64,000 nucleotides of DNA from Entoloma clypeatum (Eukaryota; Basidiomycota; Agaricomycetes; Agaricales; Entolomataceae), in assembly GCA_963565915.1 (NCBI GenBank), contig OY751485.1:1054001-1118000 (forward strand), in the 5' to 3' direction. The translations under genes and the position numbers were made by a program. The notes under the pieces are model-generated. The model saw only the letters and a program-made list of their open reading frames with translations, did no database searches and was not told where the DNA came from. Positions 1 through 64,000 of this stretch are shown in pieces (position 1 is the first letter of the stretch; each line of letters starts with the position of its first letter).

Positions 1-2
1 GT

Positions 3-149
3 GACAACCCCGAGCCTGTTCTGTGTACGACGGATCTGGGGCTCTCGCGCAGTGCCAAAGTACCAGGCAAAGCTGGCGAATGGGAACAGGCTATCCTTCT
101 GAGCCCTAAGATCGTGCTGCAATCTGGGGTCAACGAGATGATGGCCTAG
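3..149 (+). CDS. C-terminal end of an unrecognised protein (cut by window edge)
   Basis: A frame open from the window edge runs 48 codons to TAG at 147-149 and ends in GVNEMMA. Residue use looks protein-like (no low complexity, mixed hydrophobic and charged residues). I recognise no domain. It may be the last exon of a host gene that starts left of the window, or chance. Confidence 0.3.
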   Translation, partial: DNPEPVLCTTDLGLSRSAKVPGKAGEWEQAILLSPKIVLQSGVNEMMA

Positions 150-496
150 CCAGTTGAAGAAAAATGGGATCCCACATTTGCTCATGAAATGCCAGTATGT
201 AGTACTATTATTCTATATTTCTTCGTTCTCCTCGATGGGTATATTATTCTCAGACAGTTTCTAGTCAGCAGTTACGTACTTGATGATTGGAGTCCCCACT
301 GGCATCGTTCGCCGAATGAAGGATATCGCTGATGGTTTCGGTTAGTCGAGATTCAGCGCGCGTGGTCAGGTTAGAACGGACTCGTTCTAGAGTCAGCTTC
401 GTTGCCGCAAGGAGGCGGTCTGCCACTCGGTGCAGGAACGTGGATGCAGCATGGCAGACTTTCCATGCCACGGCTACTAGAATGAATATCTTGTTA
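150..496. other. Intergenic, no gene seen
   Basis: Short frames on both strands are interrupted and show no family motif. The stretch ends at the TA dinucleotide (495-496) where the MITE inserted. Confidence 0.4.
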
Positions 497-1369
497 CAGT
501 TGCGGACAGCCAAACACGACAATTTAGTCTGTAAGGGGACAGCTCCCAAACGGGTCGATGAAAATTTATTCTGACTTCAGATTCAGACTCAGGATGAGGA
601 AATACGTCGAAAAACACTACTCCGAAGTTTTTCCCACGACTTTTTGGTTTGGCCAATTTTTTTGACCTCTTGAACGAAAATTGACACCCCCTCTGCGTGC
701 CTTTGGCAAGCACTGGAGGCCCCCCAGAGGTCTATCACCTGTGTCATTGGCCTTAAAATAGCATGTCACTTGTTGCTTCAGTCAGTAATCATTGACTTCT
801 CATCATGGGACTGGCTGCCGTGATGCATCTGGCATCAATATTTGTTTTCCCTTCAATTTATCTTTTCCCAGCATTGCCCTGTCCTTTTTCCTCTCTGTTG
901 ATGAAATTCTGTTCACTCATTTTTAATAATATGGATTGTGTTTTTTAAGGTTTGATATTGTGTTATAAGGTGATAGATCCTGTTGTTGTATCAGTATTTC
1001 TACAGTGACACATCATCATGAAAAGCGTGAGACACATGTCAGAGCATGTGCCTTCCAAATATGGTAAGGATTTCCAAATTTGGGTGCCTCACCATGTATT
1101 TTTCTGGTCATAATTTTTGTAGGATCATACTCAGCCCGCAAAAAGGAGTTGATTCCGCATTTTTTCATGATTCTAGTGAATTTTTTGATGGTTTGGCCAA
1201 TTTTTGGGGGGTCAAAACCCAAAATTCGACATTGAGCAAAATCGGCTCGTGCAAATCACTTCAGTAGATCTCAAATAACACATTTCTGCTATTTTCAAGA
1301 AAATCCGATAATTGTGGGAAGGTACAAAACTCAGTCAATATTTTTGTCGTGTTTGGTTGTCCGCAACTG
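497..1369. mobile_element. Tc1/mariner-type MITE (873 bp, non-autonomous)
   Basis: The ends are inverted copies of a 26-bp sequence starting CAGTTGCGGACA (left 497-522, right 1344-1369) with a single mismatch. Both ends are flanked by TA (495-496 and 1370-1371), the target duplication typical of Tc1/mariner/pogo transposons. No transposase frame is present inside. The interior is AT-rich and contains two related stretches around a GTTTGGCCAATTTTT core (near 645 and 1190). It would be mobilised in trans by an unidentified transposase. The Tc1-like element at the right end of the window has different termini (CAGTGCCTC), so it is not the obvious partner. Confidence 0.75.
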
Positions 1370-1371
1370 TA

Positions 1372-2077
1372 CATACGACAAGAACCTTGATAATTTCGTA
1401 GAAACGTGGTGTCCCCACACGATGCAAATTGCAAGATGTAGATCGCGCAAAACTGAAACTGTTCATAGGAAACCACGCCCAACCTCAGTCCCGAGCAAGA
1501 CCCTTCCCCCGCGTGATTGAAAGGCGTTTCTGTGCCCGAGCACATCCCTGTTTTAATCAGTCAGGCGGCTCGAACAGTGTACTAGTACTTCTTCAACGTT
1601 CTCCATCCTGACCTCCTTGTTTCTTCTTTTGCATCACCCTGACGCACACTGTCGCGTCCGGTTCGTTTCCAGCAAGGACCATTTCCGGGTGTGAGTTTCG
1701 AACGCACTCATCAACTGTAGAAGGTTAAATTTTTGCAACCCAACGATAAAATCACACTGGCACGAATGAGAGAGGAAGCGTCACGGTCGGGTCGTCATCA
1801 TGGATTCGTTGAATCCAATCGACTCTCGAAGTTCTGTGCGGGGCTGGACGGCGCGACAGTCGTATCTTGCAAGTGATCGGCCATCCATCCTCCGCCGACG
1901 ATCTGACAGTACATCTTCAGCAACTCTTCGGAGGAGGGAATCTCTCATCTTCAACCTCGCGATAGTACTCGCCAACGCTTTGCTTCCATCTTCGACACTG
2001 AGCTCAAGCCTTCATGCTCCAAACCAAGACAAAAAAACACATCACTCTATTGTGACACACATGAAAATTTCCCATGA
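1372..2077. other. Intergenic, no gene seen
   Basis: About 700 bp between the MITE and the 3' end of the GH12 gene. Open frames of 60-93 codons exist on both strands near 1780-2080 but show no recognisable product. It probably contains the 3' UTR of the GH12 gene on its right side. Confidence 0.4.
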
Positions 2078-3237
2078 CTAGTTACCATTCTGTCCTCCCC
2101 CGTTATGAGTCTGACCCCCGGTAATGACCGTCTTATAGGATGTACTATCATAATCAAGCGATCACGCGTCAGTCCTTCATCCATCCATGGGTGAGCATGA
2201 GATGATGACTTACGTCTTGAACGTGGCGGATCCCGAGGTAGCTTCCGTGCCTGCTTCCAAACCAATGAGGTATTCCGCGGCGCTGAATTCTTCGTTCGAC
2301 ACCAAGTACTAAGAGGCGGATTTAAACACTCGAACTCTCTTGCCCATGAAAAGGATCGCTCACGGTAAAGAATAATTTCAAATTCGCATTGAACTTTGGG
2401 ATGGTCCCAGTGGAAGGAACGAAGGTGAAGACCTTGTTATCCCCGTTCATTCCGGAATAAAGGTTCCTGTATCGATAACCCGGTCAGCGTTCTTTGATAA
2501 TTGAACATTTTGCCCGCTGGGACTGACCAAGTGTGACCAGCCAGAGAAATCCCTTTTTTCGCAGGTACTGGCTTTCCAGTTCCGCCAGTGGATGAAATCG
2601 GAACCGCTTTGTAGCTCGCAAGCCAGATCAGGACCGCGGTTTCTCTGGGCCCATCCTCCGTCGCGGAAGTGGATATGTTGTACCCGACGCTGGAGACAAC
2701 GGATGAAGCACCTTTTGAGGTGCTTTGTTGAGACCACGTCCACGACGACTAGCCCCCCAAAAAAAACATTAGCAAAGAAAACCAAAGCACGGATGAGAGG
2801 GATATACTGGGATGGAGGCGATATCGGATATTTGCTTGTTGAGGCCAGTTTTCACACCAACACTCGTGTAGCTCTTTATACCCTTACCACTAGTACCCTT
2901 ACCACTGGTACCCTTACCACTAGGCCAATTCCAAGTGGTGGTCCACCCGATGTTGGCGCCGCCCTGAGATTGAGAAACGAGGCGAGCACAAACTGACTTC
3001 GCGCCAGCCTTCGCCCATTGATTGAGGGAAAGTGTGTACTTTCCGGCGGCGATGGTGTCGTCTTGACCTTGAATTACATAGAAATAGATCAGAGTCTAGA
3101 GCGTGCTCGAAAGATATCCTGGGCTCACCGCAGGATTGACCAGCCGCCTTTGCAGCCAACTCAGCGACGGGGGAGGCCGCGGCGAGTGAGATCAAGGCGG
3201 CGAGGGAAGCGAGCTTGAAAACTGTCAACTTCATCAT
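2078..3237 (-). CDS. GH12 family glycoside hydrolase (secreted, six exons)
   Basis: Exons read by eye: 3237-3129, 3067-2808, 2748-2528, 2466-2364, 2308-2214, 2144-2078. Introns are 55-69 bp with GT..AG ends, giving 284 aa. Residues 1 to about 22 form a signal peptide (MMKLTVFKLASLAALISLAAA); a second ATG at codon 2 is equally possible. The mature protein shows GH12 landmarks in order: a YTLSLNQW strand, WTTTWNW, SIPSSWTWS, VLIWLASYKAVPISSTGG, TWNLYSGMNGDNKVF and the C-terminal AGTEATSGS. GH12 enzymes cleave beta-1,4-glucan or xyloglucan with two catalytic Glu. The acid/base Glu is present (Glu253 in GTE). The nucleophile position, four residues before Trp165 in the usual (Y)E-x-M-I-W motif, is Ala161 (codon GCG); the nearest Glu is 159. 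An in-frame 15-bp triplication (SGKGT) extends the loop after WNW. The reading frame is intact, but activity is doubtful. Confidence 0.85.
2881..2922 (-). repeat. 15-bp tandem repeat, in frame in GH12
   Basis: Three near-identical 15-bp units (minus strand GGTAAGGGTACYAGT) encode repeated Gly-Lys-Gly-Thr-Ser within exon 2 of the GH12 gene. The unit is a multiple of three, so copy-number change would not break the frame. Each unit also contains a GTAAGG donor-like sequence. Confidence 0.8.
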
Positions 3238-3306
3238 ATAGGCAGTGTTTGGAAGGAAAGATCCTAAGGTGGGATTGAGTTATAACTTGCCAGTGGATCT
3301 GCACCC

Positions 3307-3315
3307 TTTTTTATA
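3307..3315 (-). promoter_or_regulatory. TATA box of the GH12 gene
   Basis: TATAAAAAA on the minus strand, about 70 bp upstream of the GH12 start codon, fits a core promoter. No other site can be assigned. Confidence 0.55.
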
Positions 3316-5117
3316 CTTGTTGGTGTGTCGAAGAATGGACCCGAAAGAATTGTTGACACAAGGTTTTCTCAGAAAAACGGAGTCGATAGATGACCTCCAG
3401 CTCCACATGGCACAGCAACCTGCTGGTATGGCCCAGAATGAATGTTCGAACGCGATCCAGCGACATCACGGGTGGAAAGCATGGCATGGACGCTTGAAAG
3501 GAGAAATGCAGTCGTTTGCAACGGAGTACCCGTGATGCGGATTAAAGTCATAGTGAGGTTGAGTAGGTTTGCCGTCCTACTGAAAGCCTCGAACAAGACA
3601 TAGGGAGTGAACGGAGAAACTCGTGACAACGGCGCGGAGAGTCTTGGCCATGTCCGACTCTCGAGAGGACGGTCTGCGGAGCTTCGAGTCTTCTTTTTTT
3701 CTCGAGTTTCCATGGATCTGGTGTGATTTTCGAGTCACCGAAGATGTAGTACCCCAAAGGGCGACCTGAGTTTGCGGTCGCTGCTGTACCTCTTCTTGTC
3801 TGACGTGATGACGCAAGAACAAGTATAACGTCTCTAAGGCAATGGGAAGTCAGAAGGTAAGCACGAGTCCCGGCAAATACTTGGGCCATGCGAAGGTCGA
3901 ATGTAGTACTTTCACAGTATGCTAGTGTTCGGAAACACAGATTTTGATGCCATTTTTTTCGATGCTTGACCGAGGAAGTGTTTCGATACCGTTGTGAGAA
4001 GTTACCTGTAGTGTGAGCTCAATTGAAAGCCGTAGCCAGCCTGAGCGTCGGGTCTGTCAATTGAGATTCAGAAAGCAACCAGAGTGAAGACCGTTGCGTA
4101 AGCACGACGAACCACCGTGATCAGACCTTGTACTGGAACTCCGGGATCAATCCCGTCGCAATTCCTGCTCCAGACTACCGTGACGCGTTTCTCTTGTTGA
4201 CCAACGGCCGTCGTGCCATATACATCTTCACCTGGCAATGCCCTCGCTCCCATTCCAGCCTGTCATATATCAACACCTCGCCCGTCAAGGAAAGGAGATG
4301 TTGCAACCCTCCTAGCAGGCCTTCTTCTCCCCTCATCCAGACACTAATGACCTCTTCAATCAAACAATCGAATTCAATACAAAAAGGAAGTCGAGAAGTA
4401 GGCCACTTTGCGACCGACATTCTAGGTAAATGTCCGAGGGTAGTACCGGGTCCTTTTCGTAAATCAGTACTCTGAAGGACCGTGCCAGCGGCGCCGACTC
4501 CCATTCTTTACATCGAAATTCTGGTCCGAAACCGCGAGCGACAGTCCTGTCAAAGTATAACTAACTCGGAAAATCATTCACATAAAATGTAATACGTACT
4601 TGGCTGTTTTGGATCATCGATCATCATCTTTATCGTTTTACCCGTCATCTGAGTCCCGCGTTGACTCGGACGCCCGAGAGCTTCGCCGCCTTGAGAGAAT
4701 GGCATCGAGCCCAGTTGTTCGCTGCGATGCACCCATGTGATAGTACATACTTGTGACTGAGAAACGCCCGATCGCGCGCGCTCTCCTTGCTCGAGCCCCC
4801 CGAAATGCGGCTTCGTCCTGTACATCTCTGACTCGTATCTTGAAAACGATCACGCCGCGGAACTGCCATTCGGCGAGCTTAGAAATGTGGTGCGGGCGAT
4901 GTCAAGATAGAAGGCGACCGCTGCTGTTACTGTCACCTTTTGGTAGCCTCCAAGCCTTTGATGATCGATAAAGCTCGATCGACGCGCCCGTGAACCTGAA
5001 GTCAACGTTCATTCCCTCCATCTGATAATGGCATTTGATAGGGGATGCGCAAGTGACCCAAGCTTCAGATTTAGTTAAACATTCATATCGCTTGAATAAC
5101 TTTCATAGTATGCATCC
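3316..5117. other. 1.8 kb without a confidently assigned gene
   Basis: Several medium frames occur on both strands. On the minus strand between about 4870 and 4130, coding-like blocks joined by possible GT..AG introns can be pieced together (one block ends KTIKMMIDDPKQP near 4580, another contains GEDVYGTTAVGQQEKRV near 4230). This could be a small spliced gene. I recognise no family and cannot define its start, so I leave it uncalled. Confidence 0.3.
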
Positions 5118-6942
5118 TCACCCCACAATCCCCTCATTCCTCAGCCTCCTCACCTCTTCCTCCGACAACCCCAATTCTCCCAACAACACCTCATCCGTAT
5201 GCCGCCCCAAGTCAGGCCCTGCCCACTTCGGCTGCGAATCCACACCTTCAATCACAGGAAACGTCCCTTGCATCTTGACATGCCACCCAGCCCCAGCCCC
5301 ATCCTCGCCTTCCCCACCCTCCTTCCCAACCCAAACATCCCTCACCGCCTCGCGCCCCTTCGCCCACCCTTCCTCCCCCCCATCCACAATCTCCCGTACA
5401 CTCGCAACCCTCCCAACAGGCACCCCCGCGCCCTCCATAACCCGCACCACCTCCTCGACCGTCCTCCCCCTCGTCCATGCACCGATAGCCTCTTCGATCT
5501 CGGCTTGCCGCGCGACACGGTGTGTATTGTGCTGGAACGAGGGCCCGGTGAGGTCTGCCCGCCCGATGGCGTGCATGAGGCGGGTGTAAATGGTGTCGCC
5601 ATTGGCGCCGATTATAATGTATGCTGGTTGGCTGGATGAGGAGGGTAGGCACGGGTAGGCGTTGGTTGGCACGATGCCGGTGACGGAGGAGCCTGAGGGG
5701 CCGCGAATCTGCGTCGGAGCGAAACAGGTTGGAATGAGCAATGTAGACACGAGAAAAAGGTACTGGCAGTATATATTACCTTTCCCTTCCGGTCGTATTC
5801 TGGTATGATACCTTCCATCAAGTTCAGCATGCTGTCAGATTTTCTTTATAAGAATCGTGTTCTGCATGATGGGGGTGAAATCGAACCTTTCCACGATGCT
5901 GACATCCACAATCTTTCCAGCAGGTTTCTCAGCCGTCTGCCGCTGCTTCGCCAATAAAGCCAATACCTGTCGGGATCAATCAGAAGTCCAGAACCGCACA
6001 CCCGCAACGAAAAGAAAAAAAACTCCTCACCGTCCCAAAAGCCGCATGCAACCCCGCCACCGAATCACCCAGACTGATATTTGGCCGCACCGGCGGCCCA
6101 GCCAACCCTTCGCTCTGGTTTGCGGGAAACCCGTTGATGTACCGGAACCCGGACTCTGCTTCGCAGACGGAGGCGTAACCCGGACGTGGCGCCCAAGGGC
6201 CAGTTTGACCGTAGCCGCTGACGCGAGTAAATATCAGGGAAGGGTTGTGCGGGTGGAGGTCTGAGGGGCCGAGGGACCATTTTTCAAGTGCTGGTGGTAA
6301 GAAATATTTGGGGGGTTGTATAGTAGGATGGGGCAGGGGGAGGACATACTGCCTGGTTTGAAGTTCTCGAGGACGACATCGCTTTTGATGGCGAGTTTCT
6401 TGACGAGTCTGAGGAGGAGAATGTAGGTAAAGATGGAGGGAGTGGGTGGTGGATATATAGACTCACTCTCTTCCCTCTGGCCTATGCAAATCAATGGCGA
6501 CGCTCTTCTTATTTCTTCCTATGCTCCTGAACCACGGACTCGTCCCATCCACGTCCAGTTCCCGCCAGACGCGCAGCGGGTCCCCCGTCTTCGGCTGTTC
6601 GACTTTGATCACCTCCGCCCCAAATTGACTAGATAAAAAGGCCCGGATTCAACAAGTCTCCAAAAAAAAGAGGCGTGAGTAGTGGATTGGCGTTACCCGA
6701 GAAGTTGACCGGCGAACGGTCCCGCGATGAGTTGACCCAGTTCCAGAACGCGGATGCCGGATAGAGGCAGAGTCATGTCGTTCTGATTGGTTCCAGCAGA
6801 TGTTGTCAGAGTTCTTTCCTTGATGCCTCAGTTTGATACTATGGAGAAATGGGAGGGACGAGAGAGGAAGCACGCACAGGCGTTGTGTGTCGACAAACGG
6901 TCTTTTGAGAGCCCGAAGTCGGATTGGAGGAGCAGAGAGCAT
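5118..6942 (-). CDS. CaiB/BaiF (family III) CoA-transferase, probably mitochondrial
   Basis: Eight exons read by eye: 6942-6874, 6782-6697, 6628-6467, 6408-6350, 6290-6031, 5966-5887, 5831-5780, 5708-5118. All introns are 55-91 bp with GT..AG ends and the exon lengths sum to an uninterrupted 452 codons. Family III motifs appear in order: LSGIRVLELGQLIAGPFAG, FGAEVIKVEQP, GDPLRVWREL, RNKKSVAIDL, DVVLENFKPG, VSGYGQTGPWA, RPGYASVCEA, and NISLGDSVAGLHAAFG, whose Asp201 matches the catalytic Asp of formyl-CoA transferase. Family members move CoA between carboxylic acids such as formyl/oxalate or succinyl/glutarate; the closest type in appearance is the SUGCT-like eukaryotic branch. The N-terminal exon is Arg/Lys-rich without acidic residues up to position 18 (MLSAPPIRLRALKRPF), a likely mitochondrial presequence. 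The exon 1 donor is the least certain junction. Confidence 0.88.
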
Positions 6943-6988
6943 TTCGTGAACTTATGTTGAGGAAGATCGACCTACACGGCGTCAAGAA

Positions 6989-8005
6989 TAGTGCTCGGGG
7001 ATTTTCACACGATGTCTAATTGACCAGTAAATTAGCAAGGCGCTCAGAATTTTTCTAATTTACCCTCGTATTTTAAAGCTAATTAACAGAGATTAGGTAT
7101 GGGCTAATTAGCGCTAATTAACCAGTAAATTAGCCTTAAAATACCAATTTTTATGTAAATTAGCCTCGAGGGCCGACTAACGACCACCGATCTGATATCA
7201 CCAAACCGCCCAATCCTTATCCTTTGGAGCCGTCGGCATCGGCACTGAGGATGGTGGCGCCTTGGGACGATTACCAGGCTGATTCCGCACCACAGATGGT
7301 GTTGAAACAAGCAGATCGAGAAGGTACGATGAACCAACATCAACAGTGTCTGCGATGTTGAAGACGCGTCGCTCCACATTGTCGAGGTTTGGTGGGGGAC
7401 CGTCAAGCCAAGTCAAACCATCACCAGTTTCTTTTGATGAAGTTTCAGCATCAGACTTGTAGTCTTCGACCCCTCCCGGCTCAATGTCATCCAAGTCCTG
7501 TTCCAATGCAGGAGGCTTTTCTGTTGGAGATGATTTTGATGACATAGCTACATCATCCGCACCATGAATAGTCGTCTGCATGTCCCGCCACTTAACAATG
7601 GGCTTCTCCTTCCTTTTCTTTTTCTGAGCAAGATTGAGTATAGCAAAAGGCGAAGAGTTCAGGCACATACATCACTCTTCGCCATTGTCTTGAATAAAAT
7701 CAACATCAGGGCTGAAGTGATTGAAGTTATATCGGGAGGTGTCGCGTGCAACTGGTAGGGACTTTGGTAGTCTGAGAAGATAGGAACGTAGGGTATTAAC
7801 TCTGTCCGCAATCATTCTCGACGTTCGAGAGTTGTACTTGGCATGTGTTTGCAAACTATCTATAATTTCAATTTTCAGCATATTTTTTTTTTTCAGTTCC
7901 CGACCTTGGGCTAATTTACTTTAAAATACATGGGGTTTTCGAGCAAAATGAAATTGACGCTAATTTACCGGGGCTAATTAGCCCTGTGAAAATCCCCGAG
8001 CACTA
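6989..8005. mobile_element. hAT-type element hAT-1 (1,017 bp)
   Basis: Terminal inverted repeats of 21 bp start TAGTGCTCGGGG at both ends (6989 and, inverted, 8005). The 8-bp direct repeats GTCAAGAA at 6981-6988 and 8006-8013 are a perfect hAT-type target duplication. Next to each end are many copies of a GCTAATTTAC/GTAAATTAGC-like motif (about 7020-7165 and 7910-7980), resembling subterminal transposase-binding repeats. There is no recognisable hAT transposase, so it is probably non-autonomous. It lies only about 40 bp upstream of the CoA-transferase start codon and so occupies that gene's promoter. Confidence 0.8.
7198..7881 (-). pseudogene. Unrecognised ORF remnant inside hAT-1
   Basis: One minus-strand frame is open over 7881-7672 and again over 7668-7198, interrupted only by a TGA at about 7670. 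The downstream 156-aa part is acidic, ends in KDKDWAVW and has a KKKRKEKP basic patch. No transposase catalytic motif is visible. It may be a captured host fragment or a decayed element gene. The TGA could also sit in an unrecognised intron. Confidence 0.4.
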
Positions 8006-8013
8006 GTCAAGAA

Positions 8014-8411
8014 CCAGTCAGCTGTGGACTAATAGATGATATCTGCTGCGCGGCAGATATGAGTGTAAAGCATCTCGAGACTTCCGCTGAGATGAGGTTG
8101 AACTTGAACAGTGTGCTCCAAATAAGCACATACATTGTCGTCAACGTTGCACACGACGACGACGCAATTTGTAGGTTTTTGCGCAAATGATATGACTCTT
8201 CTCAGAGCTTCTCCGTATCCAAGCAGAGGTAACTGGTTGCCCGATCGTGAGTGCGGCGGCACCCATCCAGCGACCGCGCCGCTGCAGCATGTATACTTGG
8301 AGCCAAATCATTCATACTTTGGCATGAACTGGGTATCTATCGGGAAAGGTCTGACGGCTGCATAACTTGCTTTCTACCAACTACCCTCTTCTCTCAAGGA
8401 ATATTCAAACA
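8014..8411. other. Intergenic between hAT-1 and the Hsp70-like pseudogene
   Basis: About 400 bp with short frames only. The sole structure seen is an 8-bp-arm inverted repeat (8039-8060). It presumably holds the old promoter of the pseudogene. Confidence 0.35.
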
Positions 8412-9793
8412 ATGCCTCCTCGCTCGCCATACAATGTGAAACGGCAATATCTACACTGCAATTTCTTATGGGTAATTCGGATAGTATGGTTTGATTCCTT
8501 CAGTTCTACTCAGTCCCCGACCGCCAGCATTTTCGTTCCTGGATAACCGCCCGAGATCAAATCCGTTACAAGGTGAGGTGTCTCATTATCCCGGGTTGGA
8601 ATCTTTTCATGCTGATCCAAAAGATTTCCCGGTCACAACAGCCTCTGCTCTGCTGGAAAAATCCCGACTGTCCTTTAATATGACGACAAAGGTAGTGCTC
8701 GTGCTTTTGGTGCGGAAGCCATCAAAGAATGCCTTGAAGATCCGATACAAGTATAGCTTCATACCGCATCTTCTCCAGCAGCCCGAATCAACCTCAGGCT
8801 CTAACTTCGCGACTCGGGAGACGGCCCCCCGCTGCCAATGAACAAGACCATCGTCGACTTGCTTATAGATCTTTTGAAATACCTACACCTTTGTGCATGC
8901 ACTCATATCCAGCAGGCACATTCGAAGGGTTCTCGCCTCCGGGGCTTTGATAGAGAAGGAGGATACGCAGTTTGTCCTGACGCACCCGAATGACTGGGTC
9001 GGCACCCAGCAGGCGCGCGCAGTCCATGCTTCGTGCCGAACACGCCCGTGGGACATGCTCGTGTTCATTTCGTGACTGAAGGAAAGGCGAGCCCCTATCT
9101 TTGTGTTCAAAATGGGTTGGGAACACCCGCTATAGAGGTAAAAAAAAATTCTTCCGTTTTCATGTGTTGCTCACAAGATGCATAACCCCCCCCTTAGATG
9201 GGAGAAGGGTTATTGTTTATCGATGCAGGTCGGCAAGACTGTTGATTTGAGCGCTTATCGCCAAACATTTTCTGGGACTCCGTTCCTCGGGGGTACTATA
9301 CTTGGGAACTATCTCTAGTTCTTCTCCGGGTTTCCAAATTTAGAAACGACATCGATGTCACGAACTCCTTCGACCGCCAAGCTGCGTTTCAAGAACCGCG
9401 ACCGGCCGGTACTGCATACATCAAGTTCCGCGGGTCGGCGCTGTTAGGATAGCAAGCTCGGGATTTGCGCTGGACGGCTCAAACTATCAGGGTATGGAAT
9501 TTGCTTCGCCGCCAGACGTAACTGGGCTGATCCCGTTTTCGTGTGATGTCGGGGACGACGATGTCGCCGCGTTCTTTCAGCCATCCATCGATTGCACCGT
9601 CCAGGCCGTCCTGGAACAGCACAAGGCCTCAAAGCCACCCATTACTTTTTTATTTTCTCTCCCGTGTGATTTTCTCCCTGATGTAGCTTCTACATACCAG
9701 TCCGATTTCCTGCCAGTGGTCGGCGGATTCGGGGCTAGCGACTGGTTGTCTTCAACTCGCGTCTTCCTTGAAGCTCTTGGGGATTACTCTTAA
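8412..9793 (+). pseudogene. Hsp70-like (HSPA12-type) ATPase pseudogene
   Basis: Blocks of the fungal HSPA12-like Hsp70 family occur in order but in shifting frames: N-terminus MPPRSPYNVKRQ (8412), PPEIKSVTR then a 50-odd-bp GT..AG intron and FPGHNS (8550-8650), DDKGSARAFGAEAIKECLEDP (8680-8745), FVLTHPNDWVGTQQA (8968-9015), HFVTEGKAS (9064), TVDLSAYRQTFSG of the ATP-phosphate loop (9240), AYIKF (9418), FFQPSIDCTVQAVLEQ (9570) and VGGFGASDWL (9720). Stops sit where PG(Q)PP and VL(Y)YDD are expected, the first a CAA to TAA change. The N-terminal phosphate-1 loop is missing and the end is truncated after the GGFGASDW motif. Inference: an inactivated paralogue of a large Agaricomycete family. Confidence 0.75.
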
Positions 9794-9849
9794 GCGTGAG
9801 TATCAGCTACCGAAGCCGATGCATTAGATTGTAAGTAGCAACAAAGGAT

Positions 9850-10101
9850 TGATGAACGGTGACTATGAAGAAAGCGTGAATCCTCAGTGTTCAGGGAAGA
9901 AACGACTATATTTCTGACCTATGAAGAAACTGTGACTATAGAGATGTAAGTATCTGTAGGGATGTGGAACGAAGAGAGATCACTTACATCCTCAGTGTTC
10001 AGGGAAGAAACGACTGAGGATGGAAAGTGATCGCACGAACAATATAAACAAACAGATCATGTGATGCAAGTGTATGAGATATATGGGACTATAGTCCAAC
10101 A
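9850..10101 (-). repeat. 3' LTR of Copia-B
   Basis: Read on the minus strand, it begins TGTTGGACTATAGTCCC and ends CACCGTTCATCA, preceded by a purine tract (TGATGGGGGTG). The same LTR occurs in plus orientation at 58424-58684. Both contain an internal duplication around TTTCTTCCCTGAACACTGAGG. Confidence 0.8.
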
Positions 10102-10194
10102 CACCCCCATCAGCGCGACAATAACACGAAGTGGAGGGAGAAGAATGAAAAAAAAATAATAATAAAGAAAAAGAGTATTAAGGCAAACATACGA

Positions 10195-11364
10195 GACCTA
10201 ACGATTTGCAGTGTTTCATATGTAGGGGAGTTTGTAGCGGTTTCGTGAAAATATCCGCCACCATGTCGGTTGTCGAGATCCAGGTTGTAGCAAAAGAGCT
10301 GGAGGATAACAGGTCGCGAATGGAGTGATGTCGCACATCAATATGTTTGGTTCGGGTTTGGATGGAGTCGGAGTTTGCGATAATGAGTGCACTCTGATTA
10401 TCGCACAGTATAGGAAATGGTCAGGGAATCGGTAGGTGCAAAATCGTGAGCAGTAGGCATAGCCAAATAGCCTCATGGAAGGCCCAAGTGAGAGCCAGAT
10501 ACTCGGCCTCAGTCGACGATAGGGCAACAGTCTTCTGTTTGCATGCCAACCAACAAACCAGGGAACCCCAGAGGAAGAAAGCAAAGCTGGAAACGCTGTG
10601 ACATGAAGCCTGATCAGAAGCCCAGTCGGCGTCAGAGTATCCACAATTATTTGGTATGAACATGGAGACAGGATTGCCGACGGGTTCGCGGTCAGAGTTA
10701 TATTCTAGTCTGAAATCAAGAGTCCCCAGTAGGTAGCGGAGAACGCCCTTAGCCATGAGTAAGTGAGCTCTTGTAGGGTTTGAATTGAACTGGCCGAGTG
10801 CACTTGCAGCATAGGCAATATCCGGATGTGTACAAATCACGAGATAGAGAAGGGAGCTGATGAGACGTTGGAAATTGACTTTGATCTTGTCGTCCGGGAT
10901 GTCTGGTAGCACGTTAGGTACAGGTGGGAGTTTGTGTAATGGGTGTCACAGAGGTACAGGAGAGAAATGAGTGTTCATGAGATTATGTGTCATGAGGAGG
11001 TTGACTATAAAAGGGCGCTGAGAGAGCCAAGTTTTCCGGTTGGGTTGATCGCGAATTATCTGAATACCCAGGTATAGGGAGGCCGGACCTTGGTCAATGA
11101 CTTCTAACCGCTTATTCATCTCGTGTAGAACCCAATAATAAAGCGGGAGAGAGTTAGTTCCGATTAGACCATCGTCGACATGTACAGGCATCAAAATCAT
11201 GAGATCTTCACCATTGACTGGCATGTTGATAGAGGGATCAGGAGGGGAGGACCATTGACCAATGAACATTGCATTGCATCATCGACTTTGCAATGAAACA
11301 AACCAATCTCTTTGAGAATGCTCCTGAGTAGCACATAGAACTTGTGCGAGGATTGCTGTAGACC
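10195..11364 (-). pseudogene. Copia-B RT C-terminal half and RNase H
   Basis: Starting at the Copia-A junction, the frame encodes QQSSHKFYVLLRSILKEIGL, the RT active-site block VHVDDGLIG, LYLGIQI, the SLLYLVICTHPDIAYAAS block, and RNase H motifs SDADWASD and LSSTEAEYLAL. After a frameshift near 10425 it continues with DNQSALIIAN and DMVADIFTKPL. Frames change near 10930 and 10425, so the pol is broken. Confidence 0.85.
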
Positions 11365-11369
11365 CTAGA

Positions 11370-11718
11370 TGTTGAACATATCGCCAGATATGTCGCACCA
11401 TGTGCTTGTCACAGGAAGTGACTATAAGTCACTATTACCATATATGTGAGTTTATGGTACAACCACGGACGAATGACTTGTTTATACATTGTTTGTACAA
11501 TGGTCCGTGCGCATATTGGATTAGTATAAATACCCATGTATTTAGTACGATGAATCCTAACTTCTTGAACACCCCAGTTCTCTGAGTTAACTAACCAGCT
11601 AGTATAGCTTCTAGATTCTCTATAGTTACTCTTAACCAGGTCAGTAGAGCTTCCACTATGCCTTCATACCGATACGTCTTGAGCGCCCTTTGGGCTGCCT
11701 ACGTCGGGTATTTCATTA
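11370..11718 (+). repeat. 5' LTR of Copia-A
   Basis: Starts TGTTGAACATATCGCC and ends ...TATTTCATTA, bounded on the left by CTAGA. It contains a TATA box and, near its end, the ATG of the upstream ORF (11658), so the 3' LTR carries the same start codon. Confidence 0.9.
11525..11532 (+). promoter_or_regulatory. TATA box of Copia-A LTR
   Basis: TATAAATA inside the LTR, about 130 bp upstream of the ATG at 11658, is a plausible U3 core promoter. The same site is present in the 3' LTR near 17931. Confidence 0.6.
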
Positions 11719-12494
11719 GGTTATGGGCCCCGGCCCTAGCGCCGCATGCTCTCAGTATCCTAGCATTTGCGCTACTATTGGCAGCATCCGCTTTGTATGC
11801 TGGCCTGGAGACTGGCTTCCTCAGCATCGAATACATCGAGCTCGATGGTTCCCTCGACGGTGAACCTCGAAGCATTCGAGGTATTGAATGTACCTTTCAA
11901 TGGGCCATTCTTGATCGATTGCTTGAGAGAATCCCTGTCACAATGATCGTATCACGAGAGCAAGTCCATATGGTGCCAACGGCACAGGGCTCAGTCCCTT
12001 CAGGTCTTGATGACAATGGACGCATCGTTGCTCGTTGCGGAGTGTGTCGACAACTCGTTGTTGACAGTCAGCATTGCCCGAGGCATTGCATAGACAACAC
12101 TACCTTTGACTACTCGTGTACTACGTGTGATGCAGGAGGAGCAAGGACTCGAGCTTTGAACCGCAGACGGCGTAATCGCCGTACTGAGGTACCTGTTACG
12201 GTACCTACCCAAGATGGAGATCCTACGGATCCTCCGCCCGTGTATGTTGATGATGGGACCATCCCTGAAGCACACGGCGCACCTCCTCTTTCGCCTCCGG
12301 CCCGACAAATTCGGTTGCCGGATAATGACCCCTTAATTGAGGCGGCGAACAGAGCGAATGAAGTCATGCTCCCTGTTCAGGGAGGATCTTGCACCTGTGG
12401 GCAACACAGCACTCAGGGTGCACATGACGATTGGGTAGAACTAGTGATGGCATTTCATATGCTACCACTAGACCAAACAGGGGACGAAGAATGA
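11658..12494 (+). CDS. Copia-A upstream ORF (ORF0): membrane-associated Cys-rich protein
   Basis: 278 aa; the start codon lies inside the 5' LTR, so the first 20 codons overlap the LTR and the next few the primer-binding site. Two hydrophobic segments (about residues 5-22 and 31-50) suggest a membrane hairpin or signal anchor. Residues 127-157 hold six Cys spaced C-x2-C-x9-C-x3-C-x9-C-x2-C, a likely zinc site. A basic patch follows (RRRRNRR, 169-175), then a Pro-rich stretch with PPVY (193-196), which matches the PPxY motif bound by Nedd4-type WW domains. The C-terminus has C-x-C at 245-247 and an acidic tail. It precedes gag-pol in the same orientation. I know of no family for it, and copia elements normally have a single gag-pol frame. 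It could act in particle assembly or membrane targeting, or be intronic in the gag-pol mRNA. Confidence 0.75.
   Translation: MPSYRYVLSALWAAYVGYFIRLWAPALAPHALSILAFALLLAASALYAGLETGFLSIEYIELDGSLDGEPRSIRGIECTFQWAILDRLLERIPVTMIVSREQVHMVPTAQGSVPSGLDDNGRIVARCGVCRQLVVDSQHCPRHCIDNTTFDYSCTTCDAGGARTRALNRRRRNRRTEVPVTVPTQDGDPTDPPPVYVDDGTIPEAHGAPPLSPPARQIRLPDNDPLIEAANRANEVMLPVQGGSCTCGQHSTQGAHDDWVELVMAFHMLPLDQTGDEE
11719..11730 (+). promoter_or_regulatory. Primer-binding site of Copia-A (initiator-Met tRNA internal fragment)
   Basis: GGTTATGGGCCC directly follows the 5' LTR. It is the reverse complement of the anticodon stem-loop of eukaryotic initiator tRNA-Met (GGGCCCATAACC, with CAU anticodon), not of its 3' acceptor end. 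Priming by an internal or half tRNA-iMet fragment is known for Drosophila copia. A related GGTTATGAGCCC follows the other copia LTR at 58685. Confidence 0.7.
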
Positions 12495-12551
12495 TGACCG
12501 ACAAGGCAGCTCGTCTATTTATTTTTCTGATGCGCTTTTTCGGAAAAACAC

Positions 12552-15500
12552 ATGCTGATTCTATTTATGTTTCGCAGCATCATCATGTCCTCAAACTCCA
12601 AACTCGACCTCGCTTCTTCCGTTCCCAAGCTCACCACCACCAACTTCTCCATCTATCAGGAGAAGATGAGCGCCTACCTTAAGGCAGCTAAAGTGTGGAG
12701 GATCGTCACCGGCGACAAAAAGTTCCCGGCTGACCCCAAAGAGACAGATTTCCAAGACAAGTTAAACACTTGGCATGAGCAGGACGATCAGGCCCAAGGC
12801 CTTATTCAGATGTCCATTTCGGACTCTCTTGTCCATCACATCAAGGGAGCTAAAACCTCCAAGGAGATGTGGGACCTGATCGCCACGAAACTGTCCACGG
12901 TCGGTCCGTCCACCGTCTTTGCTGATTTCCAGCAACTCCTCCGCACCTCTCTTTCTCCCGCCGATCCTTTATCTGGCATCGATAAGATGCAGACCCTTTT
13001 CCAACGACTCGAGCATAACCATATAGACATCCCCAAGTTCGTTCGGATCATGATGATCCTGAATGGACTGCCTCAAGGCTATGATGGTCTAGTGCACAGC
13101 ATCCTCTTTGATGCGGTACACTATGTGGCGCCTGGCGGCAATCAGTCCACAGTACTCGAAATCGGGAAGGTAATCGAGCAAATACGCTCGGAATACTTCC
13201 GTAAAAACCCGCACGCTCCACAGTCCCAAGGAGGTGCTCACGCGAATAAAATTTCTGCGGTAAAACGCGCTCGGCCCAACCCCCCGAAGTACCAGCCTCG
13301 CACTGGACCCTCTCAGGGATCTTCGGAAGGACCGGCTGCTAACCAGCAGCATTCGCATCAGCACTCCAAGCCCTGGAAAGGCAAGGGACGTGGGACTTCC
13401 GCTGGGAAGACCAAGGGCAAAGGACCCTGGAAAGGTAAAGAGAAGGCGCATTTTGCCTCCTCTGCCATGGATAGCGCCCCTGATGGGCAGCTTCCAATCC
13501 AGACCTTACCCAACACGGTCATTTACGGAAATGGGTCTATCTTCACTCCGCACCCCTCATCATCCACCGACTGGAGGATTAGGAACAACCAATCGCTTGC
13601 GATCGGTAACATTCCTGGCCCAGGCCCTTTCACGGACCTGGATGGAGCGCGCACACTGGCTAACAGCATTGGTGTCCCTCCAACAGCGCAGAATCTGACT
13701 CGCCTCGTCGATGTCCCCGCACTTCAACGTAATGAAGCTGCGACGTCAAGGCCGCTCTCAGCGCCTCCGACAATGGACCCCCGGAATCACCGCATTCCGG
13801 TTTTCGAAGAGACACCGAGTAGAATCAGCTGGGCCGATGAGATGGATACAGAAGACATAGCCCCCACCATAAGGGGCTACTACGATGAAGGATACGTCAA
13901 CGACTATATGGAGTATGAAGTTTCCCGTGGTGATGGAAACAACGACGACATGGGGTACGTTTCACATTCAACAGCACGTACAATGCAGTTAACAAATACT
14001 TCACAGAAGCCTCTTTGGAGACGAGTGAATGGACGGCGGTCCAATGTATTTATATCACCTGCTGTACACGCGCTTATAGCGCAAATAAATTCTCATTATG
14101 CGAATTGTGCTGAATGTAAGAAACAGAATCAATCCAATTGGATTCTTGATTCAGGTGCATCTTTGCACTTTACTTATGATATCAATGATTTCATTGAGTA
14201 TACCCCACTCAAAGATCGTCAATCTGTGCAAATTGCACAGAAAGGTCACACTATTCAAATCCTTGGACAAGGAACGGTGTTGATTAATCACACCATCAAG
14301 AAAAACGGGCGAGAACAAAATAAAATAACTCGTCTATCACCCGTTTATTATATACCAGATTTAGACGTTCGTCTTTTATCTGTAGGCGAGATCCTTAAAC
14401 AAGGAAATGAAATTAGCGGACGATTTGGTTCGATCGCGCTAAAGACCAATTCAGGTCTTCCTTTGTTTATGTGTTATCCTCATAAGGCAAATGAATCGAT
14501 TTATTGGCTAAATGCCACGATCATTAAAGAGGAACGAATACACTTGGTTAGTCTTAGTGTCTCACAATCTGTTGATTATGACACCTGGCACAAGCGATTC
14601 GGACACCCTTCACATGAAGTACTACGACATGCTTCTAAACATGTCAAAGGTTTCAATGGAGTGGACAAACCGTCCACTGAGCGACCCTGCAAAGGATGCG
14701 CTCTTGGAAAGATGCCTTCAAAATCTTTCCCACCATCTCAGACACGCGCTAAAGCACCTCTTGAGCTAATCCATTCGGATTTAAAGCAATTCAAGAAGGC
14801 GACTTATAGCAAATATAATTATTATATCAGCTTTGTTGATGACTACACGTCACATGCCTGGATCTCTTTATTGAGACTAAAATCCGATGCACACTCTGCA
14901 CTTCGTGATTTTAATGCCATGGTTAAAAACCAATTCAATACGACAATTAAAACTTGGCGTTTTGATGGCGGCGGTGAGTTTGTCCCTTTCCAAGCAGATA
15001 TGCGTGAGATGGGAATCCAGGGTGAAGTTACTGTGCCGCACCAACCACAACAAAACGGTCGCGCGGAACGCTTTAACAGAACTTTAATGGATAAAGCACT
15101 TGCTATATTGCATGATGCTTGCCTACCCGAAATATGGATTCAATTTGCGGTAGAACATGCACTTCACTTGTATAACCGAACTCCATTGAAAAGACATGGA
15201 TGGCTTACTCCGTATGAGTCCCTTAAAAAGGAAAAGCCTGATGTGTCGAACCTACACGTTTTTGGATGTGGTGCTTACGTCTTTCTTCCAAAAGAAATTC
15301 GTACTACCACCGCTAAATCCGAGCTGATGATCTTCATCGGATTTAAAACTGGAACTAAAGGTTACCGGTTTATGCGGATACCAAACAACGTAGTCTTCAT
15401 AGGTGTCACAGCAATGTTTGATGAACAGCTGTTCCCAAAATGTTCTACAATGAACAAAATACCTTCGATAACACAATACCATGATCCAACATCAGACGAT

Positions 15501-17768
15501 ATGGGAAACGATGATGCAAATGGACATGATGGCCCGTCTGTTTTACCAACCGACGATTTCCATTCGGAAAACAATGATGCACATGGTCCTGGCGGTTCAC
15601 GTTACCCGTTTAATCCAGGAAACCATGATGACAATCATAACCTCCCTGATACAAATAGCGACCAGACTGGTCAGCTTCCCGAAGGTTCCAGTCAGACTTC
15701 TGATGGAACAAACAGACAGGACACCGCTGAGAATCAGCAGTGGGTTCCCCGGACTCGCAATCCAGGGAAACGTGTGCGCACAGATGCGCCAAACGATGAT
15801 CATACCTTACCAGGAGATTATCGCCCACAAACTGATCGTCCTCGTCGTACTCGGGTTATACCCCAGCGTCCTGGAAATGTTTACGGGAACAACCCGGCTG
15901 AGGCCTTGCGTCAAAATCAGCGTGATTGGAGCAGAACCGTTCAGGAGGATTCACGGCGATACACCTATAATCCCCGATCGGAAACCAGACCCCAGCAATC
16001 TGGTGCTGTTCCATCAACTAGCTCCGCTGATCCTCAGATGTATCAGAACAATTCCAATCCGAATCCGGATATAGATATGGAGGAATTACTCTATATTAGG
16101 GAAGGGGGAGGACAGTCACAAATGCTTGCGCACTTGCTATCTAAAGCAATCCCTGCATATGACGAAATTCCACAAGACCCAAAGTCTTGGCAAATGAAGG
16201 ACATAAATAAGCTACCTGAAAAGGAAAAGCTTGAATGGAAAGCAGCATGCCGTGAGGAACTAGAAGCCCTCCGGAAGCGCAATGTCTTTAAGTTGGTTGA
16301 CCTGCCTAAAGGTCGTAAAACCATCAGAAATCGATGGGTATTCGACGTCAAAACTGACGGACGAAAGAAGGCACGACTCGTTGCCAAGGGTTTCTCACAG
16401 ATCGAGGGTATCGATTTTGATGAGATCTTCTCACCTGTGATACGTTTCGAGACTATCCGAATCCTCTTCGCCGTAGCTGCGCTTGAAGGATGGGTGATTG
16501 AAGGAGTAGATGTCAAATCAGCTTTTCTCTATGGAGAGCTCGATGAGGAAATCTATATGAATCAACCCGAAGGCTTTGTTGTCAAAGGCCAAGAACGGAA
16601 GGTCATCCGTTTATTAAAAGCACTCTATGGCCTAAAGCAGGCTGCGAGAGCGTGGTGGATCGCGCTCAATGCATCAATGGAGAAGCTAGGTTTTACTCGA
16701 TGTAGAACTGACTCAGGCGTCTTTGTTTACCACAACAAACAATCAGGTGATTTGATAATCGCTTTGATCTATGTTGATGATGGCCTGTTCATGGGATCAA
16801 ACCCAGATCTTGTTCGCAAGATAAAATCTGACTTTAAAAATAAATGGGAAAGTCGTGATCTTGGTATTGCTAAAGAATTCTTGCGTATGAGGATACGACA
16901 AGATTCAGAAAAGCAGATCGTAACAATCGATCAGTCAGAATACCTAAAGAAGATCATTAAGCGCTTTGGCTTAGAAAATGCAAAGGCTGCTGACACTCCA
17001 CTCCCAAAGGGTTATTACCCTGCACCAAATGAGGGGGAGGTGGATCCCACACTCAGAACAAGGTACCAAATGATCATTGGATCGTTGTTGTACTTGTCCA
17101 TTGGAACGAGACCGGACATTGCTTTTGCAGTTGCAAAAATGTCACAAATGTCTGCAAACCCTTCCAAAGAGCATGAGAAATACGCTCTACGGATTGTCAG
17201 ATATCTTGTCGGTACTCAAGACTACTCTATAATCTATGATGGTCGATCCAAGGCTTCTTTTGAAGCATGGACAGATTCAGACTGGGCATCAGACCCATCT
17301 GATAGAAAATCCCAATCGGGATATTTCCTTAAGCTTGCAGGAGGACTTGTTCTTTGGAAAAGTCGCAAGCAAAAGACAGTGGCACATTCGTCCACTGAGG
17401 CGGAAATGATTGCTGCCAGTGAATGTTCGCGAGAATGCGAATGGGTTACTCATCTCTTCAAAGAGCTTGGACTACAGGACATTACCAAAATGCCGTTCCA
17501 TGTAGATAACCAAGGCGCGATTTTCAATGCGCAAAACCCAGTCACTGAAGGCAGAACCAAACATATAGCAATCCATCACTTTGCTATACGCGATAGAGTT
17601 CAAGATGGATTGATCGAACCACGGTTCGTTCCGGGAACAGAGAATCCGGCTGATATGTTTACCAAGCCACTTGGTCGCCAGGAATTTGAGAAATTCCGTG
17701 CTCTACTTCGGATGAAGTTTAAAGAGCCTTATACTCCACTTACGAAACCTACCCGGGATTCTAAGTGA
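12552..17768 (+). CDS. Copia-A Gag-Pol polyprotein
   Basis: 1738 codons from the first ATG; the ATG at 12585 (MSSNSKLDL) is the more typical Gag start. Gag (about 12-240, UBN2-like) is followed by a Gly/Lys/Trp-rich basic region (about 270-300) where a CCHC knuckle would be expected; none is seen. Aspartic protease: WILDSGAS near residue 531. Integrase: HHCC finger (WHKRFGH ... C-x2-C, about 677-720) and a DDE core with HSDLK (about 740), FDGGGEF and NGRAERFN. RT: VKSAFLYGELDEEIYMNQPEGF region (about 1320) and YVDDGLFMG (about 1406). RNase H: TDSDWASD, STEAEM (about 1615), VDNQGAIF. Gag, PR, IN, RT, RH is copia order. No stop or frameshift. It copies the element RNA into DNA and integrates it. 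Confidence 0.95.
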   Translation: MLILFMFRSIIMSSNSKLDLASSVPKLTTTNFSIYQEKMSAYLKAAKVWRIVTGDKKFPADPKETDFQDKLNTWHEQDDQAQGLIQMSISDSLVHHIKGAKTSKEMWDLIATKLSTVGPSTVFADFQQLLRTSLSPADPLSGIDKMQTLFQRLEHNHIDIPKFVRIMMILNGLPQGYDGLVHSILFDAVHYVAPGGNQSTVLEIGKVIEQIRSEYFRKNPHAPQSQGGAHANKISAVKRARPNPPKYQPRTGPSQGSSEGPAANQQHSHQHSKPWKGKGRGTSAGKTKGKGPWKGKEKAHFASSAMDSAPDGQLPIQTLPNTVIYGNGSIFTPHPSSSTDWRIRNNQSLAIGNIPGPGPFTDLDGARTLANSIGVPPTAQNLTRLVDVPALQRNEAATSRPLSAPPTMDPRNHRIPVFEETPSRISWADEMDTEDIAPTIRGYYDEGYVNDYMEYEVSRGDGNNDDMGYVSHSTARTMQLTNTSQKPLWRRVNGRRSNVFISPAVHALIAQINSHYANCAECKKQNQSNWILDSGASLHFTYDINDFIEYTPLKDRQSVQIAQKGHTIQILGQGTVLINHTIKKNGREQNKITRLSPVYYIPDLDVRLLSVGEILKQGNEISGRFGSIALKTNSGLPLFMCYPHKANESIYWLNATIIKEERIHLVSLSVSQSVDYDTWHKRFGHPSHEVLRHASKHVKGFNGVDKPSTERPCKGCALGKMPSKSFPPSQTRAKAPLELIHSDLKQFKKATYSKYNYYISFVDDYTSHAWISLLRLKSDAHSALRDFNAMVKNQFNTTIKTWRFDGGGEFVPFQADMREMGIQGEVTVPHQPQQNGRAERFNRTLMDKALAILHDACLPEIWIQFAVEHALHLYNRTPLKRHGWLTPYESLKKEKPDVSNLHVFGCGAYVFLPKEIRTTTAKSELMIFIGFKTGTKGYRFMRIPNNVVFIGVTAMFDEQLFPKCSTMNKIPSITQYHDPTSDDMGNDDANGHDGPSVLPTDDFHSENNDAHGPGGSRYPFNPGNHDDNHNLPDTNSDQTGQLPEGSSQTSDGTNRQDTAENQQWVPRTRNPGKRVRTDAPNDDHTLPGDYRPQTDRPRRTRVIPQRPGNVYGNNPAEALRQNQRDWSRTVQEDSRRYTYNPRSETRPQQSGAVPSTSSADPQMYQNNSNPNPDIDMEELLYIREGGGQSQMLAHLLSKAIPAYDEIPQDPKSWQMKDINKLPEKEKLEWKAACREELEALRKRNVFKLVDLPKGRKTIRNRWVFDVKTDGRKKARLVAKGFSQIEGIDFDEIFSPVIRFETIRILFAVAALEGWVIEGVDVKSAFLYGELDEEIYMNQPEGFVVKGQERKVIRLLKALYGLKQAARAWWIALNASMEKLGFTRCRTDSGVFVYHNKQSGDLIIALIYVDDGLFMGSNPDLVRKIKSDFKNKWESRDLGIAKEFLRMRIRQDSEKQIVTIDQSEYLKKIIKRFGLENAKAADTPLPKGYYPAPNEGEVDPTLRTRYQMIIGSLLYLSIGTRPDIAFAVAKMSQMSANPSKEHEKYALRIVRYLVGTQDYSIIYDGRSKASFEAWTDSDWASDPSDRKSQSGYFLKLAGGLVLWKSRKQKTVAHSSTEAEMIAASECSRECEWVTHLFKELGLQDITKMPFHVDNQGAIFNAQNPVTEGRTKHIAIHHFAIRDRVQDGLIEPRFVPGTENPADMFTKPLGRQEFEKFRALLRMKFKEPYTPLTKPTRDSK
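12555..12577 (+). promoter_or_regulatory. Candidate 3' splice site just upstream of Copia-A gag
   Basis: A branch-like CTGAT (12555-12559) is followed 18 nt later by TTTCGCAG (ends 12577), 8 nt before the MSSNSK ATG at 12585. This would let a spliced RNA skip ORF0 and place gag near the cap. The donor is not identified. Confidence 0.4.
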
Positions 17769-17775
17769 GGGGGAG

Positions 17776-18124
17776 TGTTGAACATATCGCCAGATATGTC
17801 GCACCATGTGCTTGTCACAGGAAGTGACTATAAGTCACTATTACCATATATGTGAGTTTATGGTACAACCACGGACGAATGACTTGTTTATACATTGTTT
17901 GTACAATGGTCCGTGCGCATATTGGATTAGTATAAATACCCATGTATTTAGTACGATGAATCCTAACTTCTTGAACACCCCAGTTCTCTGAGTTAACTAA
18001 CCAGCTAGTATAGCTTCTAGATTCTCTATAGTTACTCTTAACCAGGTCAGTAGAGCTTCCACTATGCCTTCATACCGATACGTCTTGAGCGCCCTTTGGG
18101 CTGCCTACGTCGGGTATTTCATTA
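17776..18124 (+). repeat. 3' LTR of Copia-A
   Basis: Same length (349 bp) and apparently the same sequence as the 5' LTR, followed by the duplicated CTAGA at 18125-18129. It carries the duplicate ATG of ORF0 near its end. Confidence 0.92.
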
Positions 18125-19874
18125 CTAGATAGCCCTCAGGACAAGCATAGCATTGTCGCCCAGTTCCGCATCTGGAAGCACGAAGCCACCAGGCATGGTC
18201 TTGCAATAAATGACATGGGAGAGCAGCGCATGGAGGAATGCGGTTTTGACATTGTAGGTAAGAAGATGCCAGTCGTGCTTTGTTGCATATGCAACAACCA
18301 CATGGATAGTTGTGAGCTTCGCGACAGGTGCATACGTTTCACCAAAGTCTTCCAGGCACTGGCTGAAACCTTGAGCGACCAACCGAGCCTTCTCCTTGCC
18401 ATGAATGATCATTCCATCCAGGTTATACTTGTAGTTGTAAACCCAACGTACACCAATCGCCTTCCGACCAGTAGGCAGTTTTGTAGATTTGAAAATGCCA
18501 TGACCGACAAGGCTGTCATATTCCTGCTTCATCGCCTCTCGCCACACATCAGCGCCCGGCCGCGCCATAGCTTCCCTGTAATTGTCTGGAGGTTTTGACA
18601 GGTCAAATGTGCGTGGTAGTTGAAGAGGATCGGGCCAATTTGAGAAGCAAAGATGTTCCATGAGTACGTTCAGTTCTTGTGAGGATAGATCATCCTTGGC
18701 CTCCAAACCATCAGGAGCAGGAAAATTCAACACCACCAACAACATAGAGAAGTCATCCACAGCCGCTAGGCCCTGCTGTAGAGGCTCATCAACATCACCC
18801 CCATCAGGCACACCCCCACAGCAAGACCTGAGCATAGCAAGGTGTTCATCCCAAGCACATATTGCTTCCACATAAACCATCTCTTCTCTGTCACTCCATG
18901 AACGCGCCACGGTTGAGTCCACAACTGGGGCATCCAATTTTATGGTACTAGCCACCATAGGCACCGTAGGAGCAGGTGCGCAACATAAAGCACCATGGAT
19001 GTTCTTGTTGAACACCACATCTCTCGAGAAATGATAAGCCCCATCAATAGCCTGCACACGATGTCCCACTCTATCTTCCTCATAGCCAACCAAAATCACC
19101 TCATAATGCCTCGGGCCACCTTTTGTACGGAGTTCAGGAGGTATAATAGGAAAGCATTGGCACCCCCATACATGAAGGTGCAAGAGATCGGGCTTCTCTT
19201 GTTTAAACATCTCGTAGGGAGTAATGTTCGCAGGAAGAGTCGACGTGGGCAGGCAATTGCATAGGTATTGTCCCATAAGTGCAGTGTCACCCAGAAATTG
19301 GTCAGGCAGTCCTGAATCTGCGAGGAGGGCTTGCGCCGTGTCTTCTATCATCTGGTTATAACGTTCTGCTCTTCCATTTTGCACATGGGCATATGGCACC
19401 GTAACTTGTAATGCAATCCCTTGGGTCCTGAAGTGAGCGCCCAGCCATCCTTTAACAAACTCCTTGGCACCATCACAGCATACTGCCTTCATCACACAAC
19501 CCGTCTGGCACTTGAGCTTCGCTTCTGTCTCCATGTAGCATTCATAAACGAGGTCCTTCGTCTTGAGCAGGTAGGTAAAACCCCAGTGCATGTGATGGTC
19601 ATGGATACTGAAGATATAGCGCTCCCCATGAGACATGAGTGTCAGGAATGGCCCAATAAGGTCCAGGTGTAGTAGGTCCCCTGGGTTTACTATGTCAGGA
19701 GAGTTCTGTGAGTAAGGCCGCTGTGGATACTTTCCAATAATACATGAAAGGCAATGAAGATGGCGAAATGGTCCTGTAAATGTGATGCCCCTCGCAAAAT
19801 CCTTTGTCAAAACGTCCCGAGTTGAATCCATCCTGAGGTGGCCAAAATGCCGATGCTCAGAGATCAATTCCTCG
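18125..19874 (-). pseudogene. Copia-B integrase and N-terminal RT
   Basis: One open frame of 580 codons from the Ngaro junction to the Copia-A junction. Integrase finger: H(R)HFGHLRMD ... HCLSCIIGK. Integrase core: LHLDLIGPF, CDGAKEF, VQNGRAERYNQ. RT: WREAMKQEYDSL, GVRWVYNYKY, KEKARLVAQGFSQ, VKTAFLHALL (usual VKTAFLNG-type block), GGFVLPD. It reads into LVLRAI and stops in the CTAGA duplication; the frame resumes at 11364. No premature stop lies inside this piece. Confidence 0.9.
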
Positions 19875-19983
19875 CATGATTGAGTGAAGTCTTTGGCACG
19901 TCACGTGGATGCACCATTGGCTCTCACATCCTTGCTGCATCCACGTTCCCGGCTCACTGGGCTATGAAAGCCCAGAGTTTTCG
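19875..19983 (+). repeat. Ngaro split direct repeat A1
   Basis: 109 bp starting CATGATTGAGTGAAGTC and ending GAGTTTTCG. It recurs with few changes at 34185-34293 (A2). Confidence 0.85.
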
Positions 19984-20055
19984 TGCTGCAGACCATATCT
20001 TTCTTTTCTTTCTTTCTTTCCTTCACCCAGTCATTCCTTTATAACACTTTCCGAC

Positions 20056-20931
20056 ATGGCTGACCACATCGACCCTCTACAGGAACCGGAGCCCAATTTT
20101 GGCGGGGAGCCTTTTCAGGCGGCACAACAGCAGCTATTGACTCTAGGAATCCCTCCCGAGAACGTTACGGAGGCCGTGCGACAGACCTGGATCGCAGCTC
20201 ATCAACATCGCCATGATGAATGGCAATGAGCGAGGGCTGAGGAGGAGCAGAGAGCCACGGAAGCAGAGGAAGCTAGGAGGCGAGAGCAGGAGGAGCTCAG
20301 CAGGCAGGAGCAGGAGAATGCGAACCTGGCGCAAGCGATCAGAGAATCGACAGGAGAGGGCACAGTCTCCAGGTCGCTGAATTTCAACACAGACGCCCCA
20401 GTCCCCGCCCTCAAATCACTCCGCCATTCCGACTATGCTCTAGCTCGAATCAGGACCTGCAAGTATCTGGAACTATGGTATACCACGAAAACTGCGTGTC
20501 TCGAAGCAGCGCAGAACACCACGACCATCGACAACAATGCTTTCAGCATCGTCTCTGGCGCATCCAATGCAGTACATCTCTGTCCCGTCTTGACCACGAG
20601 GGCGTCGCCCAACGCCAAAGCCGACAACAACCTCTCCTTCATGGAGTTGACCTTCGCTGGGAGGAACCTGATCAAGATCATGAATCAGGAGAACGTCAAT
20701 GAAGCCATAGTCCAGGCCATGAAGAACTTCTTTGCTGGCATTGAGTGGGCGAAAACGGACCTTGTGTTCGACAGCGCTGAGAAGGCCCTCATTGAATACC
20801 AAGCCACTGTCAGGAAAGAGTGGTTCGACACTCTTGGCGACCCGACCCGCAGCTTCAACATCAGCAAGTTCAACGTAGACTGACTTAACAGTATCCAGAC
20901 CCATCTCATGTTCAATCGAGCCCATGCCATG
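20056..20931 (+). pseudogene. Ngaro ORF1, Gag-like
   Basis: The frame begins MADHIDPLQEPEPNFGGE and continues through a charged coiled-coil stretch (AEEEQRATEAEEARRREQEEL) to a block with LELWYTTKTACLEAA and NFFAGIEWAKTDLVFDS. It is interrupted by TGA at 20227 and 20881, both where CGA (Arg) would keep the frame, and ends at a GTGAGT donor-like site (20932). Position and composition suit a structural Gag. Confidence 0.65.
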
Positions 20932-21044
20932 GTGAGTAACGATCCAGACCCTCACTCTAGTTAGGACTGATAGTTTCTCGATTTCATCCTTTTTTCCCCA
21001 TCCATCAACCACTCCACCCCACCACTCGTGTCAACTGCAACCTA

Positions 21045-21230
21045 CATGTTACGTGACATGCATACACGCCGGCAATACACGACATGCGTCTTACCCTGCG
21101 TCATGCGGCACGTGACATGCAACATGCGGCCTACCCTGCAACATGCAACATGCTCCGTGACACATAATGTGACATGCTGCACGTCATGCAACCCGCGGCG
21201 TTTCATACGACATGCGATCTCTCGCACAAC
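21045..21230. repeat. CATGC-rich simple-sequence tract in Ngaro
   Basis: The stretch is built from imperfect repeats of ACATGC/ACATGCGG/GACATG between the two 5' coding blocks of the Ngaro element. It has no coding signal and may lie in an intron. Confidence 0.6.
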
Positions 21231-21639
21231 ACGCCCCTAACATTCAACAATCTCCTTTCCCGGCGCCACATGAACGTGGTCCATCACATGTTGTAATCAT
21301 TCCACCCTTCAAACCGCATCATGCCACACATCCGGCATTTGTTCCCCTGCGTCATGCGACCCTCTTCTCTCCTCTGCATCACTTGTGCCGATTTATAACC
21401 CACCTGTGGGTCACGGACAACATTTCTTCTCCCATCCTCACCTCGACCAACATGGAATGGTCCCAGTTTCAAGACAGGTTGAGCGACACACAAGTCAGAT
21501 CAAGGTGACGCAGCCATACCAGATCCCTGTCGCCCAAACGTTCCCCTTGGTGAGGACAAGCCAAATCCAAGTACCACTCCCATCGAGACCAATCACCATG
21601 TCAAGGACGTCGTCACTCTCAGTCCGCCTCCCCTCGTCG

Positions 21640-22531
21640 TTCTGAGCGCCAGTGCTCAAAGAAGCGCTTGTCGGCATGTTCGGTATGCCTGGGTCGCCAT
21701 CCACACAGGGTCAAGGAGTGCAAAGCAAAGGTGCTATGGGACAGTGAGAAACCAGCCAGATGCACGTGAGATGCTAAGGGTCAGCTCATCAACCCCAGGA
21801 GCCAAGTCCTCTGCACCGACTGGCAGCGACCTGACAGCTGTAAGAAGACGGACCACCCAAGCCGACACGAATGCTCCGGATGCAGTGCGTCAACCCACGG
21901 AGCAGAGCAGTGTCCTCTCGCGGATCCTGGCAGAGCGTCGAAATAAAGCCGTTACCCCTTACGTAGCAGACAACTGGAAACACCTCCTTCTTGATACTGG
22001 ACTTCTAGCTCGTTACCCCACGATCCCTACAGACCTAGTTTACGGATTCGATGCAGGAATCCTTAGAGTAGAGTACACCCACACCCCCGTTAATAATCTT
22101 TCCACACCACCACACACAGCATCTCTCTTTGAAGAGATGGTCAAGAATGAATTCGACAAACGGAGGTACTTGGGGCCTCTCAGCAGGACAGAAGTAGAGC
22201 ACGAGATTGGTCCCTTTCAATCATCACCCATCTCAATCATAGAGAAGCCAGGGCAACCGGGAAAGTGGAGGATCATCCAGAATCTCTCGGCACCCAGAGA
22301 CACGTTTCCCAACCCATCTGTGAATGATGGGATCGACACGGACCACTTCCCGTGCTCCTGGGGCACTTTCGCGACCATGTGCACACTCATACAGTATCGT
22401 CCCTTCCACCGGAAACTGAGGCAGCGGTCCGCGACGTAGCAGAAGCCTACAGGACGATTCCCATGGCCCCAGACCAATGGCCGGGGCTCGTAGTCCGATT
22501 GCCAGGAGAAGATCAGTTCGCCATTGACACC
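21640..22531 (+). pseudogene. Ngaro gag zinc fingers and N-terminal reverse transcriptase
   Basis: One frame (about 21650-21940) has the Cys/His pattern CSVCLGRHPHRVKEC ... LCTDWQRPDSC ... HECSGCSASTHGAEQC, a finger set seen in basidiomycete DIRS-type gag proteins; it holds a TGA at 21767 (Arg expected). The next frame encodes the DIRS RT start: VADNWKHLLLDTGLLARYP, LVYGFDAGI, PISIIEKPGQPGKWRIIQNLS. After a frameshift near 22390 it continues as EAAVRDVAEAYRTIPMAPDQWPGLV up to the Gypsy-1 insertion (FAIDTC). The frame then resumes at 29107. Confidence 0.75.
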
Positions 22532-22536
22532 TGTTG

Positions 22537-22906
22537 TGTTATGCGTAACAAACCGTTCCAAGGTTCGGGCAGAGTATGCAGGAAGATGGAAAGGCGAAGA
22601 GCAATGTGATTGCTAAATCTAAGGAATGTAGCTATGGTACATGAGGTTTATATAGTACTGACTATGAGCGGTAGCGAATGAGTCAGTAACTGCGAAAGGC
22701 AGTGCGCATGAGTAAGGCGACTGCGGAAGGCTATGCACTAATGAGTAAGCTGACTGCGGAATGAGTCAGACAGCTGCGGAAAGCGAGTCAGCGCGGGAGC
22801 GAAGTATACTAAAGGAAATAAAGTATAATACGATATGTGTAAGCGGGGGCCGATGAGTAAAAGTGAAAAGGTAAGCGTATACGTCCGTAGTCGTTAGTCC
22901 GTAACA
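22537..22906 (-). repeat. 3' LTR of Gypsy-1
   Basis: 370 bp, TGTTACGG...GCATAACA on the minus strand, preceded by the purine tract TTGAGGAGGGGAACA. Confidence 0.9.
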
Positions 22907-22943
22907 TGTTCCCCTCCTCAAGGTCTGTGTCCTCACAGACTAC

Positions 22944-23351
22944 CTACTCCCATCCATCATTGCCATTTGGATCGGCCCAGGCAGGGTCAACTCGGTTACC
23001 CCAATCCTTTATCAGTTCATCGTTTACCGCTGTGGCAAACTCTAAACCTCGAACGGCGAGGGGAAGGCGTCGATTCTCGACAGCAAGGGTGTTGGTATAG
23101 TTTTTGAGGATGAGCTTCTCCTCAGCGGTGGGGGCGGTTGGTAAATTGGAGAGGGTATGAAGGCGGATATGCATCTGCCGGTGGAGGATGTCGGCGACAG
23201 AGGTTTCGAGCGCATGGATCTGGTCGCACATGGAGAGCGCTTCGCCGATGAGGGTGGTGATGGTGGGGTTGATATCGGAAGCATCGGTGGAGGCGGCGGT
23301 GATGTTGGACATGGCAGAAATGATGTTTGAAAGGTATAAGAAGAACGGCAT
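22944..23351 (-). CDS. Gypsy-1 extra ORF downstream of pol
   Basis: 135 codons (or 122 from the second ATG, MSNITAAS) beginning 78 nt after the pol stop and ending just before the 3' LTR, same strand as pol. Predicted largely helical, with a leucine/alanine-rich middle (LIGEALSMCDQIHALETSVADILHRQ) suggesting a short coiled coil and an acidic Trp-ending tail (PNGNDGWE). No Cys finger. I recognise no family. The intact frame, in an element whose gag and pol are damaged, suggests a real gene, expressed perhaps by reinitiation after pol. Confidence 0.55.
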   Translation of the reverse strand: MPFFLYLSNIISAMSNITAASTDASDINPTITTLIGEALSMCDQIHALETSVADILHRQMHIRLHTLSNLPTAPTAEEKLILKNYTNTLAVENRRLPLAVRGLEFATAVNDELIKDWGNRVDPAWADPNGNDGWE

Positions 23352-23429
23352 GTTGGGCGAGAAGAGTTGGAGCGGGGAACTCGATGTGACAGAAGTCGAT
23401 GTGGAAAATGGTTCTCAAAGTTTGTTCTT

Positions 23430-26400
23430 TTATCGTGGACGCAATGGATTTTGCCGATGAAAATCTCGGATCAAGTCTTGAGCGTTCTGAACATTAGTCC
23501 GAGGTTCCCACGTGTTCTCTTCTGGGCCATACCCTTCCCATTGGACAAGGTACTGGATCTTTCCACGGAATTTCCGAGAGTCTAGGATCATGGAGACATG
23601 GTATTCTTCTCGTCCTTCGACGATGATCGGATCAGGGGCTGGCTTCTTTTTCTGAATGGCATACTTCGGGGTTTCGTATGGTGATAACAGGGTCTCGTTG
23701 AACACAGGGTGGATCATCTTCCAAGTTTTGGGAAGATCAAGACGGTATGCGCTAGCTCCTTTCTTCTCTAGGACTTTGAACGGTCCGTGTCGGAGGGCGT
23801 CAAGTTTCTTTGAGGGACGATCAGTCCTGATGTTAGTCCCTTCCAGCCACACCTTGTCTCCGATGCGGTAATTCCGAGACGGGCTTCGTCGTGTGTCAAC
23901 TGTTTTCTTCATCTGATCCTGGGCCTGTTTCAGTGCTGCGTTGGCTTCTTCTCGTGCCTGTTTGAGTTTTTTCAAGAAGTCGTTTGCCGCTGGATTGGTG
24001 TCTTCCAACACAAGTTCTCCCTTCCAAGGATGCAGACTATAGTTGAGATAGAATGGTGTGTACTTTGTCGCTTGATGTTCTTTGTCATTGTACTGGAATT
24101 CTGCGATTGCGATCCATTCCGCCCAATCATCTTGTAGATGGTTGACAAAGTTTCGTAAGAACACCTCGGTTTCCTGATGCGATTGTTCGGCTTGTCCATC
24201 AGTTTGTGGATGGTATGCAGTGGACAGGTTTCTCTTGATTCCCAACATGCGGCAAAGTATCTCCATGAACTTCGCGGCGAACTGTGGTCCTCTGTCGCTA
24301 ATGATCTTCTTAGGGATCCCATGAAGCTTCCATATCTGGTCCCGATAGATCTTGGCTAATCCTTCAGCCGATAGTTCCACGGTTGTCGGGATGAGATGAA
24401 GCATCTTTGAATGTCTGTCCGTGATGACCAGAATTGCGTTCTTCCCATCAGATTCTGGTATCGGTCCCACAACGTCAATCCCTATGTCTTCCCATGGTTG
24501 ACTTGGCGCGGCGTTAGGGTGTAGAGGGGCGTGTCTCCTTTGGCGGCTGATCTTGTTACGTTGACAGGTGTCACAACCTTTCACATACTTCTTTACGTCA
24601 TGTAGGATGGTGGGCCACCAGTAGGTGCGAGTGAGGAGTTCATGTGTTCGATATTGTCCTGGATGTCCTGCCACTGGTGCATCGTGCGCTTCAAACATCA
24701 GTTCTTGGCGCAATTGTGGGTCTGGTGGAACATAGACTCGTTCTCCTGCGTAGGTGATGCCATTTTCCTGCTGGTACCAGTGAGGATTCTTCTTCAGACC
24801 CTGGGCTACTTCTGTCTCCATGCGATTCGAGGCCTTGATGCGTGCGATCCATGGGTTTTCGATGGTTGTGATGTTTCCGATTTTGATGGAATCAGATGTT
24901 TCACCCCCTTCAAAGAATTGTTCCTCCGTGAACATCTCCATTTGTATCACATCTTCTGATTCCAATCGTTTCAAAAATAGCCCCTCCTTGAGCATTTGGT
25001 CGCTGTCCTGCGGCTCGAGTTCCGTCTCATACCAGGGTAAACGTGACAGGATGTCTGCTTTCGCGTTTGTCTTCCCAGGTACATGTCGCAATTCGAAGTC
25101 ATAATCTTGTAACTTCATCTTCCAGCGCCTCTGTCGTTGGTTTAGGTCCTGAGGACGCCGGAAATACTCCAGGTTTTTGTGATCGGTTAAGATCTTGAAA
25201 CGTTCCTTGGCTTCAAGTAGATAATGTCGCCAGTCCTTCAGTGCTTCCATGACTTCCAAGAGTTCCTTGTCATATATCTCGTAATTCTGTTCGGCCGCGG
25301 ACATGGTCCGCGACAAGAACGCGATAGGATGCCACTTGTCGTCTTGTTTCTGTGAAAGTACCGCTCCAATCGCATAACCCGATGCATCGGTTTCGACCCT
25401 GAACTGTCCGTCCGGTTTGGGCAATGCCAAGACTGGTGCCGTCGTGATTGCCCGTATGAGACCTTCAAATGCTTCTTGCACCGCTGGTCCCCATGTGAAT
25501 GCTGTATTCCCCATAAGTGTTGTGAGTGGCTTTGCGATGTTTGAGTATCCTTCAATGAAGCGTCGATAAAAATTGGCAAATCCCAGGAACCTCTGGACTT
25601 CCTTTTTTGATGTGGGTACTCGCCAGTTCCGGATCGTGTCCACCTTTTCGGTTTCCATCTCAACACGTCCTTCTCCAATGACATATCCCAATATGGGGCA
25701 TTTTGTTACTTCCCAAAGACACTTCTTCTCCTTTAGGAACAGGTCATTGTCTGACAGAATCTGCAAGATCTCTTCGGTGTTCCAAGCGAGTTCTTCCTTG
25801 GTTTTACCAATAACCACTATGTCATCCATGTAAATCACACAGATGCGCCGACGGATCTGATCCCTGAATAGGCTGGCCATCATCTGAGAGAACGTTCCCG
25901 GGGAGTTGCAGAGACCGAAAAACATGACCAATGGTTCAAACAATCCTCGGCTGGTCAGGAAGGCGGCTTTCCATTCGTCACCCTTCTTAATCCGCACGTT
26001 ATTGTATCCCCACATGATGTCCATTTTGTTGAAGTAGACTGCGTCCTTCAATACATCCAAGAGGTCGTTGATGCGTGGGAGTGGGAATTTGTCCTTAACC
26101 GTGAGTTTATTGACCGTGCGATAATCCTGTACCAATTGTTTGGAACTGTCTTTCTTGTTAATGAAGAAGCAGGGTGATGCATAAGGGGATTTGGACGGTC
26201 GGATCTTTCCGGTTGCCAGGCCTTCATCGATGAATTTGTCCAGTTCTTCTTGCTCCTTTTGGGTCATAGGATACGTGTTTCCTCCTAGCTCCTTTCGTGC
26301 GTCCGGTGTAAGTTCGATGCCGTGGTCCCATTCTCTTTCCTTTGGGATCTTGTCAAAGTTTTCTTTTTCAAAGAGATGGGCAAAACGTTCAACGTATGAG

Positions 26401-27037
26401 GGTCGTTTGGTTGTGGGAGGTGGTGTGGGAGTAACTGCTTCCAATATGGGGTCTCCGGGCTTCCATTTCTGATCCGATTTCTTGGGCGCGTCCTTGTCTC
26501 GTACTTCCACCATGCGAACCCAATGTTTGCGACCATTAAGGTTAACCCTGAAATCTGAGTGTTTGGTTTGACATGTTGATGGGCACCGGTTGAATGTTAC
26601 AGCGCCGGTCGTCCAATTGATTGTGGGGTTGTGGTGTACCAACCAGTCATGTCCCAAAAGCATGTCCGTTCTCCAATGTCCAATACCATTGCTTCCATGG
26701 TTTCCTGGTGTGTTCCTAAGTCCAGCTTGACTTCGGCAAGTTTTTCTGCTTTCTGTTGTCGGTTCGGCGATCCATCCGCATTTAGGATTGCTATGGGCTT
26801 TATTCCACGTGTGGGAAGGTTCTGTTCGCATACTATTCTGGGATGGATACATGTGCGTTCACATCCGCTATCAACCTCGGGTCGAATGGCCTTTGGTCCT
26901 CGTCGTGTTTTGATCTGAGCTTGCAGCTTGATCTCTCGTCGTTTCGGAGGTTTATCTCCCTTGACAATCTTAGTTGACGCAACGGCTCGCTTTGCAGGGA
27001 TAACATAAGTTATATTGTCTGTAGCTGCACCAGGCAA
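23430..27037 (-). pseudogene. Gypsy-1 Pol (protease, RT, RNase H, integrase, chromodomain)
   Basis: Protease block: [13 protein letters not shown] (about 26880). A one-base shift near 26670-26690 then separates ERT from DMLLGHDWL, which breaks the frame. Downstream the frame is open for over 1,000 codons: RT with YMDDIVVIG, RNase H with [13 protein letters not shown], integrase H2C2 finger ([10 protein letters not shown] ... CDTCQRNK), catalytic core with DVVGP, SDRGPQF and PQTDGQAEQ, and a C-terminal chromodomain ([17 protein letters not shown]). Chromodomains guide integration to particular chromatin in this group. Confidence 0.9.
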
Positions 27038-27078
27038 GCGAGTTCGTTTAATGGATAAGGGTCGCGACTTAGCGTCGT

Positions 27079-27945
27079 TTAATCGGACCCTTCGGGAAAA
27101 TCCTTCTCATCGGTCTCTATGATGATGGTTTCATCATCATTGGTATCTCCATCAGACACCTTCCTAATCTTTCCAGAGTTCTTCTTCGGCTTCCGGCAGT
27201 TGCGCGCGATATGTCCTTCTTGGTCACAGTTGAAACACTTACGACCATCTTTCTTCTTTGGGGCTTTGCAGTCTTTGGCAAGGTGACCAAAGCGCTGACA
27301 GTTGTAGCAACGGGCTACTCCTGCTTTGTCGATCTCCATGGCTTTGCCTTGACCACCATAAGTGGTGCCCGATCCGGTGCGTGTGTCGCCACCCCCTCGG
27401 ATGACTAATGCATGTCCCTCCATCTGTCGTCCCTTGTTTCGGATCTCCTTTGCGTAATCAGTGTACGTCTTGCCATCGCTAGCCACTTGTTCAGAAATTC
27501 TGCGGTTGATGTTCTTTTCCAGGATGTATTTCCCAGTTTCTTTGCCAAGGTTTGACAGCTTCAAGAGCTCTTCGAATTCGTCCAAGAATTCGTCGATGGT
27601 GCATTTCTCCTGTTTCAGGACTTCCAGTCTCGCCTTGGCCGCTGCCGACTTGTTGGCAATAGAGAATCACGTAGCGATGTCGTCTGAGAACCCTAACCAG
27701 GTGATGTTCTCGCCATCGGTGGCAAGGTCGTCTAACTTGTTGCTGGCCCAGTGTTTACCAGACCCTTCCATCATGCGGGATAACACCGCAAGAATCTTCT
27801 GATCGTCGGATAGGCCCTTCTGGAACCTGATGTATAATTTGGTGGCTTTCCACCACTCGTCGAAGGTGTGTCTGTCTTTGAACATCCCAGGATCTTTGAT
27901 GATCTTGGATGTATCCATTGTTTGTACTGTCGGTGCTTCTGCCAT
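27079..27945 (-). pseudogene. Gypsy-1 Gag
   Basis: Starts MAEAPTVQTMDTSK; the retrotransposon gag core includes DEWWKATKLYIRFQ. The C-terminus has two CCHC knuckles (CYNCQRFGHLAKDC and CFNCDQEGHIARNC). A TGA at 27669-27667 stands where Arg (CGA) is expected. The stop at 27079 is followed by pol in another frame. Confidence 0.85.
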
Positions 27946-27947
27946 GT

Positions 27948-28716
27948 CTAGAACCTGCGGAGTAGGAGAGGTGTCGGATTGTTGGGATGAAGATGGGGTT
28001 CGGGATACAGGTAGGGGTTGAAAATCAGTCCCTGTTCTAGGTGTCTGTTCGGTATCTGACTGCGCGGAGTCAAAAGTAAATTCGTCAGGGGACTCATCGG
28101 CGGAATCGGTGGCAAAATGTTCGGGGTATTTCCTCTGTAGATCTCTAAGGAATCTCTGTTCCTGCGCGTCTGTTGGTCGCGAGAAGGGGTCAAGTCTCTC
28201 GTTTCGTGCCCAACGGTTGTACTCGGTCTGTTGCTCATTGGTGGTGAAGTTGGCGTAGATCTGCTGCTTCGAGTAAGACGTGGTGATGCGGCTCTGGGAC
28301 GTCTCGACGTGAGCGTCCTAATCAATCTTCTGATAATGGTTGTCTGGACACCGATAAACTCTTTGATCTCTGTGATCCGACCTGTCTGAGGTCCTTCTTG
28401 AACGCGAAAGCTTTTGAGTTTGTTCTGTCGGGCGTTGTAACGCGCGATCTGGTGTTGCCGAGCAAGATGGATGCTCTCTGCTATCTCGCCGTGGGGGCGA
28501 TGCTCGTCGTTGTCTAGTTCTTCGTCAAGCACCTGCTGTAGGATGCGACGGATCTCCGATTCGATGTACTGCTGGATGAGTGTAAAATCGATACTGTCTC
28601 GAGGACTTAGCTCCTCCTGTCGGGCTTCTGGTGAGGCGAATGGGTTACTGGTGAAGTCTTCAAAGAAGCGCGACGTCTTGACTCGTCTGGTAGTTGCTCT
28701 CTTCGCTCTGGGCGAA
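27948..28716 (-). other. Gypsy-1 leader ORF before gag, no ATG seen
   Basis: An open frame runs from near the primer site to TAG at 27950-27948, two bases before the gag ATG. It begins about ISLGSPRAKRATTRRVKTS and contains a charged helical part (IESEIRRILQQVLDEELDNDEH) and a Ser/Pro/Arg-rich tail. No in-frame ATG lies in its first part. It may be an N-terminal Gag extension reached by a non-AUG start or by splicing, or its ATG has mutated. Confidence 0.45.
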
Positions 28717-28723
28717 CCTAACG

Positions 28724-28734
28724 AGATTTAGCAA
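28724..28734 (-). promoter_or_regulatory. Gypsy-1 self-priming primer-binding site
   Basis: Minus-strand TTGCTAAATCT two bases inside the 5' LTR. Its reverse complement AGATTTAGCAA occurs in the LTR at 28820-28810, about 34 nt downstream of a TATATAAA box (28854-28847), where transcription should start. This matches the Tf1 arrangement in which the mRNA 5' end folds back to prime minus-strand synthesis. No tRNA-type TGG start is present. Confidence 0.75.
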
Positions 28735-28736
28735 CT

Positions 28737-29106
28737 TGTTATGCGTAACAAACCGTTCCAAGGTTCGGGCAGAGTATGCAGGAAGATGGAAAGGCGAAGA
28801 GCAATGTGATTGCTAAATCTAAGGAATGTAGCTATGGTACATGAGGTTTATATAGTACTGACTATGAGCGGTAGCGAATGAGTCAGTAACTGCGAAAGGC
28901 AGTGCGCATGAGTAAGGCGACTGCGGAAGGCTATGCACTAATGAGTAAGCTGACTGCGGAATGAGTCAGACAGCTGCGGAAAGCGAGTCAGCGCGGGAGC
29001 GAAGTATACTAAAGGAAATAAAGTATAATACGATATGTGTAAGCGGGGGCCGATGAGTAAAAGTGAAAAGGTAAGCGTATACATCCGTAGTCGTTAGTCC
29101 GTAACA
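28737..29106 (-). repeat. 5' LTR of Gypsy-1
   Basis: 370 bp; contains TATATAAA (minus, 28854-28847) and the putative R-start 11-mer (28820-28810). The target duplication TGTTG follows at 29107-29111. Confidence 0.9.
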
Positions 29107-29453
29107 TGTTGCTGCTTTGGCTTAGCATCATCGGCAGGGGTTCACGGGACGATAGGTGATGCAGGGACAGACATCATGTGAGCACGAGGTATTGGTCCCA
29201 TCATCAAATGGGTGGATGACCATGTTTTCTTCAGATTACCGAGGAATAAAATCGACGGGTACAATGAATACAGGGCAACAATAAGACAGACAATTATTGA
29301 CAATGAGGGACAGAAGCATGAAAGAGGCAGACTGTAGTTCAACAGAGGCACCTGGCCGAGCGGTCATCAGGAGGAGTGGCACGAGGACATGCTGTTCCCA
29401 TTAAGGAACTTCGAATCACGGGCCGAGGAGCAGGTACACGCGTACGACATGCA
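29107..29453 (+). pseudogene. Ngaro reverse transcriptase, active-site segment
   Basis: Continues the RT frame from the Gypsy-1 insertion: CCFGLASSAGVHGTIGDAGTD, then TGA at 29179 where CGA is expected (IM-stop-ARGIGP), then KWVDDHVFFRLPRNKIDG with the WVDD catalytic box. It runs into the hAT-2 target site GACATGCA. Confidence 0.8.
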
Positions 29454-29689
29454 TAGTGTTTCAAGGTTCAGTCCAATAGGACTGGAACCGGACCAGACTG
29501 AACAATGAACCGAAATAGACCGAGACCGTGGTCTTGGTCTTGCTAAATTGGGATGGCCCCGGTCTTCGGTCTCGACAAAAATTTTTTTTTTGAAGACTGG
29601 TAAAAGACTGGTTGAGACCAGTCTAGACTGGTCTTTTGGGTGCTAATACAGGGTCTACATATGTATTTACAGGACGTGAGGATGGGCTG

Positions 29690-30005
29690 TTGCGCGTGAG
29701 TCGAGGCCGTTGGGCATGAAGGGAGGGCGTTAGGCGTGAGTCGAAGCCATTGGGCACCAGTGGGGGCCATTGGGCGCGAGTGGAGGCCATTGGGCGTGAG
29801 TGGAGGCCGTTGGGCACGAGAGGGGCCGTTGGGCGTGAGTGGAGGCCGTTGGGTGTGGGTGGAGGCCATTGGGGGCGAAGGGAGGCCGTTGAGCACAAAG
29901 GGAGGCCATTGGGCGTGAAAGGACGCCGTTGGGTGCTAGAGGGGGGTGTTGGGCACGAGTTGAGGCCGTTGGGCGCCAGAAAGGGCCGTTGGGCAAGAGT
30001 GGGCA
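29690..30005 (+). repeat. hAT-2 left minisatellite array
   Basis: About a dozen imperfect units of roughly 24 bp around GGAGGCCGTTGGGCGTGAGT. Long frames in both directions here are by-products of the repeat. Confidence 0.85.
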
Positions 30006-31014
30006 TGAAAGTCAGATGGCGAACTGGGCAAAGGGTTTGTTTGGCCCAGAAAGCAGCCAAAGCAAATAAGGGCAAATAGCCTGCCCTTGTTTGGACGCGC
30101 ATCAGGCACGCATCAAATGTGTCAACTAAATATAAACACACTTAAAAAAACATTGCACATCTGCCTACATGTCTTACACAGGGGCAGCAAAAGCTTATGC
30201 ACTATATCAAATCTATTTTGTGAAATTTCGCCACGGATCTTATGATATAGCCATGCAGAGCTCTGCACCAAATAATAGTAAACAATGTGCAGAATGCATC
30301 GCGTGGGTGCGCGTGGCACCTTCCTCATGGTCTAATAAGGGTTTTAAGTCATAGAACTCATAAATACATATATATTGACCTTCTGAAACACCTTGAATGA
30401 TTTTAAGATGTCTAGATAAGATAGAAATAATCAAATGTGCATATTTCAGTAAAAGTGTTATATCTCCATGATTGATCCACCAAATTTGAAAAACAAATGT
30501 GCTGTGAGATCCCCTGAATGGGGAGAATCCAAAGCTGAAGTAAAATTTTCTGGTCAAATTTTCGACCTATTTTGCTTATATTCACCTTATTAAGTCCTTG
30601 AATTTGATTTGCATGGTCTGAATAGTTTTACATACAATGTTGCAATAGTATATATTTACTACATGTAGTTTAAAGGGGTTGTGGAGAGGAGAAAGTGAGA
30701 AAATGATTTTTTTGTGTTTGAGGTAACTCATGATGCACTGTTTATCACGATTTACAATGTGATTTGATACATATATATACTTCTTATAGGTTTATAAACA
30801 TCCCTAAATCAGTTAATAAGTATATCTGAGGCCTGTGATGCCACGGTTTGGGCATTGAGGCCACGAGTTTCAATGACACACTCGCTCGGCATTGACTGCC
30901 GAGCACCTCAGCAATTGCCGAAAGTTGAACCATAAGTCGACGGCCAGCGAAACGTTCCCACAGTTCTTTTTATCCCCCACCTCCACTCCATATGGCCACC
31001 ACCTCCACCACTCA

Positions 31015-31430
31015 TGGCTAACGATCACCACTTGTGGCCAACGGCCTGCTATTGCCCCCTCTAGCGCCCAACGGCCTACTTTCGCAGACAACGGCCTCCG
31101 TTCATGCCCAACGCCTCCACCCATGCCCAACAGCGTTGACTCGCGCCCAACGGCCCCTTCTGTGCCCAACGGCCTCCACTTGTGCCCCACAGCCTCGACT
31201 CACCCCCAACGGCCTCCACCCACGCCCAACGGCCTCGACTCACGCCCAATGGCCTTTGCGCCCAACAGCCTCCACTCATGCCCAAAGCCGCCGAATCACG
31301 CCCAAAGCCGCCGAATCACGCCCAAAGCCGCTGAATCACGCCCAAAGCCGCCGAATTGTGCCCAACAGCGCCGACTCACGCCCAACATGTCGAACAGCCT
31401 CCGTTCATGCCCAACGGCTACCACTCCCAT
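31015..31430 (-). repeat. hAT-2 right minisatellite array (inverted)
   Basis: About sixteen imperfect units of CGCCCAACGGCCTCCACTCA, the reverse complement of the left array. A sub-block (31285-31350) has drifted to AAAGCCGCCGAATCACGCCC. Confidence 0.85.
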
Positions 31431-31634
31431 ACATATATATATTTAGCCATGATGTATAATTAATCGACCCACCAAACCGGTTCTGACCAGTTCGGTCCAC
31501 CGTCCATGGGTCCAATGGACCGGTCCTGAGTGGTCTGGTCCGGTTTTTTGTCCTTTTGTCATATATGAAGACCGGTCTTGGTCTCGGTCTATGCCTCTCG
31601 GAGGCAAAAAACTGAACCGAACCCTCAAACACTA

Positions 31635-32690
31635 GACATGCAGGACATAGATGAAATATCAATGACCCTAGGCATTCCGTGGCAAATTGCAAAGGACGTA
31701 CCGTTCATGTCAGTTTTTGACTACCTCGGAATGCGATGGGATCTGGAGCGCAAAACAGTCACATTGACAGAATGGAAGAGAGCAAAGTATCTACGTACCA
31801 TTGACGAGTGGCTGAGAAAACGTACACATCAACTTGATGAACTGAGAAGGTTGTACGGCAAGCTTCTGCATGCATCACAAGTCATACCAGGTGGTCGGGC
31901 TTACCTCACAAGCCTGGAGCTGATGTTTCTGATTTTCGGAAATGAACCCTTCAAGCCACGCACCCCCCCTCGATCGGTACCACGAGACCTGGAATGGTGG
32001 TCAAGTCAACTTTCCTCTCCCCCACACCCTCTTTCCATCCCAACCCCCGTTGAACTCCTGGAGATTCAAGCCTTCTCTGATGCAAGCTCATCTGTCAGAA
32101 TCGGAATCACGATCGGCCAACGATGGCGAGCCTGGACCCTCACACCAGAGTGGAAAGCCGAGGGATGAGACATCGCGTGGGCAGAAGCGATCGGCCTCGA
32201 ACTCCTGGTATTGGGCACCACCTGCAAGTTCCCAGTGCTCAAGCAGCTACTCCTCTACGGCGACAACAGGGGGGTCGTTGAGGGTTGGTGGAGAGGACAG
32301 AGTCACAACACAGAAGTCAATGGTGTCTTCAGGAGGCTTCACCACTTGGAAGCAGAGCTGGGAGTTACCATCTACACCCGTTACATGCCTTCAGCCCTCA
32401 ACCCAGCAGACGGACCATCCAGGGGCAAACTCTTGGCTCCAGAGGACCTCCTCAACCCAATCCCACTCCATCCGGACGTTGCCCACCTCGTCCTCGATGT
32501 TGAACCCACTCTTGGGCATGTGGACCCCACCCGAACACCAGACACCAAATCCAAGCACCGTCTCGGGGACATCCATTATACATCCTACACAGAATTCAGC
32601 CACCAACTCGAACATGAGGCGATCAGACGGTACTATGAGAACGAGGCTGGTGGAGGTCCTCCAGAATGTGGGGATCATGTTGAACTCTGA
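31635..32690 (+). pseudogene. Ngaro RT C-terminal part and RNase H
   Basis: Resumes at MQDIDEISMTLGIPWQ and includes FDYLGMRWDLERKTVTL, the connection domain, and RNase H motifs (IQAFSDASSSVRIG, LLLYGDNRGVVEGWW, ALNPADGPSRG). A TGA at 32166 sits where Arg is expected before DIAWAEAIGLELLVLG. The C-terminal part overlaps the start of the recombinase frame. Confidence 0.8.
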
Positions 32691-32814
32691 CATTGAGGTA
32701 GGAACGGCCACCACGGGCAGCAGTGGGGCACCATCAATTCTCCAATCCCCAGCCACCCCACCAAGCATTTCCCCACCGTCAACGAATATTCTTTGGCCAA
32801 GATGCAGCGCGGAG

Positions 32815-33918
32815 GACAGACTCAGGTTATGGAGACCGGTTAAGTTGAGGGCGCCATTGGACGGGGACACTGCTCCACTTCCAATCACACAGGCCATGCT
32901 TGATAGAGTGGGGGCCGTTCTGAAGGAGTCATGGGCACCGAAGACACTGCAGAATTACGGGACAGGCCTAGCAACTTACCACGACTTTTGCGACGCAGCC
33001 GACATACCTGAAGAGGTCCACGCTCCAGCCCCCCACGAGCTCGAGTCCTTCGCTGCGGCACTCGCAGGGGTATATTCGAAAGCAGCAGTCAAGAATTACC
33101 TCCATGGAGTGCGAGCATGGCATCTGATCCACGGACTTCCTTATGACATTCATGAAGACACCATGGACACCATGTTGAAAGCAGCATCCAAACTCGCACC
33201 ACCTGAGTCAAAACGACCCAAGTGAGAAGCTCTGCGGGTCTCAACCATCAAGTTCATCAAGTCACGCCTCTTGCCGTCCGACCCACACGATGCCGCGGTA
33301 TTTGCATGCCTCACCACCACCTTTTGGTGCACATCCAGGCTTGGGGAATTCACAGTTGAGACAGAAAAGAGCTTCAACCCAAGGTACCATATCACATGAT
33401 CAGGTATGACATCCAAACTCGACCTACAAGGGAATCCCCAGACCGTCTTCTGGCTACCATGGACTAAGAAGGAGGAGGACGGTGAGGAAGTATACTGGGC
33501 ACCCCAGAGGGGCGAGTATGATCCTCAAGAGGCACTAGACAATCACCTCTGAATCAACGACCTCCCGGAGGACTCACCTCTATTCGCGTACAAAGGAAAG
33601 AAAGGTGCAAAACCCCTGACGAGCAGGGCTTTCCTCGCTCGGATCAACCAGATCCTCAAAACCGACAATCGACAGAAAATTACAGGCCACTGCCTGTGAA
33701 TAGGCACGACTCTTGAATATCTATTGCGAGGACTTCCTTTCGATGCCATTAAGGTCAAAGGACGATGGGCGGGTAACACCTTCACAATCTACTTACGAGA
33801 ACACGCGGACATTATGGCCCCATACATGCAGGACAATCCGGATCTCGCACATGATCTCAACAGGTTAATTATGACCTCGGGTCCAGTACATATACCTCCC
33901 ATAGTTCGTAGACAATAG
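32815..33918 (+). pseudogene. Ngaro tyrosine recombinase
   Basis: One frame of 368 codons with four TGA stops (33223, 33397, 33550, 33697), each restorable to Arg by CGA. N-terminal SAM-like core-binding part: VLKESWAPKTLQNYGTGLATYHDF. Catalytic Arg block: FWCTSRLGEFTV. Box II: TGHCL-stop-IGTTLEYLLRG, where the lost residue is the R of H-x-x-R. Then VKGRWAGNTFTIYLREHA with the Trp and nucleophilic Tyr. It would integrate the circular DNA copy by strand exchange. Confidence 0.85.
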
Positions 33919-34010
33919 ACAGTGGGAGCGAGCCAACTATCAGATTGGGAATGAGCTGAGCATCGCGCGTCGACACACTCCTACTTTTGGGGGAGCGCTG
34001 CTTGCCTCGT

Positions 34011-34157
34011 CTGGGTTCACCCATGCACGGCTAGTCGGGGCGTTGCCCATCTTATTTGTCATACACAAACTAACATGTGGAATTATAGAATAATTACATA
34101 CATGTACTGACCTGCCTCCCCCGTTCTGCTTGCACGCAGGAACGTCAGCACCAAAGA
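34011..34157 (+). repeat. Ngaro split direct repeat B1
   Basis: 147 bp from CTGGGTTCACCCATGCACGG to GTCAGCACCAAAGA. Homologous to B2 at 34421-34578, which has about 11 extra bp. Confidence 0.82.
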
Positions 34158-34184
34158 TCAGAGATCAATCATGTGAGAAACAAG

Positions 34185-34293
34185 CATGATTGAGTGAAGT
34201 CTTTGGCACGTCATGTGGATGCGCCATCGGCTCTCACATCCTTGCTGCATCCACGTTCCCGGCTCACTGGGCTATGAAAGCCCAGAGTTTTCG
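34185..34293 (+). repeat. Ngaro split direct repeat A2
   Basis: 109 bp matching A1, preceded by a 27-bp linker after B1. Confidence 0.85.
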
Positions 34294-34420
34294 ACCCACC
34301 TGCCACTCCCTTTTCCACACTCATCCACATCAGACAGCCGTGGACGTGTGACACCACAGACATTGCACAGATGCAGAACGCAGCGATGTTTTTGCCACCC
34401 ACCCACACTGCTCATCTCAT

Positions 34421-34578
34421 CTGGGTTCACCCATGCACGGCTAGTCAGAGCCCCTTCGGGGTGTCGCCCACCTTATTCGTCGTACACAAACTAACATGTG
34501 GAATTATAGAATAATTACATACATGTACTGAGCTGCCTCCCCCATTCTGCTTGCACACAGGAATGTCAGCACCAAAGA
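34421..34578 (+). repeat. Ngaro split direct repeat B2 (right end of element)
   Basis: Ends at ACCAAAGA, beyond which the Copia-B protease frame resumes. This marks the right terminus. Confidence 0.8.
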
Positions 34579-35080
34579 CACAGCTCCATTGTTTCCTGGA
34601 CATGAGGGAACAAGACCTGAGCATCTACAGGCAGCACAGGAAACGCAATCGCCGAGAAATCATGATGGCATGGAGTCGGAGAGTCAATGCCAGGAGAAGG
34701 AGGTTCAAGAAATTTGCAATGAAGGAAGGAAAGCCAGTGGATGACAGTAGCCGAGAGAGAAAGTTCAGGTCTGGGCAACGGCTGCGGAAAATGGATGTTC
34801 GTAGCGCCCTTTTTGAACACAAGCTGCAAGATGTGCTCTTGCATGCTTCCTATGGAAAGTAAGTTGATCGGGACGTTGGGCGCATGAAGACAATCACGAA
34901 GGCAAACAGTGCGGACATGGCCACCAAGATAAGCCGTGAAACGGACTTCACCCCTCGCAAGAGTAGTTAAGATACCACAGTTAGCAGTCCCAACAGATAC
35001 AGCTCCAGCCTCATCGTATGTCCAGAAATGTCGGCGGTTGCGAATGATGTGCGTAGTACAACCGGAATTGAGTATCACAT
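34579..35080 (-). pseudogene. Copia-B protease region
   Basis: Frame starts ILNSGCTTHIIRNRRHFW (D-S-G changed to N-S-G, a GAT/GAC to AAT-type change) and continues through CLHAPNVPINLLSIG, typical of copia PR to pre-integrase, to QETMELC at the Ngaro junction. Gag is absent and the sequence is cut by the Gypsy-3 LTR at 35175. Confidence 0.8.
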
Positions 35081-35174
35081 TGAATCAGCTTGAGAGAGAG
35101 ATAAGAGTGAAGGAGTCCATGGAGCGGATGAATTCTAGATAAGGCGTTGGGTCAGAGAAAACCATCGCCAGAGC

Positions 35175-36029
35175 TGTTACACTTTTTCACCCTCTTCCTA
35201 CACACCTTCACACAACCCTTCGACCCTTGATCCCCATCACACCCCATTTCACTTAACTCCGACAACCCTGGGACACGTGTCCCCTCTATCAGCGCTATGA
35301 CTCATACTGACTCGGACTATTCCCCTTTTAGATACATTTTCACTCGTTATCTCTGACTCACGGCCTCGCGGCCTTATCTCTGACTCTTATGCCACAACCC
35401 CTTGAAACATCTATCTAACCAATGGCTTATTTAGCTCCTGCGCAGCACCTACTTATTTATAGCTATTGTTATGGATTCGCTATCCATGGCATTGATTGCT
35501 CAGACAAGATACAAGACATAGAGGCCTTATCTGATTAATGGCCAGTTTCATCTTATCTATTGGTTTCATGCTTACTATTCACTTTTACATCATTTGGGCC
35601 CCGGCCTCCGCTTACTCACTACAGTATGGTCATCGTTACCATATCTAGATGGTTACTCTCACACATCCTTGACATCGTGTTACTTATTGGACTATACTTA
35701 GATACTCTGACTCACGCCGCAGCAGTTACCATAGACACCTACTCCAGGTCCGCTTCTGGAGTCAGACCGGAACCGCTCTAGAGTCATCTAGATGACTCGA
35801 CCTTCTAGCATATATAGGGTACATACAGTACATTGCATGTATTCCCCAGATCTAGCAATCACCTTGGTATCTGCCTTTGCTACTTAAGCCTCTCTGCCTA
35901 AGCATTGCATGGGTTTGTCAACCATAACAGCTATAGGATAATGTATATAAGACTTGTAACCTTAGAGTAGAGGTCCTTAGCTTGACCTAGGCAAACAACG
36001 CTTACTTGTCTACTACTTCGAACACTCTC
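35175..36029 (+). repeat. Gypsy-3 5' LTR, first part
   Basis: Starts TGTTACACTTTTTCACCC. Contains TATATAA at 35944-35950 and TTAGCTTGACC at 35977-35987. Interrupted at CTCTC by Gypsy-2a; the remainder is 43248-43416. Confidence 0.88.
35467..35929 (+). repeat. Solo LTR of another family within the Gypsy-3 LTR
   Basis: 463 bp, TGTTATGG...CCATAACA, flanked by GCTAT on both sides (35462-35466, 35930-35934). The uninterrupted Gypsy-3 LTR at 49561-49580 has a single GCTAT there. It is a clear solo LTR left by LTR-LTR recombination. The orientation is not determinable from this copy alone. Confidence 0.85.
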
Positions 36030-36751
36030 TGTTATATCCGTCTCCGAATCTCCGATCCACTCCGATCGTCCTCCGACTTTCCGGACTTTCCGGACATCCG
36101 TTACCTCCGCATCTCCGCACGTTGCCATCGTGCATTTCATATTCATAACTCCATGCCTTTATGCATTTCATATTCATATTCCCGTTTACTTATGCATCGC
36201 CTTTTCCGCATGGTCCGTTGACCGACATCTCCGATGTTCGTTACAGTCGCTGGCAACTTACGCCACAACTCCGGACCTACTCCGACCATCTCCGTAAAGT
36301 AATCTCATTTAGATATTTAAGCTTGTACCATACCTGTAGTTCCTCAGTTCGAATATCAACAAAGTTCACTCCTCTACTCCCCGTTCATGCCAGAGATCCT
36401 CGCTGTGGTACAATACGCCGACGACATCCTCATCTACTGCTCTTCCTCCATCATTACCCTTCGACGAGCTCAGTACTGTGTCCGAGTCACAACTCCGACG
36501 TCGTCCGACCATTTCCACGTCAACGTGTCTCTCACCGAGATCTTTCCGAGGACCTCCGCATCTCCGACCTCTCCTCCGACCTCCTGAAATTGGGACACCT
36601 TATCCAACAAACGGCGGCGCAACACATACGTTGAAGCCACGTCCCTCCCCTTCGTCGTTCCTCCGCATTCCCGGAGTTCCGCTCCGGCCTCAGTCCTTCG
36701 TCCGACCTCCGACGGACTCCGACAAAGGTCCAACTTTTCACCTACTTAACA
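36030..36751 (+). repeat. 5' LTR of Gypsy-2a
   Basis: 722 bp, TGTTATATCCG...ACTTAACA. The first 90 bp alone hold ten CCG triplets. TATTTAA (36314-36320) and the putative transcript-start 11-mer AGTTCGAATAT (36346-36356) lie in the middle. It also has an open frame with VVQYADDILIYCSSS. Confidence 0.9.
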
Positions 36752-36753
36752 GT

Positions 36754-36764
36754 ATATTCGAACT
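36754..36764 (+). promoter_or_regulatory. Gypsy-2 self-priming primer-binding site
   Basis: ATATTCGAACT two bases inside the LTR is the exact reverse complement of AGTTCGAATAT at 36346-36356, which lies 32 nt downstream of TATTTAA. This is a Tf1-like self-priming geometry. Confidence 0.72.
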
Positions 36765-36791
36765 CAAACCGTTTTTGGATTCCTGCTAGTC

Positions 36792-37719
36792 ATGGCACTC
36801 CGAAACACCAAGACAGCAAAAGCCGCAGAAGCTGGCACTTCTAGGCAACAGGTTCTACAAAATGTCGAACAACGTTTAACAGAACTATCCCCCGTAACTC
36901 CCACTACTCCGACACCTCCGGGTTTTCAGCCCATCACACCTCCGCATAATATTCCGATCCCCACTTCCCCCATAGAATCCGCACCCCCGTCTCCTCAGAA
37001 TATTTTCGGCCCACAAGCCCTTGCGGATGCTTTCCTCTTAATGACCAATGAACTCAAACGCAGCAAAGGTCACAAGCATCATAAAAAGGCTAAGGATCCG
37101 GACACCTTCGACGGTTCCGATCCCCGGAAACTGAACCAGTTCATCTCTGGACAATCTCAAAATGCGCGAAAATCAACATATTCTCAAGTATAATATCGAG
37201 TTCACACGCCTTGCTGCCAAAACGCACTGGGACAGCTCCGCCCTGCATCACCGGTACTACTCCGGGTTGGCAGAGCGGATTAAAGATGTCCTTGGGACTC
37301 AAGCAAAGCCAAGCACGTTACCAGCACTTAGGGAGCTAGCACAGACTATTGATGCTCGCCACTGGGAACGTCATCGTGAGAAGTCCCGCTCCGACAAGTC
37401 CGCATCCAAATCCGACAAATCCGAAGCTAAAACCCCCTCTGCAAACTCTGATAAAAACTCCAAAGCCAAACCACAGACACAGAACCAGAGCAAACAGTCG
37501 AAGCCTTCCTCCGCTCCCAAGTCCGACATCTCCGACAAACTCGGAAAAGACGGAAAGCTAACTCCGGAGGAACGCAAACGCCGTTTTGACAACAACCTCT
37601 GTATGTTTTGTGGCAAAGCTGGACATGTCACGAAAGATTGCCTGAAGTCTTCGTCCTCCGCCTCTAAGGCTAAGGCGCGCGCTGCCCAAGCCAAGACCAC
37701 GGACGAAACAAAAAATTAG
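36792..37719 (+). pseudogene. Gypsy-2a Gag, 230-bp deletion
   Basis: Starts MALRNTKTAKAAEAGTSRQQ like the intact 2b Gag, but at about 37146 the frame jumps from NQFI to sequence 230 bp further on (SLDNLK...), so it is frameshifted. The C-terminal zinc knuckle (CMFCGKAGHVTKDC) survives in the other frame. Confidence 0.9.
37710..37716 (+). promoter_or_regulatory. Gypsy-2a -1 frameshift heptamer at gag stop
   Basis: A_AAA_AAT directly precedes the gag TAG (37717-37719). A -1 slip here enters the pol frame (K K L A G S...), which is open without stops through the protease DSG motif. Confidence 0.6.
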
Positions 37720-40700
37720 CGGGCAGTCCACAGGACTCTGTACGGCCTGAGGACTGCGTTGAACCCATCCGTACTACCGCTCTACTCAACGCTTCCGCTC
37801 TTTCCGATCCCAATTCCCTCCGTGTCCGACTTACATCTCCGCTTATCTCCGATTCTTCTCCAATAGCCACCCTTGTGGACTCCGGCTCTACTCATTGTTT
37901 TATTGACTCCCGTTATGCTTCATCCTATAAACTCCCTTTCACCTCCATACCTCCGATCGAACTTAAATTATTTGACGGAACGTCCAACTCCGTCATTACT
38001 CAGGCGGTTGATCTCCCTGTATACTTTTCCTCCGGTGAATATATGGCCATTACAGCCTACGTGACTCCGCTCGATTCCTCCTGTTCTATGGTTCTTGGAT
38101 ACAACTGGCTCACCCGCTACAATCCTATGATTGACTGGGTATTGGGCAGTATTACTTTCCGTCCACAGCTCTTGAAGGAGTCTCCGACCTTGACGTCTTC
38201 TGCCAGGTCAGCTCCGCTACCTCCGCAGACCTCTCCCGATACTCCGACCTCCGACTCCGGCACACCCGCTGCTACTCCGGACGTTGTTCCGAATATTGCA
38301 TTGATAAATGCAGCCGCATTTGTGCGCGCCTGCAAACTTCCGGGTGCCCAATCCTTCCAAATTCACCTCTCCGACCACACGATCTCCGCCCAATCCGTTT
38401 CTATGTCCGAGGAACCTCCGGACCTCTCCCATATCCCAGAGGAATATCACGATTTTGCCGATGTTTTTAGCAAGACAAAAGCAGACACCCTCGCTCCGCA
38501 TCGTCCGTATGACCTCCGCATCGAGTTAGAAGATGGATCGACTCCCCCTATTGGCCCTATGTACTCCATTTCACAATCCGAACTATCTGCCCTGCGAAAC
38601 TTCATAGACAAACATTTGGCCATTGGCTTCATTCGCCCCTCTTGCTCTCCGCATGGCGCTCCGGTCCTCTTTGTCCGAAAGAAGGACGGTTCCCTCCGCC
38701 TGTGCGTCGACTATCGGGGCCTGAACAAAGTTACCAAGAAGGATCGATACCCTCTTCCGCTCATCTCCGACCTCCTTTCCACTGCCGGAAAAGCGCGTGT
38801 TTATACCACTCTCGATCTCCGGCATGCATATCATCTTGTCCGCATTGCCAACGGAGATGAATGGAAAACCGCTTTCCACACTCGTTACGGATCGTTTGAA
38901 TGGCTTGTTATGCCTTTTGGACTATCCAACGCCCCTGCTGCTTTTCAGCGATTTGTGAATGACATCTTCAGTGACCTCCTCGATGTTACAGTGGTGGTCT
39001 ACCTTGACGACATTCTCATTTACTCCGACGACCCCGCCAAGCACCCCGACGATGTCAAGGAAGTTCTCCGACGTCTCCGCAAGAACGGACTTTACGTCCG
39101 CTCCGACAAGTGTGAATTTTCTGTCGACACAGTCGAATATCTTGGTTTCATCCTTTCTCCCTCCGGTCTCCGCATGTCCGAAACCAAGGTGAAGACCATT
39201 CAAGAGTGGCCTGAACCTCGGAAAGTGAAGGACGTACAGTCTTTCCTAGGATTCGCAAATTTCTATCGACGTTTCATCCACGGTTATTCGGACATCGTTG
39301 TTCCGCTCACCCGACTCACCCGGAAGGGTACTCCGTTCCGTTTCTCCGACTCCGCACGGAGTGCGTTCAACGAGTTGAAGCTCGCGTTTACCAAAGCACC
39401 GGTCCTCACTCATTGGATTCCTGATCGACCTATTATCATCGAGACGGACGCCTCCGACTACGCACTTGGTGCTATTTTGTCCATCCGGACCTCCGACGAG
39501 GAGATACACCCAGTAGCGTTCCACTCCCGCACCTTCACCGCCCCGGAACTCAACTACGACACGCACGACAAGGAGTTACTTGCTATCCATGAAGCATTCA
39601 AGGTATGGCGACATTACCTTGAAGGCTCTGCTGCTCCGATCGATGTTGTCACGGACCACAAGAACCTGGAGTATTTCGCCACTACAAAGGTTCTCACCCG
39701 CCGACAGGCCCGGTGGTCCGAGTTCCTCTCTCAGTTCAATCTCTTGATTCGCTTCCGCCCCGGACGTCTCGGTACCAAGCCGGACTCTTTGACTAGACGA
39801 TGGGACGTCTATCCCAAAGAGGGGAATAGCGACTATGCATTGGTAAACCCAAGCAACTTCCGACCAGTCTTTTCCCAAGAACAGCTGTCCGCATCTCTCC
39901 GAGCTACGGAGTTGTTCACCCCTGTTCTCCGCGCCACAGTCATAATGGACATTGAACAGTTGCACTCCGACATCCTCCGTTCACTCCCATCCGACCCAAT
40001 CTATGCCGACCATCTCAAGGAGCCCAAACCGCACTGGTCCGTAGACTCCGACGGTTTCCTCCGTCATAGTGGTCGCATTTATGTCCCCAACTCCGATAAC
40101 CTCCGGCTCCGCACCCTCCGCAACAAGCACGACCATATTCTCTCCGGACACCCCAGACAGAACAAGACAGTTAGTCTCATTCAACGAGATTATACTTGGC
40201 CTGGTGTTCGAGACTTTGTCAAAAAGTACTGCAAATCCTGCACCACTTGCATGCGCTCTAAACCCCAACGCCACAAGCCCTATGGTATGCTGAAGCAACT
40301 CCCAGTTCCGAACCTTCCGTGGAACTCCATATCCATGGACTTCATCGAGACACTTCCGACCTCCGGCGGTTTTGACGCAATCCTTGTTATTGTTGACCGA
40401 ATGACAAAACAAAGCATTTTTGTTCCAACTACGATCCACTGCACCTCCGAAGATCTAGCCACCTTGTTCATCCTGCATGTGTTCTCCAAGCACGGAGTAC
40501 CGGAGCATGTCACCTCCGACCGAGGCCCGGAGTTCATCTCCCGCTTTTTCCGCTCCCTCAGAAAAGCCCTCAACATGACTCTGCACTTCACCTCTGGCTA
40601 CCATCCTGAAGGCGACGGTCAAACCGAACGTACCAACCAGACCTTGGAACAGTACCTCCGCATTTTCTGTAACTATCAACAGGACAACTGGTCCGAACTA

Positions 40701-41414
40701 CTTCCGCTTGCGGAGTTCGCGTACAACAATGCTCCGAGTGCTACGACCGGGATCTCGCCCTTCTTTGCCAATAAAGGTTATCATCCGAACCTCTCCGTCC
40801 ATCCGGAGCGCGACCTCGCATCCGCCCGTGCCCGACAATTCGTCGTAGACCTGGACGAGCTTCACCAAGAACTCAAATCTACAATCCTAGAAGCTCAACG
40901 ACGTTATCAAGGCCCCGCCGATCTCTGGCGTGCTCCGCCCCCTCCGCTCGAAGTAGGACAGCAAGCTTTTGTGAAGGCTAAGTTTTTCCGCACTACACGA
41001 CCCTCCAAAAAGCTGTCTGAAAAGTATCTTGGCCCCTTTGACATCCTTGCCAGGAATGGTACACACTCTTACACCCTCCGACTTCCGGACACCATATGCG
41101 GTGTTCACCCCGTTTTCCACATCTCCATGCTGGAGCCATCTGTTCCGAACGACATTCCGAACCGGACAGTAACTCCGCCTCCTCCGGTCGACGTTGAAGG
41201 AGAAGTGGAATACGAAATCGCCGAAATCCTTGACACCAAACTGGATCGTTGGCGTTCTTGCAAACTGCTCTACCTAGTCCGTTGGCTAGGCTATGAAGGA
41301 ACCGATGAGGAACAGTCCTGGCTACCCGCCACGGAACTCGAACACGCGACGGACTTAGTCGCGGACTTCCACTCCGCGTATCCGGAGAAACCGGGCCCCT
41401 TATCACACCTATAG
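37717..41414 (+). CDS. Gypsy-2a Pol
   Basis: The open frame entered by -1 frameshifting has no ATG before the protease VDSGSTHCFID (37875). RT: FRLS-type blocks, LDLRHAYHLVRI and YLDDILIYSDD (39001). RNase H: IETDASDYALGAIL, DKELLAI. Integrase: H2C2 finger (HDHILSGHPRQN ... CKSCTTC), core MDFIETLP, TSDRGPEF, HPEGDGQTERTN. C-terminal chromodomain (YLVRWLGYEGTDEEQSWLP). Intact. Differs from the 2b copy by at least one residue (QGPADL versus QGPTDL). Confidence 0.92.
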
Positions 41415-41484
41415 AAGCACGCAAGACTCTCATATTGCAAAAAAATAATAAAAAATAATGAAAAGAAACTAGAGGGGGGAGGGG

Positions 41485-42400
41485 CTACTGGGTTTTGGCC
41501 TTTTTGGCCGGCGGACCCTCATTCTCCGACCCTTCCTCCGACTCCTCCGTTTTTTCCCCTGTTTCTTCCTCCGCTTTCCTCGCCTGCTTTTTCTCCTCCT
41601 CCATTTTCTCCGCTTGCAGTTCCGCAAGCTCCCCCTCGTCCAACCCCTCGTCCTTCTCCTCGTCCTCTTCCTCGTCCTCTTCCGCACTTTTCGCCTCCCC
41701 TCCGTCATCCTCCGACTCCGGAGCCGCCGCCTCCAGCAAGAAGTTCCGGTAGGCGAGGTGGTTGTTTAAAATTTGCAGCTGCCGGAGCAGCGCCCAACCG
41801 ACCCTCGCCGACCGCTCCTCTCTCTCCTCCAGAGCCTCCCGGAGCTCCCGGAGCTCCTCCGCGACCCCTGCGCCGCAGCAGTTCTTTGCCCCGCTCGGGC
41901 CCGCGACCTCCGCGACGGCCTCCTCCGTCTTCCCCCGTTTCCGCTTCGCCCTCGTCTCGCCGGTTTTCAGGCAAACCCGTTTGCCGTCTTTACACCGCTG
42001 GCATGCGGTGCCTTTCCCCTGCCTAAGGAGACTGTCAGTAAGAAAAAGAAGATGAAAAAAAAGCGGGTACTCACAATGGCCACTTGCACTCCACCTTCGC
42101 CTCTGCACAGGCCTGACACGCCTCCCCCCGGACCTCCGATTCCTCCGCTCCGCTCTCCGCCCTCTGTTTCCCCGCCTTCTTCGCCCTCTTCCTCTCCGCC
42201 TCCACCTCCGCCTTCGCCTCCGCCTCTGCCTTCTTCTTCGCCTCTGCCTCCCTCGCCCTCCTCTCGGCCTCCGCCTTCTTCCTTGCCTCCGCCTCCTCCT
42301 TTTCCTTGCGTATCTGCGCCAGACGGCGCAGGAGCTCCTCTTCGGAGTCGTCTAGGTTGGCGCTGGATCGGGGGGGCTGTGTGCTCGAGCCTTGGGGCAT
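41485..42400 (-). CDS. Gypsy-2a antisense gene: coiled-coil Zn2Cys6 protein
   Basis: On the strand opposite to gag-pol, between pol and the 3' LTR. Exon 1 42400-42075, intron 42074-42023 (GTGAGT...CTGAC...TTAG), exon 2 42022-41485, giving 287 aa. Residues 18-80 are an Arg/Lys/Glu/Ala coiled coil. Residues 95-126 have C-x2-C-x6-C-x10-C-x2-C-x6-C, exactly the fungal Zn2Cys6 (GAL4-type) spacing, and the intron lies inside the linker. A second helical stretch follows (EELRELREALEEREER), then an acidic Glu/Asp tail and a basic AKKAKTQ end. The protein is identical to that of copy 2b as far as I can see. Zn2Cys6 proteins normally bind CGG triplets. Function inferred: nuclear DNA-binding regulator of the element or host. 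Confidence 0.8.
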
Positions 42401-42520
42401 GTTGGTGGTAACTGGAAGAAACCCTTGAAAGCCGCTCACCTCCGTTAAATAACCGAGACCACATGACCTTGTTTATTTTCTCGCGGTCTTCCATGGGTGT
42501 CAGACCTAAGAGGGGAATAC

Positions 42521-43242
42521 TGTTATATCCGTCTCCGAATCTCCGATCCACTCCGATCGTCCTCCGACTTTCCGGACTTTCCGGACATCCGTTACCTCCA
42601 CATCTCCGCACGTTGCCATCGTGCATTTCATATTCATAACTCCATGCCTTTATGCATTTCATATTCATATTCCCGTTTACTTATGCATCGCCTTTTCCGC
42701 ATGGTCCGTTGACCGACATCTCCGATGTTTGTTACAGTCGCTGGCAACTTACGCCACAACTCCGGACCTACTCCGACCATCTCCGTAAAGTAATCTCATT
42801 TAGATATTTAAGCTTGTACCATACCTGTAGTTCCTCAGTTCGAATATCAACAAAGTTCACTCCTCTACTCCCCGTTCATGCCAGAGATCCTCGCTGTGGT
42901 ACAATACGCCGACGACATCCTCATCTACTGCTCTTCCTCCATCGTTACCCTTCGACGAGCTCAGTACTGTGTCCGAGTCACAACTCCGACGTCGTCCGAC
43001 CATTTCCACGTCAACGTGTCTCTCACCGAGATCTTTCCGAGGACCTCCGCATCTCCGACCTCTCCTCCGACCTCCTGAAATTGGGACACCTTATCCAACA
43101 AACGGCGGCGCAACACATACGTTGAAGCCACGTCCCTCCCCTTCGTCGTTCCTCTGCATTCCCGGAGTTCTGCTCCGGCCTCAGTCCTTCGTCCGACCTC
43201 CGACGGACTCCGACGAAGCTCCGACTTTTCACCTACTTAACA
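42521..43242 (+). repeat. 3' LTR of Gypsy-2a
   Basis: 722 bp, preceded by the purine tract AAGAGGGGAATAC. Differs from the 5' LTR at scattered bases (for example near 42599 and 43156). Confidence 0.9.
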
Positions 43243-43247
43243 CTCTC

Positions 43248-43416
43248 CAACTAAGTGCCTTGCAAGGACTTAGCTCTGCTTGACCCGAACCGAGTTGTCC
43301 TTCTGAGGAACTCGCTGATTGACCAAGTCGACCTATTGAGGGACTTGTTGTGGAACCAGTTCAAACCCACGTGATCCGATCTGTTGAACTTGTTGTTGTA
43401 GGCTATCGCCGTAACA
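43248..43416 (+). repeat. Gypsy-3 5' LTR, second part
   Basis: Continues the LTR after the Gypsy-2a insertion and ends GCCGTAACA. Matches 49673-49841 of the 3' LTR. Confidence 0.88.
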
Positions 43417-43419
43417 AAA

Positions 43420-43430
43420 GGTCAAGCTGA
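43420..43430 (+). promoter_or_regulatory. Gypsy-3 self-priming primer-binding site
   Basis: GGTCAAGCTGA is the exact reverse complement of TCAGCTTGACC in the LTR (49620-49630), 33 nt downstream of TATATAA (49587-49593). The 5' LTR copy has one mismatch (TTAGCTTGACC). Confidence 0.72.
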
Positions 43431-44611
43431 TCAACGTCGTCAACCCACCGCGGTTTTAGACGCAAAGATTCTTCCCCGACGATCCACCTTTGGAGTCCCA
43501 TCTGACTCAGAAGACGAACAGGAGTTCGTTGACGCACCTGTCACACCACGACCACCGCCGACACCGTACAGAAGAGTAACCTCCTCTTTCGTACCAGTCA
43601 ACCCCACATCACCCTCTTACCTCTCTCTGAGACGAAACCCACCGCCGCCAGCTGCTGCTGCTGCTGCACCCAGACCGACCCCAGACAGCCCAAAGACTCT
43701 ACTTGTAGAAATGACTTGTCAAGTAAGGACCTCAGAAAAAGAAATCAAGATCAGCCCGCCGGCGATCTTCAATGGAGATAGAAGGAAACTATCTGAATTT
43801 TTGTTCGACGCGAACCTGTACCTGGAGATGAATGATGACATTTACAACTCCGACAAGAAGAAAATCCTGTTCACTGTCTCATACATGAAAGGAGGAACTG
43901 CCGGACCCTGGAAGGAGTCCTGGCACAGAGATATCAGCACCACCGGAGTATCCGTGTACCCAAAATACGCGGAGTTCATCGAGAAACTGAGGAAGTCGTT
44001 TTCCCCAGCCGACAAAGAAGGAGACACGTTAACCATGATGAAAACACAAAGAATGGAAGGCATGACTGCCGACGAATATGTTGAAAAGTTCAAGTTGTGG
44101 GCTGCAGAGTCTGATCAAAGACGATTGATCTCTCAGAGACTACTTCATGGAGGTGTTGCCACACGCGCTCCGAGACAAGATCTTGGGCCTTGATAAGGTC
44201 CCAGGAACAATGGAAGAATGGTACACCATGGCGTCCAGACTGGACAACCAGTGGAGAAGGGCCAAGGCAGTGGCTCAAAGACTCAGACCCGATGGGGGAA
44301 AAAAGAAGTTCAAAGTGAACTATAACCCCGCACCCCGAAATGCGCATTTCGCCCCAGACCCTAATGCCATGGACATTGACTGGCTAACTGCTGAAGAGAG
44401 AGACAACCACTTCAAGAAAGGGTTGTGCTTCGTCTGCCACCAGGCAGGACATCGTGCTGATGCACACAAAGGAGGAAAAACCCCGGTTGCGAACAATACG
44501 TTCAAAAAAGCATCCGACGCATATGCCCACATCCGAGGCATTTTCAAGGACTTACCAAATGAGGAACAAGACGCCTTGATCTCCGAAATGGAGAAACAGG
44601 GTTTTCAATAA
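43431..44611 (+). pseudogene. Gypsy-3 Gag
   Basis: The frame is open from just after the LTR without an ATG (Pro/Ala-rich leader) to MTCQVRTSEKEIKISPP (43711), then the gag core (NLYLEMNDDIYNSDKKKILFT, KLRKSFSPADKEGDTL). A one-base shift near 44130-44145 breaks it. The other frame continues EVLPHALRDKILGLD, a finger CFVCHQAGHRADAH (C-x2-C-x4-H then His rather than Cys), and stops TAA at 44609. Confidence 0.82.
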
Positions 44612-44625
44612 AGTGGCCTGTACCG

Positions 44626-47600
44626 ATGTCAGCCCCCGCTCAGTTTTCAATCTCCCTATCACCTGTAATTGTAGCCGACATGAATGACAAATCTTTTTCG
44701 ATCCCCATTTCAATGTCAGGAGAAGGAGAAAGCATTGATGAAAGACTAAAGATAAATGCCCTGATAGACTCAGGAGCAGGAGGAACCTTCTTGGATCAGA
44801 AGTTCGCCACAGCTAACCGAATGGAGCTTATCCCGTTATTAAAGCCCATTCGTGTGTTCAATGTGGACGGAACAAAGAACAAAGAAGGAACGATCACCCA
44901 TTGTACACGGAAGAAAATCTGGATTGATGACAAAGAACTCGACGTCAGATTCTTGGTAACTGGACTTGGAAAGGAAACCGCCATTTTGGGGTTACCCTGG
45001 TTAAAACAATACAACCCGAAGATTGATTGGGAAAGAGGAACCTTGGATATTGAAAGTATCAGGTTCAAGAAGACCCTGGCAGGGGTCATGAGGAAGAAAT
45101 TTGATGAGCTATTAGCATCAAAAGACAAGAAACCCATTGCAATTGCAGCATGGATGAAAGAAAAACCCAAACAAAGGATCTTCGCAACAGTAGAAGAAAT
45201 TGATGATGAAGAGACCCTTAAACCGAAAAAGGAGGCTCTACCGGCAAATGGACCTATCTTGAAAAGAATAGATAAAGAATCAGACGATGACCTAGACCTA
45301 TTCAGGACATATGTCACAACGGACGAACCTATTGAGGATATTTGGATCCAAGCCAAAACCTTGATCTCCCAGAAACTGACACACAACACGGACACCGCGG
45401 ACAAACCAAAGAAAGAACTACCAGAACGATATGATCAGTATCAGAAGGTGTTTGAGAAAGCGGCATCTGAGAGATTACCGGAACACAAAACATGGGACCA
45501 CGCAATTGACTTAAAACCGGACTTCACCCCGAAAGACTGCAAGGTTTATCCTTTGTCACCGGAAGAACAAACTAAATTGGACGAATTCCTTGATGAGAAC
45601 CTTTGAAAGGGGTACATCAGACCCTCGAAATCACCAATGGCATCACCCTTTTTCTTCATGGCTAAAAAGGACTTGGATAAGCTCAGACCCTGTCAGGACT
45701 ATCGGCGATTGAACGAGGGAACAGTGAAAAACGCATACCCGTTGCCCCTGGTCGGAGATTTATTGGACAAACTGAAAGGAGCAAAGGTCTTTACTAAACT
45801 GGACATGCGTTGGGGATACAACAACATACGGATCAAACCTGGCGATGAATGGAAGGCTGCATTCAAAACCAATCGAGGGTTGTACGAACCCTTGGTTGCC
45901 TTCTTTGGGTTAGCAGGCATGCCACCCACGTTTCAGGCAATGATGAACGAAATCTTCAAAGAAGAACTTGAGGAAGGATGGTTGCTGATTTATTTGGACG
46001 ACATCTTCATCTTCTCAGTCAATGACGAAATCGACACCGAATGAACGCTCCGCGTACTAAGAAAAATGATAGAGAATGACCTCTATCTCAACCTGGAAAA
46101 ATGCGAATTTGGAGTCAGGCAGTGCAAATACCTCGGACTGATTATCAAAGAAAACGAAATTGCAATGGACCCCGTTAAGTTATCGGGGATAGCAAAATGG
46201 CCAGAACCCACGACTGTCAAGCAAGTCAGATCTTTTCTTGGATTTGGAAACTTCTACCGAAGGTTTATTGGACACTACTCAGACACTGCCAAACCCCTGA
46301 ATGATCTAACAAAGGAGGATCAGGAGTGGGAATGGAGCGAAGACTGCCAGACGGCATTTGACACATTAAAGGACAAATTCGCGGAATCACCAGTATTGTT
46401 GATGCCGAACACTGACAAACCGTTCATCATAGAATCTGATGCATCAAAATGGGCGACAGGAGCAGTACTGCGCCAACAAGATGTGAATGGAGACTGGCAC
46501 CCCTGCGGATATATATCGCACTCGTTCTCTGTGCCAGAGCGGAACTATGAGATCTATGATCGGGAACTCTTGGGAATTATCCGATCACTGGAAACCTGGA
46601 GGCACTACCTCCTTGGGTCACCGTTTCCAACAGTGGTTCTGTCAGATCACAAGAACTTGACGTATTACCGGGAACCCCAGAAATTGAACAGACGACAAGC
46701 ACGGTGGAGATTGTATCTCTCTGAGTTTGAACTCAAACTAGTGCATACCCCAGGATCGAAGATGATCCAATCTGACGCCTTGTCAAGGCGACCGGACCAT
46801 ATACCCGAAGAGGACACTGATAACGAAGACATTATTGTCTTGCCAAATGACATTTTTGTCAAAACAGTGGACCTTGAGCTACAAGGAGATATTCTAAAAG
46901 CAACCAAAAACGATGAGCTCTTCTCGAAAGCCATCACTGCCCTAAAAGAATCGGAAACACCACCGATTAAATCCCATTTATCAGAATGGAGAACAGAAGA
47001 CGGAATATTATTCTTCCGTGACAGATGTTACGTACCACCAGATGAAACTCTGTGCCGGGAAATAACGAAACGATACCATGATTCCCTACCAAGGGGACAT
47101 CTGGGACATCTAAAAACCCTGGAACTGGTCAGAAGAAACTATTGGTGGCCAGGAATGTACGTGTTTGTCAAAAATTATGTTGGAGGATGTGCAACCTGCC
47201 AACAAATGAAAGTCAACACACACCCTACGAACCCCGGATTGATGCCGATTAAAGCCCAGAAAGATGCGAGACCCTTCTCACAGACCACCATCGATTTTAT
47301 TACGGATCTACCCGAGAGCAACGGGTTTGACAGTATCATGGTCGTAGTAGACCATGGTTCTACGAAGGGGGTAATTTCCATCCCTTGCACAAAAACCACC
47401 GACACGACCCTCACTGCCAAGCTTTATTTCGACCATGTGTACCGAAGATTCGGACTCCCAGACTCTATTCTGTCTGACAGAGGGCCACAGTTCGCCTCTC
47501 AGGTCTTCAGAGAACTAGGGCGACTCCTAGGGATCAAACTAATGATGAGCACGGCTTATCACCCTCAGACTGATGGAGAAACGGAAAGAGCAAATCAGGA

Positions 47601-48321
47601 ACTTGAGATCTATTTCCGAATGTTCCGTTCGAACAATCCTGAAACATGGCACGATCATAATTCAACAATGGAGTTCTGTCACAATCAAAGAACTCATTCC
47701 ACGATGAAACGATCCCCGTTCTATCTGATGATGGGACACGAACCAAGAGACATACCATTGGCATTTGACAAGACAAATGTGCCAAGCATAGAAGAACGGC
47801 TCAAAGAGCTGAAACAAGCAAGAGATGAAGTGCTGGCAGCGCACGAACTAGCCCGTCAGATGATGGCTGAAAGGTCAACACGAGGTTTCACTCCGTTTGG
47901 AAAAGGAGAACAGGTATGGCTAGAAGGGAAGAACCTCCGAATCGGATACCCTTCCAGAAAACTGGCACCCAAAAGAGAAGGACCCTTCACCATTTCCGAG
48001 GTGCTTGGGCCCATGACGTACAAATTGAAGCTTCCAGAACAATGGAAGATCCACCCCGTTTTCCACGCCTCCTTGTTAACACCTTATTGGGAAAATGACA
48101 CACATGGACCAAACTTCCACAACCCACCTCCTGATCTGATCGAAGGAGAACACAAGTACGAAGTAGAAGCAATCCTCACCCACAAGCGACAGGGCAGAGG
48201 GTACAAATATTTGGTCAAGTGGATGGGATACCCATCGAGCGATAACACGTGGGAACCCGAATCCAACTTAAAAAGAGCCCAAGAAACGCTGGGGTACTAC
48301 AAACAGACCCACCACCTTTGA
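44626..48321 (+). pseudogene. Gypsy-3 Pol with two TGA stops
   Basis: Protease (NALIDSGAGGTFLD), RT ([28 protein letters not shown]), RNase H (ESDASKWATGAVL), integrase (H2C2 HLGHLKTLELVRRNYWWP ... CATCQQ; core TIDFITDLP, LSDRGPQF, YHPQTDGETERAN) and chromodomain (YLVKWMGYPSSDNTWEPE). TGA at 45604 (NL-stop-KGYIRP) and 46042 (TE-stop-TLRVL) replace CGA Arg codons; otherwise open to 48321. Confidence 0.9.
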
Positions 48322-48346
48322 ACCCAACAACCCACATCCTCTCATC

Positions 48347-49243
48347 ATGACCACCGCTTTCGATACCGCCACCAAGGAACTCCACCGACACCGCCTCTTT
48401 AGGCTCCTGACCAAACCCGAGCACAATGACAGAGTGCTGCGGCACATTGACGATGAGACCGACCAATTCTTGGTCAACACATTGTTTGGGCTAATCACCC
48501 TCCACCAATTCCATTACGATACCACCGCCAACATCACCCGACTCATCGAGGGGCACATCGACACGCTCCTAGACAGAGGTGTCTACCAACAATTTGCAAG
48601 GCTGTTCCATAACCGCACGAACACCCCCGACGTCACGCTCCTAGACCCATCTGCAGAAAACCCTATCCTGACCACTCCCCTCCCCAATCTTGCCACCACC
48701 CCTGAACCAACCCCTATCCCTGATCCGGTTCCCCTCGTCATCAGGAACCCCGACACTCCAAGTACCACTTCTCCCGAATCCACGTCGCCCTTGACCAGCG
48801 ACCGAAGCCTTTCCGACGTCAAGACCGACATCAAGGGAAAGAAGAAATCCTATGGAGTTGTTAAACGCTCCAGAAGAAAAACCACACGCACCATCATGTC
48901 TATTCCATTAGGGCATGGATCATCATCCCAGACTCCCATCGATCTCACCAACGAACCCAATTACCTTGACTATGAGGTTGACACGCATGGACACGCTCAC
49001 TCCCCGAGCGGACCTTGGCGCCGTCCTGCTGGATGGCCACATATTGACAAAGGGCGCAAATGTGGTCTTTGTGCTAGGGCAGATGGACACATTGAGTGTC
49101 AATGCGGATACTATGTATGTCAGAAGTGTTGGAAGAAGGCACCCGGACACTACGATTACGAGTGCTTGGGCCCGGGTTATGCAGCGCTGGAAGATGACCA
49201 GTACGAGTTTGACAACGATGCCATACACAACATGGCAACTTGA
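48347..49243 (+). CDS. Gypsy-3 extra ORF downstream of pol: Cys/His-finger nuclear-type protein
   Basis: 298 codons starting 25 nt after the pol stop, same strand, ending just before the purine tract and 3' LTR. The N-terminal 90 residues are helical and His-rich. A Pro/Thr/Ser-rich linker (100-155) follows, then a basic NLS-like segment (GKKKSYGVVKRSRRK, 164-178) and TPIDLT (196-201), which resembles a SUMO-interaction motif. Cys residues 239, 242, 251, 253, 258, 261 and 273 with nearby His form a RING/ZZ-like zinc-finger candidate. The frame is intact although gag and pol of this copy are broken, and its end recurs in the second copy at 62916-63043. No family recognised. Confidence 0.7.
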   Translation: MTTAFDTATKELHRHRLFRLLTKPEHNDRVLRHIDDETDQFLVNTLFGLITLHQFHYDTTANITRLIEGHIDTLLDRGVYQQFARLFHNRTNTPDVTLLDPSAENPILTTPLPNLATTPEPTPIPDPVPLVIRNPDTPSTTSPESTSPLTSDRSLSDVKTDIKGKKKSYGVVKRSRRKTTRTIMSIPLGHGSSSQTPIDLTNEPNYLDYEVDTHGHAHSPSGPWRRPAGWPHIDKGRKCGLCARADGHIECQCGYYVCQKCWKKAPGHYDYECLGPGYAALEDDQYEFDNDAIHNMAT

Positions 49244-49284
49244 AAACATTGAAGCCGGTGACTTCAAGCATAGAAGGGGGGTAA

Positions 49285-49841
49285 TGTTACACTTTTTCAC
49301 CCTTTTCCTACGCACCTTCACACGACCCTTCAACCCTTGATTCCCCATCACACCCCGTTTCACTTAACTCCAATGACCCTGGGACATGTGTCCCCTCTAT
49401 CAGCGCTATGACTCATACTGACTCGGACTATTCCCCTTTTAGATACATTTTCACTCGTTATCTCTGACTGACGGCCTCACGGCCTTATCTCTGACTCTTA
49501 TGCCACAACCCCTTGAAACATCTATCTAACCAATGGCTTATTTAGCTCCTGCGCAGCACCTACTTATTTATAGCTATAGGATAACGTATATAAGACCTGT
49601 AACCTTAGAGTAGAGGTCCTCAGCTTGACCTAGGCAAACAACGCTTACTTGTCTACCACTTCGAACACTCTCTAACTAAGTGCCTTGCGAGGACTTAGCT
49701 CTGCTTGACCCGAACCGAGTCGTCCTTCTGAGGAACTCGCTGATTGACCAAGTCGACCTATTGAGGGACTTGTTGTGGAACCAGTTCGAACCCACGTGAT
49801 CCGATCTGTTGAACTTGTTGTTGTAGGCTACCGCCGTAACA
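49285..49841 (+). repeat. 3' LTR of Gypsy-3
   Basis: 557 bp TGTTACAC...GCCGTAACA, preceded by AGAAGGGGGGTAA. TATATAA at 49587 and the R-start 11-mer at 49620. Confidence 0.9.
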
Positions 49842-50327
49842 ATACCTTGCAAGGGAGATCTGAAGAGAAAGTTCTAAGGATTCCCCTGCAAGCTAGCTAG
49901 ATAAATAGTAAAATGAGATATGAAATAAGAGATAAAACGAGACACATGAATGATGAGCAATGATCGGGAGTAGGGATGGGGGATGAATGGAAACAAGATG
50001 AATGATAGTACCTGCGATCTGATGTGTGGAGTAGCGGATGGGCGCGGAGTCATCGGATGCGGAGAGACGGATAAGATGTCGGAGGCAGCAGATACAATCG
50101 GAGGACATCGGAGATGGTGGAATAGAAAGGAAAGGAAGAAAGGAAAGGAAAAGTGAAAAGTGAAAGTGGTTGCCCTTACAGCAGGCTTCCAGTTTGTTGT
50201 TAATTAAAATGCATCCACACTCTTGCCATGCTGTCTCTTGCTGACCGTGTTTTCTCCAGAATATTTCAGAGAAGAATAAACAAGGTGGGGGCATTACGGT
50301 ACTTAACCTGTTAACCAAATCTAACTC
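49842..50327. other. Spacer between Gypsy-3 and the unknown exon
   Basis: About 490 bp. A minus-strand frame of 176 codons covers part of it but looks random (Ser/His/Phe-rich). The right end has a plausible 3' splice site (CTAACTCAG near 50327). Confidence 0.35.
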
Positions 50328-50813
50328 AGGGATGAGGTTGTTTTTGTCAGCGAACACTCTCCTCCCTGTTTCCCAGCTAGCCAACGCTCTCCTAGCACCC
50401 CACTTGATCATACTCCTCAACATTCATCAGCCAGCCAACACTCTCCTCGTGGCTTGTCAGTTAGCCAACATTCCCCTCATGGTTCCCCATCATCCTCATT
50501 GTGTACTCTTCCCCTGCCTTCCAAACATGGGTCCAATGAGACTTTGGTTTTTGTGACTCCCCCCGAGGATATGGATCAGAAGCAGCTCCGTGCCAAGATT
50601 GACCATCTTCTGAATCAGATCGACACCATGTGTATCCAGTGCAGCACTGTGGAGAGACTTGTTGACAAGCATGCGGAGCAGCTGGATAGAATATCTGCTC
50701 ATTACCAACACACTTGTAAGGTGGCTTCTCATTGCCGCCTGTACCTCGCCCATCTGCAAAGAAAGCTTGCAGTACTTCAGCAGATGGTAGGTTTGCCTCT
50801 CCCAGAAGACTGA
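50328..50813 (+). CDS. 3' exon of an unrecognised gene (5' part not found)
   Basis: Open from a splice-acceptor-like CTAACTCAG to TGA at 50811-50813. The first part has a Ser/His/Pro repeat (SQHSPRG, SQHSPHG). Then comes a conserved-looking domain: TPPEDMDQKQLRAKIDHLL, a coiled coil with Cys (DTMCIQCSTVERLVDKHAEQLDRI) and a helical end (LQRKLAVLQQMVGLPLPED). It looks protein-coding but has no recognisable family. It could be the tail of a transposon-borne or host gene whose upstream exons were removed by Gypsy-3. Confidence 0.45.
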   Translation, partial: RDEVVFVSEHSPPCFPASQRSPSTPLDHTPQHSSASQHSPRGLSVSQHSPHGSPSSSLCTLPLPSKHGSNETLVFVTPPEDMDQKQLRAKIDHLLNQIDTMCIQCSTVERLVDKHAEQLDRISAHYQHTCKVASHCRLYLAHLQRKLAVLQQMVGLPLPED

Positions 50814-50877
50814 CTCACAGGGGGATATTTTAGTTGTACTTGCCCCCTCTCTGAACTATCCTCATTCTCAGTAGAAG

Positions 50878-51599
50878 TGTTAAGTAGGTGAAAAGTCGGA
50901 GCTTCGTCGGAGTCCGTTGGAGGTCGGACGAAGGACTGAGGCCGGAGCGGAACTCCGGGAATGCGGAGGAACGACGAAGAGGAGGGACGTGGCTTCAACG
51001 TATGTGTTGCGCCGCCGTTTGTTGGATAAGGTGTCCCAATTTCAGGAGGTCGGAGGAGAGGTCGGAGATGCGGAGGTCCTCGGAAAGATCTCAGTGAGAG
51101 ACACGTTGACGTGGAAATGGTCGGACAACGTCGGAGTTGTGACTCGGACACAGTACTGAGCTCGTCGAAGGGTAACGATGGAGGAAGAGCAGTAGATGAG
51201 GATGTCGTCGGCGTATTGTACCACAGCGAGGATCTCTGGCATGAACGGGGAGTAGAGGAGTGAACTTTGTTGATATTCGAACTGAGGAACTACAGGTATG
51301 GTACAAGCTTAAATATCTAAATGAGATTACTTTACGGAGATGGTCGGAGTAGGTCCGGAGTTGTGGCGTAAGTTGCCAGCGACTGTAACGAACATCGGAG
51401 ATGTCGGTCAACGGACCATGCGGAAAAGGCGATGCATAAGTAAACGGGAATATGAATATGAAATGCATAAAGGCATGGAGTTATGAATATGAAATGCACG
51501 ATGGCAACGTGCGGAGATGTGGAGGTAACGGATGTCCGGAAAGTCCGGAAAGTCGGAGGACGATCGGAGTGGATCGGAGATTCGGAGACGGATATAACA
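50878..51599 (-). repeat. 3' LTR of Gypsy-2b
   Basis: 722 bp, reverse complement of the Gypsy-2a LTR type. Confidence 0.9.
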
Positions 51600-51719
51600 G
51601 TATTCCCCTCTTAGGTCTGACACCCATGGAAGACCGCGAGAAAATAAACAAGGTCATGTGGTCTCGGTTATTTAACGGAGGTGAGCGGCTTTCAAGGGTT
51701 TCTTCCAGTTACCACCAAC

Positions 51720-52635
51720 ATGCCCCAAGGCTCGAGCACACAGCCCCCCCGATCCAGCGCCAACCTAGACGACTCCGAAGAGGAGCTCCTGCGCCGTCTG
51801 GCGCAGATACGCAAGGAAAAGGAGGAGGCGGAGGCAAGGAAGAAGGCGGAGGCCGAGAGGAGGGCGAGGGAGGCAGAGGCGAAGAAGAAGGCAGAGGCGG
51901 AGGCGAAGGCGGAGGTGGAGGCGGAGAGGAAGAGGGCGAAGAAGGCGGGGAAACAGAGGGCGGAGAGCGGAGCGGAGGAATCGGAGGTCCGGGGGGAGGC
52001 GTGTCAGGCCTGTGCAGAGGCGAAGGTGGAGTGCAAGTGGCCATTGTGAGTACCCGCTTTTTTTTCATCTTCTTTTTCTTACTGACAGTCTCCTTAGGCA
52101 GGGGAAAGGCACCGCATGCCAGCGGTGTAAAGACGGCAAACGGGTTTGCCTGAAAACCGGCGAGACGAGGGCGAAGCGGAAACGGGGGAAGACGGAGGAG
52201 GCCGTCGCGGAGGTCGCGGGCCCGAGCGGGGCAAAGAACTGCTGCGGCGCAGGGGTCGCGGAGGAGCTCCGGGAGCTCCGGGAGGCTCTGGAGGAGAGAG
52301 AGGAGCGGTCGGCGAGGGTCGGTTGGGCGCTGCTCCGGCAGCTGCAAATTTTAAACAACCACCTCGCCTACCGGAACTTCTTGCTGGAGGCGGCGGCTCC
52401 GGAGTCGGAGGATGACGGAGGGGAGGCGAAAAGTGCGGAAGAGGACGAGGAAGAGGACGAGGAGAAGGACGAGGGGTTGGACGAGGGGGAGCTTGCGGAA
52501 CTGCAAGCGGAGAAAATGGAGGAGGAGAAAAAGCAGGCGAGGAAAGCGGAGGAAGAAACAGGGGAAAAAACGGAGGAGTCGGAGGAAGGGTCGGAGAATG
52601 AGGGTCCGCCGGCCAAAAAGGCCAAAACCCAGTAG
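51720..52635 (+). CDS. Gypsy-2b antisense gene: coiled-coil Zn2Cys6 protein
   Basis: Exon 1 51720-52045 (MPQGSSTQPPRSSANLDD...), 52-bp intron 52046-52097 with GTGAGT donor, CTGAC branch (52082-52086) and TTAG acceptor, exon 2 52098-52635; 287 aa, frame preserved across the junction. Zn2Cys6 Cys at 95, 98, 105, 116, 119, 126. Strong coiled coil (18-80) before the finger, a helical leucine-rich segment and long acidic tail after it. Transcribed towards pol from the 3' LTR side; an AAATAAA lies upstream (about 51645). An upstream in-frame GTG exists at 51681, but ATG at 51720 is the first ATG. The overlapping 233-codon frame in this interval lacks the Cys motif. Confidence 0.82.
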
Positions 52636-52705
52636 CCCCTCCCCCCTCTAGTTTCTTTTCATTATTTTTTATTATTTTTTTGCAATATGAGAGTCTTGCG
52701 TGCTT

Positions 52706-55700
52706 CTATAGGTGTGATAAGGGGCCCGGTTTCTCCGGATACGCGGAGTGGAAGTCCGCGACTAAGTCCGTCGCGTGTTCGAGTTCCGTGGCGGGTAGCC
52801 AGGACTGTTCCTCATCGGTTCCTTCATAGCCTAGCCAACGGACTAGGTAGAGCAGTTTGCAAGAACGCCAACGATCCAGTTTGGTGTCAAGGATTTCGGC
52901 GATTTCGTATTCCACTTCTCCTTCAACGTCGACCGGAGGAGGCGGAGTTACTGTCCGGTTCGGAATGTCGTTCGGAACAGATGGCTCCAGCATGGAGATG
53001 TGGAAAACGGGGTGAACACCGCATATGGTGTCCGGAAGTCGGAGGGTGTAAGAGTGTGTACCATTCCTGGCAAGGATGTCAAAGGGGCCAAGATACTTTT
53101 CAGACAGCTTTTTGGAGGGTCGTGTAGTGCGGAAAAACTTAGCCTTCACAAAAGCTTGCTGTCCTACTTCGAGCGGAGGGGGCGGAGCACGCCAGAGATC
53201 GGTGGGGCCTTGATAACGTCGTTGAGCTTCTAGGATTGTAGATTTGAGTTCTTGGTGAAGCTCGTCCAGGTCTACGACGAATTGTCGGGCACGGGCGGAT
53301 GCGAGGTCGCGCTCCGGATGGACGGAGAGGTTCGGATGATAACCTTTATTGGCAAAGAAGGGCGAGATCCCGGTCGTAGCACTCGGAGCATTGTTGTACG
53401 CGAACTCCGCAAGCGGAAGTAGTTCGGACCAGTTGTCCTGTTGATAGTTACAGAAAATGCGGAGGTACTGTTCCAAGGTCTGGTTGGTACGTTCGGTTTG
53501 ACCGTCGCCTTCAGGATGGTAGCCAGAGGTGAAGTGCAGAGTCATGTTGAGGGCTTTTCTGAGGGAGCGGAAAAAGCGGGAGATGAACTCCGGGCCTCGG
53601 TCGGAGGTGACATGCTCCGGTACTCCGTGCTTGGAGAACACATGCAGGATGAACAAGGTGGCTAGATCTTCGGAGGTGCAGTGGATCGTAGTTGGAACAA
53701 AAATGCTTTGTTTTGTCATTCGGTCAACAATAACAAGGATTGCGTCAAAACCGCCGGAGGTCGGAAGTGTCTCGATGAAGTCCATGGATATGGAGTTCCA
53801 CGGAAGGTTCGGAACTGGGAGTTGCTTCAGCATACCATAGGGCTTGTGGCGTTGGGGTTTAGAGCGCATGCAAGTGGTGCAGGATTTGCAGTACTTTTTG
53901 ACAAAGTCTCGAACACCAGGCCAAGTATAATCTCGTTGAATGAGACTAACTGTCTTGTTCTGTCTGGGGTGTCCGGAGAGAATATGGTCGTGCTTGTTGC
54001 GGAGGGTGCGGAGCCGGAGGTTATCGGAGTTGGGGACATAAATGCGACCACTATGACGGAGGAAACCGTCGGAGTCTACGGACCAGTGCGGTTTGGGCTC
54101 CTTGAGATGGTCGGCATAGATTGGGTCGGATGGGAGTGAACGGAGGATGTCGGAGTGCAACTGTTCAATGTCCATTATGACTGTGGCGCGGAGAACAGGG
54201 GTGAACAACTCCGTAGCTCGGAGAGATGCGGACAGCTGTTCTTGGGAAAAGACTGGTCGGAAGTTGCTTGGGTTTACCAATGCATAGTCGCTATTCCCCT
54301 CTTTGGGATAGACGTCCCATCGTCTAGTCAAAGAGTCCGGCTTGGTACCGAGACGTCCGGGGCGGAAGCGAATCAAGAGATTGAACTGAGAGAGGAACTC
54401 GGACCACCGGGCCTGTCGGCGGGTGAGAACCTTTGTAGTGGCGAAATACTCCAGGTTCTTGTGGTCCGTGACAACATCGATCGGAGCAGCAGAGCCTTCA
54501 AGGTAATGTCGCCATACCTTGAATGCTTCATGGATAGCAAGTAACTCCTTGTCGTGCGTGTCGTAGTTGAGTTCCGGGGCGGTGAAGGTGCGGGAGTGGA
54601 ACGCTACTGGGTGTATCTCCTCGTCGGAGGTCCGGATGGACAAAATAGCACCAAGTGCGTAGTCGGAGGCGTCCGTCTCGATGATAATAGGTCGATCAGG
54701 AATCCAATGAGTGAGGACCGGTGCTTTGGTAAACGCGAGCTTCAACTCGTTGAACGCACTCCGTGCGGAGTCGGAGAAACGGAACGGAGTACCCTTCCGG
54801 GTGAGTCGGGTGAGCGGAACAACGATGTCCGAATAACCGTGGATGAAACGTCGATAGAAATTTGCGAATCCTAGGAAAGACTGTACGTCCTTCACTTTCC
54901 GAGGTTCAGGCCACTCTTGAATGGTCTTCACCTTGGTTTCGGACATGCGGAGACCGGAGGGAGAAAGGATGAAACCAAGATATTCGACTGTGTCGACAGA
55001 AAATTCACACTTGTCGGAGCGGACGTAAAGTCCGTTCTTGCGGAGACGTCGGAGAACTTCCTTGACATCGTCGGGGTGCTTGGCGGGGTCGTCGGAGTAA
55101 ATGAGAATGTCGTCAAGGTAGACCACCACTGTAACATCGAGGAGGTCACTGAAGATGTCATTCACAAATCGCTGAAAAGCAGCAGGGGCGTTGGATAGTC
55201 CAAAAGGCATAACAAGCCATTCAAACGATCCGTAACGAGTGTGGAAAGCGGTTTTCCATTCATCTCCGTTGGCAATGCGGACAAGATGATATGCATGCCG
55301 GAGATCGAGAGTGGTATAAACACGCGCTTTTCCGGCAGTGGAAAGGAGGTCGGAGATGAGCGGAAGAGGGTATCGATCCTTCTTGGTAACTTTGTTCAGG
55401 CCCCGATAGTCGACGCACAGGCGGAGGGAACCGTCCTTCTTTCGGACAAAGAGGACCGGAGCGCCATGCGGAGAGCAAGAGGGGCGAATGAAGCCAATGG
55501 CCAAATGTTTGTCTATGAAGTTTCGCAGGGCAGATAGTTCGGATTGTGAAATGGAGTACATAGGGCCAATAGGGGGAGTCGATCCATCTTCTAACTCGAT
55601 GCGGAGGTCATACGGACGATGCGGAGCGAGGGTGTCTGCTTTTGTCTTGCTAAAAACATCGGCAAAATCGTGATATTCCTCTGGGATATGGGAGAGGTCC

Positions 55701-56403
55701 GGAGGTTCCTCGGACATAGAAACGGATTGGGCGGAGATCGTGTGGTCGGAGAGGTGAATTTGGAAGGATTGGGCACCCGGAAGTTTGCAGGCGCGCACAA
55801 ATGCGGCTGCATTTATCAATGCAATATTCGGAACAACGTCCGGAGTAGCAGCGGGTGTGCCGGAGTCGGAGGTCGGAGTATCGGGAGAGGTCTGCGGAGG
55901 TAGCGGAGCTGACCTGGCAGAAGACGTCAAGGTCGGAGACTCCTTCAAGAGCTGTGGACGGAAAGTAATACTGCCCAATACCCAGTCAATCATAGGATTG
56001 TAGCGGGTGAGCCAGTTGTATCCAAGAACCATAGAACAGGAGGAATCGAGCGGAGTCACGTAGGCTGTAATGGCCATATATTCACCGGAGGAAAAGTATA
56101 CAGGGAGATCAACCGCCTGAGTAATGACGGAGTTGGACGTTCCGTCAAATAATTTAAGTTCGATCGGAGGTATGGAGGTGAAAGGGAGTTTATAGGATGA
56201 AGCATAACGGGAGTCAATAAAACAATGAGTAGAGCCGGAGTCCACAAGGGCGGCTATCGGAGAAGAATCGGAGATAAGCGGAGATGTAAGTCGGACACGG
56301 AGGGAATTGGGATCGGAAAGAGCGGAAGCGTTGAGTAGAGCGGTAGTACGGATGGGTTCAACGCAGTCCTCAGGCCGTACAGAGTCCTGTGGACTGCCCG
56401 CTA
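52706..56403 (-). CDS. Gypsy-2b Pol
   Basis: Same architecture as the 2a Pol: protease VDSGSTHCF near 56245, RT YLDDILIYS, RNase H, H2C2/DDE integrase, chromodomain. Open from the gag stop region to 52706, no ATG before protease, so expression needs the -1 slip at 56404-56410. Confidence 0.93.
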
Positions 56404-57558
56404 ATTTTTTGTTTCGTCCGTGGTCTTGGCTTGGGCAGCGCGCGCCTTAGCCTTAGAGGCGGAGGACGAAGACTTCAGGCAATCTTTCGCGATGTGTCCA
56501 GCTTTGCCACAAAACATACAGAGGTTGTTGTCAAAACGGCGTTTGCGTTCCTCCGGAGTTAGCTTTCCGTCTTTTCCGAGTTTGTCGGAGATGTCGGACT
56601 TGGGAGTGGAGGAAGGCTTCGACTGTTTGCCCTGGTTCTGTGTCTGTGGTTTGGCTTTGGAGTTTTTATCAGAGTTTGCGGAGGGGGTTTTAGCTTCGGA
56701 TTTGTCGGATTTGGATGCGGACTTGTCGGAGCGGGACTTCTCGCGATGACGTTCCCAGTGGCGAGCATCAATAGTCTGTGCTAGCTCCCTAAGTGCTGGT
56801 AACGTGCTTGGCTTTGCTTGAGTCCCAAGGACATCTTTAATCCGCTCTGCCAACCCGGAGTAGTACCGGTGATGCAGGGCGGAGCTGTCCCAGTGCGTTT
56901 TGGCAGCAAGGCGTGTGAACTCGATATTATACTTGAGAATATGTTGATTTTCGCGCATTTTGAGATTGTCCAGAGAGTCGGCAGCATCCGCAACGGGGTC
57001 AATGACCCCGAATTCCGTGCGGAGTGTGCGGAGGAATGCGGACCAATCTTCGTACCAGTCCGGGGGGTTATCCGGGTCCGGTTCGATGATGAAATGCTCG
57101 AAATAATCGAGAGCTGTGCCTCGGAGGAAAGAGATGGCGAGAGTGATTTTGGCAGAGTCATCGTCATACTCGGAGTTGTCGCGGAAGAACAATGTGCATT
57201 GGAGGATGAACTGGTTCAGTTTCCGGGGATCGGAACCGTCGAAGGTGTCCGGATCCTTAGCCTTTTTATGATGCTTGTGACCTTTGCTGCGTTTGAGTTC
57301 ATTGGTCATTAAGAGGAAAGCATCCGCAAGGGCTTGTGGGCCGAAAATATTCTGAGGAGACGGGGGTGCAGATTCTATGGGGGAAGTGGGGATCGGAATA
57401 TTATGCGGAGGTGTGATGGGCTGAAAACCCGGAGGTGTCGGAGTAGTGGGAGTTACGGGGGATAGTTCTGTTAAACGTTGTTCGACATTTTGTAGAACCT
57501 GTTGCCTAGAAGTGCCAGCTTCTGCGGCTTTTGCTGTCTTGGTGTTTCGGAGTGCCAT
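56401..57558 (-). CDS. Gypsy-2b Gag
   Basis: 385 aa, MALRNTKTAK start. Pro/Thr-rich N-terminus (25-75), gag core (PDTFDGSDPRKLNQF, LAISFLRGTALDYFEHF, MRENQHILKYNIEFTRLA), Ser/Lys-rich linker, one CCHC knuckle (CMFCGKAGHIAKDC). It forms the particle and binds RNA. The stop codon is directly preceded by the slippery heptamer. Confidence 0.93.
   Translation of the reverse strand: MALRNTKTAKAAEAGTSRQQVLQNVEQRLTELSPVTPTTPTPPGFQPITPPHNIPIPTSPIESAPPSPQNIFGPQALADAFLLMTNELKRSKGHKHHKKAKDPDTFDGSDPRKLNQFILQCTLFFRDNSEYDDDSAKITLAISFLRGTALDYFEHFIIEPDPDNPPDWYEDWSAFLRTLRTEFGVIDPVADAADSLDNLKMRENQHILKYNIEFTRLAAKTHWDSSALHHRYYSGLAERIKDVLGTQAKPSTLPALRELAQTIDARHWERHREKSRSDKSASKSDKSEAKTPSANSDKNSKAKPQTQNQGKQSKPSSTPKSDISDKLGKDGKLTPEERKRRFDNNLCMFCGKAGHIAKDCLKSSSSASKAKARAAQAKTTDETKN
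56404..56410 (-). promoter_or_regulatory. Gypsy-2b -1 frameshift heptamer
   Basis: Minus-strand A_AAA_AAT immediately before the gag TAG (56403-56401), identical to Gypsy-2a. Confidence 0.6.
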
Positions 57559-57598
57559 GACTAGCAGGAATCCAAAAACGGTTTGAGTTCGAATATAC

Positions 57599-58320
57599 TG
57601 TTAAGTAGGTGAAAAGTTGGAGCTTTGTCGGAGTCCGTTGGAGGTCGGACGAAGGACTGAGGCCGGAGCGGAACTCCGGGAATGCGGAGGAACAACGAAG
57701 AGGAGGGACGTGGCTTCAACGTATGTGTTGCGCCGCCGTTTGTTGGATAAGGTGTCCCAATTTCAGGAGGTCGGAGGAGAGGTCGGAGATGCGGAGGTCC
57801 TCGGAAAGATCTCGGTGAGAGACACGTTGACGTGGAAATGGTCGGACGACGTCGGAGTTGTGACTCGGACACAGTACTGAGCTCGTCGAAGGGTAACGAT
57901 GGAGGAAGAGCAGTAGATGAGGATGTCGTCGGCGTATTGTACCACAGCGAGGATCTCTGGCATGAACGGGGAGTAGAGGAGTGAACTTTGTTGATATTCG
58001 AACTGAGGAACTACAGGTATGGTACAAGCTTAAATATCTAAATGAGATTACTTTACGGAGATGGTCGGAGTAGGTCCGGAGTTGTGGCGTAAGTTGCCAG
58101 CGACTGTAACGAACATCGGAGATGTCGGTCAACGGACCATGCGGAAAAGGCGATGCATAAGTAAACGGGAATATGAATATGAAATGCATAAAGGCATGGA
58201 GTTATGAATATGAAATGCACGATGGCAACGTGCGGAGATGTGGAGGTAACGGATGTCCGGAAAGTCCGGAAAGTCGGAGGACGATCGGAGTGGATCGGAG
58301 ATTCGGAGACGGATATAACA
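57599..58320 (-). repeat. 5' LTR of Gypsy-2b
   Basis: 722 bp; followed on the minus strand by the same GTATATTCGAACT primer region (57598-57586). Confidence 0.9.
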
Positions 58321-58423
58321 AGAAGTTGAACGTGTCTGATGAAATGCAACCAAGTCCATGTTTGCCAAGTGCCTTCATAAATCCCTAGCTGTATTTCGTT
58401 ATACTTAGACATCTCTACATCCT

Positions 58424-58684
58424 TGTTGGACTATAGTCCCGTATATCTCATTGCTTACATACACTTGCGTCACATGATCCATTTGTTTATATTGTTTGTG
58501 CGATCACTTTCCATCCTCAGTCGTTTCTTCCCTGAACACTGAGGATGTAAGTGATCTCTCTTCATTCCACATGCCTATAGATACTTACATCTCTATAGTC
58601 ATGGTTTCTTCATAGGTCAGAAATATAGTCGTTTCTTCCCTGAACACTGAGGTTTCATGGTTTCTTCATAGTCACCATTCATCA
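58424..58684 (+). repeat. Copia-B-family 5' LTR
   Basis: 261 bp TGTTGGACTATAGTCCC...ATTCATCA, homologous to 9850-10101 in opposite orientation. It is followed directly by GGTTATGAGCCC, an iMet-anticodon-type primer site, so this is a 5' LTR whose element is cut off by Gypsy-4. Confidence 0.82.
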
Positions 58685-59100
58685 GGTTATGAGCCCCCTT
58701 TAGTGGTGTACTAAGGGGATACCTGGATCCTTGGTTGTTTTTCTCCAACAGCTCACTCCCTCTGATCCTTTCACGGTGCATATACCCAACTTCACAATCT
58801 TTTTCTCCACCTACTCAAAGTCTTTCATAACGTGATGCATATATTCAAGTCTTCCATGACGCGACACATATATCCAACTTGGCAACACATTCTATGGACA
58901 GCACTGCACCGCTGTGCTCCCCTCCGCCAGCATATCCAGATTACTTCACCACCACACGGCAGCCTTCAAGCACAAAGTCTGCGCCGGTTCTTTCAATGAC
59001 CAAATCACTGGTGTTCCGCTCGCCGGTCCACCTGCCCTCCCTGACACACTCGTCTCGACCATCCAGCCCCCCTGCCAGTGCCCACCCCATTCCTTTTTCA
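58685..59100 (+). other. Copia internal leader, truncated
   Basis: About 400 bp following the copia primer site. Short frames only (for example PDYFTTTRQPSSTKSAP near 58940); no gag motif before the Gypsy-4 LTR starts at 59101. Confidence 0.45.
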
Positions 59101-59398
59101 TGTTGAGGCAACGCTAAGTCAAACGATGTCGCAAGCCCAAACTTAGGAACTTAGAAGATGGAACGTGGAGAGATGAGAAAGGGGCTGTATTGCCAAGAGA
59201 CCCAGCGGGAATCTCAAGAGAACAAGCTATTGAATACAAGTGAAAGTACCCTACTTATATATGTAAATACCATGAGGCTGCATTGAGGCAGCGTCATGCT
59301 GTGTGATTGATAAGATGTCCTCATGTACGATATGATGTAGATAAGATAAGATTGAAATAAGATGAGATAAAGTGAAAAGTGAAAATATGATCATAACA
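59101..59398 (-). repeat. 3' LTR of Gypsy-4
   Basis: Minus strand TGTTATGATC...GCCTCAACA, preceded by the purine tract AGAAAGGGGGTAA. The outer boundary is inferred from the TG...CA ends; no second copy is available to confirm it. Confidence 0.6.
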
Positions 59399-59409
59399 TT
59401 ACCCCCTTT

Positions 59410-62190
59410 CTAGATCTCAACTTCCAGGCGAGATATGATGTCGTCCGGGGTGTCCATGAAGTTCTCATATGGTTTAAATTTCAGTCCTTCAAAGATGTTT
59501 GTGCGTAAGCGGGGGGGTGCATTCAGGTTTAATTTAAAGAAGTCCTCCACTGCTTCCTTGGCATGTTCCAGGTGATCCTCAGGTTCCCACGTGTTGTGGT
59601 CCGGAGTCAGACCTTCCCATTGCACTAAATATTCCAGCTTTTCTCTCTTCAACCTTGAGTCAATAACTTTAGTGACATCGTACTCCTCTTTGCTATTGAT
59701 AACTATGGGATTTGGTGCTTGCACCTTTTGCGATTTAAATAGTGGTTCCTTGAATAATTGGACCCATGATACATTGATAACCAGGTGGATTTTCCACGAC
59801 TTAGGCAATTTAAGTTCCACAGCATGTGACGAAATGATTTTGGTTATGGTATAGGGTCCAATCCATCGTTCGGCAAGTTTCTTTAAGGGTCGGTTCAACT
59901 TCAGGTCTTTAGTTGATAACCAAACTTTGTCGCCAACTTTGTAAACTGGTGCATCACCCCGTTTCAGGTTTGCATACCGTTCCATCTCTTCTCATGCTTT
60001 TACTAGTGCCGCTTCTGCCTCCTCATGAATCTTCATTCGTTCCGCAAATTCTTTTGCCAGTTCTGACTTTTCTGTTCTCTGAGGTTCTATGCCCATCCTA
60101 GGGTTAAACCCATAATTTACATAGAACGGCGAAAACTGAGTTGCTGTGTGAATTTTATTATTATAGGCAAACTCCGCGGTTGCCATCCATTCAGGCCAAT
60201 CTGTTTGCCGATGGGAGATAAAGGATCTCAGATATTGCTCCAACTCCTGATTGATGCGTTCTGTCTGTCCATCTGTCTGTGGATGATACGCCGTTGATAA
60301 TTTAGTTGTGATTCCCAATATTTTATTTAGTTCCTTCATAAATATTGCCGCAAACTGTGGTCCGTGATCTGATGTTAATGATTCTGGAAGTCCATGAAGT
60401 TTCCAGACTTCATCCCAATATAGTTTAGCTAATCCTTCTGCCGAAACTTCATCACATGTTTTGATAAAGTGTGACTGCTTAGTGGATCTGCAAGCCACAA
60501 CTAATACCGTGTTCTACCCCTGAGCTTCTGGGAGTCCTACAATAAAATCTGCCGTAACGTGTTTCCATGGTCCTGCATGTTCCATGTTTGCTTTTAATTT
60601 ACCGGCTAGCGGTTGAGGCATGTTTTTTGATCATTGACATCTGTCGCAGCCCTTGACGTATGCTTTGACCATGTTTGTAATTCCAGGCCACCAATAATTA
60701 CATGTAACCAATTCCAGGGTTTTCCATTGCCCCGGATGTCCCGCAACTGGATTGTTGTGATGTAATTTAATAATCTCCACCCTGAGTTCCTGATCCTTTG
60801 GAACATACACCTTTCCTCTATGCAACCATAGACCCTGCTCCTCATGCCATTCCTCCGCTCGTAGTGTTTTTGTGTTTGTTTTCTTTAATTCTTCCACCAC
60901 TTTGAGCACTTGCTCATCAAATTCTTTTGCATCCCTGATGTGTTTCAATAGTTTAGTTTCTTCTCCATCAATAAGTAGATGTCCCCGATCCATTGCACGC
61001 AAGTGGAAATATTTGGATTTCAATAGAGTTACATCCTCATTGTTATTTTCCACCCCCTTTCTATGGTTGACTCTTCTCAAAAGAGCGTCCGCCTTCCCCA
61101 TTGAAGTTCCTGCCTTGTGTATTAATTTAAAGTTGCAACGTGTTAGATACAATGCCCAACGTGCTTGTCTGTGATTAAGCTTTCGACCCTGCATGAAGTA
61201 CTCAAGGTTTTTATGATCGGTCCAGATCTCGACCTCATGTTTGGCTCCTTCAAGGTGGTGTCTCCATGCTTCCAGCGCTCGAATTATGCCCAGCATTTCT
61301 TTATTGTGTACATCATAATTTCGTTCCATGTCATTTAATCCTTTAGATAAAAAGGCACATGGCCTCCATTTCTCGTCCTCACATTCCATAGATAGAATCG
61401 CTCCCGTGGCGAAGTCCAATGCATCTGATTCTACTCTTAACTTCTGATCTGGATCAGGAGATACCAATATGGGTGCTTCCGTAAATAATTTCTTTAGCAC
61501 ATTAAATGCTTCCTCCTATTCTATACTCCGTTTCCATACCATGTCCTTCCTTGTTAACTTATGTAATAGTCCGGCCACTTTAGAGAAGTCCTTGACAAAT
61601 CTCCGATAGAAATTGGCGAGTCCAAGGAATGATTGTACTTCCTTGACCTTATTCGGTGTCAGCCATTGTTTGATGGCGTCTACTTTTGAAGGGTCCATCC
61701 GAATTCCGTCTTTCCCAATAATTAATCCCAAGAACTCTATTTTGTCTCTATCAAAGAAACATTTCTCTGGTTTCAGGAATAAATCGTTTTCTCATAATCT
61801 TTTCAAAACTTCCTCCACTATGGCGTCATGTCCTTCCTCTCCTTCTGTTGCCACCAATATATCATTGATATAAATAACTACATATCCCTGGTTGATCAAG
61901 TCCCTAAATATATCATTCATCATGGTCTGGAATGTGCTCGGGGAATTATTCAATCCAAAAAACATGACTGTTGGTTCAAAGGCTCCATCGGGGGTTGTAA
62001 ATGCCACCTTCCACTTGTCTCCTTCCTTGATGCGCACATTGTTGTAGCCCCATCTGAGATCCATCTTGGTGAACCTTTTCTTCCCTTTTAACTTATCGAT
62101 CAACTCCGGAATCAACGGGAGGGGGTAATTATTGCGGACAGTCCAGCTGTTGATATGTCGGTTTATAATCCTCACACATGTTACCCCCAC
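59410..62190 (-). pseudogene. Gypsy-4 Pol remnant
   Basis: RT with [19 protein letters not shown] and the active site YINDILVAT (normal YIDDIL: Asp to Asn). Then FLGLANFYRRFVKDFSK, RNase H (VESDALDFATGAIL), integrase finger ([12 protein letters not shown] ... CDRCQ), core ([22 protein letters not shown]) and chromodomain (YLVQWEGLTPDHNTWEPE). Stops at about 61793, 60632 and 59993 are TGA at expected Arg codons; those near 61515 and 60516 are TAG. Confidence 0.85.
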
Positions 62191-62317
62191 CTATGTCTAT
62201 TTCTACAGAACATGATACAGATACATCACCAACAATAGACAATCCTGTACCAGCATCCCCTGCAAAATCTGATGTTCTTTACATCTATAACACGTCTGAT
62301 CCTGTGTCCCTGGCTCT
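62178..62317 (+). pseudogene. Plus-strand polyprotein fragment
   Basis: A short open stretch (STEHDTDTSPTIDNPVPA ... VLYIYNTSDPVSLAL) reads like the region between gag and protease of a gypsy polyprotein. It is cut at 62318 by a Gypsy-3-family LTR. Family uncertain. Confidence 0.35.
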
Positions 62318-62874
62318 TGTTACGGCGATAGCCTACAACAACAAGTTCAACAGATCGGATCACGTGGGTTCGAACTGGTTCCACAACAAGTCCCTCAATA
62401 GGTCGACTTGGTCAATCGGCGAGTTCCTCAGAAGGACGACTCGGTTCGGGTCAAGCAGAGCTAAGTCCTCGCAAGGCACTTAGTTAGAGAGCGTTCGAAG
62501 TGGTAGACAAGTAAGCGTTGTTTGCCTAGGTCAAGCTGAGGACCTCTACTCTAAGGTTACAGGTCTTATATACGTTATCCTATAGCTATAAATAAGTAGG
62601 TGCTGCGCAGGAGCTAAATAAGCCATTGGTTAGATAGATGTTTCAAGGGGTTGTGGCATAAGAGTCAGAGATAAGGCCGTGAGGCCGTCAGTCAGAGATA
62701 ACGAGTGAAAATGTATCTAAAAGGGGAATAGTCCGAGTCAGTATGAGTCATAGCGCTGATAGAGGGGACACATGTCCCAGGGTCATTGGAGTTAAGTGAA
62801 ACGGGGTGTGATGGGGAATCAAGGGTTGAAGGGTCGTGTGAAGGTGCGTAGGAAAAGGGTGAAAAAGTGTAACA
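62318..62874 (-). repeat. 3' LTR of Gypsy-3b
   Basis: 557 bp, near-identical reverse complement of 49285-49841 apart from scattered changes such as CTATCGCC versus CTACCGCC. Confidence 0.88.
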
Positions 62875-62915
62875 TTACCCCCCTTCTATGCTTGAAGTCA
62901 CCGGCTTCAATGTTT

Positions 62916-63043
62916 TCAAGTTGCCATGTTGTGTATGGCATCGTTGTCAAACTCGTACTGGTCATCTTCCAGCGCTGCATAACCCGGGCCCAAGCACTCG
63001 TAATCGTAGTGTCCGGGTGCCTTCTTCCAACACTTCTGACATA
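62916..63043 (-). pseudogene. Tail of the Gypsy-3 extra ORF, interrupted by Tc1
   Basis: Encodes the C-terminal part (CQKCWKKAPGHYDYECLGPG ... IHNMAT) matching residues 257-298 of the 48347-49243 protein. Split at TA 63042-63043. Confidence 0.8.
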
Positions 63044-63049
63044 CAGTGC

Positions 63050-63254
63050 CTCACAAAACTGATTCAATGTTTGTTGCTTTTTGAATACCTTCAAGATAAC
63101 TCTGCAAAGAATACCAATTGAATTAAACCTTTGGTATATAATTGAAAGCCCTACTTCAGGGCTTTCAGAATATAAAGGAATCATATGATTTAGATCAGAA
63201 TCCATGGAGATATGATTAAATCAAATCAGCAACTCATTGAATCAGTTTTGTGAG
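63050..63254. repeat. 20-bp inverted repeat inside the Tc1 5' end
   Basis: CTCACAAAACTGATTCAATG (63050-63069) has a perfect inverted copy at 63235-63254. The outer arm overlaps the terminal repeat. It could form a hairpin or provide a second transposase-binding site. Confidence 0.8.
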
Positions 63255-63405
63255 TACCTATGGCAATTATCACAATCAAATGCTTCACTGGTTGTATGGT
63301 AACCAGTTGTCATGACTTACTGATGGAACTTGAATAGAACCCTGATGGGTTGTCAAGGAAAGTTGTATAAGAAGAATCCAACCTCAACAGCCTCCATAAT
63401 TAATC

Positions 63406-64000
63406 ATGCGCCCTATCTCCTCTTCCAACAAGGAAAACATTCTTTCTCTGGCCTCCAATGGTCACTCCACTTGTCATATTGCCTCTAACCTGGGTGTCAG
63501 CCAACCAACTGTCTCCAGAGTGCTTCAGAATCTTCTTCCTCATCGCAATCTCTCTTCTGGTGGTCGTCCATCCAAGCTTTCTCCCACCAACACACGAAAC
63601 ATACTTTCACAAGTCACCTCAGGGAGAGCCTCCAATGCTGTGCAGGCTACCAAACACATCAACACTGTCATCTCCAATCCTGTCTCCCCAGAAACTGTGA
63701 GAAGGGTTCTCAGAAAACATGAATTCAAGGCTGTAACAAAGAAGAAAAGACCTTTCTTAAAGGCCATACATCGGAAGAGGCGGTTGGCATTTGCTATGAA
63801 GCACAGGGAATGGACAGTGGAGGACTGGAAGAGGGTCATTTGGTCAGATGAGACCAAAATCAACAGGTTTGGGTCAGATGGCAAGGAATGGGTCTGGAAA
63901 AAGAAGGGTGAGGGGCTTATTGAAAGAGAGGTTCAGGGCACAGTCAAGTTTGGGGGAGGAAATATTATGGTTTGGGGTTGTATGGGTTGGGAAGGTGTGG
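63406..64000 (+). CDS. Tc1-like transposase (cut by window end)
   Basis: 198 codons open to the window edge from MRPISSSNKENILSL. N-terminal paired-like HTH: ILSLASNGHSTCHIASNLGV then VSQPTVSRVLQN. A GGRPSKLS hinge (GRPR-type AT-hook-like), a second HTH (VSPETVRRVLRKHEFKA), then the start of the DDE domain with the first Asp in VIWSDETKINRFGSDGK and VWKKKGEG; GGGNIMVWGCM follows. The second Asp and Glu lie outside the window. The frame is intact so far, so it may be functional. Confidence 0.9.
   Translation, partial: MRPISSSNKENILSLASNGHSTCHIASNLGVSQPTVSRVLQNLLPHRNLSSGGRPSKLSPTNTRNILSQVTSGRASNAVQATKHINTVISNPVSPETVRRVLRKHEFKAVTKKKRPFLKAIHRKRRLAFAMKHREWTVEDWKRVIWSDETKINRFGSDGKEWVWKKKGEGLIEREVQGTVKFGGGNIMVWGCMGWEGV

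Follow-up and report, generated by a model that had tools for sequence, protein, structure and literature searches.

The window, a 64-kb stretch of Entoloma clypeatum contig OY751485.1, contains two copies of one Ty3/Gypsy element in opposite orientations, at positions 36030-43242 (copy 1) and 50878-58320 (copy 2). The source genome comprises 60 Mb in 20 contigs and yields 18 Zn_clus matches in a six-frame scan, as expected for a fungus. Comparison of the LTRs places the 5′ and 3′ LTRs of copy 1 at 36030..36751 and 42521..43242 on the forward strand, and those of copy 2 at 57599..58320 and 50878..51599 on the reverse strand. The two LTRs differ at 8 of 722 positions in copy 1 and at 5 of 722 in copy 2, thus both insertions look recent. 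Pol is 1246 aa long in each copy (37674..41414, forward strand, in copy 1; 52706..56446, reverse strand, in copy 2) and comprises protease, RT, RNase H, integrase, and chromodomain. In the window pol, Pfam recognizes RVT_1 (134 bits) and rve (36 bits) along with protease and RNase H, while the chromodomain (PF00385), located at the C-terminus behind the integrase, reaches 25.3 bits and marginally exceeds the cut-off of 25.1. The RT, RNase H, and integrase together with this marginal chromodomain uphold the chromovirus carrier proposed in the initial annotation, which had also described gag as broken in one copy. This is the case for copy 1, whose gag is divided between frames of 146 and 194 aa, and gag of copy 2 is a single 399-aa stop-to-stop frame (56404..57600, reverse strand). 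A further Gypsy element lies between both copies (43239-49842) and carries, downstream of pol on the sense strand, an extra 323-aa ORF (48272-49243) with a cysteine-rich stretch (GRKCGLCARADGHIECQCGYYVCQKC...) and weak Pfam matches only.

Between pol and the 3′ LTR of copy 2, on the strand opposite to pol, lies a gene of two exons that starts with the ATG at 51720 and encodes 287 aa. Exon 1 (51720..52045, forward strand) encodes a K/E/A-rich helical region and the first three residues of a six-cysteine cluster, and exon 2 (52098..52635, forward strand) encodes Cys4-6, a basic stretch, an acidic tail, and the C-terminal PPAKKAKTQ before the stop. The intron between them (52046..52097, forward strand) is 52 nt long, lies in phase 2, and has the form GTGAGT...CTGAC...TTAG; the same site and phase recur in one gene from each of two sister families (L071 and L072). 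The cluster occupies residues 95-126 (52002..52149, forward strand), is split by the intron between Cys3 and Cys4, and reads CQACAEAKVECKWPLQGKGTACQRCKDGKRVC, which fits C-x2-C-x6-C-x10-C-x2-C-x6-C. DNA comparison with copy 2 places exon 1, intron, and exon 2 of copy 1 on the reverse strand at 42075..42400, 42023..42074, and 41485..42022, respectively. The initial annotation had claimed this antisense two-exon layout with its 52-bp intron and 287-aa product, the cysteine spacing, and an intact frame with identical exons in both copies; all of this holds, and the copy 1 gene (42400-41485) is in fact letter-identical to that of copy 2 with the intron included. Since the edge of the copy 2 3′ LTR lies 120 nt from the ATG, an antisense transcript is predicted to start in the LTR or in a short leader.

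A search of the source genome with the antisense gene gave 151 matches that merge into 118 loci (family A), and 62 of these copies (L009-L070) were read in detail. Both splice sites are present in 61 of the 62 copies, with L054 lacking the acceptor. Counting a copy as open requires the ATG, an exon 1 length of 2 mod 3, and a product no shorter than 255 aa; by this definition, 53 of the 61 copies with both splice sites are open, including L058 and L065, which end in a frameshifted tail. The six-cysteine pattern with the right spacing occurs in 52 of these 53, as L070 lacks Cys1. Exon 1 lengths range between 256 and 344 nt, 59 of 61 being 2 mod 3 and both exceptions being broken copies; this count, made on all copies, is the fair one, since the definition of an open copy already includes the frame condition. 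Introns measure 46-64 nt, and their length residues mod 3 are spread 41/12/8 (n = 61). Thus, indels in exon 1 keep the frame whereas those in the intron ignore it, which is the pattern predicted by splicing. Among L009-L058, a pol match was found for 50 of 50 copies and an LTR match for 49 of 50, each on the expected side. A shorter form of the acidic tail is seen in L009, L055-L057, L059-L064, L066-L068, and L070, whose exon 1 types vary, and such alternative tail forms suggest recombination within exon 2.

The initial annotation had named a dN/dS near 1 across copies, beforehand, as a result that would speak against the gene. With 51 copies aligned by codon, dN/dS of the antisense frame is 0.28 over the 783 pairs whose dS is 0.08 or higher. 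Frames +1, +2, -0, and -2 give values of 1.13-1.33, with the mostly open sense frame -2 at 1.30. In the mirror frame -1, where third positions lie opposite one another, the value is 0.37, yet this frame contains a stop in both exons in 53 of 53 open copies. A chance ORF and a sense-strand gene are ruled out by the dN/dS, the mirror-frame stops, and the value of frame -2. The antisense gene behaves as a real gene under purifying selection. When pairs are restricted to those that diverge by more than 0.04 at third positions (867 of 1275), which inflates the value there, the first, second, and third codon positions diverge by 0.061, 0.063, and 0.128, respectively. The same 867 pairs diverge by 0.140 in the intron and 0.114 in the 60 nt past the stop, but by just 0.053, below the intron, across the leader and LTR end in the 400 nt ahead of the ATG. 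The neutral yardstick is therefore uneven, with non-coding parts evolving at differing rates. As a separate observation, stops in the pol matches listed are TGA in all rows except one (TAG), and family A accessory proteins often differ by changes of R to W, Q, C, or H. Both features point to C-to-T decay at CpG in methylated DNA, so the CpG decay in family A probably reflects DNA methylation.

Among the matches listed, 150 pol C-terminal ends were found, of which 99 belong to family A and 51 to two sister families, B and C, with a pol C-terminus 71-74% identical to that of A and an RT about 82-83% identical. One copy was read per sister family (L071 for B, L072 for C). Both genes have two exons and lie antisense between pol and LTR; they encode 296 aa (B) and 322 aa (C), and their introns of 49 and 50 nt are in phase 2 between Cys3 and Cys4, as in A. 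For C, three alternative introns give 1-3 extra residues, lacking a GTGAGT-type donor and losing the cysteine motif. The B and C proteins each share 29% identity with the A protein. The six cysteines are nonetheless invariant across nine aligned sequences (A, B, C, and a group around the relative P0001), in which the Cys3-Cys4 gap is x10 in A, x8 in B, x11 in C, and x10 in P0001 and the rest is x2-x6 / x2-x6. The C-termini are alike and basic, being PPAKKAKTQ in A, PSNKKQRTK in B, and VSNKKQRK in C. Genome searches returned 208 rows for the family B gene and 131 for the family C gene. When the pol ends were compared with the gene matches listed (118 A loci, 150 of the 208 B rows, and 63 of the 131 C rows), an antisense gene match lay downstream of 129 of the 150 pol ends and a sense match of none; for the other 21, no row is listed up to 1500 nt away, and these may still have the gene. 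Hence, most listed copies, and two sister families as well, have the intron-bearing antisense gene that had been attributed to the element. Its distribution suggests that it is older than the split between A, B, and C, and it appears to evolve much faster than pol. In some B elements (for example, C13:2757315-2758274 and C10:1911020-1911994), identity to the query is 95-96% in exon 1 but only 69% in exon 2, as might result from exchange or faster evolution of the C-terminal half.

These data bear on two explanations in which the protein plays no part. It could be a functionless passenger, either a recently captured host gene or a chance ORF in skewed DNA, and the K/E/A-rich low-complexity region, the acidic tail, and the other long frames in the same DNA would agree with this. 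However, location, orientation, and intron phase are common to three families despite strongly diverged proteins, and the antisense frame has a dN/dS of 0.28 as opposed to 1.30 for the mostly open sense frame -2, which makes a passenger very improbable. The antisense RNA could instead be the agent, acting through dsRNA-based copy control with the ORF incidental to it, as non-coding antisense transcripts are described for other retroelements in the excerpted review (PMC7264820). Little credence can be given to this proposal either, given a dN/dS of 0.28, a frame that is kept by indels of exon 1 and not of the intron, and cysteines retained across families whose proteins are 29% identical.

The initial annotation identified the product as a Zn2Cys6 protein. 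This identity is favored by the spacing in 52 of 53 open A copies, but not by Pfam, in which Zn_clus remains below the cut-off; the cluster can be called Zn2Cys6-like by its spacing only. The full A protein has no Zn_clus match at E ≤ 1, and its sole listed Pfam match is ADD_DNMT3 (PF17980, a DNMT3 ADD/GATA-like finger; E 0.023, below cut-off), which reaches 15.1-17.8 bits for A versus a cut-off of 26, outscores Zn_clus there, and is not listed by Pfam for B, C, or P0001. On the 38-41-aa domains of A, B, C, and P0001, Zn_clus (PF00172) scores 12.3, 12.6, 15.1, and 15.3 bits versus a gathering cut-off of 21, and on domains trimmed to the cysteines it scores 10.0, 12.2, 9.7, and 16.3 bits. Absence of a Zn_clus match in an HMM search was among the outcomes named in the initial annotation as refuting its view, and no significant match was obtained. 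A plain Zn_clus factor was rejected as a candidate, as the natural order is below the cut-off and scores little or no better than some Cys-fixed shuffles, three of eight reaching 14.3-15.6 bits and five having no match.

The partial Zn_clus matches tend to place the first half of the cluster on the second half of the profile in A, B, and P0001, with the reverse in C. Half-swapped constructs in which the linker was used twice score 18.6, 20.5, 20.6, and 23.4 bits against Zn_clus, exceeding the best of the eight Cys-fixed shuffles (15.6). A clean permutation gives 11.3, 13.5, 15.1, and 16.0 bits for A, B, C, and P0001, corresponding to gains over the natural order of 1.3, 1.3, 5.4, and -0.3. Two canonical Zn_clus domains still score 25.5-26.2 after swapping, and a four-sequence model built from Zn_clus exons of the same genome shows swap gains for B, C, and P0001 and none for A. 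Because the linker is repeated in the constructs, the clean gain is small, and swapped canonical domains still score, a half-swapped order of the Zn2Cys6 cluster is only a hint.

A homologue search with the full protein gave one match, P0001 (ENA). With the cysteine region of P0001 as the query, eight proteins of similar layout were obtained from ENA and JGI, P0001 included, and with that of the window protein no homologue was obtained at E ≤ 0.001. In the P0001 group, P0008 is without the last Cys. P0007, from a 943-nt JGI contig, reads straight across the intron site, which suggests that the intron may be absent in its lineage. P0001 had no match in the viral contig and genome contig collections, and its 25 matches in the source genome all fall at family A gene loci. 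A profile search of solved structures returned as its third and last match a LEU3 zinc-cluster chain that is not significant (E 0.97), the cysteine domain alone had no match in a solved-structure search, and a degenerate DNA pattern aimed at the first cysteines had none in the source genome. The AlphaFold2 model of P0001 (mean pLDDT 66.9, about 60 in the cysteine region; pTM 0.25) contains a confident long helix at 32-100, a second long helix at 172-232, and a low-confidence cluster where a short helix sits at each CxxC site, the long N-terminal helix being a prediction for this relative only. In Pfam scans, the window protein has no bZIP match, and the TRP28 domain of the plant element Retand is absent. 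Taken together, the helices, the cysteine cluster, the acidic tail, and the basic C-terminus are in keeping with a nuclear regulator, and the protein is probably nuclear. Six-cysteine clusters with such spacing are known as DNA binders, and fungal Zn2Cys6 proteins prefer sites with a CGG core. The cysteine cluster is predicted to bind zinc and DNA.

A candidate target is the motif TCCGA, whose enrichment was noticed by eye, with the tests run afterwards. The LTRs of A, B, and C contain 15, 20, and 10 TCCGA where about 1-2 would be expected, and lack TCGGA on that strand, when counted from the LTR start over 722, 560, and 700 nt (the far ends in B and C are not delimited; the A count is that of the copy 1 5′ LTR). 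These counts are reached by 0 of 200 shuffles, and 19 of the 42 distances between neighboring sites are 7-11 nt. The gag-pol of A contains 47 TCCGA versus 3 TCGGA, giving 62 versus 3 with the 5′ LTR included, and the enrichment is weaker over the antisense gene region (4 versus 1 in 986 nt). The corresponding counts are 5 versus 11 for a copia element, 10 versus 6 and 12 versus 6 for other gypsy elements, and 7/9, 2/7, and 3/2 for three further stretches of the window. The density of TCCGA is thus 10-21 per kb in gag-pol and LTR versus 0.3-2.0 per kb in those three other elements and three other stretches. Pol of A has 38 TCCGA versus 21.1 ± 3.0 in synonymous shuffles (maximum 31), none of 500 reaching 38; the 4 TCCGA of a short gag piece are reached by 17 of 500 synonymous shuffles, and four ORFs of other elements have no excess over such shuffles. 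With the B and C LTRs cut at 480 and 580 nt, 8 of 9 alignable TCCGA are kept between the A and B LTRs versus 23% of other 5-mers (p = 8e-5), and retention is not significant for A-C (3/9, p = 0.11) or B-C (8/19, p = 0.06). Across 47 copies of the family A LTRs, CpGs within TCCGA (15 sites) are kept no better than others (46 sites; p = 0.50), which either counts against selection on the motif or means that most copies decay neutrally.

The best explanation, which is held tentatively and at slightly less than an even chance, is that the gene encodes an antisense regulator with a Zn2Cys6-like cluster that binds the TCCGA sites in the LTRs of its own element and raises or tunes transcription. As an accessory gene belonging to a lineage of Ty3/Gypsy chromoviruses, it would probably be read from an antisense promoter in or near the 3′ LTR and then spliced. 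The predicted product would have a long N-terminal helix, the six-cysteine cluster, a basic stretch, a second helix, the acidic tail, and a basic C-terminus. Most likely, this protein would act in trans on its own element through the TCCGA (= TCGGA) sites that are densely placed in one orientation in the LTRs, with LTR transcription raised or tuned as the effect. The regulatory role that the initial annotation proposed is plausible. Two observations count against a regulator of the LTR: TCCGA occurs in gag-pol as well, and the orientation bias exceeds what a double-stranded site would need.

Simple DNA binding does not account for a one-strand TCCGA bias that runs through coding sequence, and a factor acting at the RNA level therefore stays viable. 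Such a protein would bind UCCGA in the genomic RNA and aid its export, packaging, or reverse transcription in a Rev- or nucleocapsid-like manner. The strand bias of 62 to 3 over the 5′ LTR and gag-pol, the weaker enrichment over the antisense gene (4 versus 1 in 986 nt), and a pol excess past synonymous choice (38 versus 21.1 ± 3.0, 0 of 500 shuffles) would all be in keeping with it. However, cysteine clusters of this type are known as DNA binders, and an acidic tail with a basic C-terminus would better suit a nuclear regulator, so that an RNA-level role is quite unlikely. Unlikely, too, is an anti-silencing role similar to that of VANC, in which the protein would coat its own element by way of the motif arrays and strip repressive marks in place of acting as a classical activator. 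TCCGA is a dense, family-specific motif in one orientation (10-21 per kb versus 0.3-2.0 per kb elsewhere), as in VANC systems, and the TGA stops in all listed pol rows but one are what decay of methylated CpG would leave. On the other hand, the excerpted account of the VANDAL transposons of Arabidopsis places VANC motifs mainly in non-coding DNA (PMC5735166), whereas gag-pol is dense in TCCGA here.

For the element-encoded antisense regulator, self-recognition can be proposed as a further feature, though a doubtful one: a divergent, perhaps half-swapped, Zn2Cys6-like protein would co-evolve with a one-orientation TCCGA code in the LTRs and coding region, such that only its own copies are controlled or un-silenced. 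If true, self-recognition would let an element find and control, or un-silence, its own copies alone. One genome offers three diverged families and more than 100 family A gene loci, the intron indel pattern marks the coding strand, the cysteine cluster is conserved, and a candidate motif for the target is at hand. The function of antisense accessory genes thus becomes approachable by a simple binding or reporter experiment.

Antisense accessory genes are already known from plant elements and Boty, and the spliced six-cysteine form in a fungal element appears to be new; no spliced antisense gene with a six-cysteine cluster was found for a fungal element in the open-access literature. Zhao et al. 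reportedly described the antisense gene brtn in Boty in 2011. In excerpts of published accounts, Boty of Botrytis cinerea is a fungal LTR element with the antisense gene brtn (PMC7264820, PMC8365987, PMC5987419), which a review groups with antisense ORFs lying in the pol-3′ LTR interval (PMC7264820), and its gag-pol bears a CHROMO domain (PMC4227169). The remark in the initial annotation that no fungal LTR element of such a layout was described is too strong in light of brtn. Compared by description alone, as excerpted, Boty resembles the window element in being fungal and in having a chromodomain gag-pol and an extra antisense gene. For plants, the excerpted accounts describe antisense aORF-3R genes in maize Grande (gene23), RIRE2, and Retand, the latter with the TRP28 domain, and for gene23 they report its own promoter, a nuclear product, and a suggested regulatory role, with no settled function for antisense accessory genes of LTR elements (PMC7264820, PMC11963269). 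The window gene shares with aORF-3R the antisense position in the interval between pol and the 3′ LTR, as seen at 129 of 150 pol ends among the matches listed. Unlike the window element, Retand is described as belonging to a non-chromovirus lineage, TRP28 is absent here, and the plant aORF accounts, as excerpted, name neither a six-cysteine cluster nor a conserved intron.

HBZ of HTLV-1 is spliced and encodes a bZIP protein. The excerpted reviews describe it as nuclear and as read from an antisense promoter in the 3′ LTR (PMC11963269, PMC7264820). Both it and the window gene are antisense genes of LTR elements with a nuclear regulatory product, which is a prediction for the window gene. HBZ is the bZIP protein of a retrovirus, the window protein has no bZIP match, and no homology is claimed. 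With PF00172 the protein shares six cysteines in the arrangement C-x2-C-x6-C-x(8-11)-C-x2-C-x6-C, differing in that the Pfam cut-off is not reached. The VANC elements, as far as their excerpted description goes, are DNA transposons with proven binding, whereas the window copies are LTR elements with a candidate motif that is dense in coding DNA too; the two systems are alike in combining an element-encoded protein with dense, same-orientation, family-specific arrays of a short motif.
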